From assembly GCF_010671595.1 (NCBI RefSeq), contig NZ_JAABOP010000001.1, positions 930,001 through 994,000 of the forward strand: a stretch of DNA of 64,000 bases, given 5' to 3'. The DNA is from Muriicola jejuensis (GTDB taxonomy: Bacteria > Bacteroidota > Bacteroidia > Flavobacteriales > Flavobacteriaceae). Both the position numbers and the translations under genes were made by a program. Shown here in pieces: positions 1-64,000 of this stretch; position 1 is the stretch's first letter, and every line of letters starts with the position of its first letter. The notes below the pieces were generated by a model. The model had not been told where the DNA came from. It did not search any database and saw only the letters and a list, made by a program, of their open reading frames with translations.

Positions 1-1359
1 TAAATTATAAACCCACTTTAGCTTTTTTTGCTTCCAGGCATCCACTATGGCGAGGTATGCCTCGTGCTGGTGATACGGCAAGAAATAACTGCCGGGTTTC
101 AGGGGGTCCTCTGAATTTGCAAGCCATAATCTGGCAGACAGTTCCCCTTTATTAAATACCCAAATGGCACATCGGGTCAACTTCAGGTCCAGTTTTATCA
201 ACTCACCAAATACAGTTCCAATTAACTCCTTTAGTTCCTCCGAGTTTTGCATCGCCATGGCCCTTGCTCTTACTCGCTCCAGCCCTAACTCTATCTGGGA
301 TTCCCTTGCCTGCGCCTCAGCCTTTTCTATATCGACATACCGCTGGTAACTGAGGTTAAAGACATTGCGGAAGCGTTGCAGGATCTTCAACTCTTCGGGA
401 GACAGGGCACTGAAGGAAGATATACTCAAGGCCCCAAGGTCAATGGAATAGGAGTAATAGAACAGATTGTTGGCCGCCATGAGCTTAGGATCGGGTAGGT
501 ATCCGAGGGAATCCCTGTAGGTTCGCCATTCCTCCATTTCCTTTTCAGATATGAACACCTCAGCAAAGGCATCGTCAGCCTTTTTCATGACTGCTACCCA
601 CTTCTCAAGTACCGGATTTCCCTTCACCTCTATATTGATCACGCCGCTCACCCCGTAGTCGGAATAATAGTAGCTGATCAATTCATCTTTATGTTCCTGG
701 TTAAAGACGATCTCTGAATTACGGAGCTCACTGAAGCCCAGACTTTTCAGTTCCTCAAAGATCACCTCCCCAATTTTTGCCAGTTCGGACGAATGCCGCA
801 TAGACATGGAGACTGTTCGTACACGTTCCAGGGAACGCTCGATCTCGAGGTCCCTGTTGCGGTTCTCAAGTTCTATCGTACGCCTTTTGATGGCTTCCCT
901 GAGTTGAAGGTTTTCGGCACTGATCTGGTCAAAGCCTATGGTCTCCCCTTCCTCGGCCCTGGAATCAGGCATGGAGAAATGTTGGTATATAAAGCGCCAC
1001 CCCTCTTTATTCCTGCGTGCGATGGAACTGAATCTGAACCTGCCATAATAAGACCATTCTTCTCCATTGAGGAACCAGGCATCAAAGAAGTGGGTAATAA
1101 AGACCATACCTTCGAATTCTTCCAGGATCCGGATTTCATTCCTCAGATCGGTCTTATTGGCTAATTGATCTGCAGTCTTTTTAAAGAGTTGGGTGGTTTC
1201 TTTTTTATGAAGGAATTCTTCATTGTTCGTGGAACCAATAAAATGATATTCCTCATCGAGATAACTGTCATAGGTACCCACATCGCCCGTCAGGTAGCTG
1301 CGAAGCCACGTCTCGTATACGTGCAGAATTTCTTTTTCGGTTTTTGCGGAAGGTCTCAT
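1..1359 (-). CDS. SnoaL-like plus GAF-like repeat sensor protein, C-terminus outside window
   Basis: The reading frame stays open from an ATG at 1359 to the left edge (453 codons) with no stop, so the gene is truncated by the window. Residues 1-~130 look like a SnoaL/NTF2-type domain (DGEEW-like and HFFDAW-like stretches), followed by a charged helix and then two units of the repeat that fills the 3465-residue kinase further upstream in the operon. Each unit starts with a helix ending ERVRxxxMxM (about residues 184 and 368). The ATG is 5 bp after the stop of the preceding kinase gene, so it is probably the third gene of one operon. By analogy it may end in a histidine kinase module, but that part is not visible. 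No signal peptide or membrane segment is seen, which suggests a cytoplasmic protein. Confidence 0.8.
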   Translation of the reverse strand, partial: MRPSAKTEKEILHVYETWLRSYLTGDVGTYDSYLDEEYHFIGSTNNEEFLHKKETTQLFKKTADQLANKTDLRNEIRILEEFEGMVFITHFFDAWFLNGEEWSYYGRFRFSSIARRNKEGWRFIYQHFSMPDSRAEEGETIGFDQISAENLQLREAIKRRTIELENRNRDLEIERSLERVRTVSMSMRHSSELAKIGEVIFEELKSLGFSELRNSEIVFNQEHKDELISYYYSDYGVSGVINIEVKGNPVLEKWVAVMKKADDAFAEVFISEKEMEEWRTYRDSLGYLPDPKLMAANNLFYYSYSIDLGALSISSFSALSPEELKILQRFRNVFNLSYQRYVDIEKAEAQARESQIELGLERVRARAMAMQNSEELKELIGTVFGELIKLDLKLTRCAIWVFNKGELSARLWLANSEDPLKPGSYFLPYHQHEAYLAIVDAWKQKKLKWVYNL

Positions 1360-1364
1360 CTTGT

Positions 1365-4300
1365 TCAGCTTGAGGGGATTTGAACCGTGAAGGTCGTTCC
1401 TTCTCCGAGTTTGGTTTTCAATTTAAGTTCTCCGCCATGACCTTTGGTCACGATGTCATAGCTCATGCTCAGGCCCAGGCCGGTGCCCTGCCCAGTGGGT
1501 TTGGTCGTAAAGAACGGCTGGAAGATCTTTTCACGGATGGCCTCCGGGATGCCTTCCCCGTTATCTTTTACCGAAACCTCCACACCATTTTCTTTTTTGC
1601 GGGTGGTTACGGTCACTGTGGGCGTATACCCTTCCCTTTCCTTTTCCTTTTTTTCCTTTACCGCATAAAAAGCATTGGTGATCAGGTTGAGGATCACCCG
1701 CCCCATGTCCTGCGCCATTACATTCACTTTTCCGACATCCGGATCGAAATATGTCTCAAGGGTGGCATTAAAGCTCTTGTCTTTCGCACGAAGGCCGTGG
1801 TACGCTAGGCGAAGGTATTCGTCCGCGAGGGTGTTGAGGTCCGTAGGTTCCTTTTCCCCGCTTCCGCTCCGGCTGTGCTGCAGCATCCCTTTGACGATCC
1901 CATCCGCCCGTTGGCCGTGGTGATGGATCTTTTCAAGGTTCTGGACGATATCCTCTGCCAGGGTCTGGGCCTCTTCCATATCCCCTTTTTGAATTTCCTC
2001 CAGCATCTCCGCTATGAGTTCCTTGCTCACTTCAGAGAAATTGTTGACGAAGTTTAGCGGGTTCTGGATCTCGTGGGCGATGCCTGCAGTAAGTTCCCCT
2101 AAGGAAGCCATTTTTTCGGATTGGATCAGCTGGGCCTGGGTGGCCTTTAATTTTGTATAGGCCTTTTCGATTTCCCTGGCGTGCTTCAACTCCTTTTCTC
2201 TTGCCAATGCCTTTTCTTTTGCGAGGATCCTTCCCTTCTGGTATTTATCAAAGAAAAAGATGCCTAGGGCCAACAGTAACGTATAAAAAGCATAAGCCCA
2301 GTTGGTCTTCCACCAAGGGGGTGTTATAGAGATACCAAGACTTTTTTCCTCCCAATCACCAGTATTTCCAATGGCTGATCTATATGTAAGAGAATAGTTC
2401 CCAGGGGGTACCTTGTTGTAAGTTACTTTTTGTCCTGAAAGGCTTTCCTGCCATTCCGAATCATATCCCTGAAGCATATAGAATATCCGTTTCTTTAATT
2501 CCGCCCTTAGATCTACCGCGGCAAAGCTTAGACTGAAATTATTTTCATTGTAATTAAGACGAATTTTTCCTGCCCTATAAAGGGAGGTTTCAAGAATACC
2601 ATTTTCCCTTGCATAAACAGGCTCATTGTTCACTTTCAGGTCCATGGCATAGAGAGCCATCTTACCAGGAGATTTTTTAAATTCGTCTGGTTGAAATGTA
2701 TAGTACCCATTAGGACTACTGGCAAAATACATCCGGCCCTCCTTGTCTTTGTAGGAATAACTCAGATCAGGAAATCCGTTTGCTACAACACCATTTCTTA
2801 TACCGAAGATTTCTTTGTTTTTTCGGTCTGTTCCTAGCTTCACAATAGCTACATCCGTACCGATCCACAGATTATCCGCAGTATCGCCGGATAAGGTGTA
2901 TGTCCATTCTCCTAAAAATATGCCGGTTTCATCAATCTTAAAAGGAGACATCTTTGTCCAGCCCTTATCACTACTCCATAGGCCGGTATTTGCACCTGCC
3001 CATAGGATGCCTTTTTTGTCCACGTACAGATCCCTAATGGCAGGACCCGTGAAAACAAGATCTAATTGATCAGTTTGTTCATTCACATTATAAACCCCAC
3101 CTTCAACGGAACCAACCCATACTTTCCCTGATAAATCTTCAACAATTTTCACTCCCCAGCCTGCAGTGTCGGAGTAATTCATATGTTGATTTGTATATTT
3201 TTTAAAGGTTCCTTTTTTCCGATCCAATTTATGTACTCCATTTACGGTCCCGATCCATAAATTAGAACGACTGTCTTCATAGATATCGGAAATAAAGGCA
3301 TTTACTAAACTGCCGGAATCATTCGTATCTGGCATAAACCTGGTAAAAGAGTTAGATGGCTCATTAAAAAGATTAAGCCCATTGTAAGTACCAACCCAAA
3401 GATTACTTTTCCTGTCTACAAATAGGTTTGTAATATGGTCATTACTCAGGCTTCTGGGATCCTTGTTATTGCTTGTAAATTTTTCAATCCTTTCTGTTAT
3501 TTGATTCTTTCTAAAAAGTCCCTTGTTATATGTTCCCATCCATAACTCGGAAGTATCCTTTACAACCAGGCTTCTAATTTGTACCCCATGTTGAATATTT
3601 GAGATTTGAGGAATATAAGGATCTATCCGAAAGAGTTTATTTTCCTGGGTAGAAATCCAGATAAGGCCCCCATCAGACACATGGCACCACCAGGAAGAAT
3701 TTTCCTTATAATTTCCAGATTGTAACCCCTGGGTGCCATAATGCGTCATGATATTTAAAAGAGGATTCCATCGATAAATCCCATCTGAATAGGTGCCAAT
3801 CCAAAGATATCCTTCTAAATCTTCGTGAATAAAAGTGATATGTTGCATATTAATGGTTGATTCGGGAATGCTGAAGGCTGGGAATTCAGGATTGAATTCA
3901 TAGCGGGTAATTTTCCCGGTCTTCCGGTCCATTTTATGAAGCCCATTTTTATTTGTGCCAATCCAGAAATTACCCCGACTGTCTTCACAGATAGCCCGAA
4001 CCTGATTTGCCTTTAGGCTATTGGGGTCCTCTGAATTGGACATATAGCGGGTAAATGCATTGGTAGCAGGGTTATAGCGGTTTAATCCTCCTTCACCCGC
4101 ATTATTCCAGGGGAAACCCGTGCCTATCCATAGTGTGTTCTCCGAATCTTCATAAATAGCCCTCACGACATTATGACTGAGGCTGGAGTCATCCCTTTCA
4201 TCATTACGAAAATGGGTGAACTTCCCTGTAGAAGGATCTAATTTATCCAGACCCTTATCTGTCCCTATCCAAACCATTCCATCATGAGCTACAAGTATGG

Positions 4301-4736
4301 CACTTACACCACCATCACTAAGGCTCTCCGGGTCATCGGGATCATGTGTATAATGAGTAAAACTTTCCGTATCAGGATCGAAATGATCTACTCCCTTGTC
4401 GCTATATCCTATCCATAATGCCCCGTCAGAATCGGCCGCAAAACATTCGGGATAAAATCCACCCAAAGCATTTTCTTTTTCCGGATCAAACGCAAATCGT
4501 TTCATCTGACTTCCGTCATAGCGAAGAATACAGCGGTTGGTCTGATCGGAAAACCAGATAAAACCATAGCTGTCTTGTATGATTGCATTGATCTTCCCCA
4601 GTGAAATGTCGTCCACCTTTGAGATCTGTTCAAAATGCAACTTTTCTGACTGCGCTTTCATAGAAAGTATTGCACTCCCCCAGAACAAAATCAGGAAGAT
4701 GACACTTGAAGTCCAAATATCTTTTCGTCCTGTCAT
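1365..4736 (-). CDS. Membrane sensor histidine kinase with two-component-regulator propeller
   Basis: 1123 residues. An N-terminal signal/anchor (about 1-29, ending SMKAQ) precedes a periplasmic propeller made of repeated WIGT-type strands (for example [14 protein letters not shown]), typical of Reg_prop repeats. A Y_Y_Y domain follows (around 715-780), then one membrane helix (about 790-812), a coiled coil, the HisKA box [14 protein letters not shown] with phosphoacceptor His888, an N-box (LNLITNAF) and G-boxes ([16 protein letters not shown]). Unlike classical hybrid two-component proteins of Bacteroidetes it has no receiver and no AraC HTH, so it must signal through a separate response regulator. 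Its ATG overlaps the stop of the upstream giant kinase (ATGA), so the two are translationally coupled. The kinase module is very close to that of the upstream protein. The ligand is unknown. Confidence 0.92.
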
Positions 4737-7700
4737 GGCTTATCGTTCTTGGTCTCTGTAGGCAGACAGATGGTAAATACCGTCCCAACCCCCTGTGTGG
4801 TGTCGACCTCCAAAGAGCCTCCATGCCCTTTGGTCACGATGTCGTAGCTCATGCTCAGGCCCAGGCCCGTCCCCTGCCCGGTGGGTTTAGTGGTAAAGAA
4901 GGGCTGGAAGATCTTATCCCGTATGGCTTCCGGGATGCCGTTGCCATTATCCTTGACAGCTATCTCAACCCCTTTCACATTTTTACGGGTGGTCACAGTT
5001 ACCGTGGGCATAAATCCCTCACCGGCCTTTTCTTTCTTTTCCTTCACTACGTGAAACGCATTGGTGATCAGGTTGAGGATCACCCGACCAATCTCCTGGG
5101 GCACTACTCTTATCTTACCGAGGGATTCGTCAAATTGTGTCTCCAAAGTGGCATTAAAGCTCTTGTCTTTGGCCCTGAGGCCGTGGTAAGCCAGTCTGAG
5201 GTATTCATCTGCCAAGATGTTGAGGTCCGTGAGTTCTTTTTCCCCGCTGCTGGCTCGGCTGTGCTGGAGCATCCCTTTGACGATCCCATCGGCCCGTTTT
5301 CCGTGATGGTGGATCTTATCCAGGTTCTGCTTGATATCCTCCATGATGGCCTTCACTTCTTCCAGGTCACCCTTGTTCATTTCTTCTTCCATCTCCTCCA
5401 TGAGTTCTACGCTCACTTCCGAAAAATTATTGACGAAGTTCAGCGGGTTCTGGATCTCGTGGGCGATGCCTGCAGTGAGTTCTCCTAAGGAAGCCATTTT
5501 TTCGGATTGCACCAGCTGGTTCTGGGTAGCCCTGAGTTCATTCAATGTCTTTTCGACCTGTTTTTTGGTCTTTTCGAGCTTTGCAAAATCCTCATATCTG
5601 GCGTAGGCGATGGCAAAGGCATCGGCCAGGGAACCTACAGCTTCCATTTGCTCCTGATCCAGGGATACCGTATTGCCCACATAAAGCATCCCCTGTGTAA
5701 AGGGTAGAAAATGCAGGAAGAGGGAATCCGGCGGCTGTTCGGCACCCTGGTACTCTCTATTATCACGGACCTGTCCGAGGTCCATCATGGTAGCCATAAA
5801 CGCGAGAAATTGTCCCTTGTCCCAATGGGTGCGATATACTTCTCCCTTTTTCCAGTGGGCGACGGTTGCAGCAGTATCCTTGTCCGCATCAAACGGGATC
5901 TTCATAGCGCCGAGCGACCTCCCGTCCGGAGCAGACAAAAAGGCCTGAACCGTTCTGCTTGATTCGTCCACAATAAAGACCCCACAGCGAATGAACGGGA
6001 CACCCAGTGCCGTGAGTTCGTTCCAGATCAGGGGGGTGATTCGTTCAAGGTCTTCCGTGGAACGCATGCTCGCGATCTGCCCGCGCACGCGGTCTAAAGA
6101 AGCTTGTTTCAGTGCTTCACGGGCTCTCTCCTCGGCCTGTTGAAGATCGAGGAAGCGTTGATACAATCGCCCGAACTCTTTGGCAAAACGGATCACGATC
6201 TCCTTTTCTTCTTGCGTGGCCTTTCGGGTCTGATTGATCCCTATATACCCGTACTTGCAGTGCCCTTGGGTGGTATACAACCCATCGGGAAAGTCCGAGG
6301 GCCTAATTTTCTGATCCTCAGGAAGTGCAGACATCACCTCATCCATCAGCTCCCAGACATAAGGCAGGATCTCAGGGGAATAGTCAATACAGTCCACTGC
6401 ATGAAGATCGCTTCTTTTCCAATTCTCAAAGGATTGTTTCCAGCTTTCCACGGCATTGATATCAATGCGTTGTTCGGCTATGGTCCTTTCATTTCCGCCC
6501 CTTGAGATCCTTAGTGTAAAGGTCTCGTTTTCCTCATCCATCAGGGTGAGATGCGTAAGGACGGGATTGATTCCAAGAAAGTCGAACTGGTCGAAAAGGA
6601 CCCCGAGCTCCTCCGTGAGTTCATCAGATTGGTGCATAGCCATCGCACGGGAACGCACCCTTTCCAGCGCAACCTCGATCTGAGCTTCCCGGGCCTGAGC
6701 CTCAGCCTTTTGCAGGTCGAGAAATCGCACATAGGTCTGCTGAAAAACCTTGGCAAAACGTTCAATTAGCTCTAATGTCTCCGTTTCCGGAGGTTCATTG
6801 GTGGTGATCCCTATACAGCCGTGGGAGAAAAAAACAGAGTTGATATACCGGTGCTCGCTTAAGCGGGCTTTGTCGAACGGGAGTCCAATTTCCTCTTCCA
6901 TATAACGCACCCATTCCTGCAGTTTTTTGCCGTGGAGGTCCTGCACAATGAAGCGTTCTTTCCCCCATGCATTGAATACTTCTTTGACCACAGGCGACTT
7001 GTCTACCTGAAACATAAATCGCTTGCTCACCTCATGGCCCTTTTGATCTGTCACCCAGATATCAAAGAACGCTTCTTCCCTATTGCCAATGGCTATATTG
7101 AACCGCTCCGGAGCATAGGTAAGGGCACTGATCTGTTCAAAAAGAACAGCCGCCACTTCCCCCAGTTCCTCACTTTTGTGCATGGCCATGGTACGGGCGC
7201 GAACCTTCTCCAGGGCCATTTCTATTTTGGCTTCCCGGGCCTGTTCCTCCGATTTTTGCAGGTCCATAAAGCGGATGTACGCCTGTTCAAAGACCCGCGC
7301 AAAGCGTAAAAGAATTTCTTTTTCAGCTTCAGAAGGCAGGTTTCCTTCCAAAGAAGGAACCATGATCGCTGAATTTTTGGCCCAGGCAAAAGCTAATCCA
7401 TGACTTTTACTATCGAGTAATTGTTTTTTGTATTCATCGGGCAAGTTTCGGTAGTCCGAAATTTCGAATGCTTTTTTAAACCACGCATTTTTAACCTCAA
7501 AAGAAAAGTCTTTAGCGAAATACGTATCCCCCCGGAGTTTAGATTCCCAGGCTTCATCAAAAAGGGTGTCCTCAAAATAGGGAAGAAAGAAGGGAACCGA
7601 AGGATGTTTTGGATCTTCCGAAGCGGTCCAGTGGATAACGTCTTTTGAATCGTCAAAATAGGTACAGAGTACTACACCTCCCACATCCAGAACTACGCCT

Positions 7701-10700
7701 AGTTTCTTTAATTCTTCCGCGACTACTGCCACCACTTCCTGCAGTTCATCCGGCTTTTGCATGGCCAGGGACCGGCTGCGCACTCTTTCCAGAGCCGACT
7801 CTATTTGGGCCTCCCGGGCCTGAACTTCCGCTTTTTCAATATCGATAAAGCGCTGGTAGAGTCTTTCGAATTCGGTAGCGAATTTTTTGAGGATCTCCTT
7901 TTCTTCCTCTGTAGGTACCCTTATGTGATTAAACCCGATAAAGCCAAACTTACAATAACCCTGTACGTTGTAACCGCCCTGAGGTAAGTCTTCCGCCTTG
8001 ATCCTTTCTTCCTCCGGCATGGCCGAAAAGGTTTCGGCAAATACCTCCATAAGCTGTGGTAGTATCTCAGGGGGGTAATGGGTAACAATGACCGCCTCTG
8101 CGGTCCCCTTCTCCCATTGTTCCACACTTTCCTTCCAGATATCCATGGCGTCCAGATCGATAACCTGGTGCTTGTGAATCCTTTTACCGCTCGTACCCGT
8201 CGCCCGGTAGGTGAAGGTACGATCCTCTGCATTGTACAGACTTAGCCAGACATTGATGGGACGGATACCCAGGACGTCAAACTGCTGGAACAGGACCGCC
8301 AGTACATCCGATAATTCTTCTGATTTTTGCATTCCCATGGCCCTGGCACGAACGCGTTCCAGGGAGGCCTCGATCTGGGCTTCCCGGGCCTGGGCTTCGG
8401 CTCTCTCCAGATCCCTGAATCGGATGTACGCCTGTTCAAAGACCCGGGAAAATCGCTTCAGGATCTCATTGTCCTCCTCAGAATACGGCTGGTTCGTGTA
8501 GCGAAGGATTTGAATGCTGGAATTCCTGGCAAAGGCGATGGAAGTGGAAAAGGCCTTTGAGGTTTTCATCTTCTTTTTAAGGGCAGCCGGAAAACTGCCA
8601 TGGGTTAGCAAATGATTGATATATTCCTCTTTTACCTTGCCTGTATACGTCCTGGCAAACAGCTCGGGCCTATCCTTGATCGCCTTGTTGTAATCCCGCT
8701 GAATTTTGGTCTGTTCGTTGTATGGGATCCTTAAGGCCTTTCCAAAAGGGACACCCCCCACCCAGACGTCGTAATCCTCCCTGGCTTCAATCGCCCCGCT
8801 CATCCCCACGGCTTCCATATCCAGCCCCAGCGCATGCAGTTGTTCGTAGATCGCATTGGCCACCTCCTGCATTTCACCTGTGGTATGCATGGCCAGAGAC
8901 TGGGATCTCACTTTTTCGAGGGCTGCTTCAATGCGCGCTTCCCGCGCCTGGGCCTCCACTTTCTGGAGATCCAAGAAGCGTTGATAGACCCTGGTGAACT
9001 CCGTGCAGAATCTGGAAAGTATCTGTTGTTCTTCCTCTGTCGCCTTGCGTTGATGGTCATAGCCTAAATAGCCAAAAGGGGTATATCCGGCTATGGAATA
9101 CCCCCCTTCGGGAAAGTCTTCGGGGCCCATGCGATCAGCTTTGGGCATGGACGAGAAGGTTTCGGAGAAAATACCAAAAAGTTGAGGCAGCACTTCTCTG
9201 GGATAAAAGATCATTTCAACGGCATCGGAATTGTCGGTGAGCCATTTGTCATAAAGCGCCCGGAGTGCTTCCATGCTATCCACTTCCACCACCTGTTTCC
9301 CGGGTATTCGCTTTCCCGATTTCCCGGATGCCCTGTAGGTAAGCGTTCTTTTCTCTCGATCGAATAAACTTAAGAATACATTGACCGGCTGAATCCCCAG
9401 ATCGTCAAATTGTCTGAATAAGACCCCCAGAACTTCATGCAATTCATCGCTGGATTGCATGGCTAAAGATCTGGCTCTAACCCGCTCAAGTGCGAGTTGT
9501 ATTTGTGATTCCCGGGCCTGGGCTTCGGCTTTCTGCAGGTCGAGATAGCGGGTATAGGTCTGGCCAAAGACAGCGGCAAACCGGACAACTACAGAGCGGA
9601 TTTCATCTTTTAATGGAGCCTCAGTAAATACGAAAAGAGTTCCGTCCTTAAATACAAAACTATTGTGGTATACTGACTTAGGAAGGGCATCCAAGTCAAA
9701 ATGAACCGGGTAATCCGGAGCTCTATTTAAGATATTGAAGTACTTTTTTACCTCGGTGCCAATAAGCTCATAGGAAAAAGTCTTTGCCTTTCTTTCCCAG
9801 GTCTTTTTAACTCCTTCCAAAAGAGGATGCAGCGACATATCGAGAGTGCCTGAGTGCAGGACCGTTTCTGAGTCATCCTTTACCGAGGCGGTCCACAATT
9901 CCATGTGCTCTGACTGACTCAGGATACCTATGCCGCAACGAATGGAGCTATCCGGATGCAGACCCATAAGCTCATTAAAAAAGGTGGTAACGGTAGCGGC
10001 AATATCTTCCGTATTGTGCATGGCCATGGTCCTTGCACGAACGCGTTCCAGGGCTGCTTCTATCTGGGCTTCCCGAGCCTGGGCTTCGGCTTTCTGCAGG
10101 TCGAGGAATCGACGGTAGATCCTGCCGAATTCCCGGGAGAACCTCACGATGATCTCATTCTCCTTCTCCGTACAGGGTCGGGTATGGTTAACCCCCAGAA
10201 ACCCGTATTCATTCGTGCCATGGGTGGTGTAGATCCCGTCCGGAAAATCTTCCGGTTTGATCTGATGCTCCTCCGGTACCGAGGTGATAGCTTCCTTTAA
10301 GATCTCAAAAATATCAGGCAGGGATTCCACCGGGTAATGGATGAGTTCGATATCTTCGGATCGCTGCTCCTTAAAGCGGTGTACCACGTCCATCCAGATA
10401 TCAGTAGCTGAAAAGTCTACCGTTTGTTGCCCGATGGCCCTGGCCCCTCCCTTACCAGATGTGCGATAGACAAACCGGTTGTTAGGCAGGTCGAAAAGGG
10501 TAAGAAAAACATTCACGGGTTTGATCCCCAGCACATCATACTGCTGGAAGAGTACCGAAAGCATATCCTGTAGTTCTTCCGAGTGATGCATGGCCATCGC
10601 CCGGGCCCTCACCCGTTCCAGGGAAGCTTCGATCTGGGCCTCCCGTGCCTGGGCTTCGGCTTTTTGCAGGTCGAGGAAACGCTGGTAAACCCGTCCGAAT

Positions 10701-13700
10701 TCATTGGCGATTCTAACCACGATCTCTTTTTCTTCCTCCGTGGGTGGTCGATTGTGATTAAATCCGATATATCCAAACTTGCAATATCCCTGGGTGTTGA
10801 AAATACCATTTGGAAAATCTTCCATCCTTACCGGGTATTCCTCGGAAATGGATGAGAATGATTCTTCGAAGAGCTCCCAGATCTGGGGTAGAACTTCTTT
10901 GGGAAATTCGAGACAGGAAACGGAATTTGGCTTGGAAGTCTTGAAGGCTTTAACCGCATCCTGCCATTCTGGTCTCGCATCGAGGTCCACCACCTGGCCC
11001 GAAAGTCTGTTGTTCTTGTCAGCCCTGGACATTCTATAAGTAAAGGTGTTCTCCTCCAGATTGATCAGGCTAAGATGTGCCCATACAGGATTGATTCCCA
11101 GTGTGTTGAATTGCTCGAATAATACCGATAACACTTCATTTAGTTCACTCGATGCATGCATGGCCATCGCCTTGGCCCGTATCCTTTCAAGTGAAGCCTC
11201 AATCTGGGCTTCACGTGCCTGGGCCTCTGCCCTTTCCAGATCCATAAATCGGATGTAAGCTTGCTCAAAAACACCGGCGAATCGTTTCAGGATCTCAGCA
11301 TCTTGATCAGTATAAGGTTGATCCGAATAGCGCACCACCTGAATGCCGGAATTCTTTTTAGGGGCGATCAGGGTGGTGAAAGCGTCGGATGTTTCCATCT
11401 TTTTTTTAAGCGCTTTCGGAAATTCCCCGTGGGTAAGCAATCGGTCGATGTATTCCTTTTTGACCTGACCCGAATAGGTTCTGGCGAAGAGTTCCGGCCG
11501 GTCTTTAAGCATCTTATTGTAATCGCGCTGTACCTGTGTATCCTCGTTATAGGGAATTCGCAAAGCCGATCCCAGGGGTGCACCCCCTATCCAGACATCG
11601 TAGTCCTGTTTGGCCTCAATGACCCCGCTCATGCCAACGACATCCATTTCCATGCCCAGGGCCTGGAGCTGCTCAAAAACCGCATTGGCTACCAGCTGCA
11701 TTTCGCTGGTGTTGTGCATAGCCAGGGACTGGGACCTCACCCTTTCCAGAGCCGCTTCAATCTGGGCTTCCCGGGCCTGGTTCTCTGCTTTTTCAATATC
11801 CAAAAATCGTTGGTATACTCTTTCAAACTCCCTGGCAAACCTGATGACGATACTGATCTCCTCCTCAGTGGGCGGTCTAGAATTGTTAAACCCGATATAG
11901 CCAAATTTGGTGTGCCCTTCACAATCGAAAACCCCGTTTGGAAAATCCTTAATCCTAATCCGCTCCTTTACAGGAAGTTTCTTTAGTGATTCATCGATCA
12001 AATTCCATAGATCGGGTAAAATTTCCGGGGGATAAACGAGGCATTGATGACTGTGAGGTTTAGCTTTCTTCCAATTCTCCACGGTTTCCTTCCATGTGGG
12101 CATGGCATCGAGGTCAATGATCTGTTCACCAATATTGGCGGCTCCGCTCTTCCCGGTAATTCTAAAACTGAATTTGTTGTTGTCTATATCCATTAGGGTA
12201 AGATGTGCAGATTTCGCATCTATACCTAACAATTCTATTTGCCCAAACATCACACTCAGCACATCATTGAGCTCATCCGAAGCATGCATGGCCATGGACC
12301 GGGAACGAATCCGCTCCAGCGAAGCTTCTATCATTGCCTCCCTCGCCTGCTTTTCTGCTTTTGCCAACCCCAGAAAGCGGATATAAGCTTGTTCAAAGAC
12401 GTTAGAAAATCGTCTCAGGATCTCATTTTCATCAGCACTGAATCCTGTATTATCTTCGGAAAATTGCAAGAGGGCTATTCCTGAATGTTTTGCCAATGCT
12501 ACGGAATAGACGGCAGATTTGGCTTTAAGTGCATAATTTTGCCTGCCTTCAGGAATTTCAATTTTTGTATTCTTAAGGAGATGGCGGTAGACACGATCCT
12601 TTTCTTTTTTACTCATCCTGGGGATGGCAAAAAAGTTTTTGTTTTTCTTTCGGGCCTCATAAATACCGTCAAATATTTCGTGTTTGATATATGGAAAGTA
12701 AATTTCATAGGGATACATACCCCCATCCCCTGCGATCCACATATTCAAACCTTTATCATCCCCTTCCTCAAACCGGAATAAGTGGGCAGCATCGATATTC
12801 AACCCTAGGCTGTTAATTTCCTGTAATACGGTTAATACCACCTTATGCAATTCCTCACTTTTGTGAATGGCCATGGAAGCCGAACGCACTCGTTCCAGTG
12901 ACGCTTCGATCTGGGCCTCCCGGGCCTGGCTCTCTGCCTGTTTCAAATCGAGGAACCGCTGGTACAGCCTGCCAAACTCTATAGCGAATTTCCTTACGAT
13001 CTCTTTCTCTTCCTCGGTGGCCCTTCTGGAATGGTTGAAACCGATATAACCAAACTGGCAATGCCCCTGGGTGGTATAGATGCCCTGGGGAAAGTTTTCT
13101 GCCTTTATTTTCGAATCAGGGGGCAGTTTACTGAAGATCGGTTTCATGATCTCAAAGACCGCCGGCACTACCTCCGGTGGATAGTCTATGCAGTCTACGA
13201 TCCCCGGATCCCCTTTTTTCCATTTTTCATACGAATCATACCATGCGGGGTAGCTGGCCATATCAATGATTTGTTCTGCAATAAGGCGCTGCCCTGAAGT
13301 ACCTGTGATCCTGAACGAGAAAGTGTCATCCGCCTCATTGAAGAGGGTTAAATGAGCAAAAGCCGGATCAATTCCCAGGATATCAAATTGCTTGAAAAGC
13401 AGTGAAAGTACATCCGTTAACTCATCCGTTGTTTGCATGGCCATGGTCCTGGCACGGATCCTTTCGAGGGAGAGCTGAATCTGTGATTCCCGCGCCTGGG
13501 CTTCTGCTTTTTTTAAATCCTCAAAGCGTCGGTATGCAAGATCGAATGCGGCACCCATTTTGGTGAGTATGGTTTTCATTTCCTCCGGAGGCGCATTCAA
13601 TAGATCGATTGCTAATTTTCCATTATTCAGTCTTTTTACCGCATGATGTAACCTGCTTAATTGAGTTTCTTCAATAAATGCCTTAACCTCATCTGCGATT

Positions 13701-15130
13701 TCACCCTTATCCTGTTCACGAAGCCAGGCAATTATTCTTGTAAAATCTTTATGATCCTGTTCTTCGAAAAAATAATCCTCTTGATTTTCCCATACGCGTT
13801 TTACATATAAATGAGGATCTCTTTTTTTAAGTTTAAACGTGATGTCAAATGGAACTTCATAGTCATTATTGTCTTTCTCAAGCGAGGATAAATCCCACAT
13901 CCGGACCTTATTTTCTTCCGCCTCAAGAAAAATGGTTGCTGCTATTACATCCGGAATTTCTAAGGACATCACTTCATTTTTTAGTGTTGCCACTACTTCC
14001 ATGATCTCCTCCGACCTGTGCATGGCCAATGCCTTGGCCCTCACACGTTCTACTGCCAGGTTTATTTGAGCCTCCCGGGCCTGGGCTTCTGCTTTTTTTA
14101 AGTCCAGGAACCGGGTATAGGTCTGTTCAAATACCTTAGCGAAGCGCTTAAGGATCATTTCCTCCTCCTCCGTTGGCTTTGACTTCCCCGATTTACACAA
14201 GGTGCCATACTTGTTATTGGCCTCAATGAATTCCAGGGTATCCGTTTGTAGTGAATCCATGATCCTCAGAAAATAATCGGTCTTTGCGGCTTCACTACAC
14301 ACCTTCATGAATTCCTCAATTTCATCTCGGGATTCAAATGAGACGTAATTAACATCCGATCCCGCCCTCCAGGATTTCAAGGAGGTCTCCTCAAACAAAG
14401 ATGCGGGGAATGAAATACAGATGGGTTCATCGTTGAGTCCTTCGAACCGACTGAACCAGACATCGAGGTACTCCTGGTCTAGGTAAAAAATAGAGATCCA
14501 GGTTTGAATGAAGTCGAGATTTAAAACTTTCAACTGGTCGAATAACACCTTGACCACTTCGGAGACTTCATGAGTATGTTGCATAGACATGGATGCAACC
14601 CTGACCCGTTCCAATGCGGCTTCAATTTCCAATTCCCTGGTTCTTTCACGGATCTTCGCTTCCAGTTCTTCATTTTTCTTCCGCAGGCCCTCCATGGGAA
14701 AGGCTTCCTCTTCGGCTATATCCGAATCGGGTGTGGAACCGTGAAAATGGGTAATCACCCACCTGTCTGATACTTTTTCAAGAATGGTAGAAAGTCTGAG
14801 CGGCAGGTTGTGATCATTGTCCTCAATATAGAGTTCAAAATCCTCCAGGATCAGGAATGCAGATCCATCTGACAATAATTTTTCAATAACAGGTTTTCGT
14901 GTCAGCTTGAATTTTGTTCCCTTTAATTGTTCAGCCTGTAGTTTCGCCATCCCCTTTACGGCCTCCCCGTCTTTAAAAAATTCATGTGCGGCGGTACCGT
15001 ACCCCAGGAAATCAGGATGTATGATCTCATCGAGTTCTTCGATGGACGCGAAATCGAAAAAGACCTCGATCACTTTGTTGTATACAGTGCGGGCCTCAGT
15101 GGCAATCTTTCCTCGGGAGGTTGGTTTCAT
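4733..15130 (-). CDS. Giant soluble histidine kinase with 16 tandem GAF-like sensor units
   Basis: 3465 residues, with no signal peptide or membrane helix. Residues 1-~150 resemble SnoaL/NTF2. From ~165 to ~3165 there are 16 units of about 190 residues, each opening with a charged helix (consensus [12 protein letters not shown] then LERVRARxMAMH) and closing with FxRxYQRFLDL. Units 3, 5, 7, 8, 10, 12 and 15 share DFPxGxYTTQG plus FGYIGFNH; units 6 and 11 share VGMSG and ALRIPYNE; the rest are divergent. The C-terminal module is HisKA ([14 protein letters not shown], phosphoacceptor His3224) and HATPase_c ([24 protein letters not shown]). Position and fold pattern suggest GAF/PAS-like sensors joined by signalling helices, but no ligand-binding residues were recognised. 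It is the first gene of the operon and probably feeds the same pathway as its neighbours. Confidence 0.9.
5630..14650 (-). repeat. 16-unit coding tandem repeat inside the giant kinase
   Basis: The DNA coding for the MAMH/ERVR helix recurs at about 14578, 14019, 13434, 12864, 12284, 11715, 11156, 10586, 10017, 9457, 8884, 8328, 7757, 7177, 6635 and 6063, that is every 542-585 bp. The helix-coding segments stay recognisable as DNA, while the domain-coding segments have diverged strongly between unit classes. Two further units lie in the partial gene at 1-1359 (near 798 and 249). The order of classes (A B A at units 3-5, A B' A at 5-7, A B' A at 10-12) suggests that multi-unit blocks were duplicated. 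Confidence 0.9.
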
Positions 15131-15174
15131 TAATGGTGGTTATAGCGTTGATTGGTTAGTCATTGCCACATTGT

Positions 15175-15182
15175 CTAATATA
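15175..15182 (-). promoter_or_regulatory. Possible -7 box of the kinase operon
   Basis: On the minus strand this reads TATATTAG, one mismatch from the Bacteroidetes -7 consensus TAnnTTTG, about 45 nt before the ATG of the giant kinase gene. No clear -33 TTTG was found, so this is tentative. Confidence 0.3.
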
Positions 15183-15242
15183 AGTAAGATTTAGGAATTA
15201 TACGGGGAGTAAAAAAGAGACCTCTCCGCATTCACCAGGATT

Positions 15243-15714
15243 AGCCTCATTCTGAAAATACAAAAGACCAACTACTGCGCAGTTGGGTTTATTTTTGGCT
15301 GGGCGCTCAGAGAAATCCAGGATTAGCTTCCCCAGAAGCGTGCTCCGCTCTGCTTCAGGGGCGCTGTTCCTGAACGAACCTCGTGGTGAAAATACAAAAG
15401 ACCAACTGCTTCCGCAGTTGGGTTTATTTTTGGCTGGGCCTCTGAAAAATCCAGGATTAGCTTCCCCAGAAGCGTGCTCCGCTCTGCTTCTGGGGGGCGC
15501 TGTTCCTGAACGAACCTCGTGGTGAAAATACAAAAGACCAACTGCTTCCGCAGTTGGGTTTATTTTTAGCCCACTCCTACCTCACCAAGATTAGCTAGCC
15601 CCTGTAGCGAGCTACGCTCTGCTTCAGGGGCGCTGTTCCTGAGAAAGTCTCATTCTGAAAATACAAAAGACCAACTGCTTCCGCAGTTGGGGTTTATTTT
15701 TGTCCCGCACCACT
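15243..15714. repeat. Four-unit array of ~135 bp palindromic repeats
   Basis: The stretch GAAAATACAAAAGACCAACT starts at 15254, 15388, 15524 and 15657, giving a period of 133-136 bp. Each unit holds hairpin P1 (CCAACTGC ttcc GCAGTTGG, followed by a T-rich tract; copies at 15268-15286 in a variant form, 15402-15421, 15538-15557 and 15671-15690). Between units lies a second palindrome P2 of 32 bp: 15330-15361, 15464-15495 and 15599-15630, with arms like CCCCAGAAGC / GCTTCTGGGG around a 12-nt centre gtgctccgctct or gagctacgctct. P1 looks like a bidirectional terminator; P2 looks REP-like. Short ORFs here are by-products of the repeat. The array lies downstream of tRNA-Arg, which is read towards it. 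Confidence 0.9.
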
Positions 15715-15742
15715 GGAAAACCAGTTTTCCGTGGGCGGTTTC

Positions 15743-15777
15743 AAAAATAAAGGCCTTTGCTCATCGCAAAGGCCTTT
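15743..15777 (-). terminator. Terminator downstream of tRNA-Arg
   Basis: A 12-bp perfect stem (AAAGGCCTTTGC / GCAAAGGCCTTT, loop of 5 nt) is followed on the minus strand by ATTTTTGA, 14 nt after the tRNA end. Confidence 0.8.
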
Positions 15778-15790
15778 TGTGCTTATCTGT

Positions 15791-15860
15791 AGCCTCACCA
15801 GGAATCGAACCTGGATCTAAAGTTTAGGAAACTTCTATTCTATCCGTTGAACTATGAGGC
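15791..15860 (-). tRNA. tRNA-Arg (anticodon CCU)
   Basis: Read on the minus strand, the acceptor GCCTCAT pairs with GTGAGGC (one G-U), the T arm is CCAGG-TTCGATT-CCTGG, and the anticodon arm GAAGT-TTCCTAA-ACTTT gives anticodon CCU (codon AGG). CCA is not encoded. Its 5' half is copied twice upstream. Confidence 0.93.
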
Positions 15861-15878
15861 CGTAATGGGGATGCAAAT

Positions 15879-16163
15879 TTATGAATACTTTTTAAGAAGT
15901 TTTTGTCCAATTTCAGGATATTTTTTTAAATCCTGAATATACTTCCTACTCTTCATCCGTTTAATATGCTTTTCAATTTTAAGTGCGACCGTTCTATTTT
16001 CTGTTTCCAAAACAAAAAATAATTCCCATGGCATTTTCAATCTGCTCTTGCCAATATTCAATTCCTTCGAATTATGCAAAAGAAGCCTCTGACTTACATT
16101 GGAGGACTCACCAATATAATATGATCCATCAATAGTAGAATGGATAATATATACAAAATGCAT
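15879..16163 (-). CDS. Small GIY-YIG nuclease family protein, copy 1
   Basis: 94 residues, a stand-alone GIY-YIG domain of the short URI type: FVYIIHSTIDGSYYIGES carries the YxI...YIGES signature, followed by the conserved Arg (SQRLLLHN), Glu-containing segments and a basic C-terminus. The family uses a single divalent metal to cut DNA; the biological role of these short bacterial members is unsettled. The gene sits directly upstream of the intact tRNA-Arg on the same strand, 18 bp from its 5' end, and shares its block with a tRNA 5' remnant. Copy 2 differs at one visible residue (Lys versus Met in IEKHIKRM). Confidence 0.85.
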   Translation of the reverse strand: MHFVYIIHSTIDGSYYIGESSNVSQRLLLHNSKELNIGKSRLKMPWELFFVLETENRTVALKIEKHIKRMKSRKYIQDLKKYPEIGQKLLKKYS

Positions 16164-16198
16164 CTATGATTGAGTTGAAGTCGCTTCTGAAAATCTTT

Positions 16199-16246
16199 GG
16201 AAACTTCCCCCGATAGCTATCGGGGCTATCCGTTGAACTATGAGGC
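16199..16246 (-). pseudogene. tRNA-Arg 5' remnant with inserted 18-bp palindrome
   Basis: Positions 16226-16246 are identical to the first 21 nt of tRNA-Arg and 16199-16207 match the next conserved segment (GAAGTTTCC on the minus strand), where homology ends inside the anticodon loop. The four bases between these segments in the intact gene are replaced by a perfect palindrome at 16208-16225. The 3' half is absent, so it cannot be a working tRNA. Confidence 0.85.
16208..16225. repeat. Perfect 18-bp palindrome, copy A
   Basis: CCCCGATAGCTATCGGGG is fully self-complementary. It replaces four bases of a tRNA-Arg copy, so its boundaries can be read by comparison with 15827-15860. Confidence 0.85.
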
Positions 16247-16264
16247 CATTATGGGGATGCAAAT

Positions 16265-16549
16265 TTATGAATACTTTTTAAGAAGTTTTTGTCCAATTTC
16301 AGGATATTTTTTTAAATCCTGAATATACTTCCTGCTCTTCATCCGTTTAATATGCATTTCAATTTTAAGTGCGACCGTTCTATTTTCTGTTTCCAAAACA
16401 AAAAATAATTCCCATGGCATTTTCAATCTGCTCTTGCCAATATTCAATTCCTTCGAATTATGCAAAAGAAGCCTCTGACTTACATTGGAGGACTCACCAA
16501 TATAATATGATCCATCAATAGTAGAATGGATAATATATACAAAATGCAT
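16265..16549 (-). CDS. Small GIY-YIG nuclease family protein, copy 2
   Basis: 94 residues, a near-perfect duplicate of the gene at 15879-16163: the visible difference is Met for Lys in the IEMHIKRM segment. The same GIY-YIG signature and basic tail are present, and the frame is intact, so both copies could be made. It lies between two tRNA-Arg 5' remnants, in the same orientation as the tRNA. The near identity of coding and flanking DNA points to a recent tandem duplication rather than independent insertion. Confidence 0.85.
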   Translation of the reverse strand: MHFVYIIHSTIDGSYYIGESSNVSQRLLLHNSKELNIGKSRLKMPWELFFVLETENRTVALKIEMHIKRMKSRKYIQDLKKYPEIGQKLLKKYS

Positions 16550-16593
16550 CTATGATTGGGTTGAAGTCGCTTCTGAAAATCTTTGGAAACTTC

Positions 16594-16611
16594 CCCCGAT
16601 AGCTATCGGGG
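16594..16611. repeat. Perfect 18-bp palindrome, copy B
   Basis: CCCCGATAGCTATCGGGG, identical to copy A and at the same position within the duplicated block. Confidence 0.85.
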
Positions 16612-16623
16612 CTATCCGTTGAA

Positions 16624-16643
16624 CCTGCCTGACGGCAGGCAGG
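16624..16643. repeat. 20-bp palindrome interrupting the second tRNA remnant
   Basis: CCTGCCTGACGGCAGGCAGG, an imperfect palindrome present only in the outer block. The sequence on both sides joins without loss when it is removed, so it behaves like a clean insertion. Confidence 0.85.
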
Positions 16644-16704
16644 CTATGAGGCCATAATGGGGATGCAAATTTATGAATACTTTTTGAATGAAAAAGCATC
16701 TATT

Positions 16705-17286
16705 TTAAAGAAGCCTGTAAACGATCATGAGTCCGCCCCGATAAGGGATCCACTCCCCACTCTTGTTGTAATTCCTTTCCTCGTCCAAAGGGATGTCTAT
16801 CCGCATGCGGGTTTCCTGACTGTAAGCGCGGTAGGTGGCCTGTGAAGTCCCCCCTCCCAAAAAAAGTTCAAGGGCCCATCGGTCCGAAAGTCTTTTTTTG
16901 TATCCAATACTGGCCCCTATATAGTAATTTCGCCCCGATTGGTATACATCTTCATCGTATCCATACTTGGTCAGGGTAAACATTCCAAAACCGACATTTC
17001 CTCCAAAGAAAAAGCCCTTTATCCCGTCCTTACCATAATATCGTACCTCCCCGAAAGCCTGTGTGAATTGCAGAGGTTTACCGTCAAAAGAATCCCAGAA
17101 GGAACCGGACAGGTCCATTTGAAAACTAAAGCGCTGCGAGATCGGAACCTCTATTCCCACATTGGGCATCAGGAGGAGGGCTGAGGCCGCATTGAATTTT
17201 AATTCCGTTTGGGCCCTGAGAGGTGAGATCCCCGTGATCAGTATACACAACAGGCAACCGGTCCTAAATATTTTCCTGATCTTCAT
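16705..17286 (-). CDS. DUF3575-type outer membrane beta-barrel protein
   Basis: 193 residues. A Sec signal peptide (about 1-25, ending LRAQ) is followed by alternating amphipathic strands typical of an 8-stranded barrel: TELKFNAASALLLMPNVGIE, FFGGNVGFGMF, YYIGASIGYKKRLSDRWALE, and a terminal strand GGLMIVYRLL. The pattern matches DUF3575 proteins of Bacteroidetes, which probably sit in the outer membrane and whose role is not known. It is divergent from the VPS10 gene; the 177-bp spacer holds a TATATTTA box (one mismatch to the -7 consensus) upstream of this start. The assignment rests on strand pattern and overall likeness. Confidence 0.75.
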   Translation of the reverse strand: MKIRKIFRTGCLLCILITGISPLRAQTELKFNAASALLLMPNVGIEVPISQRFSFQMDLSGSFWDSFDGKPLQFTQAFGEVRYYGKDGIKGFFFGGNVGFGMFTLTKYGYDEDVYQSGRNYYIGASIGYKKRLSDRWALELFLGGGTSQATYRAYSQETRMRIDIPLDEERNYNKSGEWIPYRGGLMIVYRLL

Positions 17287-17463
17287 ATACTTCTTTCTCG
17301 CGTCTTAAATATATCTATTCTGGTGAACATCATTGTTTATTATCGATATAAAGCAGTGAATCGAGCCTCATTTACCGCCATCTTTCTCGTTAGTATCTGT
17401 CACATTATTCCCAATTTTATCGTATTTTGACCTTCCTGAAATTACAACTCAAATACACTATCC

Positions 17464-20400
17464 ATGAAAAAAAGAATCCTCTTCTCACTGATTTTCGTCT
17501 TGATCGCTTCCTTCGCCTTTTCACAAAGAAACAGAGGAGGAACAACTCCCTCTGAAACCAGGGAAAACAAACTCTCCCTTGATGGGCTTAAGCTCAGAAA
17601 CGTTGGGCCGGCCTTTCTGTCCGGAAGGATCGCAGACATCGCCATTCACCCAGACGATCCCAATATCTGGTATGTGGCCGTCGGTTCCGGAGGGGTCTGG
17701 AAAACCGAAAACGCTGGTACTACATGGACCCCGATTTTTGACAAGGAATCTACTTATTCCATCGGCTGCCTGACCATAGACGCTAACAACCCTTCCACCA
17801 TCTGGGTGGGAACCGGGGAAAACGTCGGTGGGCGTCATGTGGCCTGGGGAGATGGAGTATATAAAAGTGAAGATGGTGGCAGCAGCTGGAAAAACATGGG
17901 CCTTAAATCTTCAGAGCATATTTCCGAGATCATCGTTCACCCGGAAAATCCGGACGTGATCTGGGTGGCAGCCCAGGGGCCGTTATGGAGCAAGGGGGGT
18001 GAACGGGGATTGTACAAATCCGTTGACGGAGGCTCTACCTGGAAAAAAGTCCTGGGTGGTAATGAATGGACCGGGGTCACCGATATCATGCTAGACCCCA
18101 GGGATCCAGACCGGATCTACGCTGCAACCTGGCAGCGGCACCGAACCGTGGCAGCCCTTATGGGCGGTGGGCCCGATTCTGGCCTGCACCGTTCTGAGGA
18201 CGGGGGTGAAACGTGGGAAAAATTGAGTTCGGGCCTTCCCAATTCCAATATGGGAAAGATCGGGATCGCCATTTCTCCTCAGCATCCCGATGTGGTCTAT
18301 GCAGCCATCGAACTTGATCGCACAAAAGGGGCTGTCTACCGCTCTGAGGACAGGGGCGCTTCCTGGAAAAAGATGTCGAATACCGTCTCCGGAGGTACCG
18401 GTCCGCATTACTATCAGGAACTGTACGCAAGTCCACACGCTTTCGACCGGCTCTACCTTATGAACGTACGCATCCTTACTTCCGATGACGGGGGTAAGAC
18501 CTTTGCCGAGTTACAAGAAGATGAAAAACACTCGGATAACCATGCGATCGCCTTCAGACCGGATGATCCGGATTACCTGCTCGTAGGTACGGATGCTGGG
18601 ATCTACGAAAGTTTCGACCTGGCAAAGACCTGGCGCTATATCAAAAACCTGCCTCTTACCCAATTCTATAAGGTGGCGGTCAATAACCAGAAACCTTTCT
18701 ACCATATCTTCGGGGGAACCCAGGATAATGGTTCTGCAGGAGGGCCATCCCGTACGGATGAAAGACAGGGAATCCGCAATGCCCACTGGTACAAGACCCT
18801 CGGGGCAGACGGTCACCAGTCGGCCACCGACCCCGTGCACAATCACATCATCTATGCAGAGACCCAGCAGGGGGGGCTGCACCGTGTGGACCTGATCACA
18901 GGGGACCGGGTTTTTATTCAGCCACAGCCAAGAGCTGGCGAACCTCATGAGCGCTTTAATTGGGATGCCCCCATTCTGGTGAGTCCGCACAAACCTTCAC
19001 GCCTTTATTTCGCTTCCTACCGGGTATGGAAATCAGAGGACAGGGGAGACAGCTGGACCCCCATCTCCGGAGACCTCACCCGAAACGAGGAGCGGATCAC
19101 CCTCCCCATCATGGGTAAACAGCAGAGCTGGGACAATGCCTGGGACGTAGGGGCCATGTCTAATTACAATACGATCACCTCTCTCTCGGAATCCCCTGTC
19201 CGTGAAGGCGTAATCTATGCCGGAACGGATGATGGTTTTATTCAGGTGACTTCCGATGGTGGAGGCAGTTGGAACCGTATCCCTGTCACCAGCTTCGGTC
19301 TGCCTTCCAGTTCCTTTGTCAATGACATCAAAGCAGACCTATTTGACGAGAATACGGTGTATGTTGCACTGGACAATCACAAAGAAGGCGACTTTTCAAC
19401 TTACCTCTATAAAAGTACAGACAAGGGAGCTACCTGGAGGTCCATCAAAGGGGATCTGCCAGACAATACCCTGATATGGAGATTGGTACAGGATCACGTC
19501 AAAAAAGACCTGCTATTCCTGGGTACTGAAAAAGGGCTCTACACTTCCATGAATGGAGGAGTGAACTGGCATAAAGTGCCTGGAGCGCCTACGATCTCCT
19601 TCAGGGACCTCACTATCCATAAAGGAATGAATGACCTGGTAGGAGCCTCTTTTGGCCGTGGATTTTTTGTGCTGGACGACTACAGTGCCCTCAGAGAGAT
19701 GACCGATGCAACCCTGAAAAAAGAAGGATCCCTGTATTCCACGAGGACTGCCCCCTGGTATGTCCCCAAAGATGTGGTCGGAAATACCGGCGCTGATTAT
19801 TACTTTGCCGAAAACCCCGATTTTGGAGCCTGGTTCACCTATTCCCTGGCAGAAGGTTTCACCTCTATGACCAAGGAGCGAAAGGACCGTGAAAAGGAAC
19901 TCGAAAAAAGGAATGCCTCTATTCCCTTCCCAGGCTGGGATGCCCTGGAAGAAGAGAGGCGGGAGGCAGATCCCAAAATCTGGATCACCATCCGGGATGA
20001 AAGGAACAACGTGATCCGCAATGTGGAAGGCACTTCTAAAAAAGGCCTGAACAGGGTTGCCTGGGACCTGAGACACCCGAGCAGCAGGGCCATCAGGCCG
20101 GGACAGGAATCCGGAGGCGGGAATTCCTGGTGGAATTCTGGACCCTTGGCTATGCCAGGCACTTATACAGCCACCCTCTCCAAGGAGGTGGATGGGGTGG
20201 TCACCCAACTCGATGGGCCCATCACCTTTAAAGTAGAACCCTTGTTCGAAAGTACCCTTAAAGGGGTTTCCTATGAGGATTACAATGCATACATCTCCGC
20301 TTATAATGAGGTCTCAACCCAAGAGAATATGGTTTCGGATGTTTTGGAGAGGAGTATGGACAAGGTAAAGGCGATGCAAGTGGCCCTTAACCGGACCCCC

Positions 20401-20730
20401 GCAGCGCCAGGTACCATGGCTTCCAAACTCCACGACCTGCAACAAAAACTATTCGCATTTGAAGAGAAGCTGGAAGGAAACAAATCGAAAGACGAGATAG
20501 GAGAAAGAAATCCTCCCACCGCGGGGGATCATCTGAGTGTGGCCAGACGCGGACTTTCAACGACCTATGGCCCAACGCCCCTCCACAAGCAAAGTCTCGG
20601 GATCGCAAAGACCATGATGGCCTCCCTTTACACGGAGATCGGTAATATAGGGAATACCGTTATTCCGCAGCTGGAAAGTGAATTAAAGGCTATGGGAGCC
20701 CCCTATATCCTGGGGCAGGGTATTGATTGA
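17464..20730 (+). CDS. Exported VPS10/BNR-repeat protein (sortilin-like propeller)
   Basis: 1088 residues with a signal peptide (MKKRILFSLIFVLIASFAFS). About eleven Asp-box (BNR) motifs of the form SxDxGxxW are visible (SEDGGSSWKN, SVDGGSTWKK, SEDGGETWEK, SEDRGDSWTP, STDKGATWRS and others) up to about residue 700, forming one or two beta-propellers. The C-terminal third holds an Ig-like/FlgD-like segment (GLNRVAWDLRHPS, AMPGTYTATLSK) and a charged helical end. Such proteins are often labelled glycosyl hydrolase, but no catalytic residues could be assigned, so VPS10-domain protein is the safer name. No type IX sorting tail is evident at the C-terminus. The gene is monocistronic, ended by the terminator at 20752. 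Confidence 0.85.
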   Translation: MKKRILFSLIFVLIASFAFSQRNRGGTTPSETRENKLSLDGLKLRNVGPAFLSGRIADIAIHPDDPNIWYVAVGSGGVWKTENAGTTWTPIFDKESTYSIGCLTIDANNPSTIWVGTGENVGGRHVAWGDGVYKSEDGGSSWKNMGLKSSEHISEIIVHPENPDVIWVAAQGPLWSKGGERGLYKSVDGGSTWKKVLGGNEWTGVTDIMLDPRDPDRIYAATWQRHRTVAALMGGGPDSGLHRSEDGGETWEKLSSGLPNSNMGKIGIAISPQHPDVVYAAIELDRTKGAVYRSEDRGASWKKMSNTVSGGTGPHYYQELYASPHAFDRLYLMNVRILTSDDGGKTFAELQEDEKHSDNHAIAFRPDDPDYLLVGTDAGIYESFDLAKTWRYIKNLPLTQFYKVAVNNQKPFYHIFGGTQDNGSAGGPSRTDERQGIRNAHWYKTLGADGHQSATDPVHNHIIYAETQQGGLHRVDLITGDRVFIQPQPRAGEPHERFNWDAPILVSPHKPSRLYFASYRVWKSEDRGDSWTPISGDLTRNEERITLPIMGKQQSWDNAWDVGAMSNYNTITSLSESPVREGVIYAGTDDGFIQVTSDGGGSWNRIPVTSFGLPSSSFVNDIKADLFDENTVYVALDNHKEGDFSTYLYKSTDKGATWRSIKGDLPDNTLIWRLVQDHVKKDLLFLGTEKGLYTSMNGGVNWHKVPGAPTISFRDLTIHKGMNDLVGASFGRGFFVLDDYSALREMTDATLKKEGSLYSTRTAPWYVPKDVVGNTGADYYFAENPDFGAWFTYSLAEGFTSMTKERKDREKELEKRNASIPFPGWDALEEERREADPKIWITIRDERNNVIRNVEGTSKKGLNRVAWDLRHPSSRAIRPGQESGGGNSWWNSGPLAMPGTYTATLSKEVDGVVTQLDGPITFKVEPLFESTLKGVSYEDYNAYISAYNEVSTQENMVSDVLERSMDKVKAMQVALNRTPAAPGTMASKLHDLQQKLFAFEEKLEGNKSKDEIGERNPPTAGDHLSVARRGLSTTYGPTPLHKQSLGIAKTMMASLYTEIGNIGNTVIPQLESELKAMGAPYILGQGID

Positions 20731-20751
20731 ATTCCCGGGTTATGAAATACA

Positions 20752-20780
20752 AAGCGCTGCCGGATGGCAGCGCTTTTTTT
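20752..20780 (+). terminator. Rho-independent terminator of the VPS10 gene
   Basis: Stem AAGCGCTGCC / GGCAGCGCTT, loop GGAT, followed by a run of seven T. It starts 22 bp after the stop codon. Confidence 0.9.
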
Positions 20781-20788
20781 ATACTGCG

Positions 20789-20893
20789 TTAAAAAATAAC
20801 TCCCGTGTGATATTGCGTCATCCACGCGATCCAGGCGATCCCCACACAGATCAGGAACCTCGCCACCTCTATGGGGTTAAGTTTAAGATTCAT
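20789..20893 (-). CDS. 34-residue small hydrophobic protein
   Basis: ATG at 20893 to TAA at 20789-20791. The product MNLKLNPIEVARFLICVGIA continues with WIAWMTQYHTGVIF. One hydrophobic stretch (about residues 12-25, Trp-rich) could be a membrane helix. The stop lies just before the convergent terminator at 20752-20780, which can also serve this strand. It is not a shadow of a larger gene because no other frame is used here. Function unknown; reality should be confirmed by conservation. The 250 bp upstream (20894-21150) hold no other gene that I can see. Confidence 0.45.
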   Translation of the reverse strand: MNLKLNPIEVARFLICVGIAWIAWMTQYHTGVIF

Positions 20894-21150
20894 ACTAGTG
20901 TATTTGAAGCGTCCAAAATAAAACCCGATCTTTTCGTTCATTCCAAATTTGGATGAACCCAGCTGTTTTTTGGGTAAATGAATCGCGCCTTCCCTCAGAT
21001 AGGGTAAATCCGGTATTTGGTCGAGAGGTAAAAAATGGACAGTTCGCGTCCAATATCCTTAAAGTATCGGTAAGTTCCCTTGACCTATAGCTCACTTCTA
21101 CGGGCAAAGCTTTTTGAATTTATCGTATCTTCGCCTGAGAATTACGCTTC

Positions 21151-22251
21151 ATGGGCTTACTACTTTTCTACGCTTTCCTGGCCATCTTCTTCTCCTTCAT
21201 GTGTTCCATCCTGGAAGCAGTGCTGCTGAGTGTGACCCCTACCTTCATCAACCTTAAAAAGAAGGCCAAGAGGAGTTATGCCATCGCCCTGGAAGAACTC
21301 AAGGAAGATATAGACAAACCCCTGATCGCCATACTCACCCTCAATACCGTGGCCCACACCGTAGGGGCCATCCTGGTAGGTGTACAGGCAAAGGTGGCAT
21401 ACGCCGACCTCTATGGGGAGCGTAGTCACACTGTAATGGGATTCGCATTTACCGAAGACCTCATGGTCGGGATCGTCTCTACGGTCATGACCATCCTGAT
21501 CCTGGTCGCCTCGGAGATCATTCCCAAGACCATCGGGGCGAATTACTGGAAAGCTTTGGCAGGCATTTCCACCCAGATCCTCAGGGCTATGGTGTGGACC
21601 CTGCAGGTAACCGGACTAATGTGGACCCTTCAGCTATTTACAAGACTCATTGGTAAAGATCATAAAGGAAGCATCCTCAGCAGGGAGGACTTCACGGTCA
21701 TGGCAGATATGGCCGAAGAGGAAGGGGTTTTCGAGAGATCGGAATCCAAGGTGATCAAGAACCTGCTGCAGTTCGACGAGATCCTGGCCAAGGACATCAT
21801 GACCCCGAGGGCGGTAATGAAGATCGCTCCGGAGGAGCAGACGATAGAAGAATTTTTCGAGAACAACCCACATCTCAGGTTCTCGAGGATCCCGATATAT
21901 GGGGAATCAGTAGATATCATAACGGGTTTTGTCCTCAAGGACAATGTCATGGAAGAGATCATCAATGACAATGGGAAACTGACGCTGGGGGATATCAGAA
22001 GGGACATCCTCATTACCAAAAGGGACACCCCCATTCCTCAATTGTTCGAGAACTTTATCCGGAAACGGGAACACATAGCCCTGGTCGTGGACGAATACGG
22101 TTCGGTAAGCGGGTTGGTGACCATGGAGGACGTCATAGAGACCCTGCTGGGACTTGAGATCATGGACGAAAGTGACAATGTGGAGGACCTGCAGCTTCTG
22201 GCACGCCGCAACTGGGAAGAGCGGGCCAAAAAGACGGGGATCATAGAATAA
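21151..22251 (+). CDS. CNNM/CBS-domain transporter (HlyC/CorC family)
   Basis: 366 residues. The N-terminal DUF21/CNNM membrane domain has hydrophobic segments at about 3-25, 55-80, 100-125 and 135-150 with the family motif ASEIIPKTIGANYW. After a helical linker (LSREDFTVMADMAEEEG, RSESKVIKNLL) comes a tandem CBS pair (DIMTPRAVMKIAP to LVVDEYGSVSGLVTMEDVIE), typical of nucleotide-binding regulators of Mg/Co-type efflux. The usual C-terminal CorC_HlyC domain is missing: the protein ends soon after the CBS pair. Role: inner-membrane divalent cation transport, probably Mg2+. It starts with the ATG at 21151; a near -7 box TATCTTCG lies about 20 bp upstream. Confidence 0.88.
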   Translation: MGLLLFYAFLAIFFSFMCSILEAVLLSVTPTFINLKKKAKRSYAIALEELKEDIDKPLIAILTLNTVAHTVGAILVGVQAKVAYADLYGERSHTVMGFAFTEDLMVGIVSTVMTILILVASEIIPKTIGANYWKALAGISTQILRAMVWTLQVTGLMWTLQLFTRLIGKDHKGSILSREDFTVMADMAEEEGVFERSESKVIKNLLQFDEILAKDIMTPRAVMKIAPEEQTIEEFFENNPHLRFSRIPIYGESVDIITGFVLKDNVMEEIINDNGKLTLGDIRRDILITKRDTPIPQLFENFIRKREHIALVVDEYGSVSGLVTMEDVIETLLGLEIMDESDNVEDLQLLARRNWEERAKKTGIIE

Positions 22252-22293
22252 GTTACTCAGACGCTACCTCCAAGACTTCGCCAGAAATAAAAA

Positions 22294-22317
22294 AAGAGCC
22301 GTACGCCTACGACTCTT
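22294..22317. terminator. Hairpin between CNNM gene and convergent hypothetical gene
   Basis: AAGAGCCGTA cgcc TACGACTCTT, one mismatch in a 10-bp stem. A-rich on the left and AT-rich on the right, so it may work for both strands. Confidence 0.6.
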
Positions 22318-22346
22318 ATAATTATTTTGAAAACTTATATCTTCTA

Positions 22347-22691
22347 CTAAAAATCCGCGTCTGCCCCACCTTCGCCTATAGGCTCTTTTCCGGTGCGGAC
22401 ATAGCCGAGTTTCAATTCTATATTGTAGCTGAAGTAAATGGGTTTCTCGTATCTCAACAGATCGATCACATTCGGATACATGGAGAGTGGATACCTCAGG
22501 TACACTAATTTGTTCCTTTTATCGTAGTGGTTTTCCGGAACCTTCCCATCCGGGTAGAAATTGACCTGAACGACAAAATCATCATCGTGATAGCACTTGA
22601 CCAGGGCCCGGGGATAAACTTTGCTTTTATCACTTCCTCCGGACTGGAAATGGACCCAGTACTGGTTTATTTCGCTGGTAATCGTTTTCAT
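22347..22691 (-). CDS. Hypothetical protein, 114 residues
   Basis: I do not recognise this family. The product is soluble, without signal peptide or membrane helix, and has mixed strand/helix character with many aromatic residues (KVYPRALVKCYHDDDFVVQV, YFSYNIELKLGY). The C-terminus is acidic and Gly-rich (GEGGADADF). A minus-strand TATCTTTC (22715-22722), one mismatch from the -7 consensus, stands about 24 nt before the ATG. It is convergent with the CNNM gene and separated from the haloperoxidase gene by 109 bp without visible features. Confidence 0.7.
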   Translation of the reverse strand: MKTITSEINQYWVHFQSGGSDKSKVYPRALVKCYHDDDFVVQVNFYPDGKVPENHYDKRNKLVYLRYPLSMYPNVIDLLRYEKPIYFSYNIELKLGYVRTGKEPIGEGGADADF

Positions 22692-22800
22692 GTTTAATTG
22701 GTTTAATTTCTTTTGAAAGATAACAAGTTAAAGAATAATTCCCAACTTCTTTACAGAATTGATAAAAAGCAATAAAAATCACCTCACACCTCCATTAGGC

Positions 22801-24252
22801 CTACTCCCCTATGTGTTCCTTGTAGAACTCAAAAGCCTGGTGGGCCACGTTCCGTCCCAGGGCCAGGCCTTCCAAATTATCAGCCTGGATGTGATATCCG
22901 CCCAGGACCCTGGAAATCCCTGCCATATTCGCAGTCTCCGTCAGGGTGGGAAAATACAGTTCTACCTCCTTCCATTCTGACTCAGGTTCCGTATAGGATC
23001 CGGCGACAAAGGGTACCCTGACTTCAAAAGTGTCCGATCCTCTGTAAAGCCTCAAAGCCTCTGCACAAGCCCCACTTACCGTGCTGTGCCCGGAAACGTA
23101 GCTCGGAAATGGAGGACAAAGGAAAGAATCAGGTGAATACGGCCTCCACTGTTCTCCTTTCATCTGGGTCCACCCCTGCTCGTATCCGGCCCATCCATCT
23201 ATGGTTTTCCCCTTGAAATACTCATGAACAAGCGCATAGGGCCTTGCGTAATCGTAATGCATCTTGGAATCCCAGGAAGCGATGAAGGCATCCATGGCGG
23301 TTATTTGATTGAGGAAGTACATCTTCACGTCCTCGTCCAGGTCGTGCTCATCCATCTTGGAAATTTCCTGGGCGAAGACCAGCCAGTGCCCGGCCTGCTG
23401 TACCGATTTGGGTCCGTCCCTCATAAATTCTACAAGGGCTTTCTGTTCAACCGTGAGGTTGGCCTGCATGGCGACCACTTCCTCCACCTCCTTCTGTAGT
23501 TGCTCGGAGCCATATAAAGGAGGGGGTGGAGACCTGAACTGATCTGCCGATTCCAAGGTCATGGGTTCGACCTCCTGCCAGTAAGGAGTCAGACATCCGG
23601 GGGCGTAGCGTTCTCCTTCCAGGCTGATAAAATACTTGGGCTGCCAGCGGTTGATATCACTGTTGTCGTCCACGGAATTTACCGGCTGGTATCCGGTATA
23701 GTCGAAATAGGGTGGGTTGCCTTCCGCTTCCTCTCCGTACTGGTTGGCGCCATCCCCTTTGCGACTCTCAATGACCGCCTTGGCGGCGAGGTACCCAACA
23801 CCGGCGGGTGAACCCTGATCCAGGTCCTTTACTTCCGGATCCAACCCAAGATCTTTCATTCGTTCCTTAAAGTAGAGGGAGTCACTGAAATAATATTCCT
23901 TCATGGCGTAATAGGCCGCATAGGAGATCGCGATCTCCTTGTCCCTTAAGGAACCCTCCCGTTTTGGTATGTTTTCCAGATAAACCGGTTTTGCCTTCTC
24001 ATCATAGGTGGCCCAGGCATCAAAGACCGCCGTAAAGATCAGGCCCAGGTATCGGGAGGTGATCGTTGGACGTGGCAAAAAGCGTTCGGTGTCCCTGGCT
24101 GTGGCCTCCAGGGCCACTTTTCCCCAGTAGTATGCCACATTGTTTTCCCCCACAGGATCAGGCAGACCAGTGATTGACTTACTCTTATTGGCAGTATCAC
24201 AGGATAAAATGAGGAGAAATAAAAAAAGTACGGTTAGGTTTTTTGATCTCAT
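22801..24252 (-). CDS. Vanadium-dependent haloperoxidase family lipoprotein
   Basis: 483 residues. The start is a lipoprotein signal (LFLFLLILSCDTAN, lipidated Cys about residue 18). The C-terminal half contains the PAP2/haloperoxidase vanadate pocket: a Lys/Arg segment (WDSKMHYDYARP), FPSYVSGHSTVSGA with His389 as the likely acid-base, and ISRVLGGYHIQADN with His454 as the likely vanadate ligand. Family members oxidise halide with H2O2 or act as acid phosphatases on the same scaffold; which applies here cannot be told from sequence reading. Exported and anchored in a membrane. A perfect 18-bp palindrome lies about 80 bp upstream and may be an operator. Confidence 0.88.
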   Translation of the reverse strand: MRSKNLTVLFLFLLILSCDTANKSKSITGLPDPVGENNVAYYWGKVALEATARDTERFLPRPTITSRYLGLIFTAVFDAWATYDEKAKPVYLENIPKREGSLRDKEIAISYAAYYAMKEYYFSDSLYFKERMKDLGLDPEVKDLDQGSPAGVGYLAAKAVIESRKGDGANQYGEEAEGNPPYFDYTGYQPVNSVDDNSDINRWQPKYFISLEGERYAPGCLTPYWQEVEPMTLESADQFRSPPPPLYGSEQLQKEVEEVVAMQANLTVEQKALVEFMRDGPKSVQQAGHWLVFAQEISKMDEHDLDEDVKMYFLNQITAMDAFIASWDSKMHYDYARPYALVHEYFKGKTIDGWAGYEQGWTQMKGEQWRPYSPDSFLCPPFPSYVSGHSTVSGACAEALRLYRGSDTFEVRVPFVAGSYTEPESEWKEVELYFPTLTETANMAGISRVLGGYHIQADNLEGLALGRNVAHQAFEFYKEHIGE

Positions 24253-24332
24253 AATTCACATTGAGGAAATAAATTTACAAATTCTGTTCTTTTGCCTGGC
24301 CTGTAAATTTCCTCAATTTCAGGAGGTTTAAA

Positions 24333-24350
24333 AAATGATATATATCATTT
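24333..24350. promoter_or_regulatory. Perfect palindrome upstream of the haloperoxidase gene
   Basis: AAATGATATATATCATTT is self-complementary over 18 bp, inside a longer AT-rich dyad with TTTAAA flanks. It lies between the end of the methyltransferase gene and the haloperoxidase start. The TGA-N6-TCA form is like dimeric Crp/Fnr-type sites, but no regulator is encoded nearby. Confidence 0.5.
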
Positions 24351-24398
24351 AAAGTACAATGGAAGCAGGAGCATCCATCCCATCTTCTTTTGTAAATC

Positions 24399-25031
24399 TT
24401 AGGGATTTTCTTTCAATCTCTTAAATCCACAGAATACATAATTCTGCAAATTACCGGAGGGCGTCTTATGGTCTACCGTAAAGCACTGGATATTTTTGAA
24501 ATACTTCTTGAAAAGTTCTGACATGCTAAGAGCCGAATACTGTCTGATCTCGATTCCACTGCAGCTTTTTGGACCTCGATCTGAGAAGGTGCCTATAAAC
24601 AGGATGCCTTCAGGCCGGATAGATTGCCGTGCGGTCTCCACATAATTCGAGATCTCACTTTTATCCGTCAAGAAATGGAAGGTCGCCCGGTCATGCCAAA
24701 AGTCGAATACGCCCGATGGCCTGAAGTTGGAGACGTCAGAGACCACCCATTTTACCATACCTGACAGGTCTCCGAGGCGTGCTTTAGCCCTTTCAATGGC
24801 AGTTTCCGAGATATCGAGGATGGTGACGTCCCGGTAACCCAATTTAAGCAAGTGGTCGACCAGCAAACTGTCCCCTCCCCCAATGTCTATGATCCTGGAG
24901 TCAAGGGGAAGCTTTATGGCTTCTATGAAATCCAGGGAGGTTTTAGGAACGGGCTGATACCAGCCTGCATCCTTGAGTTCTTTAGTCTGATAGACCCGCT
25001 CCCAGTGGGCTTTTCGATCGAAGTTATTCAT
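24399..25031 (-). CDS. Class I SAM-dependent methyltransferase
   Basis: 210 residues. Motif I is IIDIGGGDSLLVDHLL, with the SAM-binding Gly-rich loop; the acidic residue after strand 2 is in VTILDISETAIERA; motif III/IV is WVVSDVSNF and FDFWHDRATFHFL; later strands include PEGILFIGTFS. The N-terminal HWERVYQTK and GWYQP segments are common in a group of small-molecule methyltransferases of Bacteroidetes. Soluble, cytoplasmic. The substrate is not evident. The gene stands alone; 138 bp upstream separate it from the DUF2892 gene and hold nothing recognisable. Confidence 0.85.
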   Translation of the reverse strand: MNNFDRKAHWERVYQTKELKDAGWYQPVPKTSLDFIEAIKLPLDSRIIDIGGGDSLLVDHLLKLGYRDVTILDISETAIERAKARLGDLSGMVKWVVSDVSNFRPSGVFDFWHDRATFHFLTDKSEISNYVETARQSIRPEGILFIGTFSDRGPKSCSGIEIRQYSALSMSELFKKYFKNIQCFTVDHKTPSGNLQNYVFCGFKRLKENP

Positions 25032-25169
25032 CTTTTCAGTTCTCCTGAAACATCAGTTTGCCATCCACATCTTAATTCTTTCAGACGACACGAGGTTCAT
25101 TAGTCCGTTTCCTGAACAACTATGAATGCGATGTATTCCGATGACGTACAAAAAGAGTACGTCCGAAAA

Positions 25170-25394
25170 TTATTTCCCGTCCTGAAGAGGCTCTGTATCC
25201 GGCATCATCTTATTCAGGACAAAATAGACCGGACAAAATTTCGTAAGGGGACTGAGGATCTGTAATCCTCCAACGGCCACTGCGATCCAAAGAAAATTGA
25301 GGTTTTGGGTGTAGAGTGTCAACCCCGCACTGATTAGATACAATACCCCTACGATGGCATCGTGTGCCCTGACTTTAGCATGGTTGTTTTTCAT
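25170..25394 (-). CDS. DUF2892 small membrane protein (YgaP-type membrane domain)
   Basis: 74 residues from the ATG at 25394 (a longer frame starting at 25436 adds 14 residues unlike the family). Two hydrophobic helices (AIVGVLYLISAGLTLY and LWIAVAVGGLQIL) are followed by the CPVYFVLNKMMP segment that is characteristic of DUF2892 proteins, where the Cys/Pro motif follows the second helix. These proteins are inner-membrane and often linked to sulfur metabolism or stress, but the function is not established. It lies 67 bp downstream of the cupin gene on the same strand. Confidence 0.75.
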   Translation of the reverse strand: MKNNHAKVRAHDAIVGVLYLISAGLTLYTQNLNFLWIAVAVGGLQILSPLTKFCPVYFVLNKMMPDTEPLQDGK

Positions 25395-25461
25395 TTTGCT
25401 GGTTTTTGGTCCATGTAAATTACAAAATCCCAGCAAAAGTCGTAATGGGATATTTCCCTCT

Positions 25462-25935
25462 TTAATCCCTTAACTTTTCTGCAACCTTATCGTACTCTTC
25501 CTGAGTCAGCACCCCGGTCCAGGTAGTGGGTTCGTTTCCGCCATAGAGCGCCAGATAGGTCACATCGCTTTGTTTTGTTGATGAATGCCAGTGCTCAGTG
25601 TCTTTTTCGCATCTGATCACATCCCCTTTTTTGAGTATAATGGGTTCTTTTCCCCTTTCCTGATAATATCCTTCACCTTCCACGTAAATCAGTATCTGCG
25701 GAGAAGCGTGTTTATGCCAGTCGAGGGTTGAATTAGCCTTGAATGTAGCTTTAGTAATGTTGTACGCAAAATCGTCATCGGCCCTCAACAAAGAGTTTAA
25801 CCAGGCTTCCCCTATATAATGGGTATTGGGTGCCTTCATTCCCTCTTCCAAATAGGAGGTCACGACGTAATCTGCGCTTTGAGCCCAGAAAACCACAGGG
25901 ATAATAGTGAACAAGACGGTTATCAAAGTTTTCAT
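25462..25935 (-). CDS. Exported cupin-domain protein
   Basis: 157 residues. A signal peptide (MKTLITVLFTIIPVVFWAQS) precedes a single cupin barrel. Motif 1 is WHKHASPQILIYVEGEGYYQ, with two His and a downstream Glu as metal ligands; motif 2 is GDVIRCEKDTEHWH, which supplies the last His. The spacing fits the small RmlC-like carboxymuconolactone-type cupins that are exported in Bacteroidetes. Likely periplasmic, binding one metal ion; no substrate can be assigned. The preceding 140 bp contain only the terminator of the GIY-YIG gene. Confidence 0.82.
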   Translation of the reverse strand: MKTLITVLFTIIPVVFWAQSADYVVTSYLEEGMKAPNTHYIGEAWLNSLLRADDDFAYNITKATFKANSTLDWHKHASPQILIYVEGEGYYQERGKEPIILKKGDVIRCEKDTEHWHSSTKQSDVTYLALYGGNEPTTWTGVLTQEEYDKVAEKLRD

Positions 25936-26075
25936 GTGTACGGTGATTTGGCCCTAATTTAGAACAAAATCTGCCACATGAACACCGAAATAGTTACATA
26001 AACATAGGAGAAAATATAGTCCACTTGGAGGGAGTCGCGTTCCGCATAAAGATTGAGTACCCCATTTTCCTTACT

Positions 26076-26106
26076 AAAAAAGCCACCCACTGATGTGGAT
26101 GGCTTT
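26076..26106 (-). terminator. Terminator of the GIY-YIG gene
   Basis: On the minus strand AAGCCATCCAC atca GTGGGTGGCTT (one G-U pair) is followed by TTTTAG. It starts 13 bp after the stop codon at 26119. Confidence 0.8.
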
Positions 26107-26118
26107 GACTTTAAACCT

Positions 26119-26412
26119 TCAATTTCCAATTATAACATGTTTGTAACCCAGTTTTGAAAGAGTTCTTCTCATAATCAATTTGAGCATTCTTTTTCCTTGG
26201 GAAGTTTTAAAATATTTTTCTCGCCTCACCGCATCTGATTTGTACAGAAAGAATTCACAATAAATTAGCTGTAAGGGTCTACGTTTTGAAGTGCTAATTG
26301 TTCTTCCCAAATTGTGATCTATCACCCTTTTTTCCAGGTTGGTCGTGAATCCGTGATACAATAATCCATCCTTCTTACTGTACAGCACATAGACGCAATA
26401 AGGCAGTACCAT
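26119..26412 (-). CDS. Small GIY-YIG nuclease family protein, third gene
   Basis: 97 residues with the GIY-YIG fold signature (YCVYVLYSKKDGLLYHGFT: the second motif is YHG rather than YIG), a conserved Arg (LEKRVIDHN), and the Glu-containing RREKYFKTSQGKRML segment typical of the short bacterial type. It is clearly divergent from the two copies at 15.9-16.5 kb, so it is a separate lineage. Like them it lies beside a tRNA gene (tRNA-Asn, 300 bp upstream on the same strand) and next to palindromic repeats. Whether the altered YIG motif affects activity is not known. Confidence 0.85.
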   Translation of the reverse strand: MVLPYCVYVLYSKKDGLLYHGFTTNLEKRVIDHNLGRTISTSKRRPLQLIYCEFFLYKSDAVRREKYFKTSQGKRMLKLIMRRTLSKLGYKHVIIGN

Positions 26413-26458
26413 GTCGAAAAATACGACCAGTATCTGAATGAATTATGCAGAAAAAGAA

Positions 26459-26482
26459 AAACCCATGAAAATTCATGGGTTT
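26459..26482. terminator. Hairpin at the end of the outer palindrome unit
   Basis: AAACCCATGAA aa TTCATGGGTTT, an 11-bp perfect stem with AT-rich flanks on both sides. It takes the same place in the outer unit as the tRNA-Asn terminator does in the inner one. Confidence 0.65.
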
Positions 26483-26492
26483 AATTTTAGAT

Positions 26493-26553
26493 GGCTGTGA
26501 AGTAGAGCAAGCTCACTTCACAGCCAGGAAGTGAGCTCCGCTCTACTACTTGG
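26493..26553. repeat. Palindrome pair next to a tRNA-Asn 3' remnant
   Basis: Two overlapping palindromes: GGCTGTGAAGT / ACTTCACAGCC (26493-26503 and 26515-26525) around agagcaagctc, and CCAGGAAGT / ACTACTTGG (26524-26532 and 26545-26553, partly mismatched) around gagctccgctct. The same pair design recurs at 26649-26711. Confidence 0.85.
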
Positions 26554-26569
26554 TTCCCCCTGCTGAGCT
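26551..26569 (-). pseudogene. tRNA-Asn 3'-end remnant
   Basis: On the minus strand this reads CAGCAGGGGGA-A-CCA, matching the last part of the T arm, the acceptor 3' strand and CCA-like end of the tRNA-Asn at 26712-26785. It is spaced 158 bp from the true 3' end, so the unit of palindromes plus tRNA end appears duplicated. Confidence 0.7.
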
Positions 26570-26610
26570 AAAGGTTAAAGGTGTGGTTAATTTTCTCACC
26601 CAGCATCTAT

Positions 26611-26640
26611 AAAAAAAAGCCATCTAATATCAGATGGCTT
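26611..26640 (-). terminator. Terminator downstream of tRNA-Asn
   Basis: On the minus strand AAGCCATCT gatatt AGATGGCTT is followed by a run of T. It lies beyond the palindrome pair that abuts the tRNA. Confidence 0.8.
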
Positions 26641-26648
26641 AACTCTTT

Positions 26649-26785
<137 letters not shown>

Positions 26786-26857
26786 ATAATTCCTGTTTTA
26801 GAGGGGGCAAATATAGCGCATTCTTTCAAATCCCCCAATAGAACGGATCAATATTTT

Positions 26858-28210
26858 CTATTTCACAATGGCCTTGTAAATGTCATTTCCATTGGCGAAC
26901 AACAAGAGGGCGATCAACAGGAAAAAGCCGGTCATCTGTGCGTACTCCATGAACTTATCACTGGGTTTCCTGCCTGAGACCATCTCGTAGAGCAGGAACA
27001 TCACGTGCCCCCCATCAAGGGCCGGGATAGGCAAAATATTCATGAAGGCCAAGATGATGGAGATCAGGGCCGTGGTATTCCAGAATGCGGCCCAGTTCCA
27101 GGAGTCGGGGAACATGCTGCCTATAGCGGCAAATCCGCCTACCCCCTTATAAGCACCGGTCTCGGGATTAAATATCTTTTTAAGTTGCTTTACATACCCG
27201 GTAAGCGTGGTCACCCCTTTGTCTATCCCCGCCGGGATAGATTGGGCCAGGGAGTATTTTTTTGTCTCTAACCTGATATAACCTTCCTCGTCTAAATCGT
27301 TAAAGGTTTGGATTCCGGAGGCAACCCCTATAGTTGCTGAATCACTAATGATCACTGGTATCTCTTGTTTCCTTCCTTCTCTTTCAACGGTCAATACCGT
27401 TTCCTGCCCAGCATATTTCCCGAGGATACTTTTTGCCTCATCCCAATAGAAGATTGGATCTTCCCCTATTTCAATTACCTTGTCCTTTACCTGTAAACCG
27501 GAATCCTTGTTCGCGGAATTCTCTGAAATTGCACCGATCACAAACGGTATTCTCGGGCTCAGAAAACGGACCTTCTCTTCATCCTCCAGTAAGGTGGCAA
27601 TGAAATCGATGGGGATCTCCTTTTCTATGACCTCCCCATCGCGTTCAATGGTGATGGAATTTCCATTGACTATCTCCAGGAAAAGTCCGTCAAAAGTCTC
27701 TACCGTATTTCCATCTACCGCGAGGATTTTATCTCCTGTCTGTATCCCAAGCTTATTTCCAATGTTCTCCTCTTTGACCCATACACCACCCTTCAGGCTA
27801 TCCATGGGTATGAATTGTTCCCCATAGGCATATGCCATCCCTATGTAGATGACCACGGCGAGGATAAAATTGACCGTGACACCGCCAAGCATGATGATCA
27901 GTCGCTGCCAGGAGGGCTTGCTTCTGAATTCCCAGGGTTTCGGAGGCTGTTGCATTTGTTCCTTGTCCATGCTCTCATCGATCATCCCGGAGATCTTTAC
28001 ATAACCACCAAGAGGCAGCCACCCTATTCCGTAGACCGTCTCCCCGATCTTCTTTTTAAAGAGGGAGAATTTAATGTCGAAAAAGAGATAGAACTTCTCA
28101 ACCCGGGTCTTGAAGATCTTGGCAGGGATGAAATGGCCAAGCTCGTGCAGGATGATGAGCAGGGAAAGGCTCATAAAGAATTGTATGGTCTGTATGACGA
28201 TGGGATTCAT
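26858..28210 (-). CDS. rseP: RIP metalloprotease RseP (site-2 protease)
   Basis: 450 residues. The zinc motif HELGH is at residues 22-26 inside the first membrane helix. A second membrane helix lies near 108-130 (LGGVTVNFILAVVIYIG). Two PDZ-type regions follow (about 140-225 and 235-310, with GIQTGDKILAVDG and GLQVKDKVIEIGED). The C-terminal catalytic part is MNILPIPALDGGH with the conserved Asp as zinc ligand, then a last helix. It cleaves anti-sigma factors within the membrane in envelope-stress signalling. Start ATG at 28210, 14-20 nt after a -7 box at 28230-28237. No sigma or anti-sigma gene is nearby. Confidence 0.95.
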   Translation of the reverse strand: MNPIVIQTIQFFMSLSLLIILHELGHFIPAKIFKTRVEKFYLFFDIKFSLFKKKIGETVYGIGWLPLGGYVKISGMIDESMDKEQMQQPPKPWEFRSKPSWQRLIIMLGGVTVNFILAVVIYIGMAYAYGEQFIPMDSLKGGVWVKEENIGNKLGIQTGDKILAVDGNTVETFDGLFLEIVNGNSITIERDGEVIEKEIPIDFIATLLEDEEKVRFLSPRIPFVIGAISENSANKDSGLQVKDKVIEIGEDPIFYWDEAKSILGKYAGQETVLTVEREGRKQEIPVIISDSATIGVASGIQTFNDLDEEGYIRLETKKYSLAQSIPAGIDKGVTTLTGYVKQLKKIFNPETGAYKGVGGFAAIGSMFPDSWNWAAFWNTTALISIILAFMNILPIPALDGGHVMFLLYEMVSGRKPSDKFMEYAQMTGFFLLIALLLFANGNDIYKAIVK

Positions 28211-28229
28211 TAAAATCGTATTAGACCCA

Positions 28230-28237
28230 CAAAAGTA
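28230..28237 (-). promoter_or_regulatory. -7 box of rseP
   Basis: TACTTTTG on the minus strand, an exact match to TAnnTTTG, 20 nt before the rseP ATG. A weak TTTT at the expected -33 distance. Confidence 0.6.
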
Positions 28238-28322
28238 CGTTTTCCCATAGTCTTATAAAAAGAAACTCCCAGCGGGGTCCGTTTTTTTATGAAAGTTTTA
28301 GCAGCCCAGGTCTCCCCGAAGT

Positions 28323-28354
28323 TTTGATTGGCTTGTTCTCCTGCAGTACCTTTG
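28323..28354 (+). promoter_or_regulatory. Bacteroidetes-type promoter of the SCO gene
   Basis: TTTG (28323-28326), spacer of 20, TACCTTTG (28347-28354): both elements and spacing fit the housekeeping consensus TTTG-N19-21-TAnnTTTG. The ATG follows 13 nt later. Confidence 0.75.
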
Positions 28355-28367
28355 TAAAAAAAGAAGG

Positions 28368-29045
28368 ATGCGCCATTTCTTCAGAAAATTCAGATTCCTG
28401 GGCCTGGTGATGCTGGGTCTTTCGGCGGTGATCGTCCTCCTTTTTTACAACGCCCTTCAGCCCAAAAGATCCCTCCCGGTCTACCAACCGGCTGATTTCA
28501 ATCCGGAACTCGTGGATGATTCGGTCCGCTATGTGCGTAAATACCACACTATTGCCGACTTTTCCCTGATGAACCAGAATGGAGATACGGTCACCCAGGA
28601 GGATTACAGGGACAAGATCTATATAGCCGATTTCTTCTTTACCACCTGTCCCTCTATCTGCCCGATCATGACAGAAAATATGGTCACCATACAGGAAAAG
28701 ATCCTTGATGACGAAGAGGTCATGCTGCTTAGTCACTCGGTGACCCCGGAGATCGATTCCGTGGCCCAGCTGAAAAAGTACGCTTTGGAAAAGGGGGTAG
28801 TGGACAAGAAATGGAACCTGGTGACGGGAGACAAAAAACAGATCTACGAGCTCGCCAGAAAATCCTATCTGGCCGTCAAGACAGATGGGGACGGTGGGCC
28901 CTATGACATGATCCACACGGAGAATTTCATTCTGGTAGACAAGGAAAAAAGGATACGGGGCACCTATGATGGCACGGATCCGAAGGACATGGAAAACCTC
29001 CTGAAAGACCTGGATATCCTGAAAGCCTCCTACCAAAGACCCTGA
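28368..29045 (+). CDS. SCO1/SenC family protein (copper chaperone/thioredoxin fold)
   Basis: 225 residues. An N-terminal membrane anchor (about 10-28, FLGLVMLGLSAVIVLLFY) holds a periplasmic thioredoxin-like domain. The copper/redox motif CPSIC is Cys94-Cys98 and the third ligand is His183 (MIHTENFIL), as in SCO proteins that metallate the CuA site of cytochrome oxidase. The ending DMENLLKDLDIL fits the family. It stands alone between the divergent rseP and the feo operon; no cytochrome oxidase genes are in the window. The ATG at 28368 is fixed by the promoter just upstream. Confidence 0.92.
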   Translation: MRHFFRKFRFLGLVMLGLSAVIVLLFYNALQPKRSLPVYQPADFNPELVDDSVRYVRKYHTIADFSLMNQNGDTVTQEDYRDKIYIADFFFTTCPSICPIMTENMVTIQEKILDDEEVMLLSHSVTPEIDSVAQLKKYALEKGVVDKKWNLVTGDKKQIYELARKSYLAVKTDGDGGPYDMIHTENFILVDKEKRIRGTYDGTDPKDMENLLKDLDILKASYQRP

Positions 29046-29124
29046 GTCCCCTCAATTTAAAGAGGCCCCGTTCGGCCAGAACTACTAAAACCGGGATTAC
29101 TTCTGTTATTCTATTTTTTTCACT

Positions 29125-29132
29125 TACTTTTG
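29125..29132 (+). promoter_or_regulatory. -7 box of the feo operon
   Basis: TACTTTTG, an exact match to TAnnTTTG, 29 nt before the feoA start codon. No clear TTTG was found at -33. Confidence 0.55.
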
Positions 29133-29161
29133 TGCTTACTTAAAATCAATCTAAATAAGAA

Positions 29162-29398
29162 TTGAGCACAACCGTAGTCGACCTTAAAATGGGACAAAGA
29201 GGGATCATCAAGGAATGTGCTGATGATATCCTGCCCATCAAACTGCTCGAATTGGGGTGCTTACCGGGCAATGAAATCGAAATGATACAGATTGCACCTC
29301 TCAGGGACCCCATCTATGTAAACGTAAATGGTTCTCATATCGCTATCAGGAGGTCTACCGCCCGTTTGATTCTTGTAGATATTCTCGAAGACGCATAG
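29162..29398 (+). CDS. feoA: Ferrous iron transport protein A
   Basis: 78 residues, a single SH3-like FeoA domain: MGQRGIIKE at the start, the family core LLELGCLPGNEIEMIQIAPL, then DPIYVNVNGSHIAIRRSTA and the closing helix. It begins with TTG at 29162; an internal ATG at 29189 would cut the first strand, so the TTG is preferred. FeoA binds FeoB on the cytoplasmic side and is needed for Fe2+ uptake. It is 6 bp upstream of feoB and clearly co-transcribed. No Fur box was recognised. Confidence 0.92.
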   Translation: MSTTVVDLKMGQRGIIKECADDILPIKLLELGCLPGNEIEMIQIAPLRDPIYVNVNGSHIAIRRSTARLILVDILEDA

Positions 29399-29404
29399 CC
29401 CCTC

Positions 29405-31627
29405 ATGAGCAAGAACATCAATGTCGCACTCATCGGAAACCCCAATACCGGGAAAACCTCCGTCTTCAATCAACTCACCGGTCTGAAGCAAAAGGTCGGG
29501 AATTATCCCGGGATCACGGTCGAGAAAAAAGAAGGTGTCTGCAAACTGCCAAGGGGTGTAAAAGCTCATATCCTGGACCTTCCCGGCACCTACAGCCTCA
29601 ACACTACCTCCCTGGATGAAAGTGTGGTCGTGGAACTCCTCCTAAATCGGAACGACAAGGATTTCCCGGACGTTGTCGTCGTGATCAGCGACGTGGAGAA
29701 CCTCAAACGCAACCTCCTGCTCTTCACCCAGATCAAGGACCTGAGGATCCCCGCTATCCTGGTGATCAACATGGCCGACCGGATGAGGCGAAAGGGAATT
29801 ACCCTGGATGTCGCATTGCTGGAGAAGAAACTCGATACGAAGATCGCTCTGGTAAGTATGAGAAAGAATACCGGGATCGAGAAGATCAAAGAACTGATTG
29901 CGGACTACAAGAACCTTTCCACCAAACCCAATGTAGACACTACCGTGATCGCCCCCGATTATTTTGAAAGGTTGAAAAAGACCTTTCCCAATGAGGACCT
30001 CTACAAACTCTGGCTGGTCATCACCCAGGACGTGAACTTTATGCCCATTGAAAAAAAGACCATCCCGGATACGAGTTCTTTCAGTACCAAGTCTAAATCC
30101 GAACTCAAACGCCTCCAGCAAAAAGAGACCATCCTCAGGTACCAGTTCATTAACGGGATCCTGAAGGAAGCCTATAAAGTAGACCTCAAGGTAGCGAGGG
30201 GATTTAGGGCAACCCTGGACAAGATTCTCACCCACAAGGTATTCGGATACCTTATCTTCTTTATCATTTTGCTGACCATTTTCCAGGCCATTTACGATTG
30301 GAGCAGCTATCCGATGGACTTTATAGACGAACAGTTCGCAGCCGCGAGTGAATGGGTAAAGGACAGCCTGCCTCCCGGCGTTTTTACTAACCTGATCGCG
30401 GAAGGCATCCTGGCCGGTATAGGGGGCATTGTCATTTTTATTCCCCAGATCGCCTTTCTCTTTCTCTTTATTTCCCTGTTGGAAGAATCCGGTTATATGA
30501 GCAGGGTGGTATTTCTGATGGACAGGGTGATGCGGCCCTTCGGCCTTAGCGGAAAAAGCGTGGTTCCCCTGATCTCCGGAACGGCCTGTGCCATCCCGGC
30601 GGTGATGGCCACCAGGAACATAGAGAACTGGAAGGAGCGGCTGATCACCATCCTGGTGACCCCGTTCACGACCTGTTCCGCCAGGCTTCCCGTATACCTG
30701 ATCATCATTGCCCTGGTCATCCCGGAAGGCAGGTTCATCGGCCTTAGCTATCAGGCGCTTACCCTGATGCTCCTGTATCTCATCGGGTTTATGGCCGCAT
30801 TATTCTCGGCCATGATCCTCCACAAGATCCTGGATATAAAGAGCCGTAGTTTTTTTGTGATCGAAATGCCGAATTACAAACTTCCCCTGCTAAAAAATGT
30901 GGCCTACACGGTGATCGAAAAGACAAAGAGTTTTGTCTACGGGGCCGGGAAGATCATCCTGGCCATTTCTATCGTCTTGTGGTTCCTGGGCTCGAACGGG
31001 TACTCCGACCGGTTCACTAAGGCTGAAGACCTGGTAAAACAACGCATTTCCGAAAAAGGGTTTACCGTCTACAACCAGGAAGATATTTCAAAAAAGATGG
31101 AGGCCTACCGGGAAACCCTTGAAGACCGTCAGGCAATGGACAGGTCTCAATTGCTCGATTCCCTGGCCCTAAAAAAAGATTCCCTCGAAAAAAGAGCGGT
31201 AAGGCAGGAGATAGCCAGTTTTAAATTGGAGAATTCCTACATCGGCAACATCGGGAAAGCCATAGAGCCTCTGGTGAAGCCTTTGGGGTACGACTGGAAG
31301 ATCGGGATCGCGGTCCTGACCTCCTTCGCAGCCAGGGAGGTCTTTGTGGGAACTCTGGCGACCATCTACAGCGTGGGCAATGACGAAGAAGAGACCATCA
31401 AGAACCGAATGGCTGCCGAAGTGAATCCTGGAACAGATAAACCTCTTTTCAACCTCGCTTCAGGTATATCCCTTCTCCTGTTCTATGCCTTCGCCATGCA
31501 ATGCATGAGTACACTGGCCGTGGTAAAGCGGGAGACCAACAGCTGGAAATGGCCTTTGGCTCAATTGTCGATCATGAGTACTTTTGCGTATATTATAGCT
31601 TTGGTGGCTTATCAAATCCTGAAATAG
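29405..31627 (+). CDS. feoB: Ferrous iron transporter B
   Basis: 740 residues. The N-terminal G domain has G1 GNPNTGKTSVFN, the Thr-containing G2 region (NYPGITVEK), G3 LDLPGTYSL and G4 NMAD. A helical GDI-like spacer (about 165-270) precedes the membrane domain with two Gate motifs (SGTACAIPAVMATRN with TPFTTCSARLPVY, and the C-terminal TSFAAREVFVGTLATIYS). It imports Fe2+ across the inner membrane. An insertion of about 75 residues between membrane segments (residues ~535-615, charged) is typical for the Bacteroidetes type. Central gene of feoA-feoB-Cys-rich operon. Confidence 0.96.
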   Translation: MSKNINVALIGNPNTGKTSVFNQLTGLKQKVGNYPGITVEKKEGVCKLPRGVKAHILDLPGTYSLNTTSLDESVVVELLLNRNDKDFPDVVVVISDVENLKRNLLLFTQIKDLRIPAILVINMADRMRRKGITLDVALLEKKLDTKIALVSMRKNTGIEKIKELIADYKNLSTKPNVDTTVIAPDYFERLKKTFPNEDLYKLWLVITQDVNFMPIEKKTIPDTSSFSTKSKSELKRLQQKETILRYQFINGILKEAYKVDLKVARGFRATLDKILTHKVFGYLIFFIILLTIFQAIYDWSSYPMDFIDEQFAAASEWVKDSLPPGVFTNLIAEGILAGIGGIVIFIPQIAFLFLFISLLEESGYMSRVVFLMDRVMRPFGLSGKSVVPLISGTACAIPAVMATRNIENWKERLITILVTPFTTCSARLPVYLIIIALVIPEGRFIGLSYQALTLMLLYLIGFMAALFSAMILHKILDIKSRSFFVIEMPNYKLPLLKNVAYTVIEKTKSFVYGAGKIILAISIVLWFLGSNGYSDRFTKAEDLVKQRISEKGFTVYNQEDISKKMEAYRETLEDRQAMDRSQLLDSLALKKDSLEKRAVRQEIASFKLENSYIGNIGKAIEPLVKPLGYDWKIGIAVLTSFAAREVFVGTLATIYSVGNDEEETIKNRMAAEVNPGTDKPLFNLASGISLLLFYAFAMQCMSTLAVVKRETNSWKWPLAQLSIMSTFAYIIALVAYQILK

Positions 31628-31628
31628 C

Positions 31629-31778
31629 ATGATGAGTCTGCAATCCATCCTGGTATATCTCACCCTAGCCGTGGCACTCGGATATTTGATCAACCGCTTT
31701 GTCCTTCCGAAAAAGCTGAGGATCGGTAAGAAGAACTCATCGGCAGATTGCGGTAAGGACGATTGTGGATGCCATTGA
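31629..31778 (+). CDS. FeoB-associated Cys-rich membrane protein
   Basis: 49 residues. The ATG at 31629 is followed directly by a second ATG. One membrane helix (about 4-24, SILVYLTLAVALGYLI) is followed by a basic segment (PKKLRIGKKN) and a C-terminal Cys cluster ADCGKDDCGCH that could hold iron. This matches the FeoB-associated Cys-rich family found at the end of feo operons, which may replace FeoC. It begins 1 bp after the feoB stop. It converges with the DUF423 gene, whose stop is 2 bp away. Confidence 0.85.
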   Translation: MMSLQSILVYLTLAVALGYLINRFVLPKKLRIGKKNSSADCGKDDCGCH

Positions 31779-31780
31779 CC

Positions 31781-32167
31781 TCAGACGATCTCCTCAATAA
31801 ACGAATAGAAAAGCAAGGCCCACCCCGACAGCAGAAGCAACCCGCCCAAAGGGGTGACCGGACCCAGGAACTTCCATTTCCTCCCTTTGGCCCCGGTGAT
31901 ACAAAGGCCGTATATGCTAAAGGAAAAAAGGAGGGTCCCGAAGATAAAGCAATAAGCCAGATACGATTCAAGGGGGGTGTTAAATCCCAGGTTAAACCCG
32001 AGAACGATCAGCAACAGGCCGTGGTACATCTGGTATTTCACCCCTGTCTCAAAGCTTTTGAGTTGTTCCTCGTCAAATGATTTCTTCAGGGCGTGTGCCC
32101 CGAATGCCCCGAAAAGAACCGCCAGGAATCCGTATAGGGCCCCGACCACCTGAACCAATAAGATCAT
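31781..32167 (-). CDS. DUF423 small membrane protein
   Basis: 128 residues from the ATG at 32167. The family start pattern is clear (GFLAVLFGAFGAHALKKSF, then FETGVKYQMYHGLLLIVLG), with four hydrophobic helices. An upstream TTG at 32185 would add six residues but overlaps the -7 box at 32183-32190, so the ATG is preferred. DUF423 (YgdD-type) proteins are inner-membrane proteins of unknown function. It is convergent with the feo operon and divergent from the TonB-plug lipoprotein. Confidence 0.85.
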   Translation of the reverse strand: MILLVQVVGALYGFLAVLFGAFGAHALKKSFDEEQLKSFETGVKYQMYHGLLLIVLGFNLGFNTPLESYLAYCFIFGTLLFSFSIYGLCITGAKGRKWKFLGPVTPLGGLLLLSGWALLFYSFIEEIV

Positions 32168-32182
32168 AACAACATATTTATC

Positions 32183-32190
32183 CAAAGGTA
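32183..32190 (-). promoter_or_regulatory. -7 box of the DUF423 gene
   Basis: TACCTTTG on the minus strand, an exact TAnnTTTG match, 15 nt before the ATG at 32167. It decides the start choice. Confidence 0.55.
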
Positions 32191-32261
32191 CTCATAAAGC
32201 CTTTTTTGGCCTTTTTAAAAAGTTGAAAATCGTATCTTTCCGCTTCACAATTCAAAGCCTT

Positions 32262-32684
32262 ATGAGAATTTTCTGTTTTATGGGTCTATTGCTGCTCGTT
32301 ATTTCGTGTGGCCCCGCTAAGAACAATGCCTCCGCTACAGATACTAGCCTTGATCAGACGCTACAGCTGAAGAACCGGGTGACGATCTCCCTCCTTGACA
32401 GGATCAGGCAGAAGCCAGGAGTGATCGTCCGAAATGGAGTGCCCATTATCAATAAGACCAGCAATTCTCTTATAAACAGTCCTACCGATATCTCAGATTT
32501 CGGGGGAGGCAGCCCGGAGCCTTTATATGTCCTCAATGGCTACATTGTAGGGAATTCATTCCGGGATATAGATCGAATGATTGATAATACCATGGTGAAG
32601 GAAATAATCGTTCTGACCGGTTCCGATGCCTCAGAATACGGGTCCCGGGGTGCGCAGGGAGTCATTAAGATCACTACTGAATAG
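32262..32684 (+). CDS. Lipoprotein with a lone TonB-receptor plug-like domain
   Basis: 140 residues from ATG 32262 (a longer frame from 32223 hides the lipobox). Signal and lipobox: FMGLLLLVISC, lipidated Cys16. The C-terminal half looks like the plug of a TonB-dependent receptor cut down to its core: PLYVLNGYIVGN, then a helix, VKEIIVLTGSDASEYGSRG and AQGVIKITT, corresponding to the YVDG, EVLKG and GVIxITTK elements of plugs. No barrel follows. Such stand-alone plug proteins are common in Flavobacteriaceae; the role is not known. It could be a surface or periplasmic partner of a SusC-type barrel. Confidence 0.8.
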   Translation: MRIFCFMGLLLLVISCGPAKNNASATDTSLDQTLQLKNRVTISLLDRIRQKPGVIVRNGVPIINKTSNSLINSPTDISDFGGGSPEPLYVLNGYIVGNSFRDIDRMIDNTMVKEIIVLTGSDASEYGSRGAQGVIKITTE

Positions 32685-32800
32685 ACTTCGGTATTTCCCA
32701 TTCTACTTCCCCGATTCATTTTTGCACCCTATGGTTATAGGATGCCATGGATTGATTCATTCGGTTTTTTTATCTACTTTCCTCAGATAAACTTCCAAAA

Positions 32801-35800
32801 ATGAAAACATTCTATATTCTGGTGCTCCTCCTTGTAACCGGTTTGGCTACAGGACAGGGGACTCAGCTCCTCAGGCAGCCCACCATTTCCGACGAGAAAA
32901 TCGTCTTTGTCTACGCCAATGACCTCTGGATCGTACCGGTCTCAGGTGGACAGGCGCAGCGTCTGACCAGCAATGAGGGTTACGAATTCTCTCCCCATTT
33001 CTCGGATGACGGGTCCTGGATCGCCTTTACCGCAGAATATGACGGCAACAGTGATGTCTATATCATCCCGGTGGGAGGTGGGGAACCCAAAAGACTTACC
33101 TGGCATCCCGGTGACGATGTGGTACAGGGCTGGACCCCCGATGGAAAAGTACTGTTCCGTTCAGGCAGGGAAGCGCGCCCCACGCAGACCAATAAACTTT
33201 ATACCGTTTCACCTGAAGGTGGATTGCCCCAGGCAATCGCTGTTCCCCGTGCGGCCTATGGGGAGATCTCTCAGGACGGGAAATATGTAGCCTATACCCC
33301 GATCACTTCATGGGATCCCGAATGGAGGAACTATCGCGGTGGACAGGCCATGCCTATCTGGATCGTCGATCTGGCCACGGGTTCTTTGCAAAGAACCCCC
33401 CAGCCTACCGCGGAAAGGCACCTCGACCCGGTCTGGTACAACGGCAAGGTCTTCTATCTCTCCGAGCGCGATCTGGCCAGCAATATCTGGTCCTTTGATC
33501 CCGCAACGGGACAGGAACAACAACATACCTTCCACAAAAAGTTTGATGTAAAAAGCCTGGATTCAGGCCCGGGAAGCATCGTGTATGAACAAGGCGGCTA
33601 TCTCCATATCCTGAACCCGGAAACCAATGCCACAAGCCAGCTCGTTGTGGAGGTCAGAGGGGATATGAATTTCGCAAGGCCCCGGTGGGAAGAGGCCAAT
33701 GGCAATGATCTCGGGAATGCGGGCATATCGCCCAGTGGAAAAAGGGCCCTTTTCGAATACAGGGGGGAGGTCTTCAGCATTCCTAAAGAGAAAGGGACGT
33801 ATCGAAACCTCTCCAATTCCCCGGGGGTCGCAGACCGCTACCCGGTATGGTCCCCCCAGGGAGACAAGATCGCCTGGTTTTCGGACGCAAGCGGGGAATA
33901 TCAACTGGTGGTCACTGACCAGGAAGGACAACAATCCAGGAGTTACCCTCTTCCGAACCCCACTTTTTATTTCCAGCCAGACTGGTCTCCGGACGGAAAC
34001 TATATCGCCTATTCCGATACGGATTACAACATCTGGATCATAGAACTCGGCAATGGAAGTGTTTATAAGGCCGCGACGGACCGATATGCCCATCCCGACA
34101 GGACCATGAACCCTGTCTGGTCACCGGACAGCCGGTGGATCGCCTATTCCAAGCAACTCAACAGTCATTTCAAAGCGGTATTTGCCTACGATGTTCAATC
34201 CAAAAAAGAATGGCAACTCACCGATGGGATGGCAGATGCCATCAGTCCTGTCTGGGATGAAGGGGGAGAATACCTATACTTCCTGGCCAGCACCAATTAC
34301 GGCCTGCAATCGGGCTGGCTCGACATGAGTTCCTATGACCCCCAGGTAACGCGTAGGCTCTACGCTCTGGTCCTTTCGGCCTCCGGAAAAGCTCCCAACC
34401 TTCCAGAATCAGATGAGGAGAAAAAGGCTGACACTCCGGATCCTGCAGAGAAGAAAAGCAAGAAAAAGGGAGAGGATGAAGAAGCCGATAAGAAGGTCGT
34501 TGTCAAAATAGATCCCCAGGGTATTTATTCCCGTATCATCCCCCTGGAACTGGCAGAACGAAATTATGTGTCCCTTGCCAAAGGGCCAAAACACCAGTTG
34601 TTCATAGCCGAAAATGTCCCGAACGAACGAAATCTCAAGATTCATTCCTACGACGTCAAAAAAGAGAAGGCAGAGGAATTCGCCACCAATATTTCAGAAT
34701 TCATCCCTTCCTCAGACCGGAAGAACGTCTTGCTGAGACAAAATGGGGCCTGGTTCATTTCAGAGACCAAAGGCAGCTTTAAAAACAGTGAAGGAAAACT
34801 GGATACAAATATCAAGCTGAAGGTGGACCCACAGGCGGAGTATAAACAGATCTTCAAAGAAGGCTGGAGGTTTATGAGGGATTTTCTCTATGTGGACAAT
34901 GTTCACGGGGCCCCTTGGGACCTTATCTACCAATGGTATTCCCCCTGGATAGACCATGTGCGTCACCGGACGGACCTGAACTATGTAGTGGATATCATGA
35001 GTGGAGAAGTGGCGATCGGGCACTCCTATGTGTCCGGGGGCGACTTCCCCGATATTGAAAATGTTCCCGTGGGCCTGCTGGGTTGCGAACTGGAGGTGTC
35101 TGATGGCCTGTACAAAATATCCAAGATTTATACAGGAGAACAATGGAATCCGGACCTCGACGCCCCCCTTCACCTCCCCGGCATCGATGTGAAGACAGGA
35201 GACTACATCCTGGCGATTAATGGGAAGAAACTGACCTCGGCGATCAATCCGTACAGCTTGCTCGAACAGACCGCAGAGCGGGAAATACAACTGACCATTT
35301 CATCGACTCCCGACGCCGGTGGGGCCAGAGAGATTCTGATCAGACCTGTGCGCAATGAGTATATGCTCAGGACTATGGACTGGATCGAAGGCAACCGTCG
35401 GAAAGTAGATGCCCTTTCAGGAGGCAAATTGGCCTACGTATATGTCCCAAATACAGGTGGCAGGGGCTTTGAGTATTTCAACCGGTATTACTTTTCACAA
35501 CAGGACAAGAAAGGGGTGATCATTGACGAGCGGAATAATGGGGGTGGATCGGCCGCAGACTATATGATCGACATCATGGACCGCACCCTCCTGGGATACT
35601 TCAATAGCAAGGCGAACGACAATCGTCCCTGGACCACCCCTATGGCCGGAATATGGGGCCCTAAGGTGATGATCATCAACGAAAGGGCAGGTTCGGGAGG
35701 GGATCTGCTCCCCTATATGTTCAAGGCCAAAAATCTGGGTCCGCTTGTAGGTACGCGCACATGGGGTGGACTGGTAGGCACCTGGGACACACCCCGGTTC

Positions 35801-36064
35801 ATAGATGGTGGCCGCATGGTGGCCCCTCGGGGAGGTTTCTTCGATGTTAATGGAAAATGGGCCGTAGAGGGTGAAGGGGTTGCACCGGATATTGAGGTGA
35901 TACAGGATCCTAAAAAAGTGCTTGACGGAGGGGACCCCCAACTGGAAAGAAGTGTGCAGGAAGCTATGAGGCTATTAGAGACACAGGAGTTCTTCCTGAA
36001 ACCTGAGCCAGAGGCGCCTGTACGCTGGATGAGACCACCCGGTTATTTGGAGAGTAAGGATTAG
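32801..36064 (+). CDS. Exported tricorn-type protease (S41 family)
   Basis: 1087 residues. A signal peptide (MKTFYILVLLLVTGLATGQ) precedes two beta-propellers with WD40/TolB-like strands (DLWIVPVSGGQAQRLTS, DVYIIPVGGGEPKRLTW; WSPDGNYIAYS, WSPDSRWIAYS). A Lys/Glu-rich linker lies at ~540-565. A helical core domain (EGWRFMRDFLYVDNVHGAPW, with candidate His702), a PDZ domain (~790-850) and the S41 protease domain follow, with nucleophile candidate Ser965 in NERAGSGGDLLPY and the downstream TRTWGG. Archaeal tricorn trims peptides after the proteasome; exported Bacteroidetes versions probably degrade oligopeptides in the periplasm. Length and domain order are full for the family. Confidence 0.92.
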   Translation: MKTFYILVLLLVTGLATGQGTQLLRQPTISDEKIVFVYANDLWIVPVSGGQAQRLTSNEGYEFSPHFSDDGSWIAFTAEYDGNSDVYIIPVGGGEPKRLTWHPGDDVVQGWTPDGKVLFRSGREARPTQTNKLYTVSPEGGLPQAIAVPRAAYGEISQDGKYVAYTPITSWDPEWRNYRGGQAMPIWIVDLATGSLQRTPQPTAERHLDPVWYNGKVFYLSERDLASNIWSFDPATGQEQQHTFHKKFDVKSLDSGPGSIVYEQGGYLHILNPETNATSQLVVEVRGDMNFARPRWEEANGNDLGNAGISPSGKRALFEYRGEVFSIPKEKGTYRNLSNSPGVADRYPVWSPQGDKIAWFSDASGEYQLVVTDQEGQQSRSYPLPNPTFYFQPDWSPDGNYIAYSDTDYNIWIIELGNGSVYKAATDRYAHPDRTMNPVWSPDSRWIAYSKQLNSHFKAVFAYDVQSKKEWQLTDGMADAISPVWDEGGEYLYFLASTNYGLQSGWLDMSSYDPQVTRRLYALVLSASGKAPNLPESDEEKKADTPDPAEKKSKKKGEDEEADKKVVVKIDPQGIYSRIIPLELAERNYVSLAKGPKHQLFIAENVPNERNLKIHSYDVKKEKAEEFATNISEFIPSSDRKNVLLRQNGAWFISETKGSFKNSEGKLDTNIKLKVDPQAEYKQIFKEGWRFMRDFLYVDNVHGAPWDLIYQWYSPWIDHVRHRTDLNYVVDIMSGEVAIGHSYVSGGDFPDIENVPVGLLGCELEVSDGLYKISKIYTGEQWNPDLDAPLHLPGIDVKTGDYILAINGKKLTSAINPYSLLEQTAEREIQLTISSTPDAGGAREILIRPVRNEYMLRTMDWIEGNRRKVDALSGGKLAYVYVPNTGGRGFEYFNRYYFSQQDKKGVIIDERNNGGGSAADYMIDIMDRTLLGYFNSKANDNRPWTTPMAGIWGPKVMIINERAGSGGDLLPYMFKAKNLGPLVGTRTWGGLVGTWDTPRFIDGGRMVAPRGGFFDVNGKWAVEGEGVAPDIEVIQDPKKVLDGGDPQLERSVQEAMRLLETQEFFLKPEPEAPVRWMRPPGYLESKD

Positions 36065-36066
36065 GA

Positions 36067-36475
36067 TTACAGGCTGACCTTTACTGCCTGGTCAGAAGAA
36101 AGGGAAAAGGAACACTCCCGAAAACTGGGAGGCCCGAAGGTTTTCATCTTTGCGTTGGAGAATCCGAAGGGTTCCTTCGGGATTCCCAGTCAGTTGGTGT
36201 CCAGGCTGTTGTTCCCATACTCATCGTGGAAAACGGCCAGCGCATACTCACCACTTGGCAGATCTTGGATCCTGATAAGGGTGTTTCTGGCGACTGCCCT
36301 GGTCTGTCCTATTTGTAAACTCCTTCGAATTTAAGAAAACCCTCCGCCTTGTTGTACACGGCTACATTGATGTTCCCAATAGACGACTGTACACCCTGTA
36401 CCTCCACGATGAGTTCGTTCTGGGATAACCCTGTAAGAGGGAAGAGGAATAAAGAATGAGGAGGTATTTGGTCAT
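36067..36475 (-). pseudogene. Broken DUF2141 exported protein gene
   Basis: Minus-strand pieces in different frames fit one DUF2141 protein: a signal-like start MTKYLLIL, then (shifted) LFPLTGLSQNELIVEVQG and NINVAVYNKAEGFLKF, then (shifted again) IRIQDLPSGEYALAVFHDEY with NNSLDTN, an in-frame stop, and LGIPKEPFGFSNAK with FGPPSF to a TAA at 36067-36069. At least two frameshifts and one nonsense codon break it. DUF2141 proteins carry exactly the FHDExGNxxLDTNxLGIPKEPxGFSN pattern, so the identification is firm. It explains most of the 536-bp gap after the tricorn gene; 36476-36600 shows nothing. Confidence 0.82.
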
Positions 36476-36600
36476 TTCATCAGGATTTACTGGGACCTAA
36501 ACGGAGATGTACTATGCATAAGTATCCTATAGGACCGAATTTATTTGCCTGAAAAATGCTAAAACTTAACCCCCAGTAAATATTAGGTCAAAAGCTGGTC

Positions 36601-37035
36601 CTATTCAGGGGTGGATCCTTCCAGCTTTTCTAAAAGGGAATCGTAGAAGGAATGGGTTTCAAGGGAATCCCTGAAGTTGAAATAGATGGGTGCTGAGCCC
36701 CGCATCTGTAGCAAAATCTTAGGGTATTTGAGCTCATCGACATAGACCCTGATCCCCTCGACTCCTTCCAGGGTGTCACGGAACACCCCTTTCTCGATGC
36801 CCCATACGGAGAAACCCGATTTCCGTTCCATTTCTGGAATCCTGGGCACCATAGAAATTGTCTCTATTTCGTCATAGTGGATCCTGGAAAAGTAAAACCC
36901 TGAAAAGAGCAGGAAACCTTCTTCCTCCTGCTTTATCCAATTCCTGGCATGGAGGACATAGGCCGAGAGGCATACCAGTATGGTCAGGCCAATGACCAGA
37001 TTCCAGAACCAGTGCCTTTTTTTTACAGCCATCAT
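36601..37035 (-). CDS. Small membrane protein with a PH-like C-terminal part
   Basis: 144 residues from the ATG at 37035; a longer frame up to 37104 runs into a promoter-like TATGTTTA (37092-37099) and adds no recognisable sequence. One or two hydrophobic segments near the start (FWNLVIGLTILVCLSAYVL) are followed by alternating strands (EEEGFLLFSGFYFSRIHYDE, GIRVYVDELKYPKILLQMRG, APIYFNFRD) and a final helix (FYDSLLEKL). The order fits a membrane-anchored bacterial PH-like domain, but I am not sure of the family. No functional link to its neighbours is evident. Confidence 0.65.
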   Translation of the reverse strand: MMAVKKRHWFWNLVIGLTILVCLSAYVLHARNWIKQEEEGFLLFSGFYFSRIHYDEIETISMVPRIPEMERKSGFSVWGIEKGVFRDTLEGVEGIRVYVDELKYPKILLQMRGSAPIYFNFRDSLETHSFYDSLLEKLEGSTPE

Positions 37036-37275
37036 ACGCCCGTCAGGCTCGTTTATTTTTGAGCATGCTTTAAATCCCTGTTTAAGGGGTCTAAACATAG
37101 TCAATAGGCGCCATTAAAACAAGAGGGTACCGGAAGGGATACCTCCCCACCATAAATAATTTGACCGCATTCCATTCCTTCAGGAAGCATCAAAAACAGT
37201 ATCTTTAAGCGTTGGGGGAAGACAGTTTTTCGGGTCTTTCCCTGGAAGACAAACTTTAAATACACATACCGTTTC

Positions 37276-38121
37276 ATGTTTACCCTGGAAGACCTTTCTA
37301 GTGCCAAGAGGAGAAAAGACCTCATCGAAATCGCCCACCAAAAAGATATTTCCGTCGCCAAGGCCCTGAGGAATCTGCGCTATGAGGAAGAGCTCCGCCT
37401 GTTGCAGATCGAGATGGTCAACTTCCAGCGATGGGTGAGGAAGCACAAAATGAGGGTGGCCATCATTTTTGAAGGGCGGGACGCTGCCGGCAAAGGGGGG
37501 ACCATCAAGCGCTTTAAACAGCATCTCAACCCGAGGACCACTCGTGTGGTGGCCTTATCGAGGCCCACGGAAGTAGAGCGGGGTCAGTGGTATTTCAGGC
37601 GGTACATCAAAGAGCTCCCCAACCCTGGAGAGATCGTTTTGTTTGACAGGAGCTGGTATAACCGGGCCGTGGTTGAACCTGTCATGGGCTTCTGCAATCA
37701 ACAGGAATACAATCAGTTCATGGTACAGGTACCCGGTTTTGAACATATGTTGTACGAAGATGGGGTAAAGATCATCAAGTTCTGGTTCTCTATCTCCAAG
37801 AGCGAACAGAAGAGACGGATAGATTCCCGCCTGCTCAACCCTCTCAAAAAATGGAAATTCAGCCCTGTGGACCAGAAAGGACAGGCGCTTTGGGATAAAT
37901 ACACCTATTACAAAGAGCATATGTTCTCCAAGACCCATTCCACTTTTAGTCCCTGGATCATCGTTAAGGCGAACAGCAAAAAAACGGCCCGACTCGAGAG
38001 TATGCGGTATGTGTTGTCCCAATTCGATTATACCAAAGCGCTCAAAAGCAAGACCACCATCCTTCCCGATCCCAACATAGTACTCAGGTACTACAGGCAG
38101 ATCGAGCAAATAGATACTTAG
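37276..38121 (+). CDS. Polyphosphate kinase 2 family protein, first of a pair
   Basis: 281 residues, the usual length of a single-domain PPK2. Walker A is GRDAAGKGG (67-75), Walker B FDRSWYNRAVVEPV (about 122-135), and the lid contains NPLKKWKFSPVD. PPK2 enzymes transfer phosphate between polyphosphate and nucleotides (NDP to NTP or NMP to NDP); the class cannot be assigned safely by eye. Cytoplasmic. The stop is 3 bp before the start of a second PPK2 gene, so the two are co-transcribed. The 240 bp upstream (37036-37275) show no clear promoter for this strand. Confidence 0.92.
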   Translation: MFTLEDLSSAKRRKDLIEIAHQKDISVAKALRNLRYEEELRLLQIEMVNFQRWVRKHKMRVAIIFEGRDAAGKGGTIKRFKQHLNPRTTRVVALSRPTEVERGQWYFRRYIKELPNPGEIVLFDRSWYNRAVVEPVMGFCNQQEYNQFMVQVPGFEHMLYEDGVKIIKFWFSISKSEQKRRIDSRLLNPLKKWKFSPVDQKGQALWDKYTYYKEHMFSKTHSTFSPWIIVKANSKKTARLESMRYVLSQFDYTKALKSKTTILPDPNIVLRYYRQIEQIDT

Positions 38122-38124
38122 GCC

Positions 38125-38949
38125 ATGAAGAAAAAACATAACAATGAGTTGGACCTGAGCGCAGAAGACCTCGAATTGCTCAATACTCCCCTGGGGATAC
38201 AGTTCCTGCTTGCAGATAAAAAGACCAATGTGCCTAAAGCGCTAAGGCAGGTGAAGGATGAGTTCATCTTCCATAAATTGCAGGCTGAGATGATCCGGCT
38301 ACAGCATTGGGTCATAGAAAAGAACAAAAAAGTGGTAGTCCTCTTTGAAGGGCGGGATGCAGCCGGAAAAGGCGGGGCCATTCGCAGGATCACCGAACAT
38401 ATCAATCCCCGCCACTTCAGGATCGTCGCCCTGCCGAAGCCCAGCGTGGAAGAACAGGGCCAATGGTACTTCCAGCGGTATGTGAATCAGCTTCCCAAAC
38501 CAGGCGAAATGGTCTTCTTTGACCGCAGCTGGTACAACCGAGCTGTGGTGGAACCCGTCAATGGATTCTGTACAAAATCCCAATACCGCAGTTTTATGGA
38601 GCAGGTGAATAGCTTCGAGAACATGATCATGGATTCCGGGATCTTCCTGATCAAGTTCTATTTTTCCATCACCAAGGAGCAACAGGCACTCCGTTTTAAC
38701 GACATTCAGTCCAATCCGCTCAAGAGGTGGAAAATGACAGATGTGGATCGCAAAGCCCAGGAACTCTGGGACCTGTATACGGAATTCAAAGTGCGTATGT
38801 TCGAGCATACCAACCTCAAGAAATCGCCCTGGATCATCATAGAGGCCGACCGGAAGACGGAGGCACGGATCGCTGCTTTGCAATATATCATCGATACCAT
38901 CCCGTATAATGAACGGGAGAAAAATCACAGAGGCGCAAAGGCGGAGTAG
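38125..38949 (+). CDS. Polyphosphate kinase 2 family protein, second of a pair
   Basis: 274 residues with all motifs kept: Walker A GRDAAGKGG (76-84), Walker B FDRSWYNRAVVEPV, lid SNPLKRWKMTDVD. It is clearly paralogous to the preceding gene but well diverged (for example EVERGQWYFRRYIKELPNPG there against SVEEQGQWYFQRYVNQLPKPG-like sequence here), so it is an old tandem duplication with probable division of substrates or direction. It ends 27 bp before the -7 box of the next gene. Confidence 0.92.
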   Translation: MKKKHNNELDLSAEDLELLNTPLGIQFLLADKKTNVPKALRQVKDEFIFHKLQAEMIRLQHWVIEKNKKVVVLFEGRDAAGKGGAIRRITEHINPRHFRIVALPKPSVEEQGQWYFQRYVNQLPKPGEMVFFDRSWYNRAVVEPVNGFCTKSQYRSFMEQVNSFENMIMDSGIFLIKFYFSITKEQQALRFNDIQSNPLKRWKMTDVDRKAQELWDLYTEFKVRMFEHTNLKKSPWIIIEADRKTEARIAALQYIIDTIPYNEREKNHRGAKAE

Positions 38950-38975
38950 CGGATCTTATTGTGTGTAAAAATTGG

Positions 38976-38983
38976 TATATTTG
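38976..38983 (+). promoter_or_regulatory. -7 box of the metal-efflux operon
   Basis: TATATTTG, an exact TAnnTTTG match, 17 nt before the ATG at 39001. It rules out the longer reading frame that begins at 38959. Confidence 0.6.
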
Positions 38984-39000
38984 AATTAAGAGTGATTGGT

Positions 39001-39399
39001 ATGAAACTGCTTTCGACCCTATCCGCAATTCTCATCCTGTTCCAAAGTTTGAATATCAGCCTTGGAGAGCTATCACGCTTAGATGAGTTCCTGGAGCACG
39101 CCTCTTTCCACAAGGAACAATACGGGGACAACCTTTTTGTTTTTATTTCCAAGCATTACGGTGAACTGAAGGCCGAACACGAGAAGAACCATCAGGAAGA
39201 ACAAGGCGATCACGAAAAGTTGCCTTTTCAACAGCAGTGTTGTACACATCACGCAGCAAATGCCTACGTACTGTTTTCCTCTGCCCAGGATAAGCAAAAG
39301 GTCGACACAGAGCCCGAAAAGGGAGAGGCATTCTATTATCTTCAAACCGATTACTCAGGATTCAGATCCGGTATCTTTCAGCCGCCCAAAAAGGCCTGA
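39001..39399 (+). CDS. Small exported His/Cys-containing protein upstream of the metal pump
   Basis: 132 residues from ATG 39001. A signal peptide (MKLLSTLSAILILFQSLNIS) is followed by a hydrophilic domain rich in Glu, His and Lys (HASFHKEQYGDN, HEKNHQEEQGDHEK) and the cluster QQQCCTHHAANAY. The arrangement suggests metal binding in the periplasm. Proteins of this kind precede czcA/cusA-type genes in Flavobacteriaceae, but they have no name. It is the first gene of the efflux operon, followed after 110 bp by the pump gene. The function is inferred from context only. Confidence 0.7.
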   Translation: MKLLSTLSAILILFQSLNISLGELSRLDEFLEHASFHKEQYGDNLFVFISKHYGELKAEHEKNHQEEQGDHEKLPFQQQCCTHHAANAYVLFSSAQDKQKVDTEPEKGEAFYYLQTDYSGFRSGIFQPPKKA

Positions 39400-39509
39400 T
39401 CACAAGACTTGTCGGGTGAGGACCTTCCGGCCTGCCCTGTTTTTCAAGAACCTTCATCTTTTTTTCCCTCCTAAGGGGGATTGACGCATTTGCAATAATT
39501 CAGCACATC

Positions 39510-42500
39510 ATGCTATCATCCATTATTAATTTCAGTATCAGGAACAAATTCCTGGTATTCCTTCTGGTACTTCTCAATATAGGTTACGGGCTGTTCTCCC
39601 TGATACAGATCCCCGTTGGGGCGGTACCCGATGTGACGAACAACCAGGTGCAGGTGATCACTACTTCCACAAGCCTGTCTACCCGTGAAATGGAAAAATT
39701 CATCACCTATCCGGTTGAACTGGAAATGGTGAACCTGCCGGGCGTTAAAGAGATCAGATCTGTATCCAAATTCGGTCTGTCCGTGGTGACCATCGTTTTT
39801 GAAGATGACATGGGGACCTACCTGCCCAGACAACTGATTGCGGAGAAGATCAAATCGGCCTCCGAAAAGATCCCGGAAGGATTCGGAAACCCGGAAATGG
39901 GACCTATAACCACCGGGCTTGGCGAGATCTACCAGTACACCCTCGAAATGGAACCGGCATACAAAGGGAAGTATACCTCTGCAGACCTTCGCACCATTCA
40001 GGATTGGATCGTCAAAAGACAGCTTTCGGGTATACCCGGCGTAGTGGAAGTCAACACCTGGGGGGGCAAACTGAAGCAATACGAAATTGCCATTGACACC
40101 CGCAAGCTCAATGCGATGGAAATTTCGGCAGGGGATGTTTTCTCAGCGCTGGAAAAGAACAACAGTGTTACCGGAGGGGGCTATATTGAAAAGGAAAACC
40201 AGGCGTATTTTATCAGAGGGGAAGGCCTGGTCGGTTCTCTGGAAGATATCCGTTCCATTGTCGTGGACAACAAGGATGGGACCCCCATTTTGATCAAAGA
40301 CATTGCCGAGGTGGGCTTTGGCAGCGCTGTGCGATTTGGCGCAATAACCGGAAACGGGGAAGGGGAAAAGGTACTCGGGCAGGTGATGATGCTTAAGGAT
40401 GCCAATTCCAAAAAGGTGATCGAAGCCGTGAAGACCAGGGTGACTGAGATCTCCCCTTCCCTGCCGGAGGGGATCTATATCAATCCCTTCCTGGACAGGA
40501 GTGAACTCATAGGCAGGACCACCAGTACGGTCATAGAGAACCTGATTTTCGGTTGTCTCATCGTGGTGTTCGTCGTCGTCCTGCTTCTGGGCAATTTCAG
40601 ATCCGGCCTGGTAGTAGCCTCTGTCATTCCTCTGAGCCTTCTTTTCGCCCTTTCCATGATGTATATCTTCGGGATAGACGCCAACCTGATGAGCCTCGGG
40701 GCCATCGATTTTGGAATCATCATCGACGGGGCAGTCATCATTGTGGAGTACACGGCGTACCAGATCACCAAAAAGAGGTCGGAGCTTCTCAACCTCAAAA
40801 ATGAGGAACGAAGCGAGTTCAAAGATGAGGTCGCAGCAGAAGCAGGAGCCAAGATGATGAACTCCGCTATTTTCGGGCAACTGATCATCCTGATCGTCTT
40901 TATCCCTATTCTTTCCCTGAGCGGAGTGGAAGGCAAGATGTTCCGGCCTATGGCGCTTACCTTCAGTTTTGCCCTGATAGGAGCCATCATCCTCTGTCTG
41001 ACCTATGTCCCCGTGATTTCCTCCCTCCTGTTGAAACCGGCCAGGGCGGAAGGTAGGGATTTTGCAGGCCGACTAATGAAAAAACTGATGTCCTGGTATG
41101 AGCCTACCTTGCACTGGGCTTTACAGAGGAAAAAACTGGTCCTGGGTGCGGCCGGCAGTCTATTGGTATTCGCGATTATTATATTCTCCACCATGGGTGG
41201 GGAGTTCGTTCCTACCCTCGATGAAGGGGATTTTGTCATCCAACCGATCCTGAAGACCGGAACCTCCCTGAGTGAGACGATAGAGACCACCACACAGATA
41301 GAAAAGATCCTCCTGAAGGAATTTCCGGAAGTCAAACAGGTGGTCACGCGGATCGGGGCTGCCGAAGTGCCCACAGACCCCATGTCTATGGAAGAAAGCG
41401 ATGTGATCATCATCCTTCATCCCAAAAACACCTGGACGTCTGCAAGGTCTAAGGACGAACTTGCCGAGAAGTTTAAGGAGGCTTTGCTGGTCATCCCGGG
41501 CATCGAAATAGAGTTCACCCAGCCCATTGAAATGAGATTCAACGAATTGATCACCGGAGTTCGCGCCGATATTGCCATAAAGGTCTTCGGAGAGGACCTC
41601 GACATCCTCCTGAAGAAAGGAGAGGAGATCAGGGAACTGATCAAAGATGTGGAGGGGGCTGCAGATATTACCGTGGAGAAGATCGCGGGACTTCCCCAGA
41701 TGAACGTGTCCTACGACCGTTCCAGGATCGCCCGTTTCGGACTAAATATCGAGGACTTAAACAAAATGGTTTCTGCAGGTTTTTCTGGGAGCACCGTAGG
41801 TAGTGTTTTTGAGGGGGAGAAAAAGTTTGACCTGGTCGTGCGTCTTAAAGAGTCTCAGAGACGAGGGATAGAGGACCTCAAAAACTTGTACATCGATGTC
41901 CCATCAGGCGGAAAAATCCCTCTCTCCCAAGTAGCTGATATCACGTACCAGAAGGAAGCGGCCAAGATCTCCAGGGATAACAGCAGGAGGAGGATAGTGG
42001 TAGGGATCAACGTCCGCAACAGGGATCTGCAATCTGTGGTGGATGACGTCCGGATGCTGATCGAAAGAGACATTTCGCTCCCTGTAGGATATACTTTAAG
42101 CTACGGAGGGCAATTCGAGAATCTGCAAAGTGCAAAGGCGCGTTTGAAAATAGCGGTACCTATCGCCCTGCTGCTCATCTTTGTCCTACTCTACTTCACT
42201 TTCAACTCCCTGAGAGAGGCAATCCTGATCTACTCCGCCATCCCATTGGCTGCTATAGGAGGGGTCTTCCTGCTTTGGATAAGGGATATGCCTTTTAGTA
42301 TTTCCGCTGGGATCGGCTTTATCGCCCTTTTCGGTATAGCGGTTCTCAACGGGATCGTCCTCATTGAACATTTTAAAGAATTGAAAACCAAAGGATTAAC
42401 GGATATGGAAACTCTGATAAAACAGGGGACAAAGGACAGGCTCCGGCCCGTATTGCTTACCGCATCAGCCGCCGCTCTTGGGTTTCTTCCCATGGCGATC

Positions 42501-43841
42501 TCCACCAACGCCGGGGCGGAGGTACAGCGGCCACTGGCAACGGTGGTCATAGGCGGACTCGTATCGGCCACTCTTCTCACCCTGGTTGTACTCCCCGTAC
42601 TCTACTGCATGTTCGAAAAGGTCAGCTCGGGCAAGTTGAAAAGAAGGGGGCGCTTTAAAAAATCCCTTGGTGTGCTGATCATACTTTTCTCCATCTCCGT
42701 TCAAGGACAATCGGCCCCGAGGGATCTGGACGGGCTGATCCCAATCGCCCTGGAGAATAACGCAGGGCTCAATGCTTCCTGGCTTCGCTATGAACGATCC
42801 GAGGTCCTCAAAGGAACGGCCTTTGAATTTGACAAAACCGAGATCTATTACACCTATAACGAGAACAATTTAGCCGTCAACGGATTTCCCGTGGACGTGT
42901 TTGGGATCAGGCAGGATTTCCTTTTCCCTTCGGTCTATGGGGCCAGGCGTAAGGTCCAAAAAACAGTGGCTGCCATGGAAAAAGACGCCCATGAGGTCCG
43001 GAAAAAAAATCTCATAAGGGACCTTGCCAGTGCTTATTATGAATATCAGGTACGCCTTGAAAAAGAACTGATCTACACAAGGCTTGACAGTATCTACAGG
43101 AATTTTGACTACGCGGCCGGACGGCGATTTGAACTGGGGGAAACTAATTACCTGGAAAAAATAACCGCCTCCTCCAAGCAGCGGCAAGTGGCCATTCAAA
43201 AAGACAAGGCGGCAGAGGAAGTCGAACTGGCATTAAAAGCGCTACTACAAATCTTGCAAGCCGGGGATACCATTGAGATCTTACGGGAACCCTACAGGAA
43301 AGTAGAATTGGTGGAACCCAGCCTGCAAGACCTGCCGGAAATGACCCTTTACAGGGATAAGGCCTTAATGCTGAAGGCGGAGAACCAGTTGGAAAAGCAA
43401 AGGCTGTTGCCCGATATTGCACTGGAGTACTTCCAGGGCTCCAATGAAACCCTGGACGGAAACCTGAACGGTTATCTGCTCGGACTTAAAATACCTGTTT
43501 TCTTCTCGGGACAGGCCTCCAGAATAAAGGCCTCCTCCCTCGAAAAGCAGGCCTTCGATTCGGAATCCGCGGAATACGAAATCCTCCTTCGCACCAGGCT
43601 GGAATCCCTGAAAGCGACCCTTCTCCAAAACCGTAAGGCTCTGTCTTATTACGAGAAGGAAGGCAAAGATCTGGCCAATGAGATCCTGAGAACCGCGATC
43701 AGTAGCTTCAAAAACGGGGAAATCGACTTTTTTCAGTACATACAAAGCCTCGAAAATGCCTATGGAATACTGCTGAATTATCTCGACAGTCTCAACGATT
43801 ACAACCAGACGATCATCAATATCAATTATCTAACCCTTTAA
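39510..43841 (+). CDS. CzcA-type RND metal efflux pump fused to a TolC-type domain
   Basis: 1443 residues. Residues 1-~1045 are a complete heavy-metal RND pump with 12 membrane helices. The TM4 motif DFGIIIDGAVIIVEY places Asp400, Asp406 and Glu413 with the spacing known from CzcA, which favours divalent Zn/Co/Cd over Cu/Ag. Residues ~1050-1068 (KSLGVLIILFSISVQGQS) look like an internal signal peptide, and ~1070-1443 form an outer membrane factor of the TolC family with long coiled helices. Such RND-OMF fusions occur in Bacteroidetes. The fused part can only reach the outer membrane if it is cut at the internal signal. The adaptor gene follows 11 bp later. Confidence 0.92.
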   Translation: MLSSIINFSIRNKFLVFLLVLLNIGYGLFSLIQIPVGAVPDVTNNQVQVITTSTSLSTREMEKFITYPVELEMVNLPGVKEIRSVSKFGLSVVTIVFEDDMGTYLPRQLIAEKIKSASEKIPEGFGNPEMGPITTGLGEIYQYTLEMEPAYKGKYTSADLRTIQDWIVKRQLSGIPGVVEVNTWGGKLKQYEIAIDTRKLNAMEISAGDVFSALEKNNSVTGGGYIEKENQAYFIRGEGLVGSLEDIRSIVVDNKDGTPILIKDIAEVGFGSAVRFGAITGNGEGEKVLGQVMMLKDANSKKVIEAVKTRVTEISPSLPEGIYINPFLDRSELIGRTTSTVIENLIFGCLIVVFVVVLLLGNFRSGLVVASVIPLSLLFALSMMYIFGIDANLMSLGAIDFGIIIDGAVIIVEYTAYQITKKRSELLNLKNEERSEFKDEVAAEAGAKMMNSAIFGQLIILIVFIPILSLSGVEGKMFRPMALTFSFALIGAIILCLTYVPVISSLLLKPARAEGRDFAGRLMKKLMSWYEPTLHWALQRKKLVLGAAGSLLVFAIIIFSTMGGEFVPTLDEGDFVIQPILKTGTSLSETIETTTQIEKILLKEFPEVKQVVTRIGAAEVPTDPMSMEESDVIIILHPKNTWTSARSKDELAEKFKEALLVIPGIEIEFTQPIEMRFNELITGVRADIAIKVFGEDLDILLKKGEEIRELIKDVEGAADITVEKIAGLPQMNVSYDRSRIARFGLNIEDLNKMVSAGFSGSTVGSVFEGEKKFDLVVRLKESQRRGIEDLKNLYIDVPSGGKIPLSQVADITYQKEAAKISRDNSRRRIVVGINVRNRDLQSVVDDVRMLIERDISLPVGYTLSYGGQFENLQSAKARLKIAVPIALLLIFVLLYFTFNSLREAILIYSAIPLAAIGGVFLLWIRDMPFSISAGIGFIALFGIAVLNGIVLIEHFKELKTKGLTDMETLIKQGTKDRLRPVLLTASAAALGFLPMAISTNAGAEVQRPLATVVIGGLVSATLLTLVVLPVLYCMFEKVSSGKLKRRGRFKKSLGVLIILFSISVQGQSAPRDLDGLIPIALENNAGLNASWLRYERSEVLKGTAFEFDKTEIYYTYNENNLAVNGFPVDVFGIRQDFLFPSVYGARRKVQKTVAAMEKDAHEVRKKNLIRDLASAYYEYQVRLEKELIYTRLDSIYRNFDYAAGRRFELGETNYLEKITASSKQRQVAIQKDKAAEEVELALKALLQILQAGDTIEILREPYRKVELVEPSLQDLPEMTLYRDKALMLKAENQLEKQRLLPDIALEYFQGSNETLDGNLNGYLLGLKIPVFFSGQASRIKASSLEKQAFDSESAEYEILLRTRLESLKATLLQNRKALSYYEKEGKDLANEILRTAISSFKNGEIDFFQYIQSLENAYGILLNYLDSLNDYNQTIININYLTL

Positions 43842-43852
43842 CGAATACGACT

Positions 43853-44992
43853 ATGTCCCTGAGAACAATAAGCCTCCATATCGCCCTTCTGACAGCGATC
43901 CTGACCGGCTGTAAGCAAAAGGATCAGGAAGCCGGGGAGGCTGGAAAATCCCCTGGAAGGACGATCACTATTTCAGAAGAACAGTTTGAAAATGCCAAAA
44001 TGCAACTCTCTTCACCGGAAGAACGGTCGTTCCCAAGATCCGTGCAAGCTACGGGAATGATTGACGTACCCCCTCAAAACCGGGCCGTGGTCAGTGCCTT
44101 CATGGGAGGCTACATCAGGGAGACCCCTTTGCTTGTAGGCGATCAGGTGAGGAAAGGACAATCGTTGGTCGTCCTCGAAAATCCGGAATTCATCACTCTC
44201 CAGCAGGATTTCCTGGAAGTCGGACAACAGCTGAGATTCATGCAGGCCGATTATGAGAGGCAAAAACAGCTGGTAGCTGAAAATATATCCTCCCAGAAGA
44301 ATTTCCTGAAAGCGGAAAGCGATTACAAGGGGAAATTGGCGCAGTACAACGCCCTCAGGGAAAAACTGAAGATGCTGAATTTTTCTATTCCCAGTGTGGA
44401 AGGGGGATTTATTAGCTCTACAGCGACCCTCTATTCCCCTATTTCAGGCAGTATCACTTCGATGAATGTCTCCAAGGGGATGTACGTCTCTCCTTCTGAT
44501 GAGATCCTGGAGATCACGGATAATGACCACATCCACCTTGAACTGAAAGTGTTTGAGAAAGACATTATGAAACTCAGCAAGGAGCAGCATATCCAGTTCG
44601 TCATCCCGGAAGCTTCCCCTGAAGTCTTTGAGGCCCGGGTTTACCTCATCGGTGCTCACATAGACGAGAATCGAACCGTAAAAGTGCACGCACATCTAAA
44701 GGAAGAGGACCACCACAGATTCCTGACAGGGATGTTCGTGGAAGCAGAGATCATAACTTCCCAGGACACACATCCCTCCTTGCCTGAGTCGGCCCTCGTT
44801 GAGATAGAGGATACGGTTTACGCACTGAGATTAAAGGAAAAGAATGCCGGGGGATATATATTCGAGAAAGTTCAGGTAAAGGTCGGACAGAGATATCAGG
44901 GGTATGCCGCCCTGGAGTTTGAGGATCCTGCCGAAATAGGCGAAACCTATTTGACCGAAGGGGCCTTTTCACTTCTGTCCGGTGATCTGTAG
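43853..44992 (+). CDS. Periplasmic adaptor of the metal RND pump (CzcB/CusB type)
   Basis: 379 residues. Lipoprotein signal with lipobox ILTGC (Cys20). The chain shows a membrane-proximal strand region, a barrel-sandwich half (PPQNRAVVSAFMGGYIRETP, LVGDQVRKGQSLVVLENPEF), a helical hairpin of about 90 residues (DYERQKQLVAENISSQKNF), the second half (ATLYSPISGSITSMNVSKG) and a beta-barrel end. It links the pump and the outer membrane channel. It is the last gene of the operon; its stop is 7 bp from the convergent ZIP gene. The sequence HLKEEDHHRFLTGMF carries His residues that may aid metal capture. Confidence 0.9.
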   Translation: MSLRTISLHIALLTAILTGCKQKDQEAGEAGKSPGRTITISEEQFENAKMQLSSPEERSFPRSVQATGMIDVPPQNRAVVSAFMGGYIRETPLLVGDQVRKGQSLVVLENPEFITLQQDFLEVGQQLRFMQADYERQKQLVAENISSQKNFLKAESDYKGKLAQYNALREKLKMLNFSIPSVEGGFISSTATLYSPISGSITSMNVSKGMYVSPSDEILEITDNDHIHLELKVFEKDIMKLSKEQHIQFVIPEASPEVFEARVYLIGAHIDENRTVKVHAHLKEEDHHRFLTGMFVEAEIITSQDTHPSLPESALVEIEDTVYALRLKEKNAGGYIFEKVQVKVGQRYQGYAALEFEDPAEIGETYLTEGAFSLLSGDL

Positions 44993-44999
44993 CAGGGTA

Positions 45000-45815
45000 C
45001 TAGCCCAGGCCTACATCCAGGGCCATCATGATGATGAACCCACCTATGAACCCCATGGTGGCCACATCGGTATATTTGTCCTGCTGGGTCTCGGGAATTA
45101 CCTCTTCCACCACCACGAAGATCATCGCACCGGCTGCAAAGGAAAGGGCATAAGGCAAAATAGGCTGAAAAGTGAGTACGGCCCAGGCCCCGAGAACGGC
45201 AGCGATGGGCTCTACGGCAGCAGAAGCCTGCCCATAAAGAAAACTTTTAGTCCGACTAAGGCCTTGCCTGCGGAGCGGCATCGCCACAGCGAAGCCTTCC
45301 GGGAAATTCTGCAAACCAATTCCCAGGGCCAGGGCAACCGCCAAACCGATGTTGACCCCTTCGAACCCGGCGGCGACCCCTCCGAACATGACCCCTACGG
45401 CAAGACCTTCCGGAATATTGTGAAGGGTTATGGCGAGGGTTAATAAGGTGGTCCTGTGCCAGGGGGTTTTGATCCCTTCGGATTGTTTGAAGTTGATGTG
45501 TACATGGGGCAAAACCTTGTCGAGCCCAAAAATGAATGCAGCCCCCAGCAAAAATCCTACGGCTGCCGGAATAACCTTGACAAATCCGGTTCCGGGGCTC
45601 ATTTCGATACCGGGGGCGAGCAGGCTCCAGAAACTTGCCGCTACCATGACCCCTCCGGTAAATCCGAGCATCCCGTCCAATACGGCCCGGTTCATGGTCT
45701 TGAAGAAGAACACGAGGGAAGCGCCGGCCGCAGTGAGGCCCCAGGTGAACAACGTAGCGTACAAAGCCCCCAATATAGGGTTGATCGATTCAAAATACGA
45801 GATTACCTGTTCCAT
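45000..45815 (-). CDS. ZIP family metal transporter (GufA-like)
   Basis: 271 residues from the ATG at 45815 (longer frames run through the upstream regulator). Eight hydrophobic helices carry the ZIP signatures HNIPEGLAVGVMFGG and QNFPEGFAVAMPLR in helices 4 and 5, the binuclear metal site of ZIPs. A His-containing loop (LPHVHINF) precedes them. It imports divalent metal (Zn, Fe or Mn) across the inner membrane. Its ATG overlaps the stop of the DtxR-family gene (TAATG), so the two are translationally coupled and the regulator probably controls its own transporter. Confidence 0.93.
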   Translation of the reverse strand: MEQVISYFESINPILGALYATLFTWGLTAAGASLVFFFKTMNRAVLDGMLGFTGGVMVAASFWSLLAPGIEMSPGTGFVKVIPAAVGFLLGAAFIFGLDKVLPHVHINFKQSEGIKTPWHRTTLLTLAITLHNIPEGLAVGVMFGGVAAGFEGVNIGLAVALALGIGLQNFPEGFAVAMPLRRQGLSRTKSFLYGQASAAVEPIAAVLGAWAVLTFQPILPYALSFAAGAMIFVVVEEVIPETQQDKYTDVATMGFIGGFIIMMALDVGLG

Positions 45816-46474
45816 TATTCCAGTTCCTGTGTCACAATGAGATTTGAAGCGATAGCATGAGATAACTGAAGATTTCGGTTGCCGATCCGAACACTTATGG
45901 AATCGTCGAAATCCTCCTTCTCCATGACGTATATACGATCCCCTAAGGCGATCTCGTTCTTGTCGAGATACCGCAGGAAGGAACTGGATGAATCCCGCAC
46001 TCCGATACAAATCCCGGAGGCATTGATATCCAAATTGCTGAGAAGTTTCGAATTTCGGGATTCCACGTCCCCGTTCCTGTCGGGGATGGGATCACCATGC
46101 GGATCTACCTTGGGATAGGAAAGGAAGCGGTCGAGTTCATCGATCAGTTTTTCACTTTGAATATGCTCGAGTTGTTCGGCTATCTCGTGAACCTCGTCCC
46201 AGGTAAAGTTCATTTTTTCTACCAGAAAGGTCTCCCATAACCGGTGTTTCCTGATGATCATAAGCGCCTTATGCCTTCCCTTTTCACTGAGGTTCACCCC
46301 CTGGTACTTCCTGTAATTCAAGTACCCTTTTTCTGCAAGGCGTTTTACCATATCCGTCACAGAGGAAGGCTTGGTTTGCATTTCCTCCGCGATGGCGTTG
46401 GTGGAGATCACCCCGGGATTCTGTCGGCCCAGATGGTAGATGGCCTTCAGGTAATTCTCTTCTGACTGCGTCAT
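45815..46474 (-). CDS. DtxR-family metal-dependent transcriptional regulator
   Basis: 219 residues from ATG 46474 (MTQSEENYLKAIYHLG, the usual family start). A winged HTH (VISTNAIAEEMQTKPSSVTDMVKRLAEKGYLNY) is followed by the metal-binding dimerisation domain (HRLWETFLVEKMNFTWDEVHEIAEQLEHI) and a C-terminal FeoA/SH3-like domain (IALGDRIYVMEKED, SVRIGNRNLQLSHAIA). The ligand set is closer to MntR/IdeR-like Bacteroidetes regulators; the metal is not clear. The minus-strand box TATTTTTG (46491-46498) is an exact -7 match about 17 nt before the ATG. The dyad at 46523-46538 lies just upstream and is a likely operator. Confidence 0.92.
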   Translation of the reverse strand: MTQSEENYLKAIYHLGRQNPGVISTNAIAEEMQTKPSSVTDMVKRLAEKGYLNYRKYQGVNLSEKGRHKALMIIRKHRLWETFLVEKMNFTWDEVHEIAEQLEHIQSEKLIDELDRFLSYPKVDPHGDPIPDRNGDVESRNSKLLSNLDINASGICIGVRDSSSSFLRYLDKNEIALGDRIYVMEKEDFDDSISVRIGNRNLQLSHAIASNLIVTQELE

Positions 46475-46490
46475 ATACTTTTCAATAGAA

Positions 46491-46498
46491 CAAAAATA
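46491..46498 (-). promoter_or_regulatory. -7 box of the dtxR-zip operon
   Basis: TATTTTTG on the minus strand, an exact TAnnTTTG match, 16 nt before the ATG at 46474. Confidence 0.6.
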
Positions 46499-46522
46499 CA
46501 TTTTTATTTGTAAAAACATATT

Positions 46523-46538
46523 TTTAGATTTGTCTAAA
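46523..46538. promoter_or_regulatory. Dyad operator between dtxR and the TonB receptor
   Basis: TTTAGA-tttg-TCTAAA, a 6-bp perfect inverted repeat. It includes TAGATTTG (46525-46532), an exact -7 box for the rightward TonB receptor gene, and lies in the -33 zone of the leftward dtxR promoter. A bound repressor would close both. The form is like operators of DtxR/MntR proteins. Confidence 0.6.
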
Positions 46539-46542
46539 TTTT

Positions 46543-48846
46543 ATGATGCTGATGATGGATGCCCCGATCAAATGGATATTGATTATGTTTTTGGGATTGT
46601 TCCTGGGTGCTCCATTACAGGGACAATCCCAAATGGCCAGTATCTCCGGCAGGGTTACCTCTGTTTCCGAACCCATTCCTGACGTCAATATCAGGATCAG
46701 GGGTTCCCGGATCGGCACTTCCAGTGATGCAGAAGGTCAATACCGTCTCGAACCGCTGGAAAAGGGCACCTATGAAATCCTTGCCTCCGCCATAGGGTTT
46801 GAACCTTTTGCCATAAAGATAACGCTGTCCGAAAATGAACACAGGGTCCTGGATATCTCCCTTTCCCCATCGGTCGAATCCCTCGATGATATCGTGGTGA
46901 GCGGTACTCTGAAACCAGTAAGGCGCCTGGCCAGTCCGGTCCCCGTAGAAGTCTACTCCCCCGCTTTCCTTCAAAAAAACCCCAGCCCTAATGTCTTCGA
47001 GGCACTGGCTAATGTGAATGGCGTCAGGCCCCAGGTAAACTGCAATGTATGTAATACCGGAGATATACATATCAACGGTCTGGAAGGCCCTTATACCCTC
47101 GTCCTGATTGACGGCATGCCTATCATCAGCGGGTTGGGTACCGTTTACGGTCTTTCAGGCATCCCGAATTCACTGATCTCTCAGGTAGAGATCGTCAAAG
47201 GTCCGGCCTCCTCCCTCTATGGAAGTGAAGCCGTTGGAGGACTGATCAATATTATCACCAAACACCCCCCGGAAGCTCCGGAACTCGAAGCAGACGGATA
47301 CATGACCGGCTGGGGTGAATACAACCTCGATTTGGGTTCGAAATTTGCCCTGGGCGATAAGACCTCCCTGCTCCTGGGATTGAATTACTTCAACTACGAC
47401 ATCCCTATAGACAACAATAATGACAACTTCACGGACGTCACTCTTCAGAACCGCATTTCCGTATTCCAGAAATGGAATTTCCTGAGGCCTAAACAACGTA
47501 TATTCTCTCTGGCAGGCCGGTATCTGTACGAGGACCGCTGGGGAGGAGAAATGCAATGGACACCCGAATTCAGAGGAGGGGACCAGATCTATGGAGAGAG
47601 CATTTATACGAGTCGGTGGGAATTGCTCGGGAGATACCAGTTGCCGGTCGATACCCCCTTTATGCTTTCATTTTCCTACACCAGCCACGACCAGAATTCC
47701 GTGTATGGGAACACCACCTATCTGGCCGACCAGCGCATAGGATTTGGGCAACTTACCTGGGGGCCCGAATGGAATGCCCACGACCTGCTGTTGGGTGCAG
47801 CGGTTCGGTACAACTATTACGATGACAATACCCCCGCAACCTCTAACCAGTTCGGGAACAATCCGGATGAGGTTTGGATCCCCAGCCTTTTCGCCCAGGA
47901 CGAGATCGGTCTTGGGGAAAAACACTCCCTTTTACTGGGTTCCCGTCTCGATCTCGACCAAAGGCACGGAGTCATCTTCACCCCCAGGTTCGCCTATAAA
48001 TGGAAGGTTTCTGATTCCGACCTGTTCCGCCTCAATGCGGGAACTGGTTTCCGGGTAGTTAACCTCTTCACGGAAGAACACGCAGCCCTGACCGGCGCAA
48101 GGGAAGTCGTAATCAGGGAGGAACTCGATCCCGAACGCTCCTATAACATCAACATCAATTACTCCAAAAAGATTTACAGCTCGGGCGGCATTTACCTGAA
48201 CCTGGACGCTTCCCTCTTCTACACCTACTTTACGAACCGTATCATCCCCGATTACGAGACCAATACGGATCAGATCATATACGACAATCTCGATGGCAAT
48301 TCTATCTCCAAAGGGATCAGTGCGAATATGGACCTCGCATTGCCAAGCGGACTCAAAGTTCTGGTGGGTGCTACGCTTATGGATGTTTCAAGTACAGAGA
48401 ACGGCATAAAGACCAGACAGATCCTGACGGAACAATTCACAGGTACATGGGGCATTACCTACGAGATCAGGCCCCTTCGCCTCCTGCTGGACTACACAGG
48501 CAACATCTATGGCCCTATGCGGCTCCCCTTGTTGGGCGAGCTCGATCCCCGCAGTGAATACTCCCCTACCTGGAGCATTCAAAATATACAGCTCACCTAT
48601 TCTGGTTTGGATAATTTTGAGATCTACGGAGGGGTGAAGAACCTCCTTAACTGGACACCCAACAGAAGCGCGCCCTTTATTATCGCCAGAGCTGATGATC
48701 CCTTTGACAGAAATGTGGCCTATAACCCTGACGGGCAGGTGGTGGCCACCCCTGACAATCCCTACGCCCTCACCTTCGATCCTACCTACGTGTACGGACC
48801 CAATCAGGGAATACGGGCCTTTTTAGGGCTACGGTATCGGCTGTAG
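46543..48846 (+). CDS. TonB-dependent receptor, probably for a metal complex
   Basis: 767 residues from ATG 46543; the next ATGs (46546, 46552, 46555) are equally possible because the promoter is so close. Signal peptide ends LQGQ. A carboxypeptidase-regulatory-like domain (ISGRVTSVSEPIPDVNIRIR) precedes the plug (NVCNTGDIHINGLEGPYT, VLIDGMPIISGLG, VEIVKGPASSLYGSEAVGG), which contains a CNVC pair, and a 22-strand barrel ending in LGLRYRL. The position opposite a DtxR-type regulator with a shared operator suggests regulated uptake of a metal or metallophore. The 45-bp spacer to the lycopene cyclase gene has no terminator. Confidence 0.9.
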   Translation: MMLMMDAPIKWILIMFLGLFLGAPLQGQSQMASISGRVTSVSEPIPDVNIRIRGSRIGTSSDAEGQYRLEPLEKGTYEILASAIGFEPFAIKITLSENEHRVLDISLSPSVESLDDIVVSGTLKPVRRLASPVPVEVYSPAFLQKNPSPNVFEALANVNGVRPQVNCNVCNTGDIHINGLEGPYTLVLIDGMPIISGLGTVYGLSGIPNSLISQVEIVKGPASSLYGSEAVGGLINIITKHPPEAPELEADGYMTGWGEYNLDLGSKFALGDKTSLLLGLNYFNYDIPIDNNNDNFTDVTLQNRISVFQKWNFLRPKQRIFSLAGRYLYEDRWGGEMQWTPEFRGGDQIYGESIYTSRWELLGRYQLPVDTPFMLSFSYTSHDQNSVYGNTTYLADQRIGFGQLTWGPEWNAHDLLLGAAVRYNYYDDNTPATSNQFGNNPDEVWIPSLFAQDEIGLGEKHSLLLGSRLDLDQRHGVIFTPRFAYKWKVSDSDLFRLNAGTGFRVVNLFTEEHAALTGAREVVIREELDPERSYNININYSKKIYSSGGIYLNLDASLFYTYFTNRIIPDYETNTDQIIYDNLDGNSISKGISANMDLALPSGLKVLVGATLMDVSSTENGIKTRQILTEQFTGTWGITYEIRPLRLLLDYTGNIYGPMRLPLLGELDPRSEYSPTWSIQNIQLTYSGLDNFEIYGGVKNLLNWTPNRSAPFIIARADDPFDRNVAYNPDGQVVATPDNPYALTFDPTYVYGPNQGIRAFLGLRYRL

Positions 48847-48866
48847 AAGGATACACCCATAATTCG

Positions 48867-48874
48867 TACCTTAG
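48867..48874 (+). promoter_or_regulatory. Possible -7 box of the lycopene cyclase gene
   Basis: TACCTTAG, one mismatch from TAnnTTTG, 17 nt before the ATG. No clear -33. Confidence 0.3.
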
Positions 48875-48891
48875 CGCTTCTTGAGTGGTCC

Positions 48892-50067
48892 ATGACAGAA
48901 TACGACTTCATCATCATTGGTGCCGGTGCAGCAGGACTCATGCTGGCCGATGGAATGGGAAAGGACCCGGCTTTCCGGCACAGGAAGATCCTGTTGCTGG
49001 ACAGGGAAACCAAAAGGACTAACGATCGTACCTGGTGTTACTGGGAGAAAGATAACGGACCTTTTGACGAGATTCTTCACAAAAGATGGGACCAGATCTA
49101 TCTCTCAGGAGAGAATCTCAAAAAAACATATGACATAGCCCCATATTCCTACAAGATGGTGAGGGGAATCGATTTTTATTCCGATTACCTCTCAAGGATA
49201 CAAACCTATTCCCACATAACCTTCCTACAGGAATCCGTAACCGAAATTTCCGAGGACTCAGATGGCCCCGCCCTTGTTCGCACCACCAAAAATGTATACA
49301 GGGCCCAGCAGGTCTTCAATAGTTTGTTCACCTACCAGAAGATCGGAAAAGACCCGGCTTACCCCATTCTTAAACAACATTTTATCGGCTGGTTCATACG
49401 GACCAAAGATCCCGTATTCCATGCAGGAAGGGCCACTTTTATGGATTTTTCCATCCCCCAGAAAGGGAATACCCGGTTTATGTATGTGCTTCCTTTCAGC
49501 GAATATGAGGCATTAGTGGAATATACCCTGTTCTCGCCCAAACTCCTCAGGGATGAAGAATACGAAGAAGCCATCAGGGAATATATGGTCCGCGAGTTTA
49601 AATGTCCTGATTATGAAATCACAGATAGGGAAAAGGGCAGCATTCCCATGACCTGTTACGACTTTGCCCAGCACAATACCCCCCACATTTTTCACATCGG
49701 TACCGCCGGGGGTTGGAGTAAACCCAGCACAGGGTATACCTTTATGAATACGGCCAAAAAAACGGATGCGCTGCTTCGGTATCTAAAGAGTAACAAACCC
49801 CTGTCTGCCTTTCAAAAGAAGAGCAGGTTCTGGTATTATGACCTGCTGTTGCTAAACATCCTGTACAGAAACAATGAATTGGGGAAGCCTATTTTCGAAT
49901 CCCTTTTCAAAAAGCGGAAGCCCCAGCTTATCCTGAAGTTCCTGGATGAGGAGACGAGCTGGTATGAGGACGTCTACATTATGATGGCCCCAAATCCTAT
50001 TCCTTTTATCAAATCCTTAATTCGCCACTTGTTCTGGGCGGTTACGGGTAAGAAAAAACGCTGGTAG
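48892..50067 (+). CDS. crtY: Lycopene beta-cyclase (CrtY family)
   Basis: 391 residues. The N-terminal dinucleotide fold is DFIIIGAGAAGLMLA, with the acidic end of strand 2 in ILLLDRE. The family block NDRTWCYWEKDN is the hallmark of CrtY-type cyclases, and later segments (GWFIRTKDPVF, FMYVLPFSEYEALVEYTLFS, IPMTCYD, HIGTAGGWSKPSTGYTF) match the membrane-associated flavoprotein. It cyclises lycopene to beta-carotene and points to yellow-orange zeaxanthin-type pigments. crtB, crtI and crtZ are not in the window. A polyprenyl diphosphate synthase is convergent 10 bp away, which may be a functional link (GGPP supply). Confidence 0.93.
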   Translation: MTEYDFIIIGAGAAGLMLADGMGKDPAFRHRKILLLDRETKRTNDRTWCYWEKDNGPFDEILHKRWDQIYLSGENLKKTYDIAPYSYKMVRGIDFYSDYLSRIQTYSHITFLQESVTEISEDSDGPALVRTTKNVYRAQQVFNSLFTYQKIGKDPAYPILKQHFIGWFIRTKDPVFHAGRATFMDFSIPQKGNTRFMYVLPFSEYEALVEYTLFSPKLLRDEEYEEAIREYMVREFKCPDYEITDREKGSIPMTCYDFAQHNTPHIFHIGTAGGWSKPSTGYTFMNTAKKTDALLRYLKSNKPLSAFQKKSRFWYYDLLLLNILYRNNELGKPIFESLFKKRKPQLILKFLDEETSWYEDVYIMMAPNPIPFIKSLIRHLFWAVTGKKKRW

Positions 50068-50077
50068 ACGATCTCCT

Positions 50078-51052
50078 CTATACCTTTCTCCCCATCAGGT
50101 CTTTCCCAAATTCCATGAGGATCTCCTTCTTTTCCACAGGCAGGTCTATCTTTTCAAGGCAGGAGAACGCTCTGTCGGTGAAACTGGCAATAGCTTTTTT
50201 AGTATCCTCAGTGGCCCCGGTCTGGGAGTAGATCTCCTTTACACGACGGATCTTTTTATCGGCCTGCCTTGGCTGGATGGAGAAGAGGTCCTTTAATTCC
50301 CTGTCCAGAGCTTCATCACCCATTTCCAGAGCTTTGAGATAGAGGTAGGTCTTTTTGTTCTCGATGATGTCTCCCCCTACCTGTTTTCCGAATGACTTGG
50401 GGTCCCCAAAGGCATCCAGATAGTCATCCTGAAGCTGGAAGGCGATTCCTAAGTTAAGGCCAAAGTCGTATATATTTTGTTGATCTTCCTCTGAGGCTCC
50501 TGCCGTGATCGCACCCATCCTAACGGACGCTCCTACCAGCACCGCTGTTTTGTATTCGATCATCCTGAGGTACTCCGGTACGGTAACGTCATCCCGTGTC
50601 TCAAAATCCATATCGTATTGCTGACCTTCACAAACTTCCACGGCCGTTTTGCTGAACACTGTCGTCAGTCTTTTGAAAATTTCAGGGGGATACTCTTCCA
50701 GGAATCTATATGCCTCAATTAGCATGACGTCTCCTGAGAGGATCCCTGTATTGAGGTCCCATCTCTTGTGTACCGTAGGTTTCCCACGTCTGAGAGGAGC
50801 TTCATCCATGATGTCGTCATGGATCAGGGAGAAATTGTGGAAATACTCAATGGCCAGAGCAGCACCCAGGGCATTCTGGTAGCTTCCCCCAAAAAGTTCG
50901 GAGGAGAACAGGGTAAGGGCCGGCCTCAGTCGCTTTCCCCCCAGTTTCAGTATATAAAAAACAGGATCATACAAAGACCTGGGCTCCCTGGGTTTTATTC
51001 CCGAAAGGAGATGCTCTTCAAATCGATCTCTGTAAAACGCGACAAGCTGCAT
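50078..51052 (-). CDS. Polyprenyl diphosphate synthase
   Basis: 324 residues from ATG 51052 (a TTG at 51058 is also possible). The first Asp-rich motif is LIHDDIMDEAPLRRGKPTVH, of the DDxxD type, and the second FQLQDDYLDAFGD. The KRLRPALTLFSSELFGG block before it is typical. Residues at the chain-length site before the first motif (IEYFHNFSLIHDD) have aromatic Phe close to the motif, which would fit a C15-C20 product, but this is only suggestive. It makes prenyl diphosphates for carotenoids or quinones. The -7 box TATTTTTG at 51069-51076 supports the start. Confidence 0.92.
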   Translation of the reverse strand: MQLVAFYRDRFEEHLLSGIKPREPRSLYDPVFYILKLGGKRLRPALTLFSSELFGGSYQNALGAALAIEYFHNFSLIHDDIMDEAPLRRGKPTVHKRWDLNTGILSGDVMLIEAYRFLEEYPPEIFKRLTTVFSKTAVEVCEGQQYDMDFETRDDVTVPEYLRMIEYKTAVLVGASVRMGAITAGASEEDQQNIYDFGLNLGIAFQLQDDYLDAFGDPKSFGKQVGGDIIENKKTYLYLKALEMGDEALDRELKDLFSIQPRQADKKIRRVKEIYSQTGATEDTKKAIASFTDRAFSCLEKIDLPVEKKEILMEFGKDLMGRKV

Positions 51053-51068
51053 GGGCAATTTTTTTTTT

Positions 51069-51076
51069 CAAAAATA
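51069..51076 (-). promoter_or_regulatory. -7 box of the polyprenyl synthase gene
   Basis: TATTTTTG on the minus strand, an exact TAnnTTTG match, 16 nt before ATG 51052. Confidence 0.5.
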
Positions 51077-51164
51077 GGGGAAATCATCACAAAGCCTTTT
51101 CGAACACTTCAAAAACAGTGAAAATTCCAGATAAGAAGGCTATGTTAAAGAAACGTAAAACTTT

Positions 51165-51204
51165 GGAAACTTTTTTTGTTTTTAAAGTTTCCTTTATATT
51201 TTTG
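51165..51204 (+). promoter_or_regulatory. Promoter with palindromic operator of the TetR efflux operon
   Basis: GGAAACTTT (51165-51173) and AAAGTTTCC (51184-51192) form a perfect 9-bp inverted repeat that encloses a TTTG (51175-51178). The -7 box TATTTTTG (51197-51204) follows after 18 bp. The ATG of tetR is 8 bp further, so the transcript is nearly leaderless. The palindrome is well placed for autoregulation. Confidence 0.65.
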
Positions 51205-51211
51205 GCCCCCT

Positions 51212-51817
51212 ATGAGAGAAAAAATTCTGGATAAGGCCACTGACATGTTCCTTTCCCTGGGCTTTAAAAGCGTGACCATGGACGACCTGGCCAATGAGAT
51301 GGGCATATCCAAAAAGACCATTTACTCCCATTTTGACAATAAGACCAAATTGGTCGAGGCCTCTACTTCCTGTCTTTTTGAAACGATCTCCGAAGGCATC
51401 AACGCCATTTGCAGCCTGCAGAAGAATCCGATAGAGGAACTCTACGAGATCAAAAAATTTGCCATGAAGCACCTCAAGGACGAAAAAGCTTCTCCCCAGT
51501 TCCAACTTCAGAAATATTATCCGCGCATACACAACGCCATGCGAATGAGACAATTTGACCTCATGCAGACCTGTGTGGTCGATAATATCCGAAGAGGGAT
51601 CGACCTGGGGATCTACCGTCCTAACCTGAATGTGAACTTTATTGCGAGGATCTATTTTACCGGCGTAACCAGCATCAAAGACCACACCCTTTTTCCAGAG
51701 GACGAATTTCCGAAGACACAGCTTATGGACGACTATCTCGAATATCACCTCAGGGGGATCGTCACCCCGGAGGGTCGTAAAATACTCAATGAAATTATCC
51801 ACTCAAATAACCAGTAA
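51212..51817 (+). CDS. TetR family repressor of the efflux operon
   Basis: 201 residues from ATG 51212; a frame from 51176 would start inside the promoter. The N-terminal HTH is typical: REKILDKATDMFLSLGFKSV, MDDLANEMGISKKTIYSHFD, NKTKLVEA. The ligand domain has a Bacteroidetes-type pattern (QFQLQKYYPRIHNAM, GIYRPNLNVNFIARIYFTG). Its stop TAA is directly followed by the ATG of the TolC gene, so it is part of the operon it probably represses. The inducer is likely a substrate of the pump. Confidence 0.92.
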   Translation: MREKILDKATDMFLSLGFKSVTMDDLANEMGISKKTIYSHFDNKTKLVEASTSCLFETISEGINAICSLQKNPIEELYEIKKFAMKHLKDEKASPQFQLQKYYPRIHNAMRMRQFDLMQTCVVDNIRRGIDLGIYRPNLNVNFIARIYFTGVTSIKDHTLFPEDEFPKTQLMDDYLEYHLRGIVTPEGRKILNEIIHSNNQ

Positions 51818-53152
51818 ATGAAACTTTATAGTTTTACTATCGCTCTGCTCTTCCTTTCCATGGTATGTTTTGCTCAGGATAATCCCACCTCCTTTACCCT
51901 GGAAGAGGCCATAGCTTTTGCCCTGGAGAACAACTATAAGGCAGTCAACGCCGAAAGGGACATCATCGACGCCCAAAAGCAAAAATGGGAGACCATCGCT
52001 TCGGGCTTGCCCCAGATCACCGGGGATGTCAGTTACCAGAACTTTTTGAAGCAACCCGTATCTCTGGTACCGGCTGAATTCTTTGGCGGACAAGCAGGGG
52101 ACTTCGTGCCTATTGTCTTTGGACTTCCCCAACAGGCCACGGCTACAGCCACCCTCAGGCAGCAGATCTTTGACGGGTCTTATATTGTAGGGGTACAGGC
52201 TACCAAAGCTTTTTTGAGCTACAGCCAGAACAACAAGGAAAAGACAAGGCAGGAGGTCAGAAAGGCCGTGGTAGAAGCTTATGGCAATGTCCTCCTGGCT
52301 CGGGAATCCGTAGAAATACTCAACAGAAACCTCGAGGCCCTCAGCAGCAATCTATACGAGACCCGCAAGTTATTCGAGAACGGACTCGCAGAAGAGGAAA
52401 GTGTAGAGCAATTGCAGATCACTTTCTCTACCGTGGAAAGCCAGTTGAACAATGCGAGGCGACTTGAGACCATCACCCTCCAGATGCTCAACCTGGTGAT
52501 GGGACTTCCGCTCGATGCCCAGACCAGTCTAAAGGAGAATTTGGACGATCTCGCCCGAGAATACGTCGATCCCACCGTGTTGGACGCCCCTTTCATCATG
52601 GAGAACAACGTGGACTTTAAACTGGTGAACAACCTGAATGAACAGAGGTATTTCGAGCTCAAACTGGCCAAGAGTCGGGCCCTGCCCACCCTGAACGCCT
52701 TCCTTAACTACGGGAGCACAGCCTTCAGCGAATCTTTTACCTTCTTTGACAGTGACCAGCAGTGGTTCGATCAATCCATCCTCGGATTCGACCTCAGCAT
52801 TCCCATTTTCAGTTCGCTCAGGCGAAGTGCTAGCACCCAAAGGGCCAAAATAGCCTTGGAAAAAGCAAAGACACAACTCACAGAAACCCAGGAACAGATC
52901 CGTTTGCAACTCGAAAAGGCAAAAAGCGATTACCAACTGGCCATAGAACAATACGCTACCACCCAGGAAAATTTGAATCTCGCGGAGAGGATCGAGAGAA
53001 AAAATCAGATCAAATACAAAGAAGGCATAGCTTCCAGCTTCGAACTCAGGCAGGCACAAACACAGTTGTACAATGCCCAGCAGGAATACCTTCAATCCAT
53101 GGTAGACGTTATCAACACCAAGACCGAATTGGAAGTAATTGTAAACAATTGA
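51818..53152 (+). CDS. TolC family outer membrane factor
   Basis: 444 residues. A signal peptide (MKLYSFTIALLFLSMVCFAQ) is followed by two OEP repeats: FTLEEAIAFALENNYKAVNA opens the first, and long coiled helices alternate with barrel strands (ASGLPQITGDVSYQNF, ILGFDLSIPIFSS). The second repeat ends in GIASSFELRQAQTQLYNAQQ. It forms the outer membrane exit duct of the tripartite pump. It follows tetR without a gap and precedes the adaptor gene by 28 bp. Confidence 0.93.
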   Translation: MKLYSFTIALLFLSMVCFAQDNPTSFTLEEAIAFALENNYKAVNAERDIIDAQKQKWETIASGLPQITGDVSYQNFLKQPVSLVPAEFFGGQAGDFVPIVFGLPQQATATATLRQQIFDGSYIVGVQATKAFLSYSQNNKEKTRQEVRKAVVEAYGNVLLARESVEILNRNLEALSSNLYETRKLFENGLAEEESVEQLQITFSTVESQLNNARRLETITLQMLNLVMGLPLDAQTSLKENLDDLAREYVDPTVLDAPFIMENNVDFKLVNNLNEQRYFELKLAKSRALPTLNAFLNYGSTAFSESFTFFDSDQQWFDQSILGFDLSIPIFSSLRRSASTQRAKIALEKAKTQLTETQEQIRLQLEKAKSDYQLAIEQYATTQENLNLAERIERKNQIKYKEGIASSFELRQAQTQLYNAQQEYLQSMVDVINTKTELEVIVNN

Positions 53153-53180
53153 TAAACCTCATACAAATCCACATACCAAA

Positions 53181-54350
53181 ATGAAAACTAGTATCCCAAT
53201 CCTGACCCTCTTTGTCTTGCTGATCTCCTGCGGGGGAGACCAGAACGAATCCCTGGAAACCCTTATCGCCAATGGCGATCTGGAAGCCATCAGGTCAAAA
53301 AAATCAAGCTTATCTGAAGAAATGAAGTCCATCAGCGACCAGGTCAAAGCTCTGGACTCCGTCATAGCCATCCTCGATGCAGACACCAAATTACCCCTAG
53401 TGAATACCTTCGAGGTCAACTCCGGGAATTTTGAACACTTCCTTGAATTGCAGGGTGATGTCGCCACTAAACAGAATGTTCTGATCTACCCCGAAATGGC
53501 CGGTACCCTGGAGAGGGTCTACGTAACGGAAGGCGACAAAGTGGTTAAGGGTCAATTGCTGGCTAGTATAGACCACGGGGGTATGGCCAACCAGCTCGAG
53601 CAACTCAAGGCCCAGGCTGCCCTGGCAGAGACCACATACGAAAGACAAAAGAGACTTTGGGAACAGAACATAGGCTCTGAGATCCAGTACCTCCAGGCCA
53701 AGACCTCCTACGAGGCAAGCAGGAATAGTGTACAACAAGTGGAGCGTCAGCTGGCGAAGTCAGCCATACGGGCTCCCTTTAGCGGGATCATTGACGACGT
53801 TATCAAAGACCAGGGAACAGTGGTTGCCCCAGGTCCGGGATCGGAAGTATTCAGGATCGTCAACCTCAGCAATATGTACCTTACCGTGGATGTTCCGGAG
53901 ACCTATGTGGGCAGTATAGACGAAGGTACCAATGCCAAAGTGTATTTCCCCGTTTTGGGCGACTCAGTTCAGACCAGGGTCAGGCAGGCTGGCAACCACA
54001 TTAATCCCAACAACCGCTCCTTCACTGTGGAGATCCCGGTACCCAATGAGAGCGGTACGATCAAACCCAATCTCAGCGCTCGGGTATTGATCAACGATTA
54101 CACCAACCCTGAAGCCCTGCTCGTGCCCCAGAGTGTGATCTCCGAAAATGCGGAGGGGGAGCAATACGTCTTCATTGCAGAGAACCCCACAGACGACATG
54201 AAAGGTACGGCCCGCAAAAGGGTGGTGGTCACAGGAATGACCCAGGGAAGGTTTGTGGAGATCCTGAACGGCCTACAGCCCGGGGAACTCATCATTCAGG
54301 AAGGGGCGAGAAGCGTGAAAGACAACCAGGACGTCCAAATCATTAAGTGA
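53181..54350 (+). CDS. RND efflux periplasmic adaptor (HlyD/AcrA type)
   Basis: 389 residues. Lipobox VLLISC (Cys17). A coiled helix near the start (LEAIRSKKSSLSEEMKSISD) is an extra segment compared with AcrA. Then come the lipoyl half (GTLERVYVTEGDKVVKGQLL), the hairpin (QAALAETTYERQKRLWEQNI), the second lipoyl half (RAPFSGIIDDVIKDQGTVVA) and beta-barrel parts. Its stop overlaps a GTG that could start the pump gene. Operon with tetR, tolC and the RND permease. Confidence 0.92.
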   Translation: MKTSIPILTLFVLLISCGGDQNESLETLIANGDLEAIRSKKSSLSEEMKSISDQVKALDSVIAILDADTKLPLVNTFEVNSGNFEHFLELQGDVATKQNVLIYPEMAGTLERVYVTEGDKVVKGQLLASIDHGGMANQLEQLKAQAALAETTYERQKRLWEQNIGSEIQYLQAKTSYEASRNSVQQVERQLAKSAIRAPFSGIIDDVIKDQGTVVAPGPGSEVFRIVNLSNMYLTVDVPETYVGSIDEGTNAKVYFPVLGDSVQTRVRQAGNHINPNNRSFTVEIPVPNESGTIKPNLSARVLINDYTNPEALLVPQSVISENAEGEQYVFIAENPTDDMKGTARKRVVVTGMTQGRFVEILNGLQPGELIIQEGARSVKDNQDVQIIK

Positions 54351-54358
54351 TCCCAGAC

Positions 54359-57300
54359 ATGAGCAAACAGAAAAAGAACGCCGATAAGGAATTCAGGCCC
54401 TCATCCTGGGCCATAGACAACCCCTCTGTGGTCTATGTGATGATCGCTATCTTCCTCTTTATGGGGTACGGGGCCTATATGGCACTTCCCCGGGAAGACT
54501 TTCCTGAGGTCGTGGAGACCAAGGTTTATATCAGTACGCCCTACCCCGGTAACACCGCCGAGGATGTAGAGCGGTTGATCACCGACCCCCTTGAGGACCG
54601 TATCAAAAACGTCAGCAACCTGGTGGAGCTCACCTCGACCTCCCAGGAAGACTACAGTATTATCACGGCCGAGTTCGACGAGGATATCACCGTAGAGGAA
54701 GCCAAGCAGAAGGTAAAGGACGAGGTGGATGCGGAAAAGGCCAGTGAGGACTGGCCCCTTTTTAACGGTGCCAAGGTAGAGCCCAACGTGTTCGACCTTA
54801 ACCTGGCAGAACAGATCCCCATTATCAACATCAACTTCACCGGTGATTATCCGGTCGAAAAACTCAAGGAATACGCAGAATACCTGGAAGACAGGATAGA
54901 GGACCTGCCACAGGTGAAAGAAGTGGATATCCGTGGTGCCCAGGAGAAGGAAGTGGAAGTGGCTGTGGACGTGTACAGGATGATGGCGGCCAAGGTCAGT
55001 TTCCAGGACGTGCTTCAGGCCATCTCCAACGGCAATATGACCATGTCTGCCGGAAACCTCAAGACCATCAATCAAAGAAGGACCATCCGTATCCTAGGGG
55101 AGATCCAGGATCCTCAGGAATTAAACGATTTCGTGGTTAAATCGGAGAACGGAGCCGTATACCTGAAAGACATAGCCACCGTTACCTTCGATGAAAAGGA
55201 CAAGACCACCTACGCCCGTGAATTTGGCGACAATGTGGTTATGCTCGACGTGAAGAAACGGTCCGGGAGAAACACCATAGAAGCCATCAATGAGATCAAA
55301 AAGATTGTCGCGGATGCCGAAGAAAATTACTATCCCAAGGACCTCACCCTGACCATCGCCAACGATTCGTCCAGCAGGACTCTGGGACAGGTAGATGACC
55401 TGGTCAATAATATCATCTTCGGGATCATCCTGGTGGTGACCGTACTTATGTTCTTCCTCGGATTCAGGAATGCTCTCTTTGTCGGTTTTGCCATCCCCAT
55501 GTCTATGTTCATGTCCTTTATGATCCTCTCGGCACTCGGCTATACCCTGAATACAATGATCCTTTTCGGCCTGATCATGGGTCTGGGGATGCTGGTAGAC
55601 AACGGGGTTGTCGTGGTGGAGAACGTGTACCGCCTCATGGAACAGGAAGGGATGTCGCGGATCGCTGCCGCCAAAAAAGGGATAGGGGAGATCGCCTTTC
55701 CGATCATCGTTTCCACCCTGACCACGGTGGCCGCTTTCGTTCCCCTGGGCCTCTGGCCGGGGATCTTCGGGCAATTCATGATCTATTTTCCCATCACGCT
55801 TTCCGTGGTGTTGGGCTCCTCCCTCTTTGTGGCCATCTTTATGAACTCCATGCTGGTTTCCCGCTATATGGAAGTTGGCGACAAGGAACTGACCCGCAAA
55901 CAACTTTTCAGGCTCTCGATTATCCTGGGAGGTCTTGGTGTGCTGATCCTTATTTTCGGGGGTAGCCTGCGCGGACTCGGTAGCCTGATGATCCTGAATG
56001 TCTTCCTGTTCTGGGCGTACAAATACGCCATTAAAAAATGGGCAAGGAAGTTCCAGAGCACCACACTCGTAAAATTTGAAAATTTCTACGAGCGACAGAT
56101 CAAATATTCGCTCAGGGGAAACAATGTCTATTGGTTCGCCGGCATTACAGGATTGCTCCTGGTGGTAACCATCATGCTCTTTGGATTGTCCCTGGGAAGT
56201 GGCAGGACAAAAGTGGAATTCTTTCCGGACAACACCCCTAACGAGATCAACGTGTATATCGAATACCCGCAGGGTACGGCCATAGAGAAGACTGATGAGC
56301 TCACCAAAGCGATCGAGGACCGGGTATATGCCGTGGCCAACCAACCCAAATACAAACAGGCCGATTATAATTTCCTCCTTTCTTCCGGGGTTTCCCAGGT
56401 GGGAGAGGGTGCCGGAAACCCTTATACAGACGGGGGTTCTTCAGCAGAAATGCCCCACAGAGGAAAGATCACCCTTTCTATGCGGGAATTTAAATACCGC
56501 AACGGCCTGGATACAGAACAACTGAGGAAAGAGATACAGGACGACCTTACGGGTATTTATCCGGGTGTATCCATCTCCGTAGAAAAGGACGCCGTGGGTC
56601 CTCCCTCCGGCTATCCTATTAATATCGAGCTGGAAGGCAAGGATTACGACGTATTGATCAATACCGCTGAGAATATCCGCAACTTCATCAACCGCAAAAA
56701 CATCGCAGGGATCGAGGAACTCAAGATCGATGTCAACAAAGGCAAGCCTTCCATGAATGTGGAGGTCGACCGGGAAAAAGCGGGAGAATTGGGCGTAAGC
56801 GTAGGACAGGTAGGCCAGCAACTGAGGCGTTCCCTCTTTGGGGAAAAAGCGGGGATCTACAAGTTTAACGGAGAGGACTACGATATCAATGTACGCTTCA
56901 AGGAAGATATGAGATATGACAAGAGTGCCCTGTTCAACCAGAACATCATTTTCAGGGACCAGGCCACGGGTCGGATCAAAGAGATACCCGTATCCGCCGT
57001 AGCGTCGCAGAAAAACACCTCTTCCTTTAGTGCGATCAAGCACAGGGACAACAAACGTGTGGTCACGGTGTATTCAGGGCTAAAACCAGGTTTTACTGAT
57101 GCCGGAGCGGTCGTAGCTGATATCCAGAAAGAAATGGAGAACTTCCAGGACCTACCTGAAGATGTGAGACTCGACTTTACCGGGCAGATCGAAGAGCAGA
57201 ACAAGCAAATGCAATTTCTGGTCGGGGCCTTTTTCTCCGGACTGGGGTTAATTATGCTTATCCTGATCTTCCAGTTCGGGGGGATCTCCAAACCTGCAAT

Positions 57301-57859
57301 CATCATGACCGCCATTTTCCTGAGTTTTATAGGAGTATTCGGCGGCCTGATGGTTACCGGTTGGCCCTTTGTGATCATGATGACCATGATGGGAATCATC
57401 GCCCTGGCAGGGATCGTGGTAAACAATGGAGTAGTCCTCCTCGATTACACCCAGATCCTGATCGATCGCCGAAAATTGGCGCTGGGACTGGATGATTACG
57501 ACCTGTTGCCCCTTGAGGACGTCACCGTGGCTATTGTAAAAGGAGGAAAGGCGAGGCTCCGGCCGGTGATCCTGACCGCGGTAACCACTGTGCTCGGACT
57601 CATACCCCTTGCGGTGGGTCTGAATATCGACTTCTTCTCCCTCTTCTCAACGGGTGATCCCAAGATCTATGTTGGCGGGGATAACGTGATCTTCTGGGGA
57701 CCCCTGGCATGGACGGTGATCTTTGGTTTGATCATAGCTACCTTCCTGACCCTGATCATCGTCCCCGTATTGTTCAACATAACCTATCGCATCAAACTCT
57801 TCTTCCGCCCGGGCAAGGCCGAAGCCCTTGAACAAAAGGAGGTTGAGATTGCCGCCTGA
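54359..57859 (+). CDS. RND multidrug efflux permease (AcrB-like)
   Basis: 1166 residues from ATG 54359 (a GTG at 54347 overlapping the adaptor stop is possible). The first helix (VVYVMIAIFLFMGYGAYM) is followed by LPREDFPEV and porter domains, then the TM4 block LGMLVDNGVVVVENVYRLME. This has a single Asp where AcrB has two, as seen in many Bacteroidetes pumps. The second half repeats the layout (QGTAIEKTDELTKAIEDR; MTMMGIIALAGIVVNNGVVL). The end is longer than AcrB because of an insertion near the last helices (LNIDFFSLFSTGDPKIYVGG). It exports hydrophobic compounds with proton entry. Confidence 0.94.
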   Translation: MSKQKKNADKEFRPSSWAIDNPSVVYVMIAIFLFMGYGAYMALPREDFPEVVETKVYISTPYPGNTAEDVERLITDPLEDRIKNVSNLVELTSTSQEDYSIITAEFDEDITVEEAKQKVKDEVDAEKASEDWPLFNGAKVEPNVFDLNLAEQIPIININFTGDYPVEKLKEYAEYLEDRIEDLPQVKEVDIRGAQEKEVEVAVDVYRMMAAKVSFQDVLQAISNGNMTMSAGNLKTINQRRTIRILGEIQDPQELNDFVVKSENGAVYLKDIATVTFDEKDKTTYAREFGDNVVMLDVKKRSGRNTIEAINEIKKIVADAEENYYPKDLTLTIANDSSSRTLGQVDDLVNNIIFGIILVVTVLMFFLGFRNALFVGFAIPMSMFMSFMILSALGYTLNTMILFGLIMGLGMLVDNGVVVVENVYRLMEQEGMSRIAAAKKGIGEIAFPIIVSTLTTVAAFVPLGLWPGIFGQFMIYFPITLSVVLGSSLFVAIFMNSMLVSRYMEVGDKELTRKQLFRLSIILGGLGVLILIFGGSLRGLGSLMILNVFLFWAYKYAIKKWARKFQSTTLVKFENFYERQIKYSLRGNNVYWFAGITGLLLVVTIMLFGLSLGSGRTKVEFFPDNTPNEINVYIEYPQGTAIEKTDELTKAIEDRVYAVANQPKYKQADYNFLLSSGVSQVGEGAGNPYTDGGSSAEMPHRGKITLSMREFKYRNGLDTEQLRKEIQDDLTGIYPGVSISVEKDAVGPPSGYPINIELEGKDYDVLINTAENIRNFINRKNIAGIEELKIDVNKGKPSMNVEVDREKAGELGVSVGQVGQQLRRSLFGEKAGIYKFNGEDYDINVRFKEDMRYDKSALFNQNIIFRDQATGRIKEIPVSAVASQKNTSSFSAIKHRDNKRVVTVYSGLKPGFTDAGAVVADIQKEMENFQDLPEDVRLDFTGQIEEQNKQMQFLVGAFFSGLGLIMLILIFQFGGISKPAIIMTAIFLSFIGVFGGLMVTGWPFVIMMTMMGIIALAGIVVNNGVVLLDYTQILIDRRKLALGLDDYDLLPLEDVTVAIVKGGKARLRPVILTAVTTVLGLIPLAVGLNIDFFSLFSTGDPKIYVGGDNVIFWGPLAWTVIFGLIIATFLTLIIVPVLFNITYRIKLFFRPGKAEALEQKEVEIAA

Positions 57860-57869
57860 TCCCAATAAA

Positions 57870-57895
57870 AAAGGCCGCCTCAATGGGCGGCCTTT
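57870..57895. terminator. Bidirectional terminator between RND and susD genes
   Basis: Perfect 10-bp stem AAAGGCCGCC / GGCGGCCTTT with A-rich left and T-rich right flanks, between two convergent genes. Confidence 0.9.
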
Positions 57896-57909
57896 ATCTT
57901 TCTTGTTTT

Positions 57910-59238
57910 CTATTCATTTTCCGACAATGGCGTCGGCATGATATTAAAGATCTGATCTCCAGCCCTGTCGATCGGCAGGGTATTAGACAGGTTATATCGC
58001 CTCAGGTCGAACATCCTGTGGTTCTCACACCAGAGGGAATACCTTCTTTGGTTCAAAAGTTCCGTGGTTAGTTCCTCGGCCGTATAGGGAACAATAGGCA
58101 ATGGCAAGTCTGCAAGACCAGCTGAGTTCCTGATCACATTCAAGGCATTTTCTGCTTCTGAAAGGTCATTCGTCAGGATATTGGCCTCTGCGTATACCAG
58201 GATCAATTCCTCATTTCGGCACATATCGATGGGTGAGATATTTGAAGCGTACAGAGCGGTTTGATAGGCGCCTGACAGGTCATCCTGCGTAGTTGGATTG
58301 GCGCGGATCAGCGTCTTGCTGCTCACTCGTGTGTCCCCGGCCTCAGCATCCGCAATAAAGGAATCATGCACGATGATCTGGTCCCCGTTATTGTCAGGGA
58401 TCTTGAAAAGACCATTGGTCTGGTCTCCGCTGTCCAGGCTGAAAATGTGCTTAGGTCCAATATTGAGATCTCCATTGAGGTCGAAATACGAATTGGAGAG
58501 AGCGGTGAGGGCGGCCCCTCCATCCCCTGCGTATACCGCTGCCACCGCTGCAGTAGCCCTGTTGAACTGGGCAAAGGTACTGGGGGTGTCGAAGCCGTCA
58601 AAACCGGCCAGGGGGAATGCGAATTCCGAACCTGCACCGTTGAGGTCAGATAAAGCCTCGTCTAACAAGGCTCTTACAGCCGTAAGTGCCGCATCAAACT
58701 CCAGGATTGGACCCAGATTGTCCGGGTCAGCCACGTCTATACGGGCCCTGTTATACATCTTTAACACCTCGATCAGCTCATAGGCGATAACAGTTTTGGC
58801 AAATCCTCTGTACCCGGCCTTCTGCGTATCCGTCACCGAGGTGGTATTATCCAGGGATTGCAAAAGAATATTCGCATTCTTAATGGATACGTACCTGCCT
58901 CCCCAGGGTGCAGTGGAGTAAAAAGAGTTGTTATCCAGATTGCTGCCATTGCCTCCCAACAGGTCTCCCGTATTGCGGGGATCTGCGTCAAAGAGATACA
59001 ATTCCCTGGCCATGGTTCCTGAGGCCGTGGTCTGTATGGGAAGTGAATTCCTCATGGCCGATTCTACTCCTACCACCAGATTGTTTAGCTGGTTCTGTGA
59101 AGCATCGGTGAGAACCCCCGCCAGACTGGGCCTGTTCGGATCAACCTGTTCATCAAAGGAACAGGCGGAGATAAAGGCACCAAAGAATACCAAGAGCGCC
59201 AAACCTCCAATTGAATAATATTTCTGTATGATTTTCAT
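57910..59238 (-). CDS. SusD/RagB family nutrient-binding lipoprotein
   Basis: 442 residues from ATG 59238; an earlier frame start overlaps susC and hides the signal. Lipobox AFISAC (Cys26). The N-terminal helices (SQNQLNNLVVGVESAMRN, YVSIKNANILLQSLDN, GYRGFAKTVIAYELIEVLKM) are TPR-like, and the C-terminal end holds the family block (NEELILVYAEANILTNDLSE, ALNVIRNSAGL, LLNQRRYSLWCENHRMFDLR). It binds ligand at the cell surface together with SusC. It is short for a SusD of the glycan type, and no glycosidase is nearby. Start 10 bp after the susC stop. Confidence 0.93.
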   Translation of the reverse strand: MKIIQKYYSIGGLALLVFFGAFISACSFDEQVDPNRPSLAGVLTDASQNQLNNLVVGVESAMRNSLPIQTTASGTMARELYLFDADPRNTGDLLGGNGSNLDNNSFYSTAPWGGRYVSIKNANILLQSLDNTTSVTDTQKAGYRGFAKTVIAYELIEVLKMYNRARIDVADPDNLGPILEFDAALTAVRALLDEALSDLNGAGSEFAFPLAGFDGFDTPSTFAQFNRATAAVAAVYAGDGGAALTALSNSYFDLNGDLNIGPKHIFSLDSGDQTNGLFKIPDNNGDQIIVHDSFIADAEAGDTRVSSKTLIRANPTTQDDLSGAYQTALYASNISPIDMCRNEELILVYAEANILTNDLSEAENALNVIRNSAGLADLPLPIVPYTAEELTTELLNQRRYSLWCENHRMFDLRRYNLSNTLPIDRAGDQIFNIMPTPLSENE

Positions 59239-59248
59239 CGCTATTTTT

Positions 59249-62170
59249 TTAGAAATTAACATTTAAGTGAAAGTAGAACTGCTTGGTGCTGGGGAAGGGT
59301 GTTACCTCTATCCCAGAAGACAAGCCGGCCCCTCCGTTTGTGGAGGTTTCCGGATCGTAACTGCTGTAGTCCGTGATGGTAAAGATGTTCCTTCCGGAAA
59401 CTCCTAATTTTACACCAGTAACGGTATCCCCGAAGAACGCGAGTGCGCTGGATGGCAATCTGTAGTATACAGCTGCCTCCCTTAATCTGAGGTATCCTGC
59501 CGGTTCTACAAACCTCTCCGCTACAAAGCCAAGGCTCGTTCTTTCTTGGGCTTCAGGAGTGTCCAGATCGGGTGTGGTTCCCCCTAAATCAGTCAGCAGT
59601 TTGGAGAGGTTGATATTGTCCCCGCCTTTTTTCCATTGTAACAGGAATGATACATCAAATTGCTTGGCAATCGTAAAGTTGTTGAAGAAGCCCATCTGGA
59701 AATCGGGTTCCACATTCCCGATCTGGGTAGGCACGCCGTTCACGTTCCCCGCCAGCTGAGTCACTGGTTTTCCTTCCTCTATATAGAATGTCCCAAGTCC
59801 AAGCCCGAAACCAGCTCCCGGTTGTGGGAATGGAGGAACATCGAGCCTCGTGATCTCAGACCGGTTAAACCACCAGTTGATGTTTGAGGTCCAGAAGAAG
59901 TTCTCTTCCTGTACCGGATTGACTGTGATCCCTACCTCAACCCCGTAGTTCTTGAGGTCAGCAAGGTTGGTGGTCTCTGATCCGAATCCGGTGGAAGTTG
60001 GCAGTACCCTGCTCAAGAGCAGGTCACTTACGTTTCGGTTGTAATAGGAGACTTCCAGATTCACTTTGTTGAAAAGGCCGGCATCAAATCCAATCTCAAA
60101 TTCTGAACTGGTCTCAGGCTCAACGTTCGGGTCCCCTTTCAGAGCAGAGATCGATGATCCTCCGACTCCTCCTATGGAAACCTGGTTCAGGCCGGTAAAG
60201 GCAGAACCGAAGGCTGCGGAAGAACCTGTTTCCCCATACGCTGCCCTCAGCTTCAACCTCTGCAGTGCACCATCACTCCAAAAATCAAAGTTGTGGAGGT
60301 TCACAGCAAGGGATGCCTTTGGGAAACCGTAGTATTTATTCGGGTTCCCGTTGAGGGTCGACTTGTCAAAGCGATATCCCACAGTAGCGATCAATTGATC
60401 CTGGTAATTCCCTTCAACCTGGGCAAAATACCCGAATTCCTTAACTACTGAGGTGTTCTGGGTGATCGCCTGGGCTGAACCCTGACTCAGGTTGGTCTGG
60501 TCCGGGATTAATTGGGTCGACTGGTTAAAGATCAGATCGGCCTGTTGCTCCAGGTAAGAAATACCCCCCTGGGAAGTCAGTGCAAGATCTCCCCCCATCG
60601 CATTGTGATTCCAAACGGCGATACCCTGGTAGTTGAAGTTTGTGAAATTGTTCTTACCTACTCCGATAAAGCCATTCTGATTGCCGCGTTGTGCCTGGTG
60701 GGTCTCCGGTACATAGACAAAGGTCTCATTCGCGAGGAAGTCGGCCCCTCCATTAAAGATGAGTTTTACGGCATCATCCCCTGTATTCAGCACATTGGCC
60801 TCCAGCTTGATCCCCTGGATAAAACGGTTGTTCTTGTCTTCGTTCTTGGCGAGGTCCCTTACAAATATCGGGTTCCCGGAATAGTTAGGGTTATCGGGAT
60901 AAGTTCCTGTCTCATCCGGGAAAAGGTCGATCCACGGCCTGGTAAAAGCCAGGGTATATCCGTAACTCAATCCCCCTTCGTTCTCATTCCCCGTAAAACT
61001 CCTGCTGGAGCTGCTCCTTACGTAGTTGGATGAAGCAGAGAAATTGAAGGTATTGGATATTTTGTGATCCACATTCGCCCTGAGAGAGAATCGGTCGAAC
61101 CCGGTATTTTTAATGATCCCTTCCTCATTCCTGTAGGAAGCCCCCACATAGAACTTGGTCTTTTCATCACCTCCGCTAGCACTGATACGGGTATCGGTGA
61201 TGAGACCGGTTTCCCCGTAAATGATGTCTTCGTAATCAAAGAGCCCGCCATTGGCAATGGCCTGGTTGTAGAGGGTCACCTCGGCGGCCCCAAAAGTGTC
61301 TTCCACACTTTGGGCGGTCCAGGGCCTCAGGCCCAGCCTTTTAATGATGGTATTGAACCCTGTATCCTGGCTGAACTTGACCTCAGTCTTACCCTGGCTA
61401 CCGCGTTTGGTGGTAATGATCACAACCCCCGCATTAGCGCGTGTTCCATAGATGGCTGCTGCCGAAGCTCCTTTGAGGACCTCGATGTTCTGAATGTCGT
61501 TAGGGTCGAGGTCTGCGATCCTGTTGGCCGAGTTTTCCTCATTCCCCCTGTTGGCCCCTGAGGCGAAACGCAGTCCGGATGGGATCTCTGCGTTGTTCAC
61601 ATACACCCCGTCAACGATATAAAGTGGCTGGTTGTTACCGTTAATAGAGGAGATACCCCTGAGTCTCAAGGCAAAACCTCCTCCGGGTGCGCCGGAAGAA
61701 GAGGTGATGTTCACCCCTGTCAGCTTCCCATAGAGGGCTCCGTCCAGGGTCGATTGGGCAGTGGTCCCCACCAGTTCCTGGTTGGAAACCGTCGCCACCG
61801 CATTGGCAAGGTTACTTCGTTTGATGGATGTTCCAAGACCAGTGACGATGACCTCGTCCAGTCCGGTGGCTGATTCTGCCATACTTACGTTCAGCGTGGT
61901 GGGTCCTTCAACCGTCAGTTCCTTGGTCTCATACCCAAGGGATGTGAAGACCAGGGTGGCTGGAAAACTGTTCACATTGATCGAATAATTTCCGTCGAAG
62001 TCGGAAACAGCGCCTCTAGAGGTCCCTTTCACAACGACGTTCACCCCCGCCAGGGGGCCTCCGTAACTGGAATCCGTAATATTCCCGCTAACCGTTCCCT
62101 GCGAAAAACCCAGAAGGGGCAAGGCAAAGAACAACCAGAGGAATGTCTTTCCAAGTAGTTTTTGTTTCAT
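59249..62170 (-). CDS. SusC/RagA family TonB-linked outer membrane transporter
   Basis: 973 residues. Signal peptide (KTFLWLFFALPLLGFSQ), carboxypeptidase-like domain (GTVSGNITDSSYGGPLAGVN), then the SusC signature (GLDEVIVTGLGTSIKRSNLA), the plug (ALRLRGISSINGNNQPLYIV, DGVYV; NIEVLKGASAAAIYGTRA, VVIITTKRG) and a 22-strand barrel with terminal aromatic residues (FYFHLNVNF). Partner of the SusD gene downstream. The substrate is unknown: no polysaccharide enzymes, sigma/anti-sigma pair or regulator flank it. It is divergent from aspS; the 181-bp spacer has an imperfect TACCTTGT box for this strand near 62205. Confidence 0.94.
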   Translation of the reverse strand: MKQKLLGKTFLWLFFALPLLGFSQGTVSGNITDSSYGGPLAGVNVVVKGTSRGAVSDFDGNYSINVNSFPATLVFTSLGYETKELTVEGPTTLNVSMAESATGLDEVIVTGLGTSIKRSNLANAVATVSNQELVGTTAQSTLDGALYGKLTGVNITSSSGAPGGGFALRLRGISSINGNNQPLYIVDGVYVNNAEIPSGLRFASGANRGNEENSANRIADLDPNDIQNIEVLKGASAAAIYGTRANAGVVIITTKRGSQGKTEVKFSQDTGFNTIIKRLGLRPWTAQSVEDTFGAAEVTLYNQAIANGGLFDYEDIIYGETGLITDTRISASGGDEKTKFYVGASYRNEEGIIKNTGFDRFSLRANVDHKISNTFNFSASSNYVRSSSSRSFTGNENEGGLSYGYTLAFTRPWIDLFPDETGTYPDNPNYSGNPIFVRDLAKNEDKNNRFIQGIKLEANVLNTGDDAVKLIFNGGADFLANETFVYVPETHQAQRGNQNGFIGVGKNNFTNFNYQGIAVWNHNAMGGDLALTSQGGISYLEQQADLIFNQSTQLIPDQTNLSQGSAQAITQNTSVVKEFGYFAQVEGNYQDQLIATVGYRFDKSTLNGNPNKYYGFPKASLAVNLHNFDFWSDGALQRLKLRAAYGETGSSAAFGSAFTGLNQVSIGGVGGSSISALKGDPNVEPETSSEFEIGFDAGLFNKVNLEVSYYNRNVSDLLLSRVLPTSTGFGSETTNLADLKNYGVEVGITVNPVQEENFFWTSNINWWFNRSEITRLDVPPFPQPGAGFGLGLGTFYIEEGKPVTQLAGNVNGVPTQIGNVEPDFQMGFFNNFTIAKQFDVSFLLQWKKGGDNINLSKLLTDLGGTTPDLDTPEAQERTSLGFVAERFVEPAGYLRLREAAVYYRLPSSALAFFGDTVTGVKLGVSGRNIFTITDYSSYDPETSTNGGAGLSSGIEVTPFPSTKQFYFHLNVNF

Positions 62171-62294
62171 GTTGATTTAGTTTTGAGTTAGATTATCGAC
62201 CTTACAAGGTAGTGAACATTTTTCAACCTTATAATTTATTTCCGATTTTCTTTCGGTAACAATCCGTCCTTAAATGCCTAAAATAGGGCATTAA

Positions 62295-62327
62295 ATTGTG
62301 GGTTGAGCGCATTACTTCTTACATTTG
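62295..62327 (+). promoter_or_regulatory. Promoter of aspS
   Basis: ATTG (62295-62298), 21-bp spacer, TACATTTG (62320-62327), which matches TAnnTTTG exactly. The ATG is 24 nt further. An inverted repeat AATGCC / GGCATT lies just upstream and may be a regulatory site. Confidence 0.6.
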
Positions 62328-62351
62328 CCGCATCTAAAAATAGGATTTCCA

Positions 62352-64000
62352 ATGTATAGAAGTCACACTTGTGGTGAATTGCGTGCAAAGCACATCGGGA
62401 CGGAGATAGTCCTTAGCGGATGGGTTCAAAAAGTACGGGACAAAGGCTTTGTGGTATGGGTGGATCTCAGGGACCGGTACGGGATCACCCAGCTGGTCTT
62501 TGACGAAGAACGAACACCAGCCGTTTTACTGACAGAAGCCAGGAAACTGGGCAGGGAATACGTGATCCAGATTCGTGGTTCGGTAATTGAAAGAACTTCT
62601 AAAAATCCCCAGCTGCAGACCGGGGAGATCGAAATACTGGTAAACGGCCTCAAGGTGCTGAACTCGGCCTTACTCCCGCCTTTTACCATTGAGGACGAGA
62701 CGGATGGGGGTACAGATCTCAGGATGAAGTACCGCTACCTCGATATAAGGAGGAATCCAGTAAAGGAAAACCTTATTTTCAGGAGTAAGGTGGCCATGGA
62801 AGTGAGGAACTACCTGTCTGCCCATGGATTTATCGAAGTGGAGACCCCTTATCTGATAAAATCCACCCCGGAAGGTGCGCGTGATTTCGTGGTGCCCAGC
62901 AGAATGAACCCGGGACAGTTCTACGCCCTTCCCCAGTCTCCCCAAACCTTTAAACAGCTCCTGATGGTAGGGGGACTCGATAAGTATTTTCAGATCGTGA
63001 AATGTTTTAGGGATGAAGACCTCAGGGCCGACAGGCAGCCTGAATTTACTCAAATAGATTGTGAGATGGCCTTTGTGGAACAGGAGGATGTACTCAACGC
63101 TTTCGAAGGGCTCACACGCCACCTGCTTAAAGCCATCCGCAATGTGGAGGTAGACAAATTCCCCCGAATGACCTATGACGAAGCCATGCGGACCTACGGG
63201 AATGATAAACCCGATATCCGTTTTGATATGCGCTTCGCGGAGCTGAATGATATTGCCCAACACAAGGACTTCCAGGTATTTAACTCTGCGGAACTCGTCG
63301 CAGGGATCGCCGTTCCCGGAGGAGCTGCCTTTACCCGGAAGGAGATAGACGGGATCATCGATTGGCTGAAAAGACCGCAGATCGGGGCCAAAGGCATGGT
63401 TTATATGCGCTGCCTGGAAGACGGTAGTTATAAGTCGTCCGTAGACAAGTTCTACGATCAGGAAGACCTGAAGAAATGGGCAGAGGCTACAGGGGCCAAA
63501 GCGGGCGACCTGGTCTGTATCCTCTCGGGTGCAATCCAGGAGACGCGCACCCAGTTGAGCGCCCTGAGAATGGAAATGGCAGAGCGTTTGGGACTGAGGA
63601 ACCCAGAAGTATTTGCCCCCCTCTGGGTAGTTGATTTCCCCTTACTCGAAAAAGATGAGGAAACAGGCACCTATCACGCCATGCACCATCCCTTCACCTC
63701 CCCTAAACCCGGGCAACTCGAATTGTTGGATACCGATCCGGATGCGGTGAGGGCCAATGCGTATGACCTGGTGCTGAACGGGAACGAAATTGGAGGCGGT
63801 TCTATCCGTATTCACGATAAAAAGGTACAGGGCATCATGTTCAGGCACCTGGGGTTTACAGAGGAAGAGGCCAAAGCCCAGTTCGGTTTCCTCATGGATG
63901 CATTCCAGTACGGTGCTCCTCCACACGGTGGGATCGCCTTTGGCCTGGACAGGCTGGTGGCCATTCTCGGGGGGCAGGAGACCATCAGGGATTTTATCGC
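62352..64000 (+). CDS. aspS: Aspartyl-tRNA synthetase, C-terminus outside window
   Basis: The frame opens at ATG 62352 and runs to the window edge (about 549 codons). An OB-fold anticodon-binding domain ([32 protein letters not shown]) precedes the class II core: motif 1 near [18 protein letters not shown], the [12 protein letters not shown] block, motif 2 [20 protein letters not shown], and the bacterial GAD insertion (about 280-410). Motif 3 ([16 protein letters not shown]) is just before the edge. Only the last 30 or so residues should be missing. It charges tRNA-Asp; whether it is the non-discriminating type is not clear from this reading. Confidence 0.96.

Follow-up and report, generated by a model that had tools for sequence, protein, structure and literature searches.

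Tandem GAF domains joined by a helix are known from the phosphodiesterases PDE2A, PDE5A and PDE6 and from a cyanobacterial adenylyl cyclase (1ykd), the last of which was among the Foldseek matches of the units modelled here. These proteins share with the array described below the GAF fold and the helix between units, but they have two GAF domains, whereas the array has 16 and a kinase output. Phytochromes and cyanobacteriochromes, the top Foldseek matches, likewise sense through a GAF fold, often combined with a histidine kinase in one chain; they have far fewer GAF domains per chain. Shuffling in two-component kinases usually moves the sensor region as a whole. This process, in the accessible part of the literature on it, likewise yields new sensor combinations by recombination; here, unlike in the usual kinase shuffling, the exchange concerns individual units of a long array and takes place at a fixed joint. 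The S-helix, which spans about 40 residues and connects signalling domains (PMC1592074, accessible part), resembles the joint helix of the array in length and position only: as described there it links a sensor to an effector, whereas the joint helix links sixteen like domains. The same part of that paper describes inter-GAF coiled coils as poorly conserved, in contrast to the fixed-length and strongly conserved joint found here.

The DNA analysed (the window) is a 64,000-nucleotide stretch of Muriicola jejuensis. Its minus strand contains, as the first-pass annotation had proposed, one giant frame (Table 1), which starts with ATG and runs without stops, and the plus strand of the same interval shows many stops. 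The encoded protein consists of a SnoaL-like N-terminus, 16 units and one HisKA/HATPase kinase. The latter is a histidine kinase of the HisKA type, with a phospho-acceptor histidine and an HATPase_c domain: Pfam scores were 29.3 bits for HisKA (cut-off 26.9) and 81 bits for HATPase_c (cut-off 26.4), and the H-box His 3224 and the DNGNGIP and GTGLGL motifs could be recognized by eye. No membrane helix is evident, because the highest 19-residue Kyte-Doolittle mean across the protein is only 1.42, in agreement with the soluble kinase proposed earlier. Both unit motifs, the ERVR-like entry and the YxRFxDL-like exit, were found 16 times ahead of the single kinase module, confirming the tandem array; the motifs of unit 16 are degenerate at both ends, and an extra ERIR-like string at residue 1056 lies inside unit 5 and starts no unit. 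The units are 182-195 residues long and 14-73% identical in pairs. That they fall into classes also held, as two classes were resolved by identity: the seven-member class A, carrying DFPxGxYTTQG and FGYIGFNH (mutual identity 42-57%), and the four-member class B (34-38%, except units 6 and 11). A regular alternation of classes, suggested by the window, was rejected as a general rule because, in arrays of at least 8 units, adjacent units resemble each other more than do units two positions apart.

Table 1. Features of the kinase locus, in window positions. Each unit is counted from the first residue of its entry motif.
Feature	Residues	Position	Strand	Remarks
16-unit sensor histidine kinase gene		4733..15130	-	3465 aa
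SnoaL-like domain	26-135	14726..15055	-	Pfam SnoaL_3, E 6.4e-12
Unit 1	174-360	14051..14611	-	
Unit 2	361-555	13466..14050	-	
Unit 3	556-745	12896..13465	-	class A; 80% identical to G004 unit 1
Unit 4	746-938	12317..12895	-	class B; 78% identical to G002 unit 1
Unit 5	939-1128	11747..12316	-	class A; opens three-unit model
Unit 6	1129-1314	11189..11746	-	class B; 92% aa / 89% nt identical to G002 unit 5
Unit 7	1315-1504	10619..11188	-	class A
Unit 8	1505-1694	10049..10618	-	class A; predicted GAF fold, modelled alone
Unit 9	1695-1881	9488..10048	-	
Unit 10	1882-2071	8918..9487	-	class A; 89% aa identical to G002 unit 2, neighbours unlike
Unit 11	2072-2257	8360..8917	-	class B; 73% identical to unit 6
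Unit 12	2258-2447	7790..8359	-	class A
Unit 13	2448-2640	7211..7789	-	class B
Unit 14	2641-2822	6665..7210	-	
Unit 15	2823-3012	6095..6664	-	class A
Unit 16	3013-3199	5534..6094	-	kinase-adjacent; counterpart also last in six congener arrays
HisKA / DHp	3215-3296	5243..5488	-	Pfam; phospho-acceptor His 3224 at 5459-5461
HATPase_c	3344-3459	4754..5101	-	Pfam
Second kinase		1365..4736	-	Reg_prop beta-propeller, HisKA, HATPase; 1123 aa
Third kinase, 5' part		1..1359	-	SnoaL + 5 units + HisKA/HATPase; 1384 aa

The gene belongs to a cluster of three kinases, whose kinase modules are 75, 75 and 86% identical. The 16-unit gene and the second kinase gene share 4 bases, where the stop of the former meets the start of the latter. 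To the left of the window lie the rest of the third kinase (locus L009, 9205-13359) and a gene with receiver and cyclase domains, assigned by Pfam (L009, 7748-8788). Receiver-cyclase frames were also present elsewhere, though at only 11 of 76 relative loci, with locus flanks of at most 10 kb. The receiver-cyclase that closes the cluster is likely the output of its kinases.

The class A domain had been left without a name, with GAF, PAS and a new fold as candidates for unit 8. An AlphaFold2 model of this unit (pLDDT 95.8, pTM 0.89) gave seven Foldseek matches below E 0.001, all of them phytochromes that contain GAF or the GAF domains of ptsP (E 1.5e-4 to 7.4e-4), and the TM-scores of these seven best were modest, 0.42-0.52 by query length. 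In VIA, unit 8 superposed on 8rvx (Z 12.7, rmsd 4.0, 172 aligned), 3k2n (Z 12.3, rmsd 3.5, 157 aligned) and PDE6C (Z 12.1, rmsd 3.9, 180 aligned). These matches rule out a new fold for the class A unit and identify it as GAF. The models, which cover units 5 to 8 (4 of the 16), predict throughout a sheet with flanking helices that superposes on solved GAF domains: in these models, units 5 to 8 have the GAF fold. Sequence profiles gave a different picture. Pfam detected no GAF family at E <= 1 in the whole protein and no family above cut-off within the units; for 111 units, GAF was absent among the 25 of 66 Pfam families listed (the best of these being DUF3369, 8.3e-4, in one unit). Against the PDB, 60 of the 61 phmmer matches listed for the whole protein fell on the kinase, and a unit profile gave no match below E 0.74. 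The units would thus be GAF folds outside the described sequence families, since no Pfam GAF profile matches them. Nor did a well-described family already known in such long arrays emerge from Pfam, the 25 of 68 NCBIfam families listed or the literature searched. The accessible text of the latter, PMC6798134 and PMC1592074 included and with subscription journals and preprints mostly outside, contains no account of these arrays or of cassette exchange.

A model of three consecutive units starting at unit 5 (pLDDT 93.4, pTM 0.80) showed tandem GAF domains on continuous helices. In the alignment behind it, 6 of 100 relative rows cover about two thirds of the query and are probably shifted by one unit; they were kept. 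Helices 169-216 and 355-402 of the model are unbroken, the exit helix continuing into the next entry helix, so that adjoining units are predicted to be joined by one 48-residue helix. PDE2A (3ibj) superposed on two units of the model (Z 15.4, rmsd 4.5 over 308 residues), and 3mf0 and 3lfv on the three-unit model with rmsd 6.3; two GAF domains and one helix in similar orientation are indeed the arrangement of PDE/CyaB-type tandems. Across the family, the joint spacing was 23 in all 719 junctions with readable motifs (of 737), unlike unit length, which varies from 174 to 202. Column entropy was 0.67 bits in the entry helix, 1.15 in the exit helix and joint, and 2.98 in the core. The joint therefore has a fixed length and a strongly conserved sequence, and the core is highly variable. 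Synonymous identity of the joint DNA was 0.472 within a gene vs 0.448 between genomes; because the joint DNA is barely more alike within a gene, a homogenized recombination hot spot at the joint is unsupported.

The family was detected in 22 of 247 sampled Bacteroidota genomes, our own included, in a survey that scored at most 12 candidates per genome and whose match numbers are not array sizes. In the genus, arrays range from 5 to 17 units, the longest gene being that of G004; G008 has two units in a short frame, and G007 none. A pattern search with a four-row joint alignment as query supplied further relatives, of which the best 80 of at least 283 confirmed were taken as loci (76 distinct). 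These are partly non-independent: L040 and L058 share a contig, some genomes are near-identical, and 18 genomes stand behind the 20 relative handles searched, L040 and L058 being the same record. Among the complete frames fetched, 8 of 62 have at least 16 units, with a maximum of 22, so that 16 units is not a unique array length. Unit 16 as a single-sequence query found a match only in its own genome among 60 genomes of the class. As to a phage or plasmid carrier, none was found in viral contigs, or in plasmids by tblastn with units 6-8.

Could the frame be an assembly artefact? Several congeners are fragmented draft genomes. However, the frame is uninterrupted in a 1.79 Mb contig, the key partner G002 is one contig, and third positions diverge as is typical of coding sequence. 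Moreover, 8 of the 9 genus genomes and named isolates carry the units, in the isolates as long arrays, and no two units of this gene are more than 74% identical, which makes an artefact, raised as a caveat at first, highly improbable.

We then compared the arrays of G000-G006 and of G033, from another genus; G007 and G008 were outside this comparison, and 11 of 12 units were used from G005, whose array ends at a contig end. At 65% identity or more, the window shares 3, 6, 3, 8, 6 and 2 of its 16 units with G001 to G006, respectively, and none with G033, despite kinase modules that are 72-84% identical. Unit 6 and its G002 counterpart have, besides the identities in Table 1, a synonymous identity of 76%, whereas the preceding units are 25/42/33% and the following units 23/40/33% identical (amino acid/nucleotide/synonymous), and rpoB of the same genome pair is 97/82/51% identical. 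Of the genus unit pairs at 74% or more, 71 had an unlike upstream neighbour (below 60%) and 13 a similar one. Around the unit start, from about codon -24 to codon +4, codon identity drops from orthologous to background level. DNA homology blocks pointed to the same region (at least 84% identity, n = 55; genes with fewer than 4 units were dropped, as were L044, L046 and L049, the same contigs as G005, G003 and G004). The blocks had a median of 239 codons; 34 of 55 spanned 200-280 codons, and 18 exceeded one unit (at least 360 codons). Left ends fell at -40 to 0 codons of a unit start in 39 of 43 cases and right ends at -10 to +30 in 44 of 46; in the pre-set range of -30 to +15 the counts were 27 of 43 and 25 of 46, against a uniform expectation of 24%.

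Gain and loss of units account for much of what separates the arrays. Duplication and loss in one vertically inherited gene, without exchange between species, would account for several observations: neighbours are on average the most similar units (83.8 bits at lag 1, down to 68.3 at lag 6 or more), shared units mostly stand in the same order (as in 91 of 114 internal comparisons within the genus and in 403 of 531 across the wider family), and in the window's genus the majority of them stay within the rpoB level. Indeed, units above rpoB nucleotide identity occur in just 3 of 21 gene pairs of that genus, so that lateral exchange is clear only for some units. Yet among ten relatives 27 of 64 gene pairs hold at least one such unit, and some units have 70-84% synonymous identity between genomes whose rpoB is at about 50%, with neighbours that are not reciprocal-best. 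The plainly unrelated neighbours of unit 6 and G002 unit 5 also argue against a purely vertical history, which we consider unlikely. What is new here is that the units act as cassettes, singly gained and lost and some of them exchanged between species, with breakpoints near the joint.

The kinase-adjacent cassette tends to keep its place. Counterparts of unit 16 in the six congener arrays are 70-85% identical to it; G000 and G004 each have a second, shorter gene (of 5 and 6 units), and there the last unit is of another type. In the wider set, 57 of 102 reciprocal-best pairs involving a last unit join last to last, pairs that are not independent of one another. This tendency, the conserved helices with variable cores and the range of array lengths within one genus would also suit a structural spacer, a rod or scaffold that sets a distance or clusters kinases, in which most units bind nothing and regulation is left to unit 16 or the SnoaL domain. 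Such a role is doubtful, as purifying selection acts on the units (in 111 of 111 pairs, divergence is greater at third codon positions than at the other two), counterparts between genomes are up to 96% identical, beyond the need of a spacer, and recognizable core types recur across genera.

We therefore favour a sensory role: the protein is probably a cytoplasmic sensor histidine kinase with 16 divergent GAF-fold cassettes stacked as its input, a swappable sensor panel feeding the receiver-cyclase. The invariant joint fits a long relay, and variable cores together with the turnover and exchange of single units fit many signals. The protein would form a parallel dimer along its helices, a step against which the accessible part of PMC1592074 counts, as it reports prokaryotic inter-GAF coiled coils as antiparallel. 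Different cassettes may bind different small ligands, each altering the twist of its two flanking helices or their contact within the dimer; these changes would sum along the stack at unit 16, which would set kinase activity via His 3224. Phosphate would then pass to the receiver-nucleotide cyclase at the cluster end, also fed by the two further kinases with their similar kinase modules. The fixed-length joint may serve as a universal adapter, so that a foreign cassette would fit in frame and register and the array would evolve as a swappable panel. On balance, giant kinases across the Bacteroidota may well trade single GAF cassettes, which have no Pfam profile, between species and genera via this helical adapter, so that every lineage would build a panel of its own, with up to 22 intracellular sensors per kinase and the kinase-adjacent unit held.

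If this is true, nature has already solved how to place many sensor domains on one kinase through an interchangeable joint, and the arrays would supply engineers with ready-made sensor parts. They would also provide a direct test of the reach and additivity of signalling along coiled-coil helices, and an example of lateral transfer that operates on individual domains within one gene.

The array kinase is encoded by a single frame (Table), and the first-pass annotation of a histidine kinase with 16 tandem sensor units was borne out: all 16 entry and 16 exit motifs lie at unit borders, and the protein carries one HisKA/HATPase_c module. A helical stretch and then the 16 units lie between the SnoaL-like domain and this module. 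The top 19-residue hydropathy mean of the protein is only 1.42, thus no membrane helix is evident. Pfam gave no family above cut-off over the 16 units, and the 25 NCBIfam families listed, of 68 matching the protein, all fall on the kinase region.

Features of the array gene and its surroundings (aa, residues of the array protein)
Feature	Position	Strand	Remarks
Array kinase	window 15130 to 4733	-	3465 aa
SnoaL-like domain	aa 26-135	-	N-terminal; Pfam
HisKA	aa 3215-3296	-	Pfam
HATPase_c	aa 3344-3459	-	C-terminal; Pfam
Beta-propeller kinase	window 1365-4736	-	next after array gene, overlap four bases; Reg_prop, six stretches (Pfam)
Response regulator, receiver + class III nucleotide cyclase	L009 7748-8788	-	end of kinase cluster; Pfam
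tRNA-Arg (CCT)	window 15789-15861	-	upstream of array gene
1088-aa frame	window 17464-20730	+	Sortilin-Vps10/BNR repeats (Pfam)
1087-aa frame	window 32801-36064	+	

A model of unit 8, built with an alignment of 110 relatives, reached a pLDDT of 95.8 and a pTM of 0.89. Among solved structures, Foldseek matched it best to single GAF domains and to the photosensory modules of phytochromes; seven matches lay below E 0.001 (1.5e-4 to 7.4e-4), with TM-scores of 0.42-0.52 by query length. VIA aligned the model with Cph1 (Z 12.7, rmsd 4.0, 172 residues) and 3k2n (Z 12.3, rmsd 3.5, 157 residues), PDE6 and phytochromes ranking shortly after. Because these are GAF-bearing structures, the unit, which the first annotation could not name, has a GAF fold, models covering four of the 16 units; among the matches listed, its sequence appears to fall outside the Pfam GAF families. 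The array is a variant, so far new, of the tandem-GAF kinases. In a model of units 5-7 (pLDDT 93.4, pTM 0.80), 48-residue helices run unbroken between successive units, and two units superpose on the PDE2A tandem GAF pair (Z 15.4, rmsd 4.5, 308 residues). Tandem-GAF structures and the kinase module suggest a putative parallel dimer along these helices; prokaryotic inter-GAF coiled coils are reported as antiparallel (PMC1592074).

The exit motif of a unit and the entry motif of its successor are 23 residues apart in all 15 joints of the array gene. The same distance holds for every one of the 719 junctions, of 737 in total, whose motifs could be read; unit length there ranges from 174 to 202. 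Alignment columns of the entry helix have an entropy of 0.67 bits, those of the exit helix plus joint 1.15, and core columns 2.98: the joint is fixed and the core free to vary. Published inter-GAF coiled coils are described as poorly conserved (PMC1592074), whereas the array joint is strongly conserved. In an engineered LOV kinase, activity varies with linker length with a seven-residue period (PMC6798134), which offers a possible reason for the fixed joint.

Units were found in 9 of 60 kin genomes searched, own one included (7 of 8 other genus members, 1 of 28 other family members), and, at E ≤ 1e-10, in 22 of 247 genomes (own included) and 18 of 122 genera of a phylum sample. A pattern scan gave 76 loci, from the best 80 of 283 confirmed relatives, whose record titles include Cyclobacteriaceae, Flavobacteriaceae, Chitinophagaceae, Saprospirales, Rhodothermaceae and Ignavibacteria. 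In these best-scoring relatives, 43 of 62 complete unit-bearing frames have at least 8 units and eight at least 16; the longest array among them has 22 (frame of 4607 residues, Algoriphagus lacus). Among complete frames with at least 4 units, the kinase is present in 54 of 57 and the SnoaL domain matched in 16. Five relative loci (L048, L074, L082, L083, L086) hold frames of 428-457 aa adjoining array kinases, which match SnoaL-like and kinase queries only.

The array kinase is followed by the beta-propeller kinase, for which Pfam listed no DNA-binding domain, a second array kinase (SnoaL and 5 units) and a receiver-cyclase, which lies left of the window on L009. The three kinases have their kinase module in common (pairwise identity 75, 75 and 86%). 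Within the 76 best-scoring loci, 50 carry at least two frames with this module, and 11 the receiver-cyclase fusion together with array kinases. From gene order, the receiver-cyclase is the likely shared output of the cluster kinases; its product, cAMP or cGMP, may be cAMP, a guess from known substrate residues. A tRNA gene lies nearby (Table); tRNA genes are common integration sites.

For comparison, 104 units (ten genes, eight genomes) were placed in a tree and an identity table. Twelve of the window's 16 units find a reciprocal-best counterpart at 65% identity or more in some congener, often elsewhere in the array and flanked by different units. By this criterion, the congeners G001 to G006 share 3, 6, 3, 8, 6 and 2 window units, and G033, of another genus, none of the 16. 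The last unit is the exception to this positional turnover: in each of the six congener arrays its counterpart (70-85% identical) also stands last, and G033 ends in a unit 50% identical to it. The second, shorter genes of the own genome and G004 end in another unit type, 91% identical between the two. Among genus pairs of at least 74% with comparable upstream units, the upstream neighbour was unlike in 71 and alike in 13, and codon identity drops to background about -24 to +4 codons from the unit start; in the family at large, a concordant upstream neighbour is missing for 846 of the 923 reciprocal-best pairs. Genes from different loci share 55 DNA homology blocks of at least 84% identity; 34 of them span 200-280 codons, about one unit with both joints, and 18 reach 360 codons or more. 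Of the left ends, 39 of 43 lie between -40 and 0 codons relative to a unit start, and of the right ends 44 of 46 lie between -10 and +30, a blur that arises because the conserved joint lets alignments continue; a predefined narrower window (-30 to +15) holds 27 of 43 left and 25 of 46 right ends, against 24% expected for uniform ends. Unit order is mostly kept: within the genus 23 of the 114 internal comparisons are crossed, and within the family 128 of the 531. The picture is one of cassettes gained, lost and replaced, with occasional moves.

The units are under purifying selection: third codon positions diverge more between units than first and second (0.488 vs 0.133), and do so in 111 of 111 unit pairs. 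A hot spot at the DNA level is not supported for the joints, as their synonymous identity within a gene (0.472) barely exceeds that between genomes (0.448).

The rpoB genes of the same genome pairs served as yardstick. Window unit 6 and unit 5 of G002 are 92/89/76% identical (amino acid/nucleotide/synonymous) against 97/82/51% for rpoB, and their flanks are unrelated (25 and 23% amino acid identity). For ten further relatives, 27 of the 64 gene pairs include one or more units that exceed rpoB in nucleotide identity, for example unit 5 of locus L106 and unit 7 of L055 (94/92/84; rpoB 92/79/51). Only 3 of 21 gene pairs in the window's genus have such units, so that interspecies exchange is clear for some units and unproven for most. 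What would surprise specialists is that single cassettes are exchanged across a fixed joint.
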